Positions 1 through 64,000 of a stretch of DNA of 64,000 nucleotides are shown here, one piece after another. Within the stretch, counting starts at the first letter, position 1. Every line of letters begins with the position of its first letter. Source of the DNA: Sipunculus nudus. Its lineage: Eukaryota > Annelida > Sipuncula > Golfingiida > Sipunculidae. The position numbers were made by a program, and so were the translations under genes. The notes below the pieces were generated by a model. That model did not search any database and was not told the origin of the DNA. It was given only the letters and a program-made list of their open reading frames with translations. The DNA lies in the NCBI GenBank assembly GCA_026874595.1, contig CM049317.1, forward strand, positions 53,835,618-53,899,617, given 5' to 3'.

Positions 1-223
1 CAATGTAAGTAACCGTGACTTAATTTCAGGTTTCCAAGGAGATTTGCCTACAACCTCCCTTGATGTGAATGTTGCATCAGAAGATTAAAAGCCCTAACAA
101 GCTATTTATGGCTATATGACATTCAGAGTGCTCATCTTAAGTGGGACTTAACATTTACATGAATATTTAGAAATTTTAAAAAATTGTGAACTTGAATAAA
201 CATTACTGGTCAATATTACTTAC

Positions 224-372
224 CTTCATCTATGACCGTGACGAACATCTGCAATTTCTCTCCCAGGGAGACCTCTGCGCCCTGAGTCAATATCTCTTCG
301 CCTCGTTTTATTTGCACCTCAACGGTCGGACGGGGAAACTCTTTTAAAGTCGTTTTGTTAGCGTTGTAATCC
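224..372 (-). CDS. ZP gene exon C: start of ZP-C
   Basis: The acceptor lies at 374-373, preceded by a T-rich tract, and the donor is a strong GTAAGT at 223. The translation runs from TDYNANKTT to VTVIDEG and includes a sequon (NKT). 'GAEVSLGEKLQMFVTV' corresponds to the first strands of ZP-C. The remaining ZP-C cysteines must lie left of position 224. Confidence 0.78.
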
Positions 373-3300
373 CTTCCCGGAGAAAAAATAAAGATAATCG
401 TAAAGATACGCCACTTGCAATACATATTTGGTTTAATATCACTTCTTGGTAAAGGGTTTGTGCCAGGTCCCTCTTTCTGTAGTAATTTTATAATAGTGGC
501 CAAATTTTTTTTAAACTACCTTTGCATTTTTTTATATTGCCTCCAGTTACCCGCTGTATTAGTCCGTGGGCTGAAGGGACCAACCTTGCCTTACCCCCCC
601 CCCCCCCAAAAAAAAAAAAAAAAAAAACTAGCCAGACTTGTTTTTTTTTTCCTTATGCTATATGCCTTTTCTTTATATTCTTGATGTTAACATTAAATAA
701 ACTGGCACTCAGTGGTTTCGGGCTGTTTTTTCGTCACGCATTTTATGAGTATATAACCATAACTCCATAACCTTTAAACATTGAATACTAAAGTATCAAT
801 CACATTGTTGCATTAACAAAACCCGTTCAGTTGATGTATAAATATGCAAATAAGGTGAGTAGATATGCCAGCAGGGGTCGAAAGGTCATGAGATTTTCCT
901 CTTGAAAAAAAGTCTGGAAACATGACTCCTCATTCCTCAGTTTGAAGGAAAGAGATTATCTGATCCAATTATGGCCCGATTTGGGATTATATCACAAACT
1001 TGGAAAGCTTCGGTTCATGTTGAAGGGTTATCTTATACTTAAAGCACCTGAACAAACGACATCGGACTGTGTGAGAAACGTCATGTCAGGGGAAATCGTC
1101 ATGTCAGGGGAAATCAAAATTACCACAACTACATTAATTTTTTAAAATCTAGAACCGTGACCATCAAATTGTTGCTTTGGTCATGCTGCTAAAGATATAC
1201 AGATATGCAAATAAGGTTAGTAGAGGTCAGCAGGGGTCAAAAGTTCATGAAATTTTAGCCACTCTAAATATAGAAACTAGTGCTAGTACAGATTATTCTG
1301 TACGGATGATATAGATCACATGATCAAATTATGTGCTGAAATAAGTTTATAACACATTTAGACTAGTCTGGTTTACATATGCCGAAGAACAACGCGAAAT
1401 AAAAACGTAATCAAACGACATTTTCGTTCAATGTAAAGTTTTTTTAAAGAAAATCAATACAAGTTGTAGGTAAATTAGGGCAAACTAATATAATCTTAGC
1501 TCCAAAGTGTATGATATAGAACAATAATGTACCCAACAAAATATATACTGTCATGCCAGATAAGCTCATATACAAGCTATTCAAGTAATTTTTCAGTTCT
1601 GAGATCAGCAGGGTTCAAACGATCATTAAGCGCTCGCCCTGACAAAAATTTAGCCATTTTATCACTACTATATATGCCGGCAATAGGTTAAAGGATGAAA
1701 TTGTGAGGCGGCTTCTGGACCCCCCTTTGACTAAAAGAAAATTTTAACAGTAGCCTAAACTGTCTATTAACACAATTAAAATGTTATGACAAGGGGGATC
1801 ATAGTATGTAAAATCCAAATAATACCAGAGATTTTTCCATATATTATAAGGGAATTGCTGATAAAGTTGTTTCAGCAATCAGATGTCAGTATCAGGAGGT
1901 CTCCGTTGTTTCCACATTTCTTGTTAAAAATAAATGTATATTTACAAAATTATAAAAGCGGCTGCCATAATGTTTTATCAGGTAGTAAAGGCATATCCTT
2001 TCATTTTCGCAGCAGGGTGGTTACTAATGGAATTAATTATTGCCGAATACTTCCATTTAATTAGTATCAATATCCTAATGCGATATTTGCCGTCAACATC
2101 AGGTGATAAAATGTAGCTGGTCACTAGATTAATTTAGCTGGCCAATGAATGTGCTAATGTACAGCTGAAATTGATAACCGAAAATTATTACATAAAGAAT
2201 TTACGGGACCGCTCGTCTTTACAGTGAGGGAAACCGATCTAGTTTCCCTTATATGCCCGTGAATGTTTGCATTTTAACCTAAGCAAATTCATGGAATCGC
2301 GTTGGGCACTTGTCTTTCATGCTCGAAAGCAACCAATCCCAACCGAGGTATGCATGAGAGCACGGAAACTAAAAAAAACTGCGGAGCGGGGAATAATAAA
2401 CAAAAACAGACAATGGCAGCCATCTGATTTGATCAAGTAGGCTTTTAAAGAAGAACTTTCAAATCTTCTGACACCTTTACCCGGCTGTTCAAACAGCGTT
2501 ATTATGAACAAGTACCAGTTATACATGTCTCTTAAACCTATTTCCAGCATACAACGTATTGATGAACCAATACTTTATAGATTTTGCTCAAGCTGAATAT
2601 TTCATGTTTTTTCTTAGCCCATGCTGACCCAAATATATACTTATCCTGCTAATCTTTAGGATTTCTTAGCACAAGATCTAGAACTTTTTTAAATATATCG
2701 GGCTAAATTTGTTTGAATACTAAAAAGAAACATGTGGTCACCAGTAACTAGATTTTGGCCGAGACTGAAATCCCATGACCGTTGACCCTTGCCGACCTCA
2801 ATACTGACCTATCATTTGCATATTTTTACGTTATTAATGACATGCAAGCAAACATTCTATCGAAAGCTTTTCAAAAGCTATGTAGTTATTGTCTTATTTA
2901 ATTTCTCCTATTCAATACATGGCATTTCTCAAACATTTTTAATATTGCACCGGTCATATTTGGTCATTTGCTTTTGAGTTATCGGCTGTTATCCTTGGGC
3001 ATAGGTGAACCAAGACCGTCTGAATGTATGTTTCAAACCTGTTCCATGGCCATTATTTGATCACCTGAACAATTTCCACCATACAGAAAGAATATGAGTC
3101 TCTAGTTTCTATATTTTGGCCAAGGGGAAAATCTCATGACCTTTTGACTCCTGTTAACCTTAATGCGGACCTTATTTGTATAGTTTTTGAAGTCACCTGG
3201 ACGGGCTTGGTAAAAGAAACAATTTGATGGATAATTTGTTTTTCTAGGTTAAAAGTTACGGAGTGACGGTCATTTTAATTTCCTATTCCCCTAAAATTGG

Positions 3301-4821
3301 GAGACAAAATCTTCAGTATTTATAGTGCAAAATACCAGCCCGGAATCACTACTGACTCGCAGTTTATTCAATGTGAACATCCTTGAAATCAAAGTATAGG
3401 TATATAGCAATACTAAACAAAGAGCACCGCAAACGTGCAAAATACGCCTGTCGTGTAAATGGGGACCTCTGGCCTCATTTACTATGCATGGATTTTGTTG
3501 GAAATCAAATCTTGAGCGGGATATTTTCTTGGTTAACATTTTGAGGAGTTTTATCAAAATCATTTTTATTCTTCGTTAGTTATCGTGGCGACACCACAAA
3601 GTAGCCCAGTGAACCGTGACCTGATAAAAAATGGTTGGATGTTGTCCATAATCGAACTCGGGCAAGATAGCCTGTTGGTAAGTAGTTAAAATATTTTGAG
3701 TTTTGCGAAAACCCATCAAAGGCCCGGGAAGTTCTCGAAACTAAAATGTTAACGGATGGACGGACAGATGGACGGAGGGAGGAAGGTGGGTATATCATTA
3801 TACTCCCATTGTAGGGCGATAAAATTAGGCAGTATGGTTTGCAAACAGGGTATGACAAAGAAACCTTACGTGAAAACAGCACTGGCGGAGGTCACTGTGA
3901 GGTTGTACATCCATTGGGTGACCGGCTGATCACAGCGCACTATCAGCAGGTGATCCTGACCAGTCTCAACGCGGTCACCCCTCTTCGGTAGCACGATGGT
4001 CACGACATAGGTGTCGTTGTACGGAGGCTCTCGCACTGCCTGCAAACACCAGGATATCTTTACACAAAAACAGTTCGAATATGTTGGATTAACCTTCACT
4101 AAAACCATATTTGCACATATAAAGAAAATAACCATCCACAAATCTCTGTATGTATTAAGATGTCCCAGCACAATATGCTAAATATGCTAAAAGCTAAACT
4201 TGTAAATTTAAATCTATGCATCGATATGGCAGACGTACGGGTAATATTCTGCATGAACGACCCTCCTTTACAAGCATTTAGCAAAGATAGGAGGTGAAAC
4301 CTTAATACGAGGCGATGAAAACCTCTTAATACGAAGGAAAGACTCTCGATCGGGGGCGATCAAACCCCCTTGATCAGAGGCGATCAAACCCCCTTGATCA
4401 GAGGCGATAAAACCACCCTTATCAGAGGCGATTAAAACCTCTTGATCAGAGGAGATTAAAACCGATCAAAGACTATGAAAACATTTTGATAGAAACTTTT
4501 TGATATGAGAAAACTATTGAGAGAAAACCTCTAATATAATTATAAAATTACCATTCCACACGCCAAGGTTGTGGTATCAAGCGTGAACCTGTACTCTGTG
4601 ATAGTATTGTTGTCATTGTCTCCAATATCGAGCCCTTCACAACCAGTGTCCTTGTTCGTTCCCTGGATATAAGGTATTCCTTCCATTTCGAATCCAATTT
4701 CCGGCTCGACTTCGATAATCCACGTGGAGTTAAACTGGCAGTTGTTGTAAATTATTTCAGAATTGGACGGCCTGGCTTCTATACCAGAGAAAACTATGTC
4801 CTGGGTCAGACCTTGGCCAAG
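224..4821 (-). CDS. Zona pellucida (ZP) domain protein, partial gene, three exons
   Basis: Exons on the minus strand in transcript order are 4821-4552, 4039-3870 and 372-224. All junctions have AG acceptors and GT donors and the phases fit (270 bp in frame, 170 bp, 149 bp). The joined product is about 196 residues. Four cysteines spaced as in a ZP-N module are visible: NNCQF, TGCEG, LACGM and IVRCDQ. A ZP-C beginning follows, with the typical strand pattern EVSLGEKLQMFVTVIDEG. ZP proteins are secreted or membrane-anchored and polymerise through this domain into extracellular matrices, egg coats or mucosal layers. The gene continues left of the window (rest of ZP-C, probable cleavage site and anchor). 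The signal peptide and any N-terminal domains lie upstream and were not found before 16 kb. Intron 2 is 3.5 kb and repeat-filled. Family assignment is confident; the specific function is unknown. Confidence 0.8.
592..627. repeat. C-run followed by A-run
   Basis: About 16 C are followed by about 19 A in the ZP gene intron. It is a simple low-complexity tract and a likely source of length error in assembly. Confidence 0.9.
840..3195. repeat. Imperfect long inverted repeat in ZP intron
   Basis: Motifs around 845-905 and 1200-1255 ('tatgcaaataaggt', then 'gtcagcaggggtcaaaag', 'tcatgaaattt') reappear as reverse complements around 2745-2830 and 3100-3180. Each side holds two degenerate copies, giving a large foldback-like arrangement. 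The centre (1300-2700) is AT-rich with no coding signal. It could be a decayed TIR element or inverted pairs of one dispersed repeat. Confidence 0.5.
3870..4039 (-). CDS. ZP gene exon B: second half of ZP-N
   Basis: The acceptor is TTTGCAG at 4046-4040 and the donor is GTAAGG at 3869. The exon encodes the strand region YVVTIVLPKRGD, the fourth ZP-N cysteine in IVRCDQ, and the linker into ZP-C. It ends in phase 2 (AC), which joins to the G that starts exon C. One N-glycosylation sequon (NDT) and another (NLT) are visible. Confidence 0.78.
4299..4465. repeat. 24-bp minisatellite in ZP intron
   Basis: At least four consecutive 24-bp units are visible, of the form 'ggcgatcaaaccccctt' plus 'gatcaga', grading into degenerate units on both sides. 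It lies between exons A and B of the ZP gene. Confidence 0.8.
4552..4821 (-). CDS. ZP gene exon A: first half of ZP-N
   Basis: The exon is 90 codons, read from the AG at 4823-4822 to a GTAATT donor at 4551. It carries three of the four ZP-N cysteines (NNCQF, TGCEG, LACG) and the 'YRFTLDT' strand that precedes the conserved Cys-Gly. The phase-0 start means a further upstream exon must supply the signal peptide. The donor is weaker than that of exon C. Confidence 0.75.
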
Positions 4822-5157
4822 CTGTGGGTCGAAATGAGAAACCGGTCAAGACGTAACAGTTCGCGAACCTTCAGTAAATCTTGAAACATTTATTTTAAAA
4901 CAAACAGTATGTAGATCATTATAGGCTATTTTCTGTCAATGCTAATCTATCGAGTGTAATCTGCAAGTCACTTGGTAACCTTGCCCCTTGCATGGCACTA
5001 TGGCTGTGTATCGCCTTCAGATTCGTATTGTAATATATACCGGATGTGGTTGCGTATTGTTATACGTATTGCGATATTTCATTTAAATACAATGAATAAG
5101 TGTGATATATAATATATAATAAAATATATTATATACAACATATTTATATTATGTATG

Positions 5158-5210
<53 letters not shown>

Positions 5211-6530
5211 TAAATATTTTAACAATCGATTCTTTATTATACGAAAATAAATTTGACATAATGAAAGTATGCTGATCAATTTGTTTCAAACCAAATTTGG
5301 CAATATTAATTACAAATTTACATATTTAATAATTTACTTCCCGACAGAAATCAAAGAAGCCTGTAAAATCAAAAGTTTTTTAAGGTATTTCATGTGCATA
5401 AAATAACCTCGGAAGCCTGGACTGATTTAGCAGAGGGATATATTGTCTAAAGACACGGTAGCGACTCGCGTAAGGCCTGTCATTTATCCCAACCAATTTA
5501 AGTTCGCTTCAAGTCCTGGATGATTTAAAGTCTGTGGAAAGTTTTAACCACGCTCAAAAGGTGGCAACACCTGGCAGTTACTGCAAAAAATTCAAGTATT
5601 TATGTCCACCGCTAGCGACACCTGTTGGCGATTAGTGAAACTAAATGAGCTGATTAAATATGTTGTTTCATTATCTTGCGAGTCAGACACTCCTTAACCG
5701 AGCCAAGGTTAGCATGAGAGCAATCATTGACCCAAATTTGATTGAAATCGGATAAAATTTAGGAAAGTTATCGAACGGAAACGAAAAAAAAACCCTGAGA
5801 GAGACAGAGAGAGACTGACTGTCCGACAGACTGTCAAACCAAAATCAATGTCCCCCATTCCTTCCAAGGAAGCGGGGGACAAAAACAATGTTTACTACAA
5901 AAAAAATAAAAATAAGCACGCTTAACGAAGTCCCCAAAAATATCGATATTTTCAGACTTTCGTAATACGCGAATCCCCATATCCCATTATACTGATGTAT
6001 CGATTATATCGCACAACCCTAATACCAAAGATCAAGGAGCCAATATCTAACCTCAGCTGATTCATTCTCCAGGGAAGCTTAACCCATGGCATTTAGGACA
6101 AGTTTAGTTTGACTTATTTTTAGTGTTTGGTACAAGGACTGGCAGTGCGGCATGTTTTGGCTTAATTGATAACGTTCTAATTAGGAAATATCTTAAGGCC
6201 ATTACTTTAGGCCATTTCGGTGATGTAAAACTTTTCTTTCATTTTTTGTATGTTTGTTTTATCTGTGGGAGAAATCCCATATAGTTATGCATGGGGTATT
6301 GGACGTGCAGAATTCAAGAATGGACGTGCAGAATTCAAGAATAAAGTAAAACTAGTTTATATACACGCTTGTTGTATGTCATTGCAATGTGCCGTACGGA
6401 CATCGGAATTTAAATAGTAGGGAGCTAGGAACTGGAACATTTAAAAAGAGTATCAAAACAATTAAGCACATCTGACTTTTTAAAAGAAACTGTACATTTT
6501 TAGGTGAGCGATTGACTGCAAGTGCCATAC
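4822..6530. other. Non-coding: TA microsatellite and dispersed-repeat remnant
   Basis: A (TA)n tract of about 45 bp lies near 5160-5204. From about 5640 to 5882 there is a dispersed repeat fragment ending in a short hairpin (5850-5881, arms GTCCCCC...GGGGGAC with AAGGAAG in the loop region), preceded by a GAGAGA-rich segment. A 20-bp unit 'gacgtgcagaattcaagaat' is duplicated in tandem near 6304-6343. No exon was recognised. Confidence 0.6.
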
Positions 6531-6534
6531 GGTC

Positions 6535-6830
6535 ACAGGTGTCCGGGAAATCCGGCCCGCACTGGCTCCCGCAGCAACGACAATGTTTTACAGATTGAGT
6601 CCCGTTTTATTTGATCAGCGATATTTCGGGCGAAAATAGAAAATACTGATAGAGTTGTATGTGGTCTGTATAGGTGGATGAAACCGAAGACCCCTGAGAA
6701 AACCACCGGCCTTCGACGAGCAATACACTCATAGCCACACCGGAGATCGAACCCGGGTCGCCAGCGGAGAGAGCCGAGCGTTATACCACTTTTCATGGCC
6801 ACTTTTACGCGAAAGTGTACAGGCCCCTTT
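6535..6830 (-). repeat. tRNA-derived SINE
   Basis: On the minus strand a tRNA-like head carries an A-box-like 'AGTGGTATAACGCTCGG' and a near-consensus B box 'GGGTTCGATCTCC', followed by a body with 'GGCCGGTGGTTTTCTCAG'. The same body and head recur at 40,197-40,390, showing a family. It is non-coding despite an open frame across it. Confidence 0.75.
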
Positions 6831-7635
6831 TGTTAAGGTTAATCTTACAATTCACATTATGCATTGATTTTATTTATATTATTCGGCTTTCATATGAATG
6901 TTGGTTCATGCTCAAGTTCAACAAGTTATGTTTTCTTTTTTCGTTCTAGTTCTGGATCCAAATTTTCTTTTAAAAGGAGTGATCAATGACAGAGAACAAA
7001 AGATTAAAGTGTAAAACCTTGCAGTTATAGCTACTTTAATTATATTTTTTTTCATTTTAAGTGAAACAAATACTTTTAAGTCTGACTAAAAACATTAAAC
7101 GTTTGTGGGTGAATCTGATCAGGTGTTTGGAGGAGTGGGAGTCCAAACCCATTAAATCATGCATCCCTAAGATTGGCCATAAGTTGAAAGCGGATGTTAA
7201 GGGGAAGGCGGACTGTCGTCTTTGTCTAGGTTTTGCGCTCTGCTCACTGCTGTCCAGTTATTGTTATATTTTACATGAATAATGATGGTTCGAAAAGCCT
7301 TCAGTAGTGCTTAATGATTTTATAAAAACGCTAATCTTGAAATAGCAGACACTACAAACTTAAGTGACCAGCTATCTGTATAATTTTCTATTCAATTGCT
7401 TGACTAATTACAGCTTTATTCAACTTTTTTGAAGGAAAGGTCCATGGCCTGTTGGTGGCACTATGTTAAATGAGGATGAAGGTATCCATACGTGAAGAAT
7501 GTAATATTCTTCGTGAAGAATATGTAATATTCTTCTTGACTTAATAATTTTCTTCTTGGTTTTATATGATCGGGGTTAGGAATAATCCAGAATATATAAC
7601 TTTGCATTAAGACATTGAGGCGAATCCCTGAGGTT
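6831..7635. other. Non-coding AT-rich stretch
   Basis: No exon, repeat or RNA gene was recognised, apart from an imperfect inverted motif ('gaagaat...attcttc') repeated near 7494-7536. Confidence 0.5.
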
Positions 7636-7639
7636 CAAC

Positions 7640-7745
7640 AAGCTTGTATACACCAGTATGCCATTTAGGCACCGGTGGGGTTCGAACAGGAGATCTTTAG
7701 CTCCAAAGTGCAACGCCTTAATCACTAGGCTACATCCTACCCCAA
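7640..7745 (-). repeat. tRNA-derived SINE or tRNA pseudogene
   Basis: The minus strand reads 'GTAGCCTAGTGATTAAGGCG' (A-box region) and 'CTGTTCGAACCCC' (B-box region) about 35 bases apart, as in tRNA-derived SINE heads. No clean acceptor pairing is seen, so a functional tRNA is unlikely. Confidence 0.65.
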
Positions 7746-8440
7746 ACTTTAATTAACTCTATAATTGGCAAATGTCTTATGGCAATTAAGGCTGGTGTGC
7801 TCTTTATTAGTGTGCTCTCTTTCGATGCTCGATCCTTCGGCTTTAATTTTACATTAACATGTTCAACCATGCAGGCTTGAATGTAGCGTTTTTGCATTTT
7901 TTTGCACATCTTATTGATATTGTTGGCGATTGAATTTTGTAAACTGAACTTACCATGCTTGATAGTACAAATGTGATCAAAAGCCCAGTCTTCTCCATTT
8001 TGTTAGCTTCTATTTGTACGGCTGTCCAGTTTCAAATCTGCAATTTTAAGATAAATATACTATCATCTGAAGTTACGGATGTTTACCAAAAAAAATCTAT
8101 ATGGATAATTCATTGCTACTATATTAAAAGGGTCATGATAAGGTTTCACACAGCACATATCACTTGATACAAAAAATCGTGTCATTTTGCCCCATTACTA
8201 AATGCAATACATCTTGTAACATTCTGTATTTTGACGCAACAGTTTTATTGTCTGTCACAAGACTTATCAGACAAAACTGAGGGTTCTAACAAGGAAAAGT
8301 GTTAAAACCGACCATGAGATCAAATTCTAATATTTAGATATTTTCTATATTGCAGTAGCAGAAAATGAAAACATCTTCTTACCCGCAAGAAACTTATCGA
8401 CTACGTGTTTCACTGTAGACTGGATCAGTCGATGCAATGG

Positions 8441-8767
8441 TTAAGAATTCATCCCACTAACAGAGGCATCAGACTTGCTCTTGCTGTGCATAGCTGGCAC
8501 AGAGTTACATCTATCCAAACATTGAATCAAGTTATATTTCGCCCATTTTGTAGCAAAATATACTAAAGCCCAGGCAAATTTCTCACAAATACGTATGTGT
8601 TGTCCCACATGCGGCGTATTTTCCTTTGTTCTAACTGTACGTTCAAATCTGCTTTCATCACAGGGACATGAAAAGTGACCATGCAAGTGAAGCTGCATGG
8701 CGACTTTCCAAAATATGGCAAAGAACTGGTGCGTAGCCAAAAAAAAAGACGCGTGACCTTCGACCAA
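8441..8767 (-). other. Open frame of 108 codons, coding status doubtful
   Basis: The frame includes a Cys/His-bearing stretch (HFSCPCDESRF...HVGQHI) that loosely resembles a C2H2 finger, but spacing and hydrophobic positions do not fit well. A second long frame overlaps it and no splice context was found. It may be a fossil of a mobile-element protein. Confidence 0.15.
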
Positions 8768-8972
8768 GACGGCGGAGCATGTGGGACAAATCGGTTATAG
8801 CCCATGCTTGGCTTGTGTCAATCATGGCAGGCTCGCCTTAACGGCTCGCCAGCCATGTGACAAGCCTTGCAAACCTCACGGCTTGCATAACATTTCATTG
8901 GGCTATACCCAATACTTAAAAGGTTTATATACATTATTTCTTTGGTACTTTAGGAGGCCTTCATGGCCCTAG

Positions 8973-9169
8973 TATAGAATCCGGCCTACAATTCCAAGAT
9001 TGGTCTAAACTGACTGGACCGTCTCACATTAGAGTAATCAACATAAGCCATGACATGCCTGTGGATATGACATTGACATGCCTTTTACTTCTCCATTACA
9101 TGAATCCTAAACATCAATACAACCATCTGTATACACGTATATCCTCTTCCATATAGGCCGGATTCTATA
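8973..9169. mobile_element. MITE-like element, copy 1
   Basis: It is about 197 bp, bounded by the inverted repeat TATAGAATCCGGCCTA (8973-8988) and TAGGCCGGATTCTATA (9154-9169). The interior matches copy 2 at 9880-10077 almost throughout (for example 'gactggaccgtctca', 'cataagccatgacatgcct', 'ctccattacatgaatccta'). There is no coding capacity. Confidence 0.75.
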
Positions 9170-9481
9170 ATCGCTCCAGTTTGACTAACAAATTGACAAA
9201 TGTTTTTCGCGGCTTTTATTTGTGGAATTTTGTCATACACAGTATGACCCATAGTGTTAAAATTGGTATATATAAAAAAAATAAAAAAAATTTTGGGAGC
9301 GAGTCTAGAATTCAGGCTGCTGCTTGAGCCATTGAGTTTGAGTCAATGAATAAAACTTCTGTTTTCTATGTTTATGGTTTCTAGTCTTGTTCGTATGTCT
9401 GCCGTATGTATCTGTGTCTCCGTCTAGTGGCGAAACTGTAATGAGAAATGCAATTATTAGTACACACTACATGCAATTGTG

Positions 9482-9556
9482 AAGCTCTCCACCGGGTCTC
9501 GAACCAGCAACCATGAATTAACAAGTCCTATGCGCTACCACTGCGCCATGCAAGAC
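9482..9556 (-). repeat. tRNA-like sequence
   Basis: The minus strand reads 'GGCGCAGTGGTAGCGCATAG' (good A box) and 'GCTGGTTCGAGACCCGG' (good B box), separated as in a 70-75-nt tRNA. The acceptor ends do not pair convincingly, so this is more likely a SINE head or tRNA pseudogene than a working tRNA gene. Confidence 0.5.
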
Positions 9557-9879
9557 GAGTTGGGTGTGAGGGGTCGAGCGGGGATATTTAAATCTACTTT
9601 TAAGAATTGGTCGTAACAGCTAGTTGTTAAAATGAGTGTTAATTTTTGTCAAGCTTATGCGTCGTCCGAGCGCTTCGCGTACAAATGCCTAGAAGGCGCA
9701 AGACAACGGATTTGAATGACGTAGGCAATATATGTGCACATAAACCAAGTAGTGTAAACAAGCAAGAGGGAGGAATCATGATATGAGCATGTCAAATTGC
9801 GTGAAGGATGGATAAATTGTACGTTATTACAGGGTAAGAGGTACATGGGAAGGATATAGGATACCCTTAACGGCCCGAG

Positions 9880-10077
9880 TATAGAATCTGGTCTTCATTT
9901 CCAAGATGGGTCTTAACTGACTGGACCGTCTCATATTAGTAGTAATCATCATAAGCCATGACATGCCTGATGATATAACATCGACATGCCTCCTACTTCT
10001 CCATTACATGAATCCTAAACATCATTACGTCCGTCCGTATACACCCATATCCTCGTCCATGTAGACCGGATTCTATA
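9880..10077. mobile_element. MITE-like element, copy 2
   Basis: Same family and orientation as 8973-9169. The ends are TATAGAATCTGGTC and GACCGGATTCTATA. It lies inside the 22-bp-TIR element at 9301-10187. Confidence 0.72.
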
Positions 10078-10187
10078 CTTGCTCCCCATTAACTTACAAA
10101 GGAGTAAACTGGATATAATTATTACAACGTTTCACATGTATTCGTGTCTTTTTACGTGTCCAGAACAGCAGCCTGAATTCTAGACTC

Positions 10188-10763
10188 GTACCATATTGGG
10201 TACCGAAAAAAAAGTGGGCCCTAAAGAACCAAACACGGTAAAATAAAATGTAGTAATTTAGATAGATTTAATCGACCACAGGGGGCACAGAACTGGTACA
10301 GTTTTTTTTTACAGTTTTTTTTTTAGCGCCTGTGAGAAAATGTTCTACTTGAAGACTTAAATACAGTCACTTATACTGAGGTAACACCCGCCAACAAGAG
10401 TTTTTTCTTTTCCCTTTATAAAACTCTTTACCACAGTATCAAGTTATTCCCTTTTAATTATTTGACTGGTTGCTTTTAACCCTTTTGGATTTTATGGTAC
10501 GTGAACACCTGAAAAGACTAGCCCGAAATGAGGTACACCCGGAATTAAACCCGGATATGGTCGAAAATGAGGATCAAGATCAGAGTTAAGTTAGTCCTTT
10601 TATAGGATTTCTTCGAAACTAAAATGCTATAAAAAATAAATGGTAATACATGACAATTTAACAAAACAAAGGGAACGGACTCCCAAGATTTGGACAAACA
10701 TTTTTAAATTGCCGCAAATGGTACCGTACCTGAGCGTTCTGGCCGCTTCGTCTGATGGTTTAC
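10188..10763. other. Non-coding stretch
   Basis: It holds two short T-runs (near 10,300-10,323) and otherwise ordinary AT-rich DNA. Nothing was recognised. Confidence 0.5.
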
Positions 10764-10882
10764 CCTTCCAATCTGCAGTATTGCCTGTCGCAGTCCGTAA
10801 CTACCGAGGATTGTCTGGTCTCTTCAACCTCCAATTTAAGTGTGACCGTACGCAGAGTAACTTGAAGAGTGACTGGCCTTTC
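10764..10882 (-). CDS. Possible orphan exon
   Basis: The segment has higher GC than its flanks. Read on the minus strand it has an acceptor (CCACAG at 10888-10883), 39 open codons of alternating polar and hydrophobic residues (PVTLQVTLRTVTLKLEVEE...) and a GTAAAC donor at 10763. It could be an upstream exon of the ZP gene, but its phase (2) does not join directly to exon A, so another exon would be needed between. A 127-codon frame also exists on the plus strand. Unrecognised and tentative. Confidence 0.2.
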
Positions 10883-12540
10883 CTGTGGTCATTGGTTGCC
10901 ACTCCCAGTGCAAGGGGCCGGCTCAAAAGTGAATTGGGGTGTGATACGTTAATCAAGAATTCCAAAATTTTACCTAACGTCAATGCTGTGATAAGAAAAT
11001 TCTATATGCTGAAGCAAATGTAGCAGCTTGATAACTTGGTTTCAGATTTAATTTCATTCATTTTACAAATATTTATCTGAAATTATACATAATCCAAATG
11101 ACTGACTTGGTTCGGTCCTGAAGAACAGGTTTTGAATAGACATTCTCGTGAGCATAATTGAATCGCCAAACGTGAATAGACCACGTGCTCTAAACAATGA
11201 AAAGTCGCTGGGACGTTCAGTATTGATCCCTGTGCACCCAAACAACAAACGTTTATGAATGCCATGCTGGATTAGTTTCAAAGTAACGACTCTTGTAAAA
11301 CTGTTCACAGCGGTACATCAATAAAGATACCCTGTGTGTAGACTCAAGAACTCAAGTGAAAACAGAAGACAAGATATTTAGATTTTATGTTTATCTTCAT
11401 AGTTATATTTTATGAGGGAGATGTTATTCGTTCTAATCTTAGACCTGGAGTAGTGAACGTGTGTGCTCTGGCAACATACACGTATTATACTTGTACAAAT
11501 ATTCATTTTATACAAGGATAAACTTTTTTTTCTTGTTCACTTTATTTATTATACAGAGAACTGCTCAGAGGTTTGAACAGTTAAGCTTAACATGAAGCCC
11601 TGCTTATTAAGGTTTTGCTCCTCGTTAATCTTATTGTTTATGCCGGGAGGGTATGCTTTCGTCCCCGTTCGTGTATTTGTGTGTTAGTATGTGCGTGTCT
11701 TTGTTCGCAACATAACTAACTCAAACATGAACGGAATCTTATGAAATTTTCAGGACATTTCGGTAATGGGCCAATGAAGAACGATTAATATTTGGTGTGG
11801 CTCCGGCGCGTCACGAGGATTCAGGAATGTGTTCATGGAATATTCTCGAAAGTACAGTTGCTTACCAGTCGATCAACCAGGGTAAATAGACCGAATACGT
11901 GAATGCAGATATATAGTTATATCTGTAATTTCAAGTGGTCAGGTTCAAGTAGTCAAGTGCACAAGTGATAATCCTTCATCTTAAATGTTGTGCAGATCCC
12001 GACATAAGAGCGTATTCATTCATGTGCGCCCGTTATAGACGTGACGTATTTTATCCATGGTCCGTCCGTCCGTACTTGTCCTTCCGTCGGGCCGTCCGTT
12101 CTTTAACTTTTAGTGTCACTGCGATAACTTACCTCGGCTACGATGTTTTTACACGAAACTCATCAAAACTACTATCAGATATATTATCTCCGGACTTCGA
12201 TTCTGGGCAAAACTACGCATATTAAATTAGGACAAGGGTCACTGGGCTACATTAGGGGTGTCTCAGCGATCCTTGGTAGGAACATAATGCATTTTGAGGA
12301 AACTCTGCAGAATTATTAACCAATGCAATATCTCACCTGAGTTAGATATCTGGCAATGTCCATGTATATTTAATGAGGTCAGAGGTCACCAGACTTTGTT
12401 GTGGATTTCATGGATACCAAAAAAGGCTGATAGATGTAGATGAAACTCATTATAAAAATAAACCAATAGAGTTTTTCACCTGAATTACATAATTTTCCAA
12501 ATTAACGCATATCTCTCTAATGAAGAAAAAACTTGCTAAT
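10883..12540. other. Non-coding: dispersed-repeat fragments
   Basis: Near 11,645-11,840 is a fragment of a widely dispersed invertebrate repeat ('cgtgtctttgttcgcaacat', 'gaaattttcaggacattt', 'gtggctccgg'). A relative lies at 15,475-15,640. Near 12,040-12,240 is a repeat with a CCGT/GTCC-rich tract. No gene was recognised. Confidence 0.5.
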
Positions 12541-12545
12541 ACCGT

Positions 12546-12850
12546 CTAAATGGCCGAAACCGCAAATATAAAATGGCTATTCGTCTCAATGCTCTGTCGT
12601 TTCATAGATCGGGTTCGGCTCTCGATTGCCTGGCTGGGTCTTCGCTGCTGGGATCGGTAAAGGGAATGTAGGTTGCTTCTGCCTTTGTGACTGTGGATGC
12701 TGTGGGTTTCCTGAAAAGTTGCTGGTGCGGGATAAACGGTGGCGGTCTCTCGCGGCTTTTCTGCTTGGCTAGGTGGCATCACGTCTGTTGGCTGTGCGAT
12801 TTATGCTTAAGCCGCGCACAGGGCTGGGGTCTTGACCACAGCAACTTGTA
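12546..12850 (-). other. GC-richer segment with a 78-codon frame, unassigned
   Basis: Base composition rises here. The minus strand has an open frame rich in Ser, Arg, Pro and Gln (begins MMPPSQAEKPRETAT), without recognisable domain or splice context. It may be a fragment of a retroelement or an untranslated exon. Function unknown. Confidence 0.2.
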
Positions 12851-14475
12851 GCTGCTCAACAAGCGAAAAACAACTTAACAAAAAATTCACGCATATCTTG
12901 TCAGGCCAGACGTCACATAATGTGCGACGGGCTTTTAATGCAACATTTGCGTTGCTCTCGTTACTTTTGCTTTGGCGGAGGTATGCACCCTGAAGAATAC
13001 TATTCTGATTACTTCAGAAGGGATATGGATGTGTGTGTTTTATGTGTTAACAGGTTTACACGAAATGCTACTGCAGCTATCTAGGTGAAACAACGTTGAG
13101 GGCTTCGAGATGGGTACAAGGGGGGCGTCTTGGGATAAAGGGATAAATCCTGCAGTATTGTTTTGTCGTGGCGGAGGTGTGCGTTTGGCTGAGTGACATT
13201 GTACTAGAGGGGTAAAATGGACTTCCCGGTACCATACATATGCCGAGTGCTTTTCGAATAAAGAGGCGCTACTGTAATTAGGTTTACTGACACAGAGACA
13301 GGTTTGAAGGGTTCTGTTTCCGGTACCTGACGGTTAAAATCCCTTGAACCTTTTATAAATATAGGTTAGTAAAAAAATCGCTCCAACGGTACATAGGCTG
13401 CTTATTTTGTTTAAATTCCAAACGCATTAAACAAGAATATCTGGAGTTAAGCAACCGGAAGTTTCAACAGCTTTATTTCCAAATAATTATTTAATGCCCT
13501 TTCAACCCCATCACATATGAAACCAAACACCTTTAAATTATGTTTTAATCGGTGTATGTTGCGCGTTTTCAACCTATTTTTATAAACTCTTAAAATATGC
13601 ATACGATACAAAGGTCTGCTCTGATGCTAGCACTGGAGGAAGCTCGAGTTTTTTATTGCCAACTACAAAATATGATCTGCTGTGTGTATGACATGTTACG
13701 AAAAGTAGCAAGCTCCTTGGCCACGTCTGCCTCTAGGGCCACCGCAGCATGGGGAAAGTTGATATGAGAAACATGATTAACAATATTGACAATAATATGA
13801 TAAGCAGAGCTTAGATATTGAAAACATCCATCGCACCAATGAGACAATGTTTTGAACAAGTTCCTCAAATGAGATTTCACGTGCAATCTTAAAATACTAT
13901 AAGAGATTACATGTAAAACCCGTTGCGTACGCACAAAAATTACCCTGAAACAGTTGTAGAAGGTAAATCTAGATGGGTAAAGATTTACTTACATACGAAA
14001 CTGTCACGAAACCCTTGAGATCTAAGAAAAAAATATCCCGTCCAACCTCTTTGGACCCAGTTGCTCAACTGGCCAAATGACGCACGGGTGTGGTATTTCT
14101 GTGCGTCGGACGCAAGTAATCTGTTGTTTACACACACAACAGGATCAGCTACGCCATGGCTCAAACAAATGCACTTCAAAACAACGAAATACATCAGGTT
14201 ATGAATATAGCGTTCAGGTTGAACTGTCATGACTAATATACATAAGATACAAGATTTATTAGTGGGTATGAACTAAATAAGATGAAAACACACGCACGTG
14301 ATTGGTACAACTGATTTCTTTAACCAAAGAACATTCATTATAATTTTTTTTTACATTTACCTTTACTCAAAATGCTCTTAGCTATCATACTGCTCTTGTA
14401 AATATAAAGAGTTCAGTTTTTTTTTTTTCAAATTCCCAATCGATGCAATCGTGCAAGTTCAGGTGATATTAATAA
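12851..14475. other. Non-coding: short dispersed fragments
   Basis: Two fragments with the phrase 'tggcggaggt' (near 12,970 and 13,170) belong to the same dispersed repeat class as 37,555-37,775. Nothing supported was seen from 13,280 to 14,475. Confidence 0.45.
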
Positions 14476-14479
14476 GTCC

Positions 14480-14670
14480 AAGAAAAGCTTAATTCTGAAT
14501 TCGGCCTACATTTTTTTACCAGTTATATCGAAAGGCTGATGTTCGCAATAAAACTATTATAACATCCGTTGCAGGTATCGTCAACTTTTAATATAAAACA
14601 AAAGCGTCCAACATAAAAGCGTGCCACCACAAATCGCCAACAGAGGGCGCAAGCATAGGGAAATACTTAA
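14480..14670. repeat. Dispersed repeat, family R1 copy
   Basis: It begins with 'gaattcggcctaca' and ends with 'cgccaacagagggcgc'. A related copy with the same order of motifs lies at about 27,745-27,915 ('agtgcggcctgaa' to 'tcgcctacaggaggcg'). Length and lack of frames suggest a SINE or MITE. Confidence 0.45.
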
Positions 14671-16396
14671 CATAAAAAAAAATAATCTAAATGGTTAACA
14701 TATATTTAAAGACTAGCTGTGTGACGTCTCTTTTACACTAGCTTTCGGGTGCCCGGCCCCTTTCCTCAGGTGTGATACTTTTACCTCATTTAAACTATAC
14801 TCTCAACAGAATATACGATTAACATGCGCATAATTATTATATGTTTCCGCCTTGTCTCCCAGTGGATGCTCTAGCACATTTAAAATAATGATAGCACTAT
14901 TCTGAGATTTGAGGACTGTAAAATACAGATTTTAGATTACCACTTTATTACCGTTTCGCTTTCTAACAATAATTGTATATCAAACTTCAATCTCTGGTAT
15001 TTACCATGGGAAATCACTGTTCTCTTCTAATTGACTAATATTAAGACCCGTACAAATAACTGTAGAAAAGTAGGATTTTATATGTCAGGAAAAAAAGGCT
15101 ATTCATTTCTTCCTTTTGTGCAAGGAACATTGAATAATGACTTTCTACGCAGCACCCGTTTCCATCGACAGTTAGAGAATGTATTGTTTTTGACTGGAAG
15201 GCGCGTTCCCGTACCCATGTACTCTAGAAACTGAGGCACTGGACGGCGCTGTGCACCATTGCAAATACCATACTCAATACAAGTTGTGGGGCTGCAAAGC
15301 GGAGAAGGTTTTACTTGTTTTCAGCTTTCCTTTGCACTGCTGCAAAACGCGGCGTAGCGCGGCGTTTGGTGCGAACACTTCAGTGTAATTGAATGTATTC
15401 CAATTTTTTTTTTTTTTTTTTTTTTTTTTGGCAGCGTGGCGCAGCTTTCGGTGTGGACAGGCCTTTACACCTTTGGGGTTTGTACGTATAGTGTGTGTGT
15501 GTGTTTTTTCACAACAATCACGCAATCATGAACGAATCTCATGGAATTTTCAGGGCATTACATGAATAGGTCGATTAGATGTTGGTGTGGATCCGGAACA
15601 TGATCTGTATCCAGGAATGCCATCAAGGAACATTCACATATATAAAGTCACTTATGCACGAATTAACCTAGAAATAAGTAGGGCCGAATAATTAAACAAG
15701 AAAACAGGGTTTCGATATCATCCAACAATAGGGACTCCCCCCCCCCCCCCCCCCCCCCAATTCCTAAGAATGCAGATTTCTAGTACATAGTGATAACAGA
15801 TATAAACCATAATAATAACAATAATATTTATTTTATATATATTTACATACATATAAATATATATATGTTCATTATATATATATATGTTCTGTGACTTAGT
15901 ATTTAACCATTATCTGTCAATAAGTTATCACCCTTTTATATGTCTAGTTAAGAAGATCGGTTGTCAAGGCACACTTTAAAGATCAGCAATAGAACAGTTA
16001 TATTAATTAAATGAAACATTCCATTCACATAATACAATGTGGTGTCAAATGCTCGCTGGGTTAATGGTTTGTTCTACCTAACTCTTTATGCACTCAGAAT
16101 TCTGCGATTGTCTAACTCCAATCACTTGATGTCTGGTACATCTTTGAAGTGACAACCATGAGATGCATTGAATCTATAGTGACACGTTTGTTCTTTAGAA
16201 TGTATCACCTCCAATAACAATTACATTATATTTGTTTTGTTGATGATTTACTGTGGCTGAAGTGATGCAAGACAAGTTGAGTCTTATGGAACCTCCGTTA
16301 ATGGATTCCCATATATATTGATATACACTAATGAAGGAAATATATGTTTGCCGACTATATCACAGAAATTTCAATTTTCTGATATATATCTCACCC
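14671..16396. other. Non-coding upstream of the lectin gene
   Basis: It contains a T-run (about 15,405-15,429), a C-run (about 15,737-15,758), a second copy of the dispersed repeat (15,475-15,640) and TA-rich DNA around 15,830-15,890. A TATA-like 'catatatatt' lies about 90 bp before the lectin start codon and could be its core promoter, but no transcript evidence is available. Confidence 0.45.
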
Positions 16397-16442
16397 ATGG
16401 AAATATTGATGAAAACGGTTGTTTTCCTTTTGCTTCTCACTG
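16397..16442 (+). CDS. Lectin exon 1: signal peptide
   Basis: It encodes 15 codons plus one base and is followed by a GTAAGC donor. A second in-frame ATG (codon 5, MKTVVFLLLLT) would also give a working signal peptide, so the exact start is open. Confidence 0.75.
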
Positions 16443-19400
16443 GTAAGCCTTAATATCATATAAAAATATATTTGATGCAATTTTTTTTTGCTTCTGATGT
16501 TAGACACAATGCAAATTTAAAATGGTAACACGATCGTAAATAAGAGGCAGGTGGAATATACCATTAAATTCAACCTACAGTTGACGCTCTTATTAGAATT
16601 TCTCAATTAACCTTGTACACATACATTTTGTTTTCATAATATATTGGACTGTGGGCCACCATAGACCCCCCTCCCTTTCACACACTAATTCCAACATGGT
16701 TTTTTTATGTTGGCCAAGTTAGTTATCTGTCATAATCTGCATGTTTGCCATTGAACTGGTGGTTGGGGTGAGCTCCAGTTGCCATAGTATCCAATAAGCG
16801 AAAACCAGGAATTTAAGAAAAATATATATTTCTGACAAAACCCCATTATAATATAAAGTAGTAATGTGCATTCAATGTGTCTATTTAGATATGCTTTAAA
16901 TTGTAAAGGTCATAGCAAACAGGATTTGGTATATTTAAGGTCATATTCTCGCAAAATCATGGTCGTTGCAACGTTATACCAGGAAATCATCAAAGATATG
17001 ATAGACTTACAAAATAATTGTAAACCATATAGACTATAGTCCAGCATTAAAGCCCCCCCCCCCCGAGACAGCAACTAAACCATGTTTTCTGGTTAGCATG
17101 GAACCTCATCTATCAGAACACGCTTGTTTGCCATTGATCAGTTGGTGGGTGTGGCCTAATGGCCCGTAACCATGTCAACATTGTGATTGAATTAAAAACT
17201 AGATGTGTCGGAACGACAAGAATGCCCCCGCCTGGGGTAAATTAGAAACATTTGTTTAATTTTGAAATTTGTTTTAAGTTCAGGAGATGTCATATGGTCA
17301 AAAGTAGGTCAACAAGGGCAAAATGCAAACTCGATCTGTTACGGGTCATTATCAAGCAACACACCAAAAATACGGCCAGTATCTGCAGGCACTGTGAAAA
17401 AAGTCCATACATTGGCATTTTCCATAAAAATATTCTGTCTTTTATGAAATTTTCTATGTTTAGGAGCTGTAAAACAATCAAAAGTAGGTCAACCGGGATG
17501 AAACGCAAACTCGATCTGTAACTGTCATTATCTGCCCACACAGAAAAAAATCAGGGTGGTATCTGCAGGCATTGAGGAAAAAAAGTCGGTACATATGCAT
17601 TTGTTATGAAAATTTCTATTTTCATGAAACTTTCTATGTTCAGGAGCAGTCAAATGGTCAAAAGTAGGTCAACTGAGACATAACAAGAACTTGATCTGTA
17701 ACTGGTCATTATGTGCCTACACACCAAAAATCAGGCCCGTATCTGCAGGCACTGCGAAAAAATTCCGTACATGTGCACTTTTTATGAAATTTTCTATGTA
17801 AGAGCACCGTCAAACAGTCAAAAGTAGGTCAACTGGGACAAAACATGAACACGATCTGTAACTGGTCATTATCTGCCTACACACAAAAAATCAGGCCAAT
17901 ATCTGCAGGTATTGCAAAAAAAAGTTAGTACATATGTATTTGTCATGAAAATTTATATTTTTTATGAATTTTTTATGTTCAGGAGCCGTAAAACGGTCAA
18001 AAGTAGGTCAACTGGGACGAAATGCTAACTCGATCTGTAACTGGTCATTATCTGCCCACACACCAAAAATCAGGTCAATATCTGCAGGCATTGCGAAAAA
18101 AAGTCCGTACATATGTATTTGTCATGAAAATTTCTATTTTTCATGAAATTTTCTAAGTTAAGGAGCCGTAAACGTACAAATGTAGGTCAACTGAGACGAA
18201 ATGTTAACTCGATCTGTAACTGGTCATTATCTGCCTACACATTAAAAATCAGGCCAATATCTGCAGGCATTGCGAAAAAAAGTCCGTACATGTGTATTTG
18301 TCATGAAAATTTCTATTTTTCGTGAAACTTTCTATGTTCAGGAGCCGTAAAACGGTCAAAGGTAAGTCAACTGAGACGAAACGCGAACTCGATCTGTAAC
18401 TGGTCATTATCTGCCTACACACCAGAAATCAGGCCAATATCTGCAGGCATTGCGAAAAAAAGTCCATTCATGTGTATTTGTCATGAAAATTTCTATTTTT
18501 CCTGAAATTTTCTAAGTTTAGGAGCCGTAAAACGGTCAAAAGTAGATCAACCGGGACAAAACGCGAACTCGATCTGTAACTGGTCATTATCTGCCGACAC
18601 AGCAAAAATCAGGCCAATATATGCAGGCATTGCGAAAAAAAGTCCGTACAACTGTTTTATTTCGGAATGACGGAAGGACGGACATGGGTAAAACTATATG
18701 CCCCGGCCACTTTGTGGCGGGGGCATAAAAAGTCTTTTATTTGCTAAAAGAAAAACAAACAAAATTTTAAACCTGATATTCATGTAATAGTATACATATT
18801 TGAAGCTGTGTGATCAGGTACAATAAAAGTCAAGGTCATTCAAGGTCACAGTCATGGAAAACCATTTGCTTTGCAAACGCAATGGCAGAAATCATCATAG
18901 ACATTTCTAACTTACAAAATAAGGGGTAGATCATATAGCCTCAGGGCTATCATGGACCCACTTCTTAGGCAGTAGTCAAAACAATGTTTTTTTTTTGCCT
19001 GAAACCTCGGCAATCAGAATCTGCTTGTTTGCCATAGATCTGGAAATGGGCCATTACCATGGTAGCATATATGAGTGAAAGTGTCGAAATTAGAAAATTG
19101 TGATTTATTTGTGACTTAACAAAATAAAAACAAGTTCCAATATATTCATTTGATTAACATGATACATCGGGATGACTCAGTATAATGTTTGGTGATGCAT
19201 TTTGCGTTTTTAATTTGATTAATGAGATTGTTTATCTAGCTGAGAAAAAGCTAGGTGCTTATGGAAAATATTGAACATATTTACTGTTTAATGTTGTCAT
19301 ACGTTGAAGCATCTGATATCACAATTGTTTACATAAATCGAGAATGGTCTAGAATGTTATCACTATTCTAGAGCCGGATTATCCTGGTAAGGCGCCATTG

Positions 19401-22400
19401 TGGTTTGATATATAAGGTATAAATAAGGCTGTAGAGCCACGTGTAAGCTCGAGGAACATAAATGAGAGTTCGTTAGACGACTAATGGAAGATAATTTGCA
19501 TGTTGCCAAGGGAACAAACTTTGTTTACGTTTACCCTGGACTTCCTAAAATGAACCGTTTTGTATATCGGTTTGAGAATTTTGTAAATCCATGATTGATT
19601 ATAACAAGTTATATTTTCTTAAATATAGCACACCTAGGATTTAATATTAACCAATAAAATGCAAGTGTTTGGAAAGACCAACTTACAAAAAAGGACTAAA
19701 AGATTGTCATGTCAAATGCAACTGTTACTTTAAAAGTTAACATGCAGGGTATGTTTACAAGCATATTAAAAGAAAATAATTGTTTCATTCTGCCATATGT
19801 ATTCCAATTTCCATTTGCAATGTGTGTGTGTGTGCGTGTCTGGAGGGGTTTGGGGATGGGGGTTAACGGGGACCTCGAACCCCCCCCCCCCCCCCACACA
19901 CACACACACACACGCACATAACACCTTGTAATGTGTAAAACCACATTAACCCCCTCCTTCTATAGTATAATATTAATAAGAATGTCATCAATGATGTATT
20001 CAAGATTCAAGTGGGGAGGGGGACAAGTCTATTCCGTGAATCATGACTGAATATTAAAATAAAAAAAGTTTAATGGCTGAGTACTTCACTGTCAAAGAAA
20101 GGTTGGAATAGAATATTTTCAGTCACTATTGCTATTTTACTCTTTACTGAAACACCGCATTTCATTGATATTTAAGGAAATTTCTGACACTGTCACCCAT
20201 TATAGATAACAGCTTGTATATATTATTATATATATTTAATGACAAAAGTACATTTATTTAATTACCAAAAAGTGGAGGGACATAACATGGCATGTCCCCC
20301 CTGGTTGAAAAAAAGTGTGTGTGCGAAAATGACAATTGACCCAAATATTGATACCTTAACAAACCTTATAAGTGTGCTTCCCTACAGGCAAAGTCTTTTT
20401 AACAAGCACATTCTTACAGCTGAGGATCCAGATTGACTGGAAAATAATTACTGGCTAAACCGGATGGAAGTCCATACTGATCAATAATCTGTTCTTTTGT
20501 TGAATTGCTGTAAGTCTATCATGTTTATGATATCCTTTCTACCATTACGCTGTCATAGCAACAGCCATAATTTTGCACGACTGACATTAAATGACCTCGA
20601 TTTCGATTGTGCTTGGCCTGCTTCAAATTTTTATACTTTTAAACGTATATTATGTTTTATTTTTGTTTATTAACAATTATAGGTGCTTTTTTAAATATGC
20701 ATTTCTTTGTTGTCATGGTAACGGGCCATATGGGCATATTCACAACCAGAAAAATGGCAAACAAGCAGAGTCTGATAGCCAAGGTTCCTGGGTAACAAGA
20801 AAACATGGTTCAATTACTTTTTCTGGGGGGGGGGGGGGGTCCATGATGGCCAAAATACTATATTGTATACCAATATTTTGTAAGCGAATAATGTCTTTGA
20901 TGAATTTCTGCCATATCGTTGTCATAGCAGCATACATGATTTTTATGACAGTGACTAAATAACCTGGATTTAGATTGCACTTGACCAAGCAGCTTCAAAT
21001 ATGTATACCTTGTCCAGAGGCTATATGATCAACCCCTATTTTATAAGTTTATCATGTCTATGATGACCATGTTTTTGCTACCATAGCAAGTGCCATAATA
21101 ATTCATGAATGTGACCTTAAATGAACCATATCTTGTTGGTCATAAAAAAAGCCTATGTACATGGACACAGACTGTACGTTGATGATATTTACGGTTGCCA
21201 TAGCAACGACGCTCATTGTTCATCGCCATTACCTTATATGAACCAAATCTTGATTTTAGTTGACTGTGTAGTTTTAGATACACATTTCTACAAACTTGGA
21301 TAAGTTTATTCATTGAGTTTAGTTAGATATTTACAAGTTTTCTGAAATTGCTGGTATTTACAAATGCCTTGTCATAGGAACGGCTCTTACGCTCATACCC
21401 ACAACTAATCAAAAGGCAAACAGCTTATCACCAATGCTAACAGAAAAGCACGCTGGAATTTGGTGTCGGGGGGGGGGGGAGTCGCTATTTTGGCCCACGG
21501 TCTATATGATTTACATTTTTATACAGGGCACGGGGGGTTAAGCTTGGATTGTGGGGGACCACTCTCCGCTGTTGCTGTCACGACCCTCTTTAAGCAGATG
21601 GGACTTCCTACCTCGTGCCGTTTGAAATGCAGTAAGGGTTTCTTAGTAACTCCTTCGTGTATAATTATTTATAAAAAAGGGTTCATGCTGTTAAATAAAA
21701 CTCCGTATGCAAGTGTAACGCTCCTATTCCGCCGTATTATATCTTCCGCTATATAATAAATTGCTTTTTATTTTCTTCCCTAATAATTTGCTTTTCTTTG
21801 CTTTGCAACATGAGGACAGCAAGATATGCGAAACCAATTATAAAAAGCGTCCAAAATGGGTACGCAACCCAGCATGGAAGAGGGAGTTTAAAGATAGTGC
21901 ATTGTGTTCATATTCTTTAAATCACCATTAAATTTGCTGCTATATAAAAAGCTTAAGTAATTAATATGATTTTTTTTCAGGATGTGAACCACCTTTTAGT
22001 TACCTGTTCGGGAAAGATGAATTTCACCTGAATTCCTGTTACATGTTTTTGCCAAAACCACGTGTTGATTTCAAGAAAGCCCAGAACTACTGCAGGAAAT
22101 ACAACTCAGCCTTGGTCAGCATTGAAACAGAAAGAGAAATGCTACATCTGAAAGAAATCATTGAGAAGAATAAACATGTGCTCATGCCAAGTAATGTTAT
22201 TTATCTATACATTATTTTTACACATATGACTGAAGCATAATATCACAAAGAAATACCCTATTACAATGTGTACTGGTAAGACTAAGCAAACACACTTCAA
22301 CTACTGTCACTCTGTATACTTTTTAGGACAATGTATTAAGATGTTATTATATATTTTCCATGTAAAAAAACAACTACGTAATCAAAAGAGCGACTGAGAG

Positions 22401-23276
22401 TCAGCTAACATATATATAAAGAGTGCAATATGAACTAACTTATCTGATCTCGGGTCTCTGAGTATAGTTATACGAGAAATCATTTTCTTTTGCATAAATT
22501 CTAAGTATATATAAAAACTACAATATAATGTGGGAGAACACTTTTAGTAGGCTTGAGAGATATTGCATTTTATATACTGAATTTGTGGAATTCCACCGCT
22601 GTTTGTTATATACTGATACCTCATAATTGCTTCATTAATCCAAAACGGTTTAAAAACACCAAAATATCTCTGAATATTCGAATATACCTTTTCTAACAAA
22701 CTAGCGACATCCATCTGTTTGATTCGACTGGCATTTAGTTTTCGGGTCCGTTTTATTGATAAAGAGTGATGAACGAGGGGGAAACATGTCATTAAAGAGG
22801 AGTTTCTATCAGGAGTTTGTGGCATATTTTCTGGTTCCATTTAACTATACCCGTTATGATGGCCCACGTGACCCGCAAACTGTAGACGAGCGTTAAATGC
22901 AGTGCTCACTTTCGTAGAAAAAATTCTTTTGGAAAGTTAGTGGGACCAACCTTATGCAAAGACACCAGGCTGCTTCCGATCATAATAAGCTTGTTGAGGC
23001 TGAATTAGGGAAATAAGGATCCAGATAGTATAAATTACTCATTTTTGACATGAAGGTGCACTCAGGTTGTAGTTAGCCCCTTTAACATTATGTACTCTAT
23101 TGAATTTCAAAGCTTTGAAAAAACCAGTCTAGCTATCATGCAGCAATCTTTGATATGATAAATGATGAACCTCAATTGAGGATTTTTGCCGTTCAATCAA
23201 ATAATTTTTGGTTAAATATACCAGGAAACGCAAATCGTACTAATGTTCTTTGTGACTTGTATGTACATTTATATAT

Positions 23277-23320
<44 letters not shown>

Positions 23321-24330
23321 TGAGAACCAAAACCGTATACATGTTTTCAAAATAAGAAAATTTAACAATTTAACTTTCATTTTCTTGTTACTGTTTTCTT
23401 AGAACAAGGAAAATTATATGAATATGAATTGGCTCGGAATGTTACATAGTATTGACCTTCTTTCTGTTCGACAAGCAAAATTATCAAGTCCTTCGACGCA
23501 ACTCAAAAATTATTACCAAAAAAATGTTTTATAAGATTTACATATCCTTTTATAATGTCAGAAAAAGGTTACTTTGACCTATTTATATACCTCCAATGAC
23601 TTTAAATAATGTGTAAGGTCTGACGCTAAGCGTCATGGTCCCAATGTTTTCAAAGAGATACTTTTCACACTTAGTCACATATAACTTGGCCCTGAGGCGT
23701 GGCTATGATTACTGGTGACGTATCTATTCTATCTATTCAAACACTATGGCCCTCACGCAACGACTGCCCATTCAATCATTCTAGATCTTCTTGACTTTCA
23801 CCGCTGCTTTCTTTTGGAAGATTACACCAGTTATGACAAAGAACTAAGAAGAGACCTACATGGAGCTTGATGCATATGACGATAACTTGTTCTAATTGGT
23901 CTGTTTATAATCCGTTGCTCGTGACAAACCTAGTGATAGGGCTTAGCGAATCTTGGTAAACAAAATGTCGGTTAAAGCCAAGAGGGACCTGGACGACTGG
24001 TGTGTAAAGCTGCTGCGTTAGGACCGAATTCAAACAAAATAATTTAATAAATGCAACGTGTATATACCTACATGATACTTTGTACATGCAGCCTTTGAGG
24101 AATACTTCGGGTACTGGACCTCAGGAACTGATGAAGACCAAGAGGGAGTATGGGTATGGGGCGCCACTGGTCGGAAGATATACTACACGCGATGGGGAGT
24201 GTCCGAACCGGACAACTTGTTATTTGAAGAACACAATTTAATTTTTACTACAATAGCATTCAGATGGTTTGATATGAACAGGGATGCAAAATTCGGTACC
24301 CTCTGTGAAAAAGGGGCAGAGTATACCTAA
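16397..24330 (+). CDS. Secreted C-type lectin, three exons, 164 codons
   Basis: Exons are 16397-16442, 21981-22190 and 24092-24330, and the phases join cleanly (G|GA, A|CC). Residues 1-16 (MEILMKTVVFLLLLTG) are a signal peptide. The rest is one C-type lectin domain. It opens with the long-form Cys17/Cys35 pair, continues with Cys53 in NYCRKYNSALVSIETE, then GVWVWGATG in place of the usual W-x-W-x-D-G, WGVSEPDN at the calcium-site loop, and Cys157 in GTLCEK. Such proteins bind glycans outside the cell and in molluscs often act in immunity or adhesion. Oddities: the loop reads EPDN rather than EPN or QPD, WND is replaced by WFD, and the inner cysteine pair typical of the fold is absent. Calcium-dependent sugar binding is therefore uncertain. 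No frame breaks are seen. Confidence 0.85.
16443..17195. other. Lectin intron 1, left part: dispersed repeats
   Basis: The stretch holds repeat units containing 'tttgccattga', 'ggtgggtgtggcc' and 'cttacaaaataa'. Similar units recur around 18,780-19,100 and 20,500-21,480. A C-run lies near 17,049. Confidence 0.5.
17200..18736 (+). mobile_element. Tandem-core element with eight ~180-bp units, pearl/CvA-like
   Basis: Eight units are placed by the anchor 'tcgatctgta' at 17331, 17511, 17691, 17851, 18030, 18209, 18389 and 18569. The spacing is 179-180 bp, except one of 160 bp caused by a 20-bp loss. The head contains 'aatgcccccgcctgg' (about 17220) and the tail 'gtggcgggggcataaa' (about 18712), giving a 10-bp inverted match. 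An ACGG-type tract 'gacggaaggacggac' lies just before the tail. Head, tandem core, ACGG tract and tail match the described architecture of bivalve pearl/CvA non-autonomous elements, often linked to Helitrons; this link is inference. It sits in lectin intron 1. Open frames across it are chance. Confidence 0.65.
18737..21970. other. Lectin intron 1, right part: dispersed repeats and homopolymers
   Basis: Several degenerate units contain 'catagcaac' and 'gccatatgggc'-like phrases (18,780-19,100; 20,500-20,830; 20,930-21,480). A C-run and (CA)n lie at 19,879-19,915, and G-runs at 20,826-20,838 and 21,468-21,479. No exon was recognised. Confidence 0.5.
21981..22190 (+). CDS. Lectin exon 2: first half of the domain
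   Basis: A long polypyrimidine tract and TTTTCAG precede the exon, and the donor is GTAATG. It encodes Cys17 to Pro85, including the helix 1 segment FKKAQNYCRKYNSALVSIE and helix 2 REMLHLKEIIEK, both standard C-type lectin elements. Confidence 0.85.
22191..24091. other. Lectin intron 2
   Basis: AT-rich intron of 1.9 kb with an (AT)n tract at about 23,279-23,319. No other feature was recognised. Confidence 0.6.
24092..24330 (+). CDS. Lectin exon 3: second half of the domain and stop
   Basis: Its acceptor is ACATGCAG. It encodes the YWTSGTD...GVWVWG core, the EPDN loop, FRWFD and the last cysteine, ending in TAA at 24328-24330. Only one cysteine is encoded where three are usual. Confidence 0.85.
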
Positions 24331-24930
24331 ACAAAACACGAAACAGCGATTAACAGTGTTTCGGACTAATGATGTTAAAGTCTTTGTAAAACTGCTCAAA
24401 TGTTCTAATGACTCTCTGGTAAATGACCAAGGATAAAACTGATTATGTTACTGTGACTTGGACTATGGTAAAAATAGAGACTTAGTATATCGCTGGGTTT
24501 GGTGTTCTCAATATCAAATGAATATCCTTTAGACATATATCCGAAATCTACATATACACAAACAAGTCCAAAACACCTAATGTTTATTCCTGATGGTATG
24601 GAATTTTCTTAAAGGTTGATCATCACACCTCTCTGAAACCTACATATTAAAAAAGTGCAACAGATGTTGAAAAAAAGTAAAGCTAACAGTATGAGCTCCT
24701 TGGTTACCGCATTCTTTTCGGTGATTGAATGTTAATGAGAATCATGAGAAAACTGATGTAGGTATATCGCCTAATAATTTACCAATTATTTGTTAAAGTA
24801 TCTTTGTAAAACAGCACTAATGGTTTGAGGACTCTTTTGAAAATAACCGAGGATGGAACAGATTATTTTACTAAGACATTAAATCTGAATCTGGCGAAAG
24901 TAGAAACTAGGTATATCGGTGCATGTGTTG

Positions 24931-24996
<66 letters not shown>

Positions 24997-25720
24997 TGAA
25001 TTATGTACAGTGTTTTCCTTGAGAAATATATATATATAAAAACACGTATGTTCAAACCTGTCCAAAAGACCTAATGTTTATTTCCTTTTTCTTTCTTTGT
25101 GCAGGCTTTATTTGTCCGCTTTGAAAAAAAACTAATCTTAACAAAAAAAAAAAAAGAAAAAAAACCCAGATATGCAGGGGCAGAGGATCCTAGTAAAGCA
25201 AAGTTTGGAGTCGACCCCTCAAAGGGTATAACAAAACTCGGCCTCCATTGCCCGTTGCATTTATAATATCCAGAAAATGACCAGTTAAAGTGAAAAATAT
25301 AACTATAGTACTTTGATTCTTTACGTCTTGATTTCGTCTTTATTATCCTGATTGTATACAGTTTGTCCCCAAATCTATTTTGGGAACACATGTGAAGGTG
25401 ATATACTATCGTTTCCGAATTATTTGTGGGGATTGTATATTCGTTTAATATAGTGACGATCATTTACTTCATTTATTAATTAAATAAATTCACAGCGAAG
25501 CAGATTTACTTATTTATTTTATAAAAGAGTCACACATTTTGACTTTGAAATATTTCCAACAAAATATCATCAGAAAAGGGCTCAAGTGGTGTGCAGTAAC
25601 ATGTCAACGGCGATCGTGTTAAGGGTCAAGTTTAACAGATACAAATATATGACAAAACAAAGCATAACTATAACCATATGATTGTGACACTGATGGTGTA
25701 AATCGTATATACGTATATAC
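24331..25720. other. Downstream of lectin gene: two similar segments and TA run
   Basis: Segments near 24,380-24,580 and 24,795-25,080 are diverged direct repeats ('tttgtaaaact', 'actctctggtaaatgacc' versus 'actcttttgaaaataacc', 'cctaatgtttattcc' in both). A (TA)n run lies at 24,932-24,993. No gene was recognised. Confidence 0.5.
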
Positions 25721-25728
25721 TCACCGGC

Positions 25729-25950
25729 TTCTGTGGCTCAGGGGCAGAGCACAAGACTCACGGTCGGTCCCCAACAAAATGTAAGCGCTCTGCAGGCTTA
25801 ATGGGAAGTCCGTGCCCAACAGCCTTGTTTCACTCACAAACGAGTGCGCTCTACGAGGGTACCTCGCCGGTTTGACCAAGCAATAGGGTTGATTACCCAC
25901 CAACGTTCCGCAGGTGCAGGAGTAACCGGGCCTGGTAAACACCAGGATAT
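25729..25950 (+). repeat. SINE-like repeat with tRNA-like head
   Basis: It starts with an A-box-like 'TGGCTCAGGGGCAGAGC' near 25,734. The B box is degenerate. The GC-rich body has no coding signal on either strand. Confidence 0.4.
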
Positions 25951-28005
25951 AACATGAGAGGAAGCGTAAGACACTGTCCTATCAAGCAGTCCGAAACCGG
26001 AATGGAATTCTGCAGATGAATATAAATTTATTTAAGCTAGCTATAAAATGAAACGGAGGTGGTTATCTCTAACAAAATTTAATTTGAAAGAAAGATGCAA
26101 ATAATATGAAAATTATAAATGTTGTGAAAAAAATATATATAAACTGAAATAACCTTCCTCTTAACAAGAGTATCAACCCAATGCTTTTGTGACACCTCTT
26201 CTGTATCCGTAAGACATTAAATATATATGGCATTGACACTGGGGACAGGAATGACATCCTTTTTGGAAAGTATGTACGAGAGAGACGCTGCCGACCCCCT
26301 TCTACAGTTTTATATAATCCACACGACATAACCACTTCACTAGGGGAAAAATATGGTCACCAGCTACAGTCCCTCCTATTTTGGTAGATAGCAAATTCGA
26401 TATTCAACCAAATTTAGCAACCGTATGAACTATTCACATATAATGTCTCCTAATAAAGGTCTACGCTAGTTAAGCTAGTATTAAAAAAATATAAAGGCCG
26501 TTACCTCCAACAAAAATTAAATTTGTATATACCCATATTATTAAGTGCTCATTTATTTTCTTTTGATCTGGGAATTTAAAAAGCCAATTACATATTGTTG
26601 ACAGCAGAAGCGATTAATGTGTGGGCTGGCCCTAATTTTTCATGATATTTTAAAATATAACCATTAACATACACATTTTTGTCTTTTAAAAGATTAAAAT
26701 TTTAATTCTACATGTTCATGTAAAATATTATGAAAATCTATTTGTCAAATTTCTAAATTGTGTAACGTTTGTTTCCACCTTGGTTACAATATCATATAAA
26801 AACCTACCACAAGTGTCTATTCAATTTCATATACGGCAAAAACAAGCAAATTGATCCCGAGATTTTAATTCATAATTAAACAAAAAATGCCATATAGATA
26901 TCATTGTCAAAATATCTAAAAAATCTTTTGGTAGAAAAAAAGGTGTCAGGTTCTACGTTAAAGTGTCTTTACACACAACAATTGATGACGTCATTGTAAG
27001 ATCAACGCTATGGTGTAACTGTCCCGGCATCCGCAGCAGTTTAACGTTGCGTAAACAGTAATAGAGTCATTTTAGAAAATAACGTAAAACAGAGACCCCT
27101 TTGAAATCATAACCTATGGTCAGGTGCCACGGACCCTTTTTCATGTGTTAAATCAGATATATATCATTATTGAGTTGAGCTAAACTAAACGGACATGGCC
27201 ATGGCAGTTTGCAGTTTCTTTGGCACAAGGTACTTTAGTTTATCAGTGTAAACTGACATTTAACAGAATTAATGATGTACTCTTGTTTATCAATAGATTC
27301 TAATAATCATCAAAATCCATGTGTCACGTTCATGAGAAACCACAAAATGTGGACAATTAGGGAGGGTTTACGTTCAGATTCACTAGAATGTTAATGGTTG
27401 TTGCATTGCTCGATTAAGGAGCAGGCCTTTCTCATAGTATATATAAATTATCAATGAATTCTGAAAATGAGCTGTATAGATTTTCCAAATTGGTGACATA
27501 TCTTCCCTGATTATGTATGATCAGGCCTAATGTATTATTCAAAAGTGGCGTAAACATTGCATGTTTCGTCCCGGCCAAGACTAAATAATGACCAAATCTT
27601 GCAAAAAGAAAAAACACTGCATGTTTAGTCACGGCCAAGAATGAATAATAACCCAATCTTCCCCCCAAAAAATTTCACTGCATGCATTTCCTTCTCTTTG
27701 TGCCGAAGGATAATGCAAGCTCCAGTGTTATTATCGATTCCAGGAAAAGCTAAGTTCCGAGTGCGGCCTGAAATTTTAGACCAGTTAATTCGAAAGCTCA
27801 ATTTGCGCAATCTAGCCACCATTTCTTCCATTGCACGTATCGTTATCTTTACATTTAACACAAACACGTCCATAAAACACTACATATCGCCTACAGGAGG
27901 CGAAAGCCTAGGGAATTAACTTATCTCATTTAAACTCTAATTAATACAGAAAATCCCATTAACTTGCATATTGTTTCGTATGTCTTTCGTGTCTTCAGAA
28001 AATTG
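25951..28005. other. Non-coding AT-rich stretch with local repeats
   Basis: An imperfect ~60-bp tandem duplication lies at about 27,555-27,660 ('gcatgtttcgtcccggccaag' type). A copy of repeat family R1 lies at 27,745-27,915. Otherwise nothing was recognised. Confidence 0.5.
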
Positions 28006-28009
28006 CAAC

Positions 28010-28505
28010 AGCAATATTAGAAAATTTACGATAGCTATACATTATTGTTCTGAGTGTGAGTAAACTCTCTAAAACTCTGTTTGTTTGCCAAAAGATCATC
28101 AGCAAAAAACAAGATCTTGGTTTTGGATGTTGAGCGGTAAGGCCACCATTTTGCATGCGCGCTATCTGTATGTGTTGTGCCATTGATCGGGCCCGGTGGT
28201 AGATTGTTTCCTTTTCTATGCAGGTGTAAGCAAGCGGTTTGGTATTGAAATATATTGACAAATACCGTAATCTTTTAAGTAGATTACACCATAAATTATA
28301 TTTCTTTAATATACCTGTTTCGTGAATAGGCCCGGTTAGAGAATGAAATATATTGACAAATTTCGTAATCTTTTAAACAGATTACACCATAATTGATGTT
28401 TCATTAATATACCAGGTTCGTGATTAGACCCCTTTAAGTCCTGTCAGAATAGACTAGACAACCTCCCTACCTCTGGCTCTTAGTAGCAATGGTTGATGTT
28501 TTCAG
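28010..28505. repeat. Partial third copy of the tail of the ~10-kb tandem unit
   Basis: Motifs 'gttgagcggtaaggccacca', 'gcgctatctgtatg', 'gtgccattgatcg', 'taccgtaatctttt' and 'cctgtcagaat' occur here in the same order as at 53,850-54,190. The beginning of that tail is also reached at 63,955-64,000. Inside it a ~95-bp segment is duplicated in tandem (28,250 and 28,350). Confidence 0.65.
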
Positions 28506-30130
28506 TTCTAGTTTATGAATCTATTATTCTGTTTTGATAACCCTTTTTATAACAGGTTTAGGAGTTGTTCGGTGTTTTTCACTCAATGTACTTCACCGTG
28601 ACGCTTTCCCTAATACCATATATAGTCATTGTTTTGAAACTAAGGACATAACACTAGTTAAGTCTTCATCCAAATCATTTTGAATATACAAGTGTATAAC
28701 GATATAAAACTTTCTCCAAGTATTAAGACTAACCCGTGTTATGTTAACCCTTCCGAAATGTTGAGGGTTTTGTCCTCATGACCTTATAACTTGTAAATCC
28801 TTTCTATCATATTGGGTCATCCTTTGGCCTATTTCAAAATGATTAATGTACAATGTGTAATACCTAATATTGAAGCGTCTGTCTTTCTTGCACATTGTCT
28901 ATTCGTTTACTATTTTTAAGTATCAATTCTTATAAAGTGTATATAAATAGCACTGAAAATAACACGCATAAGGATCACCAGTGATGGATCCTGGTTAAAA
29001 TTTGCTGTATTGTCCGTAAACCAAGGAACTATATTTATTTTAGCTAAGAGTAATGGTTCACGTTTCACCAACTGGATGCTTGCATCACAGACGATCTCAG
29101 ATTACCAGAACATAAGCGGCTAAAATTAGTCACAACTGTGCATGCGAGTGGAATATACTTTCTCCATATTCGGAAATTTGCACTTTTCTCTAAGTACCTT
29201 TGACTGAGGATGGTCTATTCCCCTCCTAGGACAAAAATATTATCTCTTAACACCGAATATTCCTTCATACAAATCATATTATGTTGATCTGGGTTACCGG
29301 TTAATATTCCTGTCGGACATCAAATAAAGACATATACTGGGCTTGTCACGATGAAAAAGGTGAATAACCACTTGTAAACAAACGTCATTCAAGTAAAAAT
29401 ATGGTGATTCTCTAATAATAAATACAAGGAATATCATGGAAGACAAAGACCGTTGTGACACTTCGATTCTGGTACATGGATCGAGCTGAGACCTAATGCA
29501 GCATTAAAGCTGCCAGTATTATAAAGAAGAAAGCCTATCTTAATATTAAGGAAAATTTCAATTTCCATTAAAAAAATAAACCTCACAGAATGTCTTAGCG
29601 TGTTTGCATTGAAAAGAATGTCCTGAACTGTTGGTAATATTTTACTGATTAGCCAAAGAAATGCTTGAATGATTGAGACAAAAAATGCATGGTCGTTGAT
29701 TTTTTATATTTCCAGAAGTAAGGACTGAAATCCAAATGATTCTTCCTAAAAGCACGTATTTTAAGGACTGGCATAGGAAGGCGGGTGTTCATGATTAATT
29801 GAGCGAAATGAATTTGTGTCATGCTCATACTTATTTGTACTTTTCAGGATATAGATATTTTACAAAATTGTAAGCAGGCATTTTAATCTCGCTATATGAT
29901 TCCAATGACAACTCCGCCATTTATGTTGAATCGTTCTGAGGTTAAAGGCCTTAAAGTCTGTCTTGAGTATAAACGAGAATGACTGATTTTCTTAATCTAT
30001 CTTTAAAAGGCAACATGATATCTATGGTCTTCCGTTTTATAATTTCAGATGTTAGCATGAACATTTCAGAATACCTCATCATGAATAACAAATTATTGAA
30101 GACTTAAATGCATAGGAGCAAGAGGATGAA
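28506..30130. other. Non-coding AT-rich stretch
   Basis: No exon, RNA gene or clear repeat was recognised. Confidence 0.45.
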
Positions 30131-30139
30131 TCCTCTCGA

Positions 30140-32230
30140 ATTTTCATGGGGGTATATATATATATAAAACCTATTTCTTTTGAAAAAGTTTTGTAAACAG
30201 GTGAAATCTAATGCCAATTTTATATGTCTACAGCACCATTTTACAGAAGCTGAGAAGTTTCATATCATTATTATTTTTGATTATTATTGTGTTCATATAT
30301 TGTTCCAGAGAGGGCTCCTATTATTATTAAAGCCAATAAACACATTATGGTTCAGGAGAATAACTATTTATAGGAAAGCATCACAGTGAAAAATTAATTA
30401 CATCTCGACAGGAACATGGGACACAACATTCATCTTATATGCAAAGGGTATATAGAATGGACAATGGGTCATTCACTGCATGTGTATATGGCAGATTATT
30501 CATAATTTATTGAAAGTATGTGTACAAGGGCAAGAAATAATGTATTTATGCACTAAAATTTTAGAAATGTCAACATCATCTCGAAGAAAACTATTGCTGG
30601 AAAAAAATAAAGAAAAAGCTTTTAAATCAATATTCTTTCATGATATTTTGTTAATATCGTAATTAATTGGTTATCAACAAATACACATATATAACACTGA
30701 TCAAAATAATTTTCACCAGTGAATTTCGTAAGTAATGGGGTACTTTTACACAAGGTTATTGTTATTTACTTGCTTATCAGCGCCATCTAGTATTCAAACT
30801 TTGAACGATTTAGAAGTTTAACATATCTATCTTTTCGAATAAACGTTAACTTTAATCATACTTCAGATGAACTTAGTCAAGCTTTGGCGATCCACTCAAA
30901 TGTATAAGAACACACAAAGGAATTAGCCAGTTTTAATGCCTAACCCAAACGTAATGTGTTTCACTAAATGGACACAGGATGGCGCTGATAAGTAAATCGG
31001 GGGGGGGGGGGGGGGGGAGACACGTAAATAACAATAATCTTGTTCAAAGGTTTCCCCTTGCAGATACAATGCAGTTTATTTCAAGTGAATATGTCAAATA
31101 TGAAGCGAGCTATAAACATTTACATACCACTAACCCCTGATCAAGGCTATTATACCTGTCCGCGGGTGCCATGTGTAATGACGAGGTTGTCTTTAAATGG
31201 CTTAAAAGGGTAGTGTATATCAAAATAACCAGTGTTAACATGTTAATTCATTAACTGGACATACTTTGGGATCTAAAAATACCTTTGTCATAAAACCCGA
31301 GAGGGGGTGCACGATGACCTTTCTTATATTATGACTTAAATATGATTATTTTAGTATTTATGTTAAAAATGGCCCACGAAATGGTTTTCAATTATTTTCC
31401 AAACCAATAAACGCCTTCAGGTTCTGACAAATAACAATTCAAAGTGTCAAGGAAGCATCACAGTGAAAATTAATGCATCTGAATCGTAACATGGAATACC
31501 ACATCCATGTTATAACCAAGAGATACCATGAAATATAATTAACAATATTCATTCATTGCAGGTGTATATGGTCAAATATTCATACTTTTTTCAACAGAAT
31601 TTGTAGGAATGTTAGGAACTAATGAATTATTGCACAAGAAATTTAGAAATGCAACATCATCTCGAAAGATAAACAACTGTTGGAAAAAAAAATGAAAGAA
31701 AAAGCTGTTAAATTCAATTTTCGGTTTTGATATTTTTCAGGTATAGTGATTAATTGCTTAATCAGCAAAATATATAACACATTCATATGATCATTGTTGT
31801 CAGTAACTTTTCCCAATTATTTGCAAACATAATGTAGTTTTTTTTAAGTTAATTTGTCAAATATTAAGAGATCTATAAGCATTTACAAACCCCTAACCCT
31901 TATCAACGCTACCTGTCCGCGGGTGCCGTTCGTAAATACGCGGTTGTCTTTAAATGGCTTAAAAGGGTAGTGTATTCCAACATAATCAGTGTAAACATGT
32001 TAATTCATTTACTCTACATACTTTTGGATCTAAAAATACCTATGTCATAAAATCCGAGAGGGATGCACGGTGACCTTTCTTATATTATGGCTTAAATATG
32101 ATTATTTTAGTATTTATGTTAAAAATGGCTCAAGAAATGGTTTTCAATTATTTTCCAAACCAAACCATACTTTGGGATCTAAAAATACCTATGTCATAAA
32201 ATTGCAGAGGGGGTGCACGGTGACCCCTCC
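30140..32230. repeat. Diverged direct repeats
   Basis: The block at about 31,150-31,405 ('ctgtccgcgggtgcc', 'cttaaaagggtagtgtat', 'gatctaaaaatacct', 'gaaatggttttcaattattt') is repeated at 31,912-32,163, and its middle part once more at 32,166-32,228. A second block at 30,335-30,690 recurs at 31,400-31,765. A G-run interrupts at 31,000-31,018. No coding potential was seen. Confidence 0.7.
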
Positions 32231-33656
32231 TAGCCCATGGACTAATAGCCGTGACAACCCAACTCAGCAGGCAATGATAATTTGGCTCGCAAGCCTGGTA
32301 GGCCAGTAATCTGGTCGTTAAGGCAAAGGGTCGATATGACGCTAGGAAACAGAATGAAGGTGACGATTTGTGCGATCGGGGGGGGGGGGGGCTTATCTGA
32401 TGTTTGTTGTCATTTCTATTTAATCAAATCTGTTATCTCTGTCACACTGTAACCAGTCCAACACTTTGTGTTCGCGTGCATGTCGAACTGACATTAAACG
32501 TTGGTTTTGACTTAAAGTATCTTAAACCATCTGTGCAATATTAAATAATCAGAGTAACACGACAAAATGTACGGTCGGGGGGAAGGGGGTGGGGCTTATC
32601 TGATGTTTGTTCACGTTATTTTTATACACATAAAGAAAAACTGTTATCTCTATCACACAATAACTAGTCCAACACTAAGTGTTTGTGAGCATGTCCAAAC
32701 TGACATCAAGTGTCAAACCATCCGTTCAATATTTAATAATCAAACACAATTTTTATATTTCGAGATAAATAATTCAATAAGTTTATGGTTTCATAACATT
32801 TCCCTCAATAGCATTTCAATTGTGCAATATTCATTTTGAGAAAATTTAGGATACTTATTGTTTCAACTGCCTTTTTGAATGTTTAAATCATATGTAAATT
32901 ATCAATAATATAGCAAAATTTAATTATAATATGTGAGGGAAGCAAAGACATATATGGTGTTCTGAAAAAGGGGTTTATCAGGGGTTTCATGGGGTGGGGA
33001 CTATCCGGAAAATTTGAGCGGGTGTCCTTATTTCGGGGAGGGGGTGGGCCTTTGCCCGTACTCGTTTGGTTTGTACTACCTCACATTTTCTGAATAAACA
33101 AGGCCTATGTTGTAAAGAAGTGGAATGAGAATTTCCACGTTTGTTGCATTTTCTCTGAGAAATTAAATCAGCGTGACTTAACTTTTTCTTCCTTAAGGTA
33201 GATCCCTCCAATCATTATTAAAATTGTAGCAAGAATTATAAAAGATGTAGTGAATAAACATGGTTAGTAGGTGAGCTAGAATAAACCTTTATGGTAGTGC
33301 ATGATTTAGGAGGCGAGAACTTCCACCATTTATAATTCACTGAATTAAACATCTCCAGTCATGACATAAATAGCGGATATGTAGTGACAAATAAAATAAC
33401 AGAAGGCACTGGGTTTTTTTTCTGAATACAGTTTATATTATATCATATCTTCACACTGCAAACCTTTACACCGCAAATCCTTTAACATGATATTTCAGTA
33501 GAATAATATAGGGAAGCGTTATACCCCTACATTGAAAATGCAAGGTTAAAACCGAATGTAATAAATATAAGTAAGTATTTATGCTGCATTACCTTGCACA
33601 TGCTTAGCAATAGGAATTGAGCTAAGATCTTGGAAATGCGGGCTGTATTGGTCTGT

Positions 33657-33807
33657 TTATATACGGTCATAAGCCGGCTGATTATTCCTGCAGCGTCTAC
33701 ATGTAATCACGGACTTGAAGAATTCCCGACAAAAACAGCAACAGCAGCATGACGTCACAGCGGCCACCAGCAGCAAGAAACCAAGAACTGCAAGGGCCGA
33801 CTGCCAG
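33657..33807 (-). CDS. Copy 1 exon 4: transmembrane helix and tail
   Basis: The acceptor is ATTTACAG. The exon reads C|TGG CAG TCG, so Trp112 is intact. It encodes [16 protein letters not shown], a CCCCCFC cluster and the basic tail, with stop TAA at 33,659-33,657. Confidence 0.78.
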
Positions 33808-36800
33808 CTGTAAATATATTGATAAGACAATCAGTCTGTATAGATACCTTACATCAGTGAGGTCACAATCCTAATCTAGCAAATAAAATAGATCATAAGA
33901 AACCAACAACATAGAGCAGGTGAATAATTGTTATGCTTACTGGTCAGGGCATAATATGTTAAATTGTACACACTTGTAGAAAATTATGTACAATGTTTTT
34001 AAATTTTTTTTTTAAAGTTAACATGAAAAACATGAAATTTTATTTTTTCGCATGTAGCAATATGCATATATACAAAATTTGCATTTTATTACAGGAAATG
34101 ATTTCTTTGAAAGAATTGGCCAAGAACAGCCTTTAGAAACAAAAATACAAGGGACTCATTTTACAAAAGATCCATGAAAAAAGAGCAGCTATATATTCAG
34201 CAGAGTAGTTATTTTTTTGTGTGATTCAACGGGTGAATGTTGTTTGCTTCTAAATGCGGCTATTCTTCAATCAATAAAAACGGCAGGTTGATTTTGGATA
34301 AAAGAGATGTTAAAACAACTATATTTTAATGTTGAAATACAGGAGAAAGTACGGAAGCGTATTGCTGGCACCTAGTAAAAGAAAAATAAATTATTTATCT
34401 CGTACGTACGACATAGTATCTCGTACGTACGACATATTATCTCGTACGTACGACATACTATCTCGTACGTACGACATACTATCTCGTACGTACGACTTAT
34501 TATCTCGTACGTACGACATATTATCTCGTACGTACGACATACTATCTCGTACGTACGACATATTATCGCGTACGTACGACATATTATCTCGTACGTACGA
34601 CATACTATCTCGTACGTACGACATAATAAAGACTACATAATTCACAGACTACAAAACAGACCAGCTGATATATGTATAAGCAATATATATATATATATGT
34701 GTGTTAAATAATGTATGTTCTCCACCTCCTTGCAAACAGTTTGAACACCGTTGAAACGAACGTATATATATATATTTATTTATTTATTTATTTATATATA
34801 CTATATATTTAAATGCTATTCGATTATATCATTTTTCTGTGTCTGGGTTTCTGAAATATTTCAAGGAAGCGAAATATATCAAGTCGTTGTCTGCAGGTCA
34901 TATACAGAACTTTCATTTTTAGATAGATGATTAAATTCTGTTGGCAGCGTATGATGTTAAAATGATGAGCCTGTCATAGTATTAATAAAAAGAAATATTG
35001 CCTTTGCCAAATTGAAAAGAAGAGGACAGCTACCAAATAGCCTAATTTTTAGTGTTTGAGTATTGTGCAGTTTTCTAATATTCATAATTGATCTAAAAAT
35101 TAGATTTTTGATATAACGCACGGTGTAGTGGATAGTTAAAAATATTAAATGTATATACAACTATTGATATAATATGTGGGTAGCGGAACAGTCCACAACC
35201 CATTTTGTGCGGTACATATAATTTATTTTTTTATTTGAATTAAATAAAAAAAAAAATATTAAAGACTATAACTCATGGAAATGCGATTAATCTGTGAAAG
35301 AAGAATACAAATTAATATACAAGTATTTTGTTCATATGTCAGGCTGAAGAGGTGGTAAAGCCTACACCTCAGATCGGTTTGATTTGCGGATAAGTATAAA
35401 ATCTTATATGTGGTACATGTACGTGTAACTTGTCCTACTACTGTAGACACCATGAAGTTAAACTTATGGGATCAAGCACTCCGTTTCATAATTAACATAG
35501 GAATCATTAATCTCTCCTTATTGGCATCTTTGTATTACAGACACCTCTGTAAGTGACACTTAAGGTTCATATTCATTTGCAATAATATGTGTATTGTTTC
35601 ACGTTATTAACTCATTTTGGGTGAAAACGAAAGTTGTCCAGCAAATCCATGCCGACACACAAGCTTAATATCTCCTGTTCACTGGTTTTATACGTTGTCA
35701 TGGTTCTGTCTGTGAGTTAACACAGTCCTCGTGTCTGGTAACCATTACAAGACCCCTTGACTAGAGGCAAGATCTTAGTTGAGCACAAGCGAAATTTATA
35801 AAAAAGAGAACAAACATGAAAAATGAAACACCTGGAGAAGCTAGAAAATCTTGATTTTTGAAGTTGGGTTGTACGTCCAACAGGTCGCGTGATCGCTGTT
35901 TGTTTTTCATCATTCATCGCACCCGTGGCAAGCCTTTTTCTACTTGCGTAACGGATTTAGCAAACGGTTTTAGAACGAAATATTGAAAGATACCGTAATA
36001 TTTAAGGAGACTACACTGTATTTCATATAATATGTGTAATATGTGAGTAAATGATATATGAAATAACCTGACTGATGGATTAATATGGAGTAAAATATAG
36101 TGGTTTATTTTTTATTTATTTTGGAGGGGTCGAAAAAAGCAATTTATTTGAGCAAATATGAATGCAATGACAGTATGCTAAGCAGTGGTATAATGATGAT
36201 AAGGCTATTTGTTGAAGGATCTATAGTGTATGGAAAACTGCAAGAGTTCAATTTGACAGATACAAGGTTATGATTAACTATGCTGATGCGGGGATTTATG
36301 AATTTGTGACTGTATGACATAATATCTTGAAAAGATCGGTCTTGACGAGGTGCATTATTTTGATGCCCCTCACATCTACATATTTCACAATATTGACATA
36401 ATTTCTGGCATGTACATAGGTACCTGGTCAACAGTACTGAACCACCTGGAAGGTTAAAATCTTAAAAATATGATGAAATGTAGATAATGTTTGAGAGGAA
36501 GAGGTAATCTGGGCCATGGTTGGTTTATATTATTGAAGGAAATGTTGCAAATAATATTAGAGACCTGACCATGCCTTTCCATTGGTTACCTTTTTGATAA
36601 GCTGTTGACAGTTCAACAGTTTACACATTTGTCTATTGAGATCCAATTTATTTGGTAAACCCTTTTCATCAATTTTATGATATGTATACAGTTGCCATAA
36701 CGTCCCAATTCCACAGGTGCAATGACTTGATGGAGTAATAACGCCTCTGTCTCTCTGTAGATATTTCTTTAATTATTAAATTTTATGGTATAGCCATAGA

Positions 36801-37223
36801 ACTATTGCTCACAGTGCCCAGGAGCAAAGCCTCAGTGGGATGAAGAAGGGGATGGTGAGAGTTACAACACCCTTGCATATACATACAGGATATGAAATTT
36901 AATTCAACAGTGCTTATAAAAAAAGGTTTATTCATGAACTTTAAATATTTAAAACAGACAGAAATATGGAGAAACAAAGCAAATAATTTTTTCCCCATTC
37001 TACTGAGCCAAGAAATAATTAACAATATTTGCATTTATTCCTTTTTTTCATTACATAATTTTAATCCAAGTTTCCAAATGTTACTATAAATTTACAGTAT
37101 AACATACATGTGATTGTGAATATTTCAGTTAATTCACATTTCAAAATTGCATCAACATTTATAGATAATGTATCTAGTTTATAGTACCTGTCAACAGAAT
37201 GGGATGGAGGGAGGAAGGGAGGC

Positions 37224-37270
<47 letters not shown>

Positions 37271-40200
37271 AAGAAAGAGAAAAAACAGAAGAGAGAGAGA
37301 AAAAAAGAGAGAAAGAGAGGCTGTCTGGTAATTACTGCCTGACCCAGACACTTGGGGCCATATGCAGTAACGTGGTTTAAGCGTTAAACTCAGTTTAATG
37401 ATCGGTTTAAGGTTAAACGGTATGCAGAACAAAAGTTTTGAGTTAAACTTAGTTTAAATCTAAGTTTAACTCCCGAAAAATTAAACCTGGTAAGGGGCTA
37501 GTCTAAATCATGGTTTGAGCAAGACAGCACATATATAGTTTCCCAATTTACAATGCTTATGGCGTCAATAATTACCTCTGCCAAGGAAGTTATGTTTAAG
37601 CCAGCGTTAGTTTGTTTGACTGCTTGTTTGTTAGCAGCATTACAAGTAAGTTATTACCGGATTTTGATACAAGTAACGATCGATCCAGGATTTTTTAAAG
37701 GAAAAATGCTACATTTCTGCCAATATTGGGTTAATGAGCAGCCTTGGTGGAGATCTGTGCGCTCCGATTTGATAAGATTTTCATAATTGCTCACGTTCCC
37801 TGTACATCATATTAATTTCACAATTCTAAGGATTTCCTTAGTTTCCTTGTTTCCTTGCGTTTTGCTTAGGAAAATCATATTCAGTCACTGATAATACAGT
37901 TTTATGATCAATTGAATGGATGCTGGTAATCATTGGAACTTAAAAACAAGAAAAAGGGGGATCGAAAAGGTTTATTGCAAAAAAGTCATTTACGTATATA
38001 ATTATACAAATAGTTATATTTTTAGTTCCCCATAATGAACAAGATAAAAAATATGTCACTATTTACTTTCTCATTTGAGCATCACATGCTTATGATACCC
38101 TTCAAACAAATAAAGGCATTTTCAAATAAACCAAACAAAAATTAACTACTCATTTCCAATGTCTTCAATAAGCATTAATTTTATAGAGATTTACTTAAAA
38201 CAATTATTTTCACCAAAATAAAATGATCGACCATGCTCATGCCAAATTTTTCAAAAGATAAGCTTCTTTCTTGTATCAATGTTTCATTAATTAAAAATGT
38301 ATTAAAACATTATATATGATAACAGTGATAATACAATGATAAAGGTATACGGGTTTTTAAGTAAAGTGTTCTATAAAACGCCGTCGAACAACCATGCCCT
38401 GAAGATTGTCTGCGGCCTGCGCAGCATCCTCGTCATTATTGTCCATCAACACAGGCTGGTCATCAGGCAGGGTCTCTCTACGTAAAATCCCTATATTATG
38501 CAAAACACTAACAGCAATGATCACAGCAAAATTTGTCTGCATGTGTAACCGGAGTCCAAAGTGTAGACAAGCAAATTTTCTTTTAAGGACTCCAAATGCT
38601 CTCTCGATTGTGCATCTTGTTTGTGAATGCGCATCATTGTAACGTCTTTGAGCATTATTTGTTGGCACTGAAACGGGTGTCATTAAAAAGGGCAACAGAG
38701 GGTACCCTGCATCTCCTAATAACACACCTTGCAGTGCATTTTGTTCAAATTTATGACATAGTGACGACTCTCTTAATATACGAGAGTCGTGTGCACTCCC
38801 TGGCCACCTGGCTACAATACTTGTAAAGGCCAAACTCGCAGTGCATGTAAACTGACAGTTAAGGGAATGGTATCCCTTCCTATTAATAAAACGTGCTGCA
38901 TCTTCTCCACCCGGATTGGACACACGAATGTGAGAGCAATCAATGGCACCCACAACACCTGGAAAACCAGCAATCTCACGGAATTCTGCCATTACCCGGT
39001 TCGCATGACGCCCATCTGGAAATTTTATGAACTTTTTCTTTTTCCTGGCAAGTGCAATGAAAACGCGTTTAATGACACGGCAGACTGTAGTCTGGTGGAC
39101 CTTAATTATATCCCCGACTGTTAACTGGAATGCTCCCGTAGCATAAAACTGAAGTGCAAGAAGAACTTGTAAATGTTCGGGCACAGCGTAATGTCTTCTG
39201 GCCTCAGGAGTGATGTCATTTTCTAGGTGTCTGACAATATAGAGGACAGTTTCCTTGGTAAAACGAAACCTTCTGTAAAACTCCTCATTGCTGAAAAGTT
39301 CAAACGGATTGGCTCTGTCTCTAATTAAACGTGGTGGATGAACAAAAACAAGCATATAGTTGTTCAGAATCCTCCTAGCATCCCTAACAGCTTGTATCTG
39401 ATCCATATCTTTTACACAAATCTTGATCAGTATCAAAATTAACAAAAGAAATAGGTCACACATGAATTGTTGTCAGAAGCTATATCATCTAAACTTAGAA
39501 TCAACAAATGCTTCAATTTACGCAAATACCAATACCGCTAAATGCCAACCTCCGAAATTACCAAGTTGTTCTGCAACAACAATAATATCAAACGTATACC
39601 TAGGCATAAGTACCAATTAAAATTCAAGTAAAATATAACAAAATTCAATATGAATAAAGACAATACAATAATTACTTTATAATATCTGCACAGCTCAAGC
39701 TTTTCATTGAATTTAAATAATTTTGCTCTTACATGACATGGTCTCTCAGACAGCTTAGAAATGGTTTATAAATGCAGATATGAAGATTCTGAGGAATCAA
39801 GCCAGCGACTGTACTGAGGTCCACTAACACTGGGTTCCTCTGCGTTACGTATATCCTGCAGCCTTGCTAGAGCTATTTCTTTTTCCAGGGCTAAGATTGC
39901 CATTTTTGCTGCATGCATTTCATTTAGCTGTTGAATTCTGATGCGATGCTCCTCCTTTTGCAAAAGCAAGAACTGATCTTCAAAATCAGAATCACGACTT
40001 GTGAATTTGGTGCGACAGCGCTTTCTGGGCGGCTCAACAAACTGCTGGCAGGGTGATGGTGTATGACTGATACATGAAGCGTCTGTTAGGTCTCTTAAAT
40101 ATAAAAAGAACATTTTTGTCTTATTTTCGTAAGCCTGCAATGCAGACAATAATATATGATTTATAAACTTTATTTATCTTACACGGATTGTATAACTAAT

Positions 40201-41565
40201 TATAATGACTAATACGAGGCATTCCATGGCTCAGACGTTGGCGCTCAGTAGTCGGTAAGGATTGAGATAACCGGAGGATCCTGAGAAAACCACCGGCCTT
40301 TGACGGACAACTACAACCCGGACAACTACAACCCGGGTCGCCCGCGGAGTGGGCCGAGCGTTTTACCACTCAGCTGTTCAGGCCCCGCGTTTAAAAGTAT
40401 TAGAGTGACGTATTAAATTATTTATGGATATGGCTGCATAAACAAACGGTATTTTCGGACTCGTGATTCTTCCGTCTTTGTTTGAACGATGACTTTTTTT
40501 ATTTAATACTTATTTCTATGGTGTTTGCTTTTATGAATGTTCATATATCATACTTAAATGTAAAGTTTTACATGTTGAAATATTGAATTTGTAAAAAAAT
40601 TGGATATCGAATAATAATGAAAAAAATATTCAATTAAAATATATGATCATACTTTTAATATAACTCGTCGTTACCTTGCTTCCACTTCCTCTGAGTTGCT
40701 GTTAAATTCAGAAACTTCAGTCAGACTTTCTTCACTGTGGAAGACACAAGCCACGCTCTCTGATGGAGCAGTTTCCAGTGTTCGGCCAGTATCATCATTG
40801 ACTGATAAAACTTCATCTCCTGCACCATCCTCTGCATCATCATCAAATGGGTTTCTCATTTGAGAAAATTCCCGGGGTAAAAGATCCTTTATCTTACATG
40901 ATAAATCGCTGGGTGTGTCCAGAGGGGGGCCACCACCAGTTTTTTTTTGCTCTCTACCAAACCGAGCAAAATCTTGCTTGGCTGCAAATTTCATCCTTTT
41001 CCATCGATCTTTTATTTGTTTCATGTTTCTTTTTGACCCTCCTGGACAAGAAGTTTTCAGTTTTTCATATATTTCATCCCAAGCCAATTTTTTTTTCTTC
41101 ATTGAATTGGAGTCCGTGTTTTTATTTTCGATTATCAGAATTTTGGGGGTAACTTCTTGAAGTAATGCTATCTTTTCATACTCTGTCCAGTTTATTGATC
41201 TGATTTTTTCTTTTCTACACGTCATAATCTGATTTAATGAGGCATCCAAGAATTATCAATGCACTTCCCCGACGTAAAAACTGACCACGCTGCCTCTAGG
41301 TAATCTTCAGTACATCCGTATGAACAGTCTTTATATCTGCAGGGTGAAACGTCTACAGGTTTAATAGCAAATAACACTTCGAGCACATACTGTAATACAT
41401 GCGCATCATGTTCATTTGAAAAAAACAGCTGACTTTCAGAACAGGAATGTACACGCAAGAACAGTTTTCTGGCGATGGTCTGAGCTCCTCTTGCATCTTT
41501 TTCTAGTTTGAAGGTTATGACAGCATTCATTATCTAAAAATTAAAGTCATTAAAACAAATACTCA

Positions 41566-41622
<57 letters not shown>

Positions 41623-44600
41623 GTTATACTACGTGTATAGTTAGCTTGATTTAATGATGTACTACAGAACTGTTTCGTGGTTTCAGCTTGCTAGCCGGCT
41701 AGCAAGCTGAACCCACGAAACAGTACTGTAGTACATCATGAAATCAAGCTAACTATACACGTAGTATAACATTATTAATGCTCCCCGTACGGTAGAGCAC
41801 TTTCACTGTGATGTACTGAACCTTAATGTATTATATTGATTATATATATGATTATTATTAAACCAGTCTGTCTTAATAAAAATTTTCTTTTCGACATTCA
41901 GTGATCAGGTTATATTTCTCCTCCGACTCTGTACCAATAAATAGTAAATTAACTATGCAAATTTTGAAAGATGCATTTAAAAAATACATTTTCATTTTGT
42001 TTATATATTTTTAAATATTGATATCAGGATATATTTCTTCAATGAGTATACACTATATGATATACTTTTTTAAACAAGTCTATGTTAATATTTTCAAGCA
42101 AGAGCATTTATAGCAGGATGTACTTCTACACTGTAACAACAATTGTAAATCAGTTATGTAAATATTAGAATTGTTCTCAACAAAATTATTAATTAACTGA
42201 TAACAGGCTATATTCAAAAGAATTATACAATGGTCAGTAGCTTTCGAAAACATGGATGCATGGTTAATTAATATTATTTATTCTTTTAATGTTCCCTTTC
42301 TGTAAAAGCATTGTAATACTTTGCTCAGTTGAAAATGATTCTATTAATTGGCTGCTTCATTCGTCTGAAATTAGGGAAACTTTTCCTGATATTTTTTAAT
42401 ATATTTTTGTGATTTTTTTTTTATTTTCAAATTTTTTCAACTGATGTTTTATTTACTGAATAAACATATCGTATACAATCTGATATCTCTTTGGTTTTCA
42501 AGATTTATATAAAAAAATGTAATAAATCAAAATGTTCCCGGAAAGTATAATTTCAGTATTTTAGCCTCCTTCAATATATTTATATACGGCATTACTGAAT
42601 CTTAATCATTATTTACACATAGTATTTGTAAAAGATATGATTGTATAAGGAATATGATATATAAATTGAAGAAATTGAATTGTATAATTTTATAGGATAT
42701 ATTATTTAAATTAATTTCATAAATATATAGAGAAATGTATAAAACATTTTCAAATTGAAACAAAAATGAGTTTGGTCAATGGGTAACTTATGGACGAGCT
42801 TGGTCCTGGCAGGCCTTTGTTCTACACCCCAGTAAGTGGTATACCTGTATTATGTAGCCATACCTGCACCCATATCCTGAGTGATTACTCTAAACAAACA
42901 TGGAGAAAAATCAGCTGCCACACAACTCACTTTGATTGCTGTGCGTTGTGTGATTAACTCAAAGCAGGTCCCCCTCTCAACCCCTCCCCCCCCCCCCTAG
43001 AAAATACGATGTTTATATGAAGGACCCATACAGGGACAGGCTAGGTTTGCTGTAAATTATAAAGTAAAATTACCTGTGGTTTTAACTCCCGCGCTGCGCG
43101 TTTGTTTGTCCTCTACTGCCACTTGCACTGCCGCGCGTCAGGTGTGAAATAAAATCGGTGGACGCATGCGCGTAACCAAGGACACCCTGATTAAGCCGGC
43201 GACCTTGCTCATCAATATGCATTATATAGCCAAAAACGGTGGTTTAACTAAAACACGGTTTAACAGATATAAACCACAGTTCTGCATACGGTTTATAATT
43301 TGCCTTAAAACTCAGACTAGTAAAACCAGGTTTAACGCTAAACTCGGTTTAAATTAAACTTCGATACTGCATACGGCCCTTACAGTGGCAGTAGGTCAGA
43401 CCTGAAGGTGTTATGTAACTGCCCAGTACACTGCATTTATACTGATCTGATGTAAACAATTAAGACATGGTACCTGGAAACCTGAATGAAATCTACAATT
43501 TTTGATCAATTGGTTTCAAATTTCAGATTTAACAGATGAAATGTTAATGTGTACATGCTGTGAAAATTAAATCCACAGCACTAACAGGAAAAATTTGAAC
43601 ATTTATATTTTTTTAAATGGTATCAGGAAAAAAAGAAAAGTATTCTCAGCTATAACACTAATACATGTGTTAAAATTAATCCAAGGATCAAAACACCCAA
43701 TATTTTATACCAGGAGCAAACTGGAGTTGGGAATGTTTAATTTTATTAACTGAAATAAAGGACCAGCAATATAAATTTTGATTATTTAGCCAGTATCATA
43801 TAACAACTGATACAACCATAAGTTATAAGTCAAACAAATTAAAATCTTTAATGAGCACTTGTGTGAGTAATATTTTAAATTTTTGACATATTTATTTATT
43901 ATTTTAATTTTGTAATAAATATAAACCAACAAGTTAAACACCTGGAAAAGACCTGGAAATTTAGATTAATTAAATATAATCAACTGCATCCTTGTCTATC
44001 ATTATCTTGCCTCATATAATCCCATATAGTAAACAACAATTTATTTTAATTATTTATTTTTCATTTTTATGGTTGAAATAAAAAATACCCAATGGTGACT
44101 GCATGGTATCATTTGAAATACAATTTTTGCCATCCATGGAAGATCCATAAATGATCAGTAATTGCAAGGTAATCCCCTGTAACTCATTAACTATAAATTC
44201 CTTTTCCATTTATTTTTTTTAAGTTCTTAACATAAACCAAGAATTTAAAAAAAAAAGTTTATTGTTATGTTTATGGCCTAAACAAATACTAGTGGAGGGG
44301 GTTGGACAGTTAGATCCAGCTGAAGCCACCCAAGAGCTGGCTGGCTGCAGAGTGCCTCGCTTCAAGCATGCATAATTGGCATGAAAGGTCAATGTGGGGA
44401 CAAAAAAGAGGGGCTTCAGTACAGCCAAGGTGTGATATGGTCTCATAAAAACGTTCATAAAAGCTAGTTTTTGACCAATTCCTTTTATAACTTCAGAATT
44501 TAGAAGCTAAAATCCTTACGTGTGCAAGATATGAAAATTAAATCAACAGTACTTACAGGGAAAAAAATGCCATGGCCAAAGTTGGGCAAAATTTAAGGTA

Positions 44601-47362
44601 CTGATTTTATATTTATGCTAATAACTTAAAAAATAAAATTTGAAAAATTCAGAACTAATTTTGGGAATACAATTGAATCTTGATAAAATTAAATTTTATA
44701 TCCCGGGCAAAAAATCTCTACCTTCAGCAATTTTCATGTTAAGAGAGTAAATATATTTCTTGATTTTTACAAAGTGAATTATGTTTTGGTCTAGAACTTA
44801 AAACAATTACACAATACTGACATCATTTCTGGCATATGCATAGCGAATGTATAGAAACATATGTATATTATATATGATCATAGTCAGATCAGTGGTTTTG
44901 ATATTAGGCAATCTTAAAGTGTAACAATGGGTTTTTAATGGAAAAATGAAGTTTTTTCTCAATATCTCGAAGGAATGCAGTCCTAGTGACCAAACTTTTA
45001 GTATGGTAGAGGATTTGGGGGACATCTAACTGTATGCAAAATTTAGAACTTAGAGCTGAAGCTGGGGAACTGAGATCTAATAAACTGCATAACACTAGCT
45101 TGATGTAAACAATATGCGACATGGTGCTTGAAAACTTGAATAAAATCTACAGTTTTTGATCAACTGGTTTCAAATTTTTTGTTTTAACAGTTGAAATGGT
45201 AACAAAATCATGCTTTGAAAATTTAATCTACAGCAGTTACAGGAAAAAAACGTGCCATGGTCAAACTTGGGCAAAATTTAAGGTACCAATTTTATACTTT
45301 TGCCAATATTTAAAAAGATTTAACAGATTTTGATCTAATTTTTGGTATACAATTAAATTTTGAAAATTTTAAGTAGTATTACTGAAAAAAAAGTCCCTAC
45401 CTTTAACACTTTTGGTCGTAAGTGACCAAATATTTTTCCTCATTTTTTTACAAAGTCCATTATGTTTGGGCCCATAACTTTTTTAAATTAAAAAAGACTT
45501 AATTTCTGGCATGTACATAGGAACCATATAGAGGAATATTTATGGTTAAAATGAAGAAAACCAGATGAGTGGTTTTGATATTAGGCAGTCCTGAAGTGTG
45601 AAAATAGATTTCTAATAAAAAATTGAGGTTTTTCCTTAATATCTCAAAGGAACGAAGTCATACTGACCCAATTTTTGGCATGGTAGGAGATTTTGGGAAC
45701 ATCTAACTGTATGCCGAATTTCAGATTCGTGGGTCCAATGGTGTCGAAACGTGCCAGTCTTACGGACGGACATCCGGACAGACGGACGGACGGAAGGACG
45801 GACGACGGAAAAATGGACCACGACTATAGCTCAGATGACTTATAGTCAGCTGAGCTAATGAGAGTTCTGTGTATGACTGGTAGACAATGTAGATTATATG
45901 TCGTACGTACGAGAAATTATGTCGTACGTACGAGATAATATGTCGTCCGTACGAGATAGTATGTCGTCCGTACGAGATAATATGTCGTCCGTACGAGATA
46001 ATATGTCGTACGTACGAGATAATATGTCGTACGTACGAGATACTATGTCGTACGTACGAGATACTATGTCGTACGTACGAGATACTATGTCGTACGTACG
46101 AGATAAATATTTTTTTTTCTTTTACTAGATGGCAGCAATACGCTTCCGTAAGAAAGTAACTATGCACCAACTGGAGTCCTATTAGTATCTCAACTAAAAA
46201 TCAATAGATCACATAACCCGTGGCTACCCGTGAATATAGGTTGAAATATAAGGTTTTAGTTCAAACTTTTAAATCAATACATGATCTTGTTGGTGAACTA
46301 GTGCAGCGGTACCAGCAGGCATGAGCTTTAAGATCAGCCTCTTGTGCACAATCAAAAGCGCAACCCTCAAGAACTATTATACATATAGAAATATATCGTC
46401 TCAAACTTCAGCTCCCATATTACAGGCTGAAATTTCTAGTCATCGGAGATGAACATTCCTTTTCTGTCTTTAATAAATCTTTTAAAGACTAATTTTTAGT
46501 AGGAACATTTTGTATATTTATAGCGCCTGAGGTGTTGAATAATAGAGCACAAATATCGCATCTTTTGACATCACAGTGTACACTCCACCTGTTTTGAGAT
46601 TTTTTTTAAAATATACTTGCAATATTGTTTAATCTAGGTTAAATTTACAATTATCAGAATATATTTAAATGTTACACACTAAAATTAATTCTTATTCATT
46701 TATTATTTCGATAATATACTGATAAATATGTGTTACTTACGGCTCTAACTTAGTCTCAGTGTAGCAGGAAGTGGAGAAGCGACCCGGAGGGAACAGAAAT
46801 GGCCCAACACTTCCTCCATCTGTAATCACTATAGAAAGAGTGAAATGACGTAAAATCTCTTGTGCCGAGGACGTGGAGGTCAAGAAGCCAACAAAAGAAA
46901 GCTCACATATCCGAGGTCATTTCGGATCAAAACTACGATAATCTTTTGTTTTTGGTTTGTTTGTTTGTTTCTATCAATTTACCTATGCAATTAGAAAATA
47001 GTTGTCCACATTTACAAATTATGACATTTTAACCGATAAGGATATAGGCAGAGAAGTTGTAACGATCCGCTTACGGTCAACACACTTTGTCTGTTCCATG
47101 TCAGTGCAGCATCGGGGCTGGTAGTTCATCTCACAGCAGGCTGTCATCTCCTTTGGCATTTTAGGCATGGGGCATTGCTTTGGATATATGGATATATTTG
47201 GATATTTCTTGTCCTTGGGGCAGATTGTGGGTGTTCTTGCAGAGACGCCGAGCAAACATTCTTAAAAACAAAAAAGTCTTACACTAAAGACCGTGCTGTC
47301 ATCTGTGGGGCGAAGAAGGAACTACAATTTATTTATATATTTTACATATAAAATATGTATAT

Positions 47363-47420
<58 letters not shown>

Positions 47421-50208
47421 CCAAATGGAAATGTACAGTGTTATTGATCATAACAAAATTAAATAAAGACATACATACATGCGAACATAATGCATACATG
47501 CCCGACAATCAAATCCAACTGTGATACCCCTTTCCTATACTGCTCCCGCTCGGAAGGGATGGTATTTACAGCAAATCTTTACAGGCAGGTTTTCGACTGT
47601 TCCATGAGCCATTTTAAAGGTAAATTAAGCATACCAACACATGTACACAGGCAGTCTCCTGCATGCAAAATCTAAACAGAACTGGCCGATTAGCTCATTA
47701 AACATGTCCCTCACCCATTTGATATTTCACTATATTTGTTCAATTTTTAGTTATTATTTTTGCAAAAGCTCGATTTTCTCAATTATCAGTTGCCTTGAAC
47801 CCTAATAAATCTGATATATTGGAACTCTGTAGAACGAATTTTCTACTCATCATTAAATTTTACCGTTCTTCAATATTTGACTAACAGTTGTTATCATTAG
47901 GCCAAATGTCATGTTTTCAACTGAGCACCATAACCCATGGGTCACGTGTTCGTTTACTTTACAAATATTTCCATCTGCTATTTTAGCAAAGGTTTATTGT
48001 GACCCATGTGTTTAACCATGTTTTACATGTTTAACTTTTGTCAATACATTTTAACTAAATAACGACGTGTTAAACATTCATGGGTTAAGGACCTCATCTA
48101 ATGCCAGCTAATTTTACTTATCGCTGCGACATTGGTGGTATATCACGTACAGTGCACTTTGTGTGATTGTATTGATTTGTTGTTATACAGCTGTTACACT
48201 GTACAATTGTATTGATTAAGTGTACTGTTATGTTAGGGTTGTTTTAAGAAGAAATTACGGTTATTCGTTAACAAAAAAAAAAATGACTTCTTTATTCATT
48301 CGCCTAGATATTTCACACTGCCTAGTGTTACAGGATCTGATTTTTTTTTCTCCATTACAAATTTATGTTCATCACGCATACGTGATCTGTTGATATAAGG
48401 TTCCGTAACATAATGCAAACGCAGTTTCGATATGGGAAATAAAATATTTTTTGTCGGATTATGGGGTCAAACGGGGTCGCAGATAGAATCTATCTAAATT
48501 AAAGGGATAAAAAGTAACACAAAACATAACACTACATAACACAAGGGGTTTCCAGGTTATATTACATGTACTAGTCAATTCACACTAGAAGGGAAAGTCA
48601 TGTCCGCCCGAAAACTGATAGATTTAGTCAAAGTCACGGAAAATATGCTATTAAAAATTACTTGACCAGAATACTTATATTCACAAATGGGTGATAAGTT
48701 CCATGCATGCAAATGTTTCGATCCAAATTGCAGTTTTCCTGTGTGCTTGTGTACGTGTGTGTGTGAGTGTGTGTGGTTGTAATTTTTTTTTAATTATCGT
48801 TAAAATTACATACATTTACACCTCATAATCATTATCCATGCCAGTAGCATGGGAAGTCGACTGAATTTAAAGTACAACCTGTGTAAGAAAACCCCACGTG
48901 GCGAAGTGTTCTTAATTCAGAAGTGGTCTGATTGGACAGCTCAGTTACTACTAATGTGATTGCGTTCGGTTTATTAAAGGGTGGTCTTAATAGACATGTG
49001 GTCATATTAGACAGGACCATCAGAAAGATTCCAATGATTAAAAATAATTAAATGTTTTCTGTTACGATCAAATCAATGATTTATATTACAAATAATATCA
49101 GATTTTTAAATTATCTGCAAGCACTTAACACATTTTTCCACACGGTCAATGGTTAATATAAAAGCAACTCATATAATAATGTATATTACATCATGGTTTG
49201 ATTGCAAAGATGGCACCCTCGTCATAAACTGAACAGTGCTGAGACTCCTTGCCAAAGTCTTTACCACAAGAGCGTGACCTCTCAACCCTAGACCCAGTTG
49301 TGGCCCTATAGTATATACAGAGCCACAGGCCACTGCCTTTATTGATCGTGCGTACGGGGTGCTAGGAATGAATGGATACAGGTCAGGCATGGGCGGCAGG
49401 CAAATATAGAAAAAAAACCTTATAGTGCCAATCCTGCTTACACCTCTGTGAGCTTAAAACAGCTGTACGAATGAATAGGCCCCAAGGACTATATTCCCCA
49501 TACCTTATAATAAATAATACATTTAACGTGCAACCGCATAAAAGGAATAATACCTTTTGAGTTACACATGGATGTGTGACCAGACGTTTTGGCCTGTGAT
49601 AATGAGTAAACATGCTGAGCAAGATGTGCTTGTTCTCAGTATTCTTGTGCATGGTTCGACGTCTTTCGGAAAACACACAAGCAAGAAATCCAAATGTATT
49701 TTTCTCATATCATATTCACCTTCCTTGGACGATCACAGTAAGCTACCTACATTAAAGTTAAACCAAAATGTTGTTTAAATAAAAATATCAATTACCATGG
49801 CAACAATACCCCCTACTCTTCGTGAATCACCCAGTCATCAATATGCTAATTACATGTACAACTGTCATATATTTTCCTTGCAGAACCTTTTTAAAATACA
49901 TCTTATATCCCATATAAGTATTACTCTCGATTTAATTTAAGATATGATATAATTTTAGATATCAATCTTTTAACATGCACGACCTTATTTTATACGGTCA
50001 ACCTTTTTCTGTTCAACTTTGTCTTTGAATACGAGACTACTTATTCATAAAGACAATATTTGCACGATAGTTCCCTTTTTGCAAAAATCGCGAATTTGAA
50101 TCCCTCGTGAACAACCACAGTATATAGAGTATATACACACATGTATAAATAAATATAATTTTACTGCAATAGACGAGTCTGACAAAATTTGATACTTCTA
50201 TATTTGCA

Positions 50209-50287
<79 letters not shown>

Positions 50288-50308
50288 GATTTCCGACTAA
50301 AACCTACC

Positions 50309-50359
<51 letters not shown>

Positions 50360-51088
50360 GTGGGTGTGTGTTAACAAAAGGTGCCAAAACCTACGCACCT
50401 AAATCCCCCCCCCCCATAAATTGGCGCGATTGCACCACGGTATACGAACTGCGCACTTTCCTTTGCCGGGTAGATCCGAACACCTAATCTCAGGACAACC
50501 TTCGATTTCTTTAGAGCCTTTGGACTGGTCGTCGGACCTGAACATCGGCAGTAGTCGTAAGTGGTCAAAATCTGTTGCACCTCTGTCGGATCGCACTAAA
50601 TGATCCTCCGCAAAGGGTCAAGATCTATATATTTAGGAAATGATCTAATATGGGACTTCATAGACAGATCTCATGTGTGGACAATGATGAATGGGCTAAT
50701 ACCTACCGTTAAAATTTGTGCAAATCATATGCAACAGTTTATAGCGATTATACTTGTGTTCTGTAAAACTCGATTTTGACCTCTTTATATGCATATATAA
50801 TGATATAATTTAATGTGTTCAACAAATGACTGTGCACCGCAGTATACACAATGTTAGATAACAAATATACGAAAGATAGGGTGCATGAACTTGTGATTAT
50901 GTGTCTTATACGGGCACCAGGGAGTGCTATAACTCTGCTATAGTAACCTGTCCATATCAGATAATGATCGAACACATGCACGCAACCCACTCTATATAAC
51001 CCTCATGTCATCTGCACCTACCTTGCATTAGTACCGCTAATACCATGACTTGTATAGTCTTTTTCTGAAACCATATCAGCTCCATCAT
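33657..51088 (-). CDS. Cysteine-rich one-pass membrane protein, Shisa/CYYR1-like, copy 1
   Basis: Transcript-order exons are 51088-51022, 47260-47075, 46819-46741 and 33807-33657. All sites are GT/AG, phases match (CAA G|AA; GAC C|AT; GAG CC|C) and the product is 160 residues. Residues ~12-30 ([19 protein letters not shown]) form a signal peptide; the first of two adjacent ATGs was chosen, and Met15 would also serve. The ectodomain has cysteines at 36, 52, 64, 65, 73, 74, 82 and 103, with the paired-Cys motif [13 protein letters not shown] transmembrane helix spans ~115-130, followed by five consecutive cysteines and a short basic tail ending AYDRI. This plan (signal peptide, CC...CC ectodomain, helix, juxtamembrane Cys) is that of the STMC6 superfamily (Shisa, CYYR1, WBP1, VOPP1), adaptors acting in membrane trafficking and receptor control. 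The assignment is by architecture, not close similarity. Intron 3 is 12.9 kb because of a mobile insertion. Confidence 0.75.
34350..34630 (+). repeat. Left TIR with array of eleven 21-bp palindromic units
   Basis: After ~45 bp of terminal sequence come eleven units of 21 bp. Each contains TCGTACGTACGA, a perfect 12-bp palindrome, spaced by 'catactatc'-type linkers. One unit has TCGCGTACGTACGA. Open frames on both strands are artefacts of 21 being divisible by three. Confidence 0.92.
34631..37200. other. Left interior of the 11.8-kb element
   Basis: AT-rich DNA with TA/TTTA runs near 34,681-34,800 and a fragment near 35,940-36,010 resembling the unit tail ('gataccgtaat'). A phrase 'aatttctggcatgtacatag' near 36,400 is shared with the repeats at 44.8 and 45.5 kb. 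No gene was recognised. Confidence 0.5.
37206..37320. repeat. Purine-rich tract with (GA)n
   Basis: About 110 bp of G/A-only sequence on the plus strand, with a pure (GA)n core near 37,228-37,264. It lies 35 bp outside the left Harbinger end. Confidence 0.9.
37555..37775 (+). repeat. Dispersed invertebrate repeat fragment inside Harbinger
   Basis: It begins near 'cctctgccaaggaagttatg', has 'gtttgtttgactgcttgttt' and 'gatcgatccaggattttt', and ends 'cttggtggagatctgtgcgc'. The order of phrases is that of a very common short repeat seen in many invertebrate genomes; relatives lie at 11.6, 12.97 and 15.5 kb. Confidence 0.55.
38357..39406 (-). CDS. HARBI1-like DDE transposase
   Basis: An intact 349-codon frame from the likely start [12 protein letters not shown]. 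An upstream in-frame ATG (39463) would add 19 hydrophobic residues and is less typical of the family. Counting from that upstream ATG, the catalytic acids are Asp175 (GAIDCSHI), Asp251 (GDAGYP) and Glu287 ([12 protein letters not shown]), with HDSRIL between, all as in the DDE_Tnp_4 family. A helix-turn-helix-like segment ([18 protein letters not shown]) precedes the catalytic core. The enzyme cuts and pastes Harbinger elements, usually with a Myb-like partner, which is encoded upstream here. No stop or frameshift is seen, and length fits the family (~350 residues), so it may be active or recently so. Confidence 0.93.
   Translation of the reverse strand: MDQIQAVRDARRILNNYMLVFVHPPRLIRDRANPFELFSNEEFYRRFRFTKETVLYIVRHLENDITPEARRHYAVPEHLQVLLALQFYATGAFQLTVGDIIKVHQTTVCRVIKRVFIALARKKKKFIKFPDGRHANRVMAEFREIAGFPGVVGAIDCSHIRVSNPGGEDAARFINRKGYHSLNCQFTCTASLAFTSIVARWPGSAHDSRILRESSLCHKFEQNALQGVLLGDAGYPLLPFLMTPVSVPTNNAQRRYNDAHSQTRCTIERAFGVLKRKFACLHFGLRLHMQTNFAVIIAVSVLHNIGILRRETLPDDQPVLMDNNDEDAAQAADNLQGMVVRRRFIEHFT
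39766..41249 (-). CDS. Harbinger Myb/SANT-like DNA-binding partner, two exons
   Basis: Exon 1 is 41249-40675 (191 codons plus AG) and exon 2 is 40093-39766. The join AG|A gives ...EVEARDLTDAS.... Residues ~20-100 form a trihelix Myb/SANT-like domain ([15 protein letters not shown] ... [14 protein letters not shown] ... [18 protein letters not shown]), followed by KTGGGPP, a signature seen in NAIF1 and Harbinger Myb-like proteins. An acidic middle and a C-terminal coiled coil ([36 protein letters not shown]) follow. In this superfamily the protein binds the transposon ends and brings the transposase to the nucleus. The intron (40,094-40,674) carries a SINE. The exon 2 acceptor TTTAAG was chosen because it restores frame; a nearby TTGCAG does not. 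Confidence 0.82.
40197..40390 (-). repeat. tRNA-derived SINE in the Myb-like gene intron
   Basis: Minus strand: 'GAGTGGTAAAACGCTCGGCC' (A box), 'GACCCGGGTTGTAGTTGTCC' (degenerate B box, with a 15-bp duplication right after) and body 'GGCCGGTGGTTTTCTCAG', as at 6,535-6,830. It inserted into the transposon after the transposon family arose. Confidence 0.75.
41234..41530 (-). CDS. Third Harbinger open frame, 98 codons, unrecognised
   Basis: The frame starts [18 protein letters not shown] and ends ...DNSWMPH. It overlaps the start of the Myb-like frame by 16 bp in another phase. It has six cysteines, including [11 protein letters not shown] do not recognise the family. It could be a separate small protein of the element, an alternative first exon of the Myb-like gene, or host sequence picked up by the element. 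Composition resembles the neighbouring coding regions more than flanking DNA. Confidence 0.45.
   Translation of the reverse strand: MNAVITFKLEKDARGAQTIARKLFLRVHSCSESQLFFSNEHDAHVLQYVLEVLFAIKPVDVSPCRYKDCSYGCTEDYLEAAWSVFTSGKCIDNSWMPH
41567..41620. repeat. (TA)n microsatellite
   Basis: About 52 bp of TA directly abuts the large palindrome. Confidence 0.95.
41618..41775. repeat. Near-perfect 158-bp palindrome (79-bp arms, no loop)
   Basis: The centre lies between 41,696 and 41,697 (GCTAGCC|GGCTAGC). Arms differ at only three positions over 79 bp. Possible origins are a foldback MITE or a replication-derived inverted duplication. It is unrelated to the flanking ORFs. Confidence 0.93.
41776..43240. 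other. Non-coding right part of the Harbinger element
   Basis: AT-rich, with a GC-richer stretch near 42,780-43,200 including a C-run (about 42,986-42,998) and CpG-containing sequence near 43,085-43,170 that could be a promoter for the minus-strand genes. No exon was recognised. Confidence 0.4.
43460..45740. repeat. Diverged ~660-bp tandem repeats inside the 11.8-kb element
   Basis: The phrase order 'tttttgatcaa.tggtttcaaat', 'cagttacaggaaaaa', 'gccatgg.caaa.ttgggcaaaatttaaggtac', 'atttctggcat', 'gtggttttgatattaggca' and 'acatctaactgtatgc' occurs fully at 44,480-45,060 and 45,130-45,720, and its start at 43,470-43,600. The last unit ends in an ACGG-rich tail (45,762-45,805). Confidence 0.7.
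45895..46150 (-). repeat. Right TIR with array of ten 21-bp palindromic units
   Basis: This is the inverted counterpart of 34,350-34,630. It has ten units, three consecutive ones (units 3-5) with TCGTCCGTACGA instead of TCGTACGTACGA. Unit number and variants differ from the left arm, so the arrays changed independently after formation. Confidence 0.92.
46215..46575 (+). pseudogene. Decayed non-LTR retrotransposon (RT C-terminal region), copy 1
   Basis: The broken plus-strand reading resembles the conserved C-terminal stretch of CR1/L2/Jockey-like polyproteins: the homologous copy at 56,373 reads HWLPVSE, followed by phrases like 'YQ..R.LRS', and the tail here has 'acaggctgaaatttctagtc'. It has many stops and frameshifts. 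It lies in intron 3 of the membrane-protein gene. Confidence 0.55.
47365..47417. repeat. (TA)n microsatellite, intron 1 of copy 1
   Basis: The counterpart in copy 2 is at 57,512-57,561. Confidence 0.95.
47880..48500. repeat. Intronic segment present three times in the window
   Basis: It has 'ggccaaatgtcatg', 'cataacccatgggtcac', 'gacccatgtgtttaaccatg' and 'gttaaacattcatgggtta'. The same order occurs at 58,040-58,450 (paralogous intron) and at 61,605-61,975, which is outside the colinear position. Confidence 0.7.
48501..50205. other. Intron 1 of copy 1, middle part
   Basis: Colinear with 58,440-60,125 of copy 2. A GT-rich tract lies near 48,755. No exon was recognised. Confidence 0.55.
50209..50556. 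mobile_element. Insertion private to copy 1, with two TA runs
   Basis: Copy 2 reads straight through ('ataactctataagtggtcg', 60,121-60,139). Copy 1 instead has two TA tracts (about 50,212-50,276 and 50,311-50,359) separated by 34 bp, then a C-run and a GC-richer ~160-bp segment ending 'ggcagtagtcg'. The minus strand carries overlapping short open frames that I cannot assign. It may be a 5'-truncated retrotransposed piece or another non-autonomous element. Confidence 0.55.
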
Positions 51089-51387
51089 CTCCCTGTTTCA
51101 CTTGTTTTGTCTCCTTGTCAGATAGTTGACGACTAATTAGTTTCCGTTCTCGCTAACCAGGAAGTATAATTAATCATCGGACTGATATGTAAGCAAGGTC
51201 ACTCTAAACCATACAGCTATGGATACAGGATACATTAACACTCGGATGTTCTGTTAAGTCCCCTCACTCCAATTACGTATTTGTGCTATACTCCTTTTTT
51301 CAACTTTGAGAAATATGTTTAAACTTTAAATAAAAGCCCACTTTTTTAATACCCGTATTTTTTCGTTTATCGGGTACACATTATGAT
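51089..51387. promoter_or_regulatory. Upstream region of the copy 1 membrane-protein gene
   Basis: The 300 bp upstream of the start codon are conserved in copy 2 (60,664-60,955), including 'cgttctcgctaaccaggaag'. This is as expected for a duplicated promoter, but no core element is obvious. Conservation may reflect recent duplication only. Confidence 0.3.
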
Positions 51388-52070
51388 CCCAGCAGTGACC
51401 TGAACCTTAATTATCCGACCACTATGTATGGTGTAAATATTGCCTGGCATGCAGGCGTAGCGAAGGGTTGGGCACAAAAAACAAGGCATCACTTTAATTA
51501 TTAAAGGGTTCTTAAGGTGTTCAAAGGTAATCAGGCCAGACCAGGGATGTATATTGGTTCACGCTTTCAAAGTTTTCCTCAAGCCTGCAATTTATTATAT
51601 ATGTATGAGACATTGGCCCTTGCCTTATATTTATGACTATTTCATCGCTGAACTCTTCATTGTCTAACTAATTCGAAACAGTATATTGGCTGAGTACTGA
51701 ATACTCCTAGGTTATAACTAAGCGAGACTATATGGGGGAAATTGATTACTTTGTAGTCATATAGAATTAATCTCGTTAATACTAAATCTGTTTTAATTTT
51801 ATTGATCTCATGTTACATGTTAAAGTTTAAAAATGTTAAAAATACACAAACGTTTATGTTTTCATCGTCATATTGTAAAAAAAAGTTGGTTTGACGTTCG
51901 ATGTGTGCCTGGTTATGAACCTCTTTTATGTTTTTATTCTTCTTCAGCCGTCCCATCCTTGTGCTGTAATAGCTGTTGACCTGTGAACGCCGCAAACCAA
52001 CTGTCATCGAGAGAATGACAAATGATCCCTTATGTTGGTGTCTATGCATGGATGTTCATTCAGGCCATAT
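51388..52070. other. ~680 bp present in copy 1 and absent from copy 2
   Basis: Copy 2 joins 'gggtacatatta' directly to 'ttgtgatgcgcc' near 60,955. The extra DNA in copy 1 is AT-rich with no recognised content. Whether this is an insertion in copy 1 or a deletion in copy 2 is not decided. Confidence 0.6.
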
Positions 52071-52985
52071 TGTGATTCGCCTATTCATCTTTGACAGATT
52101 CATCTGATGTATGAAACAAGTGGCATCACCTGTAATTGAATCTGTTTTATACAGCTGTCTCCTGTGCGTTAACAGGGCACAGATCAGACATGGTACATTA
52201 ATTTCGAGTTTGGTGAAATCACTGTTTATTAGATCATCGAGACCTGTAATCTGTGAGTTGAAAAAACGTGATTTTCAGCTTTTTAAACCGCATAACCTTC
52301 TGAGTATTCGAGACAGTTGAACAAAATTGAATTAATAGATGGACCTTAAAAATAAACAGATATTCATCATGTACACTCAGAACTTGTCAGCAAGCAATAC
52401 CTTAACAGAAATGGCTGATCTGCTTATAAAAAATGTCATTCACTGATTTGACATTTCAATGCATTTGTCCAACTTTGTGTTATAATTTAAAGAAAATTTA
52501 GACGTTTGCAATGATAAATGGCCTGTATTTTACTTTTCTTATATACGGAGATTCAAGGGGGATTTTAAAAAAAAATTATACCGTTTTTCAAAACATGGAT
52601 TCAGTCAAAATCAAGGAAAAATATGCTTCAAAACAGTTTCTTCACAAGAATATGATCAACCATAAGCGTATGATGTCCCATATCCACATGTTTAGATCCA
52701 AGCTGCATTTTTCCTCTGTGTGTGTGTGTGTGTGGTTGGATTTTTATATTATCAAGAAACTTAAAACCTCGTCTAGATCGGTCATTTATATACATATAAA
52801 AACTGTTATATCTGTCAAGCAATTACCAGTCCAATAGTACATGTTCGCGTGCATCACACATCTGACTTTGTTCATGAAACATTAGTCTTGACTCCAAATG
52901 TATAACCACCGTTCCACATTTGAAAATCCTAGCAGTAGAAAAGCAGATAGTCCTTTAATGATCCGCACCAGCTCCCTCACAAACG
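52071..52985. other. Intergenic, colinear with copy 2 in parts
   Basis: It shares its start with 60,956-61,480 and its end (52,780-52,985) with 62,835-63,030. The middle is replaced in copy 2 by a rearranged block. A (GT)n tract lies near 52,718-52,733. Confidence 0.55.
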
Positions 52986-52989
52986 ACTA

Positions 52990-53265
52990 AAGGTGGGAGG
53001 GGGAATAGTTTTCTTCCAGCAGTGTGGCCTCTAGATCATTGTAAGGAGAAAATAGAAGCAAAGTCTGACGAGAGTTTGAAGATGCCACACCAAGCCAAGC
53101 AAAGAGAGACACAAAACGCCGTCTCAGGTTAGCTCCAGAACACCACTCACCGAGTCCAAGTAGCGAAGTCGGACGAGCCAGCGGAGCAGCAGCAACCACG
53201 CCCACTCCGCGCGGAGAACCTGTACACCGCCTCCATCCGCATACAGAGTTAAGCGTTGTCAAGAA
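52990..53265 (-). other. GC-rich conserved block, copy 1
   Basis: It is about 52% GC in AT-rich surroundings and nearly identical to 63,060-63,315. A minus-strand frame of 91 codons (MTTLNSVCGWRRCTG...) exists, but copy 2 loses the end by a one-base deletion (gaaaatag to gaaatag), arguing against a conserved protein. It could be a repeat, promoter-like or untranslated exon. Confidence 0.4.
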
Positions 53266-53444
53266 TACTTTCTTTTGAATGATAACAGAATTTCAACAGA
53301 ATACTTGTGAAAATGACATGTATGATTGCATACGTTTTTTCCTTAATAAAATTTGCAGCATCCTTGAAAACCGTGAGAACCTGAATGAAACAACATTATT
53401 CATCATGAAAAGCTATGTTTGGAACGTATCGGATTTCCTTTATA

Positions 53445-53448
<4 letters not shown>

Positions 53449-53488
<40 letters not shown>

Positions 53489-53850
53489 TACAAATAGAAT
53501 AATCAAATTTTGTTTGACATATTTACTACTATGTAGTTTCACGTGATGCACTCATCAGGTAAGAATGTCTGATTGAGTGGTATGGTTCATAACGGCACAC
53601 ATTTGAGAAGTTTTATGTTGTGTAGGCAGTCCTTGGATACGTTATAGAATATCCTGTACTTTTGTTGAGTTTAATGTTGTCTGGAAAGGCACGGCCCTTG
53701 GATTAGGGATCAAAAGCGTATATTGTTTTAGTACAATAGTTGTCGGTGTGCACACCATTAATTCCTTTTGGCTTAATACGAACGTTCAACAGGAAAAAAA
53801 GCTCACTTTAGATGGACTAACACTCTGCAATTCATCTGTTTTGTTCATAT
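53449..53850. other. TA run and non-coding spacer
   Basis: (TA)n at about 53,449-53,483, followed by spacer shared with copy 2 (63,491-63,950). No gene was recognised. Confidence 0.6.
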
Positions 53851-54230
53851 TATTGTTCTGTGTGTGAGTAAACTCACTCTAATGCTGCTTGTTTGCCAAA
53901 ACAAGATCTTTATTCGGGAAGTTGAGCGGTAAGGCCACCATTTCGCGTGCGCGCTATCTGTATGTTTTGTGCCATTGATCGCGCCCGTTGGTAGATTGTT
54001 TTCAATTCTATACAGGAGTAAGCAAGCTGTTTGAGAATGAAATACATTGATAAATACCGTAATCTTTTTACACCATATTTGATGATTCTTTAATATACCT
54101 GGTTCGGGAAAAGGCCCATTTAAATCCTGTCAGAATGGGTCAGACAACCTCCCAATCTCTGGGTCCGAGTAGGGATGGTGGATGTTTTCAGTGCCATATC
54201 CTAGAGAATGAATTTAATCTTTGAGTAAAA
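53850..54230. repeat. Tail of tandem unit, copy 1
   Basis: Same sequence family as 28,010-28,505; its start is repeated at the right edge of the window. Confidence 0.7.
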
Positions 54231-56339
54231 AAAAATAAAACAACTAATTTGACCTCGCATCGTCATCGTTGAATGCTTGTGAACAGAGAGCGTGTTACAA
54301 TATAAGGACATACAGGCAGGCAAACAAAATGATGGTGATAATTTAATGACTTGTGTTGGTGGGGGTGGGGGGGGGGGGGGGTTGGGGCTGGGGGGCTTAT
54401 CTGATGTTTGTTGTAGTTTTTTTATACATATAAAACCTGTTATCTCTGTTACACAATAACTAGTCCAACACTACGTGTTCGCGTGCATGTCAAAACTAAA
54501 CCAAAGTGTCAAACCATCTGTTCAATATTTTATAATCCAGTAATACGACATAAATAATAGAGTGGTAGTAAAATATTATTTATAACGGATACGTCACAAA
54601 CGGTTATGGCAGAGGATATGTTAAGATAGATATATATATATCGATACATTCCCTTGTAAAAGATGTTTCTGAGAGGCGTCTTAGAATGCCGTAAGTCTTT
54701 TGTAGCCCGGGGGTCTTGTATTTTTTGCAATAGAACGTGCAGGCTTCATTTTAAAGGGGATCAAACACAATTTTTACATTTCGAGATAATTCAGTTAATA
54801 AGTTTATGGTTTGATAACATTTCCCTCAATAGCATTTCAATTATGCATTATTCATTTTAAGAAAATTTAGGATAATGCATGTGTCAACTGCCTCTTTGAA
54901 TGTTTAAATCTTATGTAAATTATCAATAAAATAGTGTGGAAATTGAGCAAAACTTAAATAAATAAAATATTAACAAGACAAAATAAACAAATTAAAATCT
55001 CTTTATTACATTTTAATTGGGGGAAGCGAAGACATATATTATATTCTGAGAGAGGGATTTTTTCCGGGTTGTCATGGGGGTGGTCAATGTCCGAGAAATT
55101 TCGGGTTACCTTTTTTTGAGGAGAGGCCGGGCTTCTGTCCGTACTCCTTTGGTTTGTACACTCTCACATTGTTTTTTTGTGTAAACAAGACCTATATGTT
55201 GTAAAAATATGGAGTGAGATTTTCAACTTTTGTTGCATTTTCTTTTAGAAAGCAGGTCTGCATGACTTAACTTTTTCTTCCCTAAGGTAGATCTCTTCCA
55301 ACAATTGTTAAAATTCTGGCGAAAATTAAAAAGGGTGTAGCGAATAAACATGATAAGTAGGTGAGCTTAAATAAACTTTTATTGTTGCGCATGGTTTAGG
55401 AAGCGAGGAATTCCACCAGTGATAATTCACTGACCAAGACTTCTTAAGTCATGACAGGAGTGGACATGTAGTGACAATTAAAAGACAGAAGACACTGTGC
55501 TTATTCAGAACACAGTTTTTATTATATCATATCTTCACACCTCAGACTTTTATCCCGCAAATCCTTTAACATGATATTTCAGTAGGATAATATAGGGTAG
55601 CGTAATACCTCTACAATGAAAATACCTGGTTAAAACTGACGGTTATAAATATAAGTAGGTATTTATACTGTATACATCTTGCACATGCTTAGCAAGATGA
55701 ACTGGAGCTAAGATCTTGGAAATGCGGGCGGTATTAGTATATTTATATACGGTCATAAGCCGCCTTGTTACTCCTGACGCGTCTACATGTAATGACAGAG
55801 TAGAAGAATTCCCGACAGAAACAGCAACAGTAGCATGACGTCACAGCGGCCACCAGCAGCAAGAAACAAAGAAATGCAAGGGCCGACTGCTAGCTGTAAA
55901 TAAATTGATAAGACAATAAGTCTGTATAGATACTTTACATAAGTGAGATCACAATCCTAATCCCGTAAATAAAATAGATAATAAGAAAACAACAACATAC
56001 AGCAGCTGAAAAACAGAAATTTTAATATATTCTTCATCATACCAATATTCAAATAAATAGAATTTGCATTTTATTACAGGAAATGCCTTCTTTGGAGAGT
56101 GGAGCCAAGAAATAGAAATACAAGGGACTCATTCTACAAAGTATGTACGAAAAAAGAGCAGCTATATTTTTGTGTGACGTAACGGGTGAATGTTGTTTTC
56201 TACTGAATGTGGCTTAACTTCAATCAATAAAGACGGCCCGTTTATTTTGCGTAAAAGAGATGTTAACACAACTATATTTGAATGTTGAAATACAAGAGAA
56301 AATAACTATGCACTAGCTAGAGTCCTATAATTATCTTAA

Positions 56340-56720
56340 CTAAAAATCCATAGATCACATAACGCCTGTCCTTACTAAATTTCACTGGCTACCCGTGAGT
56401 GAAGGCTGAAATATAAGGTTTAAGTTTATACTTTTCAATCACAACATGATCTTGCTGGTGAAGTATTCCAGCGGTACCAGCAGCATGAGCTCTACGATCA
56501 GCCTCTTGTGCACAGTCAAAAGTGCCAAAGTTAAGAACTATTACATATAGATATATATCGTCTCAAACTTATCAGCTCCCATATAACAGGCTGAACTTTC
56601 TAGTCATCGGATATGAATATTCCTTTACTGTCTTTAATAAATCTTTAAAAACTAATTTTTTAGTAGGAACATTTTGTAGATTTATAGCGCTTTAGATGTT
56701 TAATAATAGAGTACAAATAT
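56340..56720 (+). pseudogene. Decayed non-LTR retrotransposon (RT C-terminal region), copy 2
   Basis: It reads 'cactggctacccgtgag' (HWLPV) near 56,373 with 'cagcggtaccagcag' and 'gctctacgatcagcctcttg' further on, typical of the end of CR1/L2-like polyproteins. Broken by stops. It is the paralogous copy of 46,215-46,575. Confidence 0.6.
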
Positions 56721-57407
56721 CGCATCTTTTGACCTGACAGTGTACACTCCACGAGTTTTGAGATATAGAGGTGAGATTTTTAAAAATATACATGCAATAC
56801 TGTTTAATCTAGTTTTAATTAACAATTATTAAAATATATTTAAATGTTGCATACTAAAAATTTTTAATTCTAATTCATTTATTATTTTGATAATATACTG
56901 ATAAATATGTGTTACTTACGGCTCTAACTTCGGCCCAGTGTAGCAGGAAGTGAAGAAGGCACCCGGAGGAAATGGAAATGGCCCAACACTTCCTCCACCT
57001 GTAATCATTATAAAATGAGTGAAATGACGTAAAATCTCTTGTGCCGAGCACGTGAAGGCCAAGAAGCCAACAAATGAAAGCTCACATATCCGAGGTCATT
57101 TCGGTTTATTTTCTTTTCTATCAATTTACGTATGCAATTAGAAAATAGTTGTCCACATTTACAAATTATGACATTTTAACCGATTAAGATATAGGCAGAG
57201 AAGTTTTCACCATCCGCTTACGGTCGACACACTTTGTCTGTTCCATGTCAGTGCAGCATCGGGGCTGGTAGTTCCTGTCACAGCAGGCTGTCATCTCCTT
57301 TGGCATATTAGGCATGGGGCATTGCTTTGGATATATGGATATATTGGGATATTTCTTGTCCTTGGGGCAGATTGTGGGTGTTCTTGCAGAGACGCCGAGC
57401 AAACAAC

Positions 57408-57508
57408 CTTAAAAACAAGCGAGTCAAACACTAAAGACCGTGCATCTGTGGGGCGAAGAAGCAATTACATTTTTTTTATATATTTTACATATAAAATATG
57501 TATATGAC

Positions 57509-57564
<56 letters not shown>

Positions 57565-60500
57565 CAACAGTGTCGAGTTATTGCTCAGAACAAAATTAAA
57601 TAAAGACATACATACATGCGTACAACATACACACATGCCCGACAAACAAATCCAACTTTGATACCCCTTTTCTATGCAGCTCCCGCTCGGAAGGGATGGT
57701 GTTTAAAACAAATCTTTACAGTCAGGTTCTCAACCGTACCATGAGCCATTTTCAAGGTGCATAAAGCAAACCGACACATGTACACAAGCAGTCGCTTGCA
57801 TGCAAAATCTGAACAGAACTGGCCGATTAGCTCATACAACACCCACACCCATTTGACACCCACACCCATTTGATATTTCACTACATTTGTTCCATTTTGA
57901 ATAATCATTTATACAAAAGCTCGATTTTCTCAATAATCAATTGACTTGAACCCTAATAAATCTGATATAAGGGGTCTCTGTCGAACGAATTTTCCACTCA
58001 CCATTTGGTTTTACCGTTCTTCAATTTATGACCAACAGTTTGATCATTAGGCCAAATGTCATGCTTTTCAAATGAGCACCATAACCCATGGGTCACTTTT
58101 TCGTTTACAAATATACAAATACAAATATTTCTATTCGCTATTTTAACAAATGTTTATAGTGACCCATGTGTTTAACCATGTTTTCCATGTTTAATTTTTT
58201 TTTCAATAAATTTAACTTAATAACCACGTGTTAAACATTCATGAGTTAGACGGGACCTTATCTAATGTAAGCTAATTTTACTCGGTTGCGGTCGCGGATA
58301 AGTAAATTATCAACATATAACATTGTGTGGGAGGGATTCCTTTAATGCAAACGCAATTTCGGTATGGGAAATTAAATATTCTTTGTTTTGATAAAGGGTC
58401 GAACGGGTTTGCAGATAGAATCTCTCTAAATTGAAGGGATAAAAAGTAACACAAAATAAAACACTACATAACTACATAAGTGGTTTTCAGGTTATAATAC
58501 ATATACTAATCAATTCACACTACAAGGGAAAGTCATGTTTGCCCGAAAACTGATAGATTAAGTCAAAATCACGGATAATATGGTATAAAAAATTACTTGA
58601 CCAGATACTTATATAAAATGGGTGATAAGTCCCATGCATTTAAATGCTTCAATCCATACTGCAGCTTTCCTCTGTGTTTGTGTACGTGTGTGTATGTGGT
58701 TGAATTTTTTTTAAAATTATCGTTAAAATTACATACATTTACACCTCATGATCATTTTCCATGCCAGAAGCATGGGAAGTTGACTGAATTTACAGTACAA
58801 CCTGTGTAACAAAAACCCCACGTGGCCAAACGTTCTTAATTCACAAGTGGTCTGATTGGACAGCTCAGTTACAACTAATGTGATTGCGTTCGGTTTACTA
58901 AAGGGTGGTCTTAATAGACAGGTGGTCATATTATATAGGTCTATCAGAAATATTCCAATGATTAAAAAATAAGTAAATGTTTTCAAATCAATGATTTATA
59001 TTACAAATAATATCCGATTTTTAGGTTATCTGCAAGCACTTAACAAATCTATCCACACGGTCGATGGTCAATATAAAAGTAACTCATGTAAAAATGGATG
59101 TTCTGGATACATCATGGTTTGATTGCGAAGATGACACCCTCGTCATATACTGAACAGTGCTGAGACTCCTTGCCAAAGTCTTTACCACAAGAGCGTGTCC
59201 TCTCAACCCTAGACCCAGTTGTGGCCCTATAGTATATACAGAGCCACAGTCCACTGCCTTTATTGATCGTGCGTACGGGGCGCTAGGAATGAATGAATAC
59301 TGGTCAAGTATGGGCGGCAGGCAAATACAGAAAAAAAACCTACTGCCAATCCTGCTTGCACTTCTGTGAGCTTAAAACCGCTGTACGAATGAATAGGCCC
59401 CAAGGACTATATACCCCCTACCTTATGATAAATAATATATTTAATGTGCAACCGCGAAAAAGAAATAATACCTTTTGAATTACAAATGGATGTGTGACCA
59501 GACGTTTTGGCCTGTGATAATGAGTAAACATGCTGAGCAAGATGTGCTTGTTCAAAGTATTCTTGTGCATGGTTGGACGTCTTTCAGAAAACACACAAGC
59601 AAGAAATCCAAATGTATTTGACTCATATCACATTCACCTACCTCGTACGATCACAGTAAAGTCTCTACATAAAAGTAAATGATGTTTAAATAAAAATATC
59701 AATTACCATGGCAACAATACCCCCTGTTCTTCCTGAATCATCCAGTCATCAATATGTTAATTACATGTATAATTGTCATATATTTTCCTTGCAGAACCTT
59801 TTAAAAAAACAGCAATCTTATATCCCGTATAAGTATTACTCTCGACTTAATTTAAGATATGATATCATTTAAGATATCAATCTTTTAACATACACGATCT
59901 TTTTTTATACGGTCAACCTTTTTCCTTTCAACTTTGTCTTTCAATATGAGACTACTTATTCATAAAGACATTATTTGCACGATAATTCCCTTTTTGCGAA
60001 AATCGCGAATTTCAATCCCTGGTGAACAACCACAGTATATAGAGTATATACACATGTATTAATGAATATAATTTTACTGCAACAGAAGTATCTGACAAAC
60101 TTTGATACTTCTATATTTGTATAACTCTATAAGTGGTCGAAATATGTTGCAACCCTGTCGGAACGCATTATGTGATCCTCCGCACAGGGTCCAAATCTAT
60201 ATATTTAGGAAATGATGTATCTGGGACATCATTGACAGATCTCATATGTGGGCAATGGTGAATTGGCTAATACCTACCGTTAACATCCGTGCAAATTATA
60301 TGCAACAGTTCATAGCGATTATACTCATACGAGGTCTGTATATCTCGATTTTTACCTCTTTATATACATATATAAATATATAATCTAATGTGTTCAACAA
60401 ATGACTGTGAACCGCAGTATACACAACGTTGAATAACAAATATACGAAAGATAGGGTGCATGAACTTGTGGTAATGTGTATTATACGGGCACCAGGGTGT

Positions 60501-60596
60501 GCTATAACTCCGCTATAGTAACCAGTCTATTTCTGAAAACGATCGAACACATGCACGTAAGTCATTCTATATAACCCTCATGTCATCTGCACCTAC
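57408..60596. other. Intron 1 of copy 2
   Basis: 3.2 kb, colinear with copy 1. It contains a (TA)n run (57,512-57,561) and the segment shared with 61.6 kb (58,040-58,450). No additional exon was recognised. Confidence 0.6.
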
Positions 60597-60663
60597 CTTG
60601 CATTAGTACCGCTAATAACATGACTTGTATAGTCTTATTCTGAAACCACATCAGCTCCATCAT

Positions 60664-61600
60664 CCCTCTGTTTCACCTGTGTTGTCTCCTGGTCAGATTG
60701 TGGACGACTAATTAATTTCCGTTCTCGCTAACCAGGAAGTATAATTAATCCTGGACTGATATGTAAGCACTGTCACTCTTTACCATACAGCAAAAGAAAC
60801 AGGATACATTAACACTCGGATGATTCCGTTACGTCCCCTCACTCCTATTACTTATTTGTGCTTTACTCCTTTATTCAACCTTGATAAATATGTTTAAACT
60901 TTAAATAAAAGCCCCTTTTTAATACCCGTATTTTTTTGTTTATCGGGTACATATTATTGTGATGCGCCTATTCATCTTTGACAGATTCATCTGATGTATG
61001 AAACAAGTGGCATCACCTGTAATTGATTCTGTTTTATACAGCTGTCTCGTGCGTTAACAGGGCACAGATCAGACATGGTACGTTAATTTCAACATCAAAG
61101 TAGTTTGGTGAAATCTCTGTTTATTATATCATCGAGACCAGTAATCTGTGAGCTGAAAAAAAAAACGTGATTTTCAGCTTTTTAAACCGCATAACTTTCT
61201 GAGTATTCGAGACAGTTGAACAAAATAGAATTAATAGATCTATTGACCTTAAAACTGAATAGATATTCCTCATGTACACTCACAACTTGTCAGCATGCAA
61301 TACCTTAACAGAAATGGCTGATTTGCTTTTTAAAAATGTCACTCACTGATTTGACATTTCAATGCATTTGCCCCACTTGGTGTTAGAATTTAAAAAAAAA
61401 GTCCGACGTTTGCAATCATTAATGGCCTGTATTTTACTTTTTTTTATATACGGAGATTCAAGGGGGATTTTGGGACGGACAGTTGACATTCGTGTGACAG
61501 ATTTAACTATGATAACTGATATAAAGGACGTCTGTCATACCCATTTTCACGTCAACATTAACAGTTTAAACAAAATTTTACCGTTAATCAAAACATGAAT
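60664..61600. other. Upstream of copy 2 gene
   Basis: Colinear with copy 1 up to about 61,475, then diverges. No gene was recognised. Confidence 0.5.
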
Positions 61601-61604
61601 AACA

Positions 61605-62200
61605 TTTATGAATGTTAAGCCAAATGTCATGCCTACCAACTATGATCATAACCCATGGGTCAATAATCGTTTACTTTATGAATCCTTCCTTTTGCTTAAA
61701 CATGGGTTAATAGTGACCCATGTGTTCACCATGTTTTACATTTTCAACTTTTGTAAACATATTTAACTAAATTACCACGTATTTAAACATTCATTGGTTA
61801 GAACTGAGTTTAGCTAATTTAAACTGATTTCGGGCGGTTGCGGTCGCGGATAAGAATATTATCAACGTATCACATTATGAAGGAGATATTCCTTTAATGC
61901 GATCGCGGTTGCGGTACGGTTAAGCGTTAAATTCTGTTGGATAATTGGTTTGAACGGGGTTGCACGAAGAATGCCTCTAAATAGGATATATAACTTAAGG
62001 GGTGTTATGCGATTTTTCATCGAGTGTTAGTTGCTAAATACGCATAACAAAATGTTCCTACTAAAAATTAGTTTTTAAGATTTATTAAAGACAGTAAAGG
62101 AATGTTCCTGTCCGATGACTAGAAAGTTCAGCCTGTAATAATAACCGCCCGAAATCAGTTTAAATTAGCTAAACTCAGTTCTAACCAATGAATGAAATAG
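61605..62200. repeat. Rearranged block: displaced intron segment, inverted LINE piece, 52-bp inverted repeat
   Basis: 61,605-61,975 resembles 58,040-58,450. 62,045-62,140 is the reverse complement of the LINE fossil region at 56,585-56,685. 61,788-61,839 and 62,143-62,194 are perfect 52-bp inverted repeats. The block is absent from copy 1. Confidence 0.8.
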
Positions 62201-63055
62201 AAAGAGATTGTCTTTAAACGTATGCACCAGACAATTTTTACATAAAGGATTAAGTCTCTAATACCGTATTCAGCGACAAATAGGTCACATGTACGTGTTT
62301 GTATATATGCTAATAACAAATTCTTGACAGGTCGTACGACGGATAGGGCGTGACTAGTCCCAAACACATGGTAACTTATCCTTGCCTATGTCAAGAGTAC
62401 AGACTTGTCACAAAACACAGGTAAATTTAAGTCATTAGAGTATTACCTATTGAATGTCGGTACTGGGGACTGTCTCTGTATATACATATAAAACAAGGAA
62501 CCTAACCTTTTATGGTACAGACTTAGGCGCGCCTGTTTCAACTGCTTTATTTTCTCTGATATTCCGCAAAAACATAACAAAAATGGATGTTCGACTCATC
62601 AGGAAAGTTGTAATTTTTGACAGGTGTCATTCCATTATACATGATGAAAGGGAGACAGCTGGTCATTAATAACCATGCGGAATTCATCTCTACGATGCAG
62701 CTACGACCGGGTTAGCTATAAAATTAATGTAAACGTCTATTGCAATGTAAGGACAGATCGGGATTATGACTTGTTCGGTCGGAGGGGGGTGGGGGTGGGG
62801 GTGGTGCATATCTGATGTATGTCGTCGTCATATTTATATACATATAAAAACTGTTATATCTGACACGCAATTACCAGTCCAATAGTACATGTTCGCGTGC
62901 ATCACACATCTGACTTTGTTCATGAAACATTAGTCCTGACTCCAAATGTATTACCACCGGTTCCACATTTGAAAATTCTAGCAGTAGAAAAGCAGATAGT
63001 CCTATAATGACCCACACCAGCGCCCTAACAAACGACTAAAGGTGGGAGGGGGAAC
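62201..63055. other. Non-coding, partly colinear with copy 1
   Basis: A G-rich segment and 'atatctgatgtatgtcgtcg' near 62,780-62,825 repeat the motif that begins each tandem unit. 62,835-63,030 matches 52,780-52,985. No gene was recognised. Confidence 0.5.
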
Positions 63056-63059
63056 AGTT

Positions 63060-63315
63060 TTTTTCCAGTAGTGTACGTGGCCTCTAGATCATTGTAAGGA
63101 GAAATAGAAGCAAAGTCTGACGAGAGTTTGAAGATGCCACACCAAGCCAAGCAAAAAGAGACACAAAACGCCGTCTCAGGTTAGCTCCAGAACACCACTC
63201 ACTGAGTCCAAGTAGCGAAGTCGGACGATCCAGCGGAGCAGCAGCAACCACGCCCACTCCGCGCGGAGAACCTGTACACCGCCTCCATCCGCATACAGAG
63301 TTAAGCGTTGTCAAG
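63060..63315 (-). other. GC-rich conserved block, copy 2
   Basis: Counterpart of 52,990-53,265, with a one-base deletion that shortens the minus-strand frame to 76 codons. Confidence 0.4.
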
Positions 63316-63489
63316 AAGACGTTATTTTGAATGATAATAGAATTTCAACAGAATACTTGTGAAAACGACATGTATGATTGCATACGTTTTTTGCTTAATA
63401 AAATTTGCAGCATCCCTGACAACCGTGAGAACCTGAATGAAACAACATTATTCACCATGAGAAGCTATATTTTGAACGCATCGGATTTC

Positions 63490-63490
<1 letters not shown>

Positions 63491-63558
<68 letters not shown>
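63491..63558. repeat. (TA)n microsatellite
   Basis: About 67 bp, twice the length of the paralogous run at 53,449-53,483. Confidence 0.95.
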
Positions 63559-63562
<4 letters not shown>

Positions 63563-64000
63563 TACAAATAGAGGAATCAAATTTTGTTTGACATATTTAC
63601 TACTATGTAGTTTCATGTGATGCACTCATCAGGTAAGAATGTCTGATTGAGTGGTATGGTTGATAACAGCACACATTTGAGAAGTTTTATGTTGTGTGGG
63701 CAGTCCTTGGCTATGGTTATAGAATACCCTGTACTTTTGTTGCTTATTTTAAAATAACGACACAGTACAAGGTGCATTCAATGCTGTCTTGAAAGGCACG
63801 GCCCTTGGATTAGGGATCAAAAGCGTATATTGTTTTTGCACAATTGTTGTCGGTCTGCACACCATTAAATCCTTTTGACTTAATACAAACGTTCAACAGG
63901 AAAAAAACTCACTTTAGATGTACTTACACTCTGCAATTCATCTGTTTTGTACATATTATTATTCTTTGTGTGAGTAAACTCACTCAAATGCTGCCTGTTT

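What the first reader, a model, noticed from the sequence alone, without database searches (positions are those of the whole stretch)
34350..46150. Unassigned 11.8-kb TIR element proved by an empty paralogous site
The two ends are inverted repeats beginning TACGGAAGCGTATTGCTG, flanked by AGAAAG on both sides. The duplicated locus at about 56,290-56,310 reads straight through ('caagagaaaataactatg') with one copy of the near-identical target. This gives exact boundaries, a 6-bp duplication and the order of events (insertion only in copy 1). No transposase of its own was seen; the only one inside belongs to a nested Harbinger. A 6-bp duplication is known for a few superfamilies such as Maverick/Polinton, but no polymerase, integrase or capsid genes are seen, and the end sequence fits none I can name.
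Basis: partly seen in the sequence, partly recalled or inferred. Interest (0 to 1): 0.85.

Follow-up and report, generated by a model that had tools for sequence, protein, structure and literature searches.

The report
Non-autonomous IS3EU-like transposon with nested insertions
The 11.8-kb element is a small jumping gene without its own enzyme, swollen by two other mobile elements that landed inside it; it belongs to a large family whose likely driver, a 22-kb element with a transposase gene, was found elsewhere in the same genome.

Summary
Inverted ends at 34350 and 46150 are flanked by AGAAAG, and the paralogous site near 56297 is empty. The 18-bp end occurs 211+211 times in the genome (reversed-pattern control 0). 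Of 50 fetched copies with both ends, 41 have an exact 6-bp duplication (shuffled pairs: mean 0.8, maximum 4). "An 11.8-kb element" is misleading: 9,830 bp is a nested, 5'-truncated high-copy repeat that itself holds a Harbinger; only 1,971 bp is the element's own. The relatives are 1.3-8.9 kb (32 of 50 are 3.0-4.6 kb), and none matched the candidate transposase. Two loci on different chromosomes have such ends about 22.1 kb apart and hold a DDE integrase-type transposase domain (Pfam rva_4). Their left flanks predicted the right-hand duplications, and both were then found exactly. TA..TA termini, TACGG..CCGTA ends and 6-bp duplications match published descriptions of IS3EU. Next to both TIRs lie arrays of a 21-bp unit: 20 conserved, nearly palindromic bases and one free base, probably phased protein-binding sites. 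Only 1.7 kb of the 22-kb copies was read, so their cargo, and the tree position of the transposase, remain open.

The parts
34344..34349 (.). left target site duplication AGAAAG
34350..34394 (+). left terminal inverted repeat, TACGGAAGCGTATTGCTG...
34395..34625 (+). array of 11 units of 21 bp (20-bp near-palindrome TATCTCGTACGTACGACATA plus one free base)
34626..36028 (+). left part of the non-autonomous element; together with TIR and array 94% identical to L037 1-1661
36029..37354 (+). nested high-copy repeat TE2, first part; 5'-truncated compared with 9 of 9 genomic copies printed
37355..43379 (-). Harbinger nested in TE2; TSD TTA (left copy TTG); its site is empty in the three TE2 copies printed
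38357..39472 (-). Harbinger DDE transposase frame (DDE_Tnp_4, E 1.6e-34)
40671..41252 (-). Harbinger Myb-like protein frame (Myb_DNA-bind_5, E 1.7e-14)
43380..45858 (+). nested repeat TE2, second part; 40 of 40 scored genomic candidates match, most at 93-96%
45859..45890 (-). right part of the non-autonomous element; with array and TIR 96% identical to L037 3517-3811
45891..46106 (-). right array, 10 units of the 21-bp repeat, inverted relative to the left array
46107..46150 (-). right terminal inverted repeat ending CGCTTCCGTA
46151..46156 (.). right target site duplication AGAAAG
56297..56302 (.). empty paralogous target (AGAAAA) in copy 2 of the local duplication

Best explanation
The feature is one non-autonomous copy of an IS3EU-like DNA transposon family. 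A transposase made by a rare autonomous element (two 22.1-22.2-kb copies on other chromosomes) would recognise the shared TIRs and the 21-bp arrays, pair the two ends and insert them with 6-bp staggered joining. Shown: the same TIR and arrays in the small copies and in the C17 22-kb copy, the same 6-bp duplication rule, and a DDE-type transposase domain inside two 22-kb units that have their own duplications. Inferred: that this transposase moves the small copies, that the arrays are its binding sites, and that the cut-and-paste route is used. After it landed in copy 1 of a local duplication, the window copy was most simply hit by a 5'-truncated repeat (TE2), with loss of about 1.85 kb of the element, and then by a Harbinger inside TE2.
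For: Family and TSD. Window copy against L037: 94% over 1,690 bp and 96% over 295 bp. Nested structure; none of the 50 relatives carries these inserts inside. Autonomous candidates: rva_4 hits lie 20,830 and 20,890 bp to the right of exact TIRs on C10 and C17. Their left flanks differ. The duplications read on the left (ATCAGC, AGTTCT) predicted the right ends, and both were found exactly at C10:16873360 and C17:22635644 among 15 matches to one degenerate pattern (reversed control 7 matches). The C17 copy has the TIR at both ends and 16 and 12 units of the 21-bp array. Transposase fragment: rva_4 E 2e-25, above cut-off; rve E 0.0031 and IS481 family transposase E 0.0015, both below their cut-offs; D, D and E by motif, chosen by eye, at 83, 142 and 182. 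Literature on IS3EU.
Against: Between the C17 22-kb copy and the small copies only TIR and arrays were seen to be shared; the bases just inside the arrays differ. Only 1,724 letters at the two 22-kb loci were read, so nested elements within them cannot be excluded, and identity of the two copies was seen only over 851 bp. The transposase tree was not made. No alpha-kinase gene, which the TET-carrying fungal IS3EU elements have, lies in the 22-kb intervals. The rva_4 match carries one TGA within the matched stretch; it may lie in an intron. The exact 16-mer expected at the C10 right end also occurs once on C7. Other rve-type hits lie within 30 kb of listed TIRs (at least five by eye; see Tried and rejected) and were not followed.
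Confidence: 0.8

Rival explanations
1. The 22-kb units merely carry the rva_4 gene as a passenger or nested element; the family is moved by another, unseen transposase.
For: Only two close transposase places and one diverged one were found, and the 22-kb interior is almost unread. The sequence just inside the arrays is not shared with the small copies.
Against: Both units carry the gene at the same place, about 0.7 kb from the right end. The protein is of the IS3/IS481-related kind expected for TA..TA termini and 6-bp TSDs.
Confidence: 0.15
2. The family belongs to Maverick/Polinton, which also makes 6-bp duplications.
For: 6-bp TSD; a weak rve integrase match.
Against: No polymerase B or capsid was named among the frames scanned. 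The ends are TACGG..CCGTA, as reported for IS3EU. The transposase matches rva_4 and weakly IS481.
Confidence: 0.02
3. TE2 and the Harbinger were already inside the element when it inserted here, so a larger unit jumped as a whole.
For: The duplications enclose everything, so the order cannot be read from this locus alone.
Against: None of the 50 relatives carries TE2 or this Harbinger inside; the simplest order is outer first, inner later.
Confidence: 0.1

Closest known systems
IS3EU (IS3EU/GingerRoot) DNA transposons, as described in PMC10045372 and PMC12730594
   Same: TA..TA termini, TAYGG..CCRTA ends, TIR longer than 30 bp, 6-bp TSDs, DDE transposase with weak similarity to the bacterial IS481 family
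   Different: Autonomous-type copies of 22 kb; paired arrays of a 21-bp near-palindrome just inside both TIRs; no alpha-kinase match in the two copies
Styx of Zymoseptoria (IS3EU-related; PMC10853768, passages read)
   Same: 6-bp TSD and 36-bp TIR used in its search; four coding sequences including a DDD/E transposase; copies with degenerate transposase genes also move
   Different: New full-length insertions are about 7.9 kb; fungal; no 21-bp arrays mentioned in the passages read
IS481EU (PMC10045372, passages and one section read)
   Same: Related integrase-like transposase
   Different: TSDs of about 4, 15 or 25 bp
Maverick/Polinton
   Same: 6-bp TSD (stated in PMC10045372)
   Different: Different end sequence (recalled); no polymerase or capsid named in the frames scanned

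Membership tests
IS3EU | TA..TA termini | tested here: met
   TACGG..CCGTA in the window copy and in the C17 22-kb copy; the 50 fetched copies have it by selection
IS3EU | 6-bp target site duplication | tested here: met
   41 of 50 exact; window copy AGAAAG; both 22-kb copies exact
IS3EU | TIR longer than 30 bp ending TAYGG..CCRTA (fungal description) | tested here: met
   TIR about 45 bp before the array; description
IS3EU | DDE transposase related to IS3/IS481 | tested here: inconclusive
   Autonomous-type copies only: rva_4 E 2e-25 (integrase core); rve 0.0031 and IS481 model 0.0015 point the right way but are below their cut-offs
IS3EU | Transposase clusters with named IS3EU proteins in a tree | not tested
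   No IS3EU reference protein was at hand
IS3EU | alpha-kinase gene opposite the transposase (TET-carrying fungal members only) | tested here: not met
   Three alpha-kinase matches, all on C2, none in the two 22-kb intervals; not stated as a rule for all IS3EU
Maverick/Polinton | DNA polymerase B, capsid and retroviral-like integrase genes | tested here: inconclusive
   Not named among the 23 frames scanned: 3 of the window copy, 18 of relatives, 2 of the consensus; interior of the 22-kb copies unread
Harbinger (nested element only) | DDE_Tnp_4 transposase, Myb-like protein, 3-bp TSD | tested here: met
   the TSD has one mismatch (TTG/TTA)

The most novel reading that the evidence does not exclude
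A 22-kb, cargo-sized IS3EU-like transposon that carries long phased arrays of palindromic operator sites at both ends, used as a multi-site platform for transposase binding, and that drives several hundred small copies sharing only these ends.
Probability: 0.4. Interest if true: 0.6.

Novelty: new variant of a known kind. Interest (0 to 1): 0.45.

Why it matters
It turns an unassigned element into a family with a testable driver: a transposase candidate, defined ends and hundreds of potential substrates in one genome. The arrays look like a clean case of constraint on binding sites: across 898 counted units 20 of 21 bases are held and one is free. It also warns that a pair of TIRs with a perfect duplication can enclose mostly foreign, probably later, insertions.

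Tried and rejected
Polinton/Maverick: disfavoured on ends and on the frames scanned. Autonomous copy among the 50 fetched: tblastn of the 242-aa transposase fragment against all loci then held and the window gave nothing at E up to 1. 17 of 50 copies have stretches of 150 bp or more that few others share. Of these, L016 holds a LINE (reverse transcriptase), and the centre of L020/L027 is another repeat (40 of 40 scored candidates matched). L012 looked LINE-like to my eye, but Pfam did not support it. The others were not identified; 14 frames of 7 copies plus 4 of L012 were scanned, not all frames. Of the consensus frames printed, two were scanned.

PF00665 and PF13683 searches show only 150 of 4,779 and 150 of 2,794 candidates, mostly frames that look like Gypsy polyproteins, plus a few small contigs with bacterial-type frames. 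No listed hit falls inside the two 22-kb intervals; the transposase there scores too low on these models to be listed. By eye at least five listed hits lie within 30 kb of a listed TIR: C15 (2.6 kb, a 1,721-aa frame), C8 (10.5 kb), C3 (18 kb), C8 (20 kb) and C4 (27 kb). I estimate about two by chance; they were not followed. Alpha-kinase: not in the 22-kb copies. PDB search of the fragment: four interferon-gamma chains at E 0.009-0.23 and no integrase, judged spurious. A fold prediction was not attempted. Literature searches holding IS3EU. The passages and sections that I read mention neither such arrays nor a 22-kb IS3EU; subscription papers are mostly not held, and the identifier I tried for the GingerRoot paper, from memory, was not held.

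Choice of the 50 copies: all 30 pairs visible on C1-C3 in the 18-mer list (the tool lists only the first 100 of 422 ends) and 20 of 21 further CTAG-subfamily pairs. The nine copies without an exact duplication had 1, 1, 1, 2, 3, 3, 4, 4 and 5 mismatches; L016 and L027 become exact with an inner end.
Full report
Observation. The ends are as described: TACGGAAGCGTATTGCTG at 34350 and its reverse complement ending at 46150, flanked by AGAAAG. The two ends match over 255 bp at 94.5%. Copy 2 of the local duplication reads through with one near-identical target, AGAAAA at 56297-56302.

It is a family. The exact 18-mer occurs 211 times on each strand of the 1.43-Gb genome and its reversed control never. 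A 23-mer with up to two mismatches occurs 346 times on each strand, control 0. A subfamily with CCACCTAG, to which the window copy is closest, has 48 + 44 exact 37-mer ends. I fetched 50 copies in which both exact ends lay within 10 kb: all 30 pairs listed on C1-C3 and 20 of 21 further CTAG pairs. In 41 of 50 the 6 bases outside the two ends are identical. Other lengths from 2 to 10 gave at most 4 of 50, and shuffled pairings gave mean 0.8, maximum 4 in 1000. Two more copies are exact if an inner end is chosen afterwards. The sizes run from 1.3 to 8.9 kb, 32 of 50 between 3.0 and 4.6 kb.

The window copy is small and interrupted. Against L037 (3,811 bp) it matches 1-1661 at 94% and 3517-3811 at 96%. 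The 9,830 bp between are in none of the 50 relatives; only the flanks of L026 match a part, because L026 sits in a copy of the same repeat. The piece 43385-45855 matched 40 of 40 scored candidates, most at 93-96%, of 14,171 first-look candidates. The piece 36035-37350 likewise (40 scored of 3,096). In 9 of 9 copies printed, this repeat continues upstream of 36029, so the window copy is 5'-truncated. Between its two pieces sits a Harbinger, 37355-43379, with TSD TTA (left copy TTG); the site is empty in the three TE2 copies printed. About 1.85 kb of the outer element is missing at the TE2 junction, most simply lost when TE2 inserted (inference).

Search for the driver. tblastn of the candidate transposase found nothing in the 50 copies or the window, and the frames scanned from the window copy, some relatives and the consensus gave no transposase apart from the nested Harbinger's. 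A search for Pfam rva_4 gave 64 matches at E up to 0.1 (150 of 158 candidates scored). I chose this family from recall, after PF00665 and PF13683 lists were filled by other frames. Two of the matches, on C10 and C17, lie 20,830 and 20,890 bp right of exact TIRs. About 0.2 such neighbour pairs are expected by chance, before asking for the same offset. The left flanks of the two TIRs differ, giving expected duplications ATCAGC and AGTTCT. A degenerate pattern of 10 TIR bases plus these duplications had 15 matches (reversed control 7). One is C10:16873360 with ATCAGC and one is C17:22635644 with AGTTCT, each about 0.7 kb right of its transposase hit; the ATCAGC 16-mer also occurs once on C7. The units are 22,114 and 22,196 bp long. 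The C17 copy has the same TIR at both ends (CCACCTAG left, CCACCTGG right) and 16 and 12 units of the same 21-bp array. An 851-bp piece of its transposase region has one near-identical second place, on C10, and one diverged relative on C6.

The protein. The 242-aa fragment matches rva_4 (E 2e-25, above cut-off) and, below the cut-offs, rve (0.0031) and the NCBIfam model of IS481 family transposases (0.0015). By motif, chosen by eye, the acidic residues are D83, D142 and E182.

The arrays. In 102 ends (50 copies and the window) a walk that accepts units with at least 15 of 21 matches counted 898 units; this rule favours conserved units. Positions 1-20 are each 96.5-99% conserved; position 21 is T 369, C 273, G 160, A 96. 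The 20-mer is self-complementary at 18 of 20 positions. In the C17 22-kb copy positions 1-20 show 4 mismatches of 320 in the left array and 0 of 240 in the right one, while position 21 is 12 C/4 T and 8 C/4 T. The family background is 2.4% mismatch to the column majority, so the free base was probably variable in the active lineage. A 21-bp pitch is two helical turns (recalled), so phased binding of a dimeric protein is the natural reading; this is inference.

Classification. PMC10045372 states that complete IS3EU families always have TA..TA termini and usually 6-bp TSDs (section read). PMC12730594 describes fungal IS3EU with 6-bp TSDs, TIRs over 30 bp and TAYGG..CCRTA ends (section read). These are met here; the tree was not made. 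New full-length insertions of Styx, an IS3EU-related fungal element, are about 7.9 kb (PMC10853768, passages read), so 22 kb is large, with the caveat that its interior is unread. No alpha-kinase gene of the fungal kind lies in it.

Limits. Mobilisation of the small copies by the rva_4 protein is inferred, not shown.

Noticed in passing
window 36029-37354 and 43380-45858: High-copy repeat (TE2) with no long frame, internal degenerate duplications, and a 3' end ..CAGCTGAGCTAA; class not determined.
   Followed up: partly
window 41618-41775: A 79-bp adjoining inverted repeat (96% complementary) next to a (TA)n run inside the Harbinger.
   Followed up: no
window 17268-18711: Eight tandem copies of a unit of about 180 bp.
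   Followed up: no
window 32739-53894 and 54760-64000: Local tandem duplication, pieces mostly 82-92% identical.
   Followed up: partly
G000 C106, C110, C118, C128, C135: Small contigs with the strongest rve hits in frames of 226-322 aa, perhaps bacterial IS3 transposases from contamination.
   Followed up: no
G000, many contigs: A multi-copy family of 355-aa and 379-aa frames matching rve_3 positions 17-66, not seen near the listed TIRs; possibly another integrase-type transposon.
   Followed up: no
L012: A family copy whose left TIR is followed within 30 bp by other sequence (LINE-like to the eye, no Pfam support) instead of the array, with an intact 6-bp duplication.
   Followed up: partly
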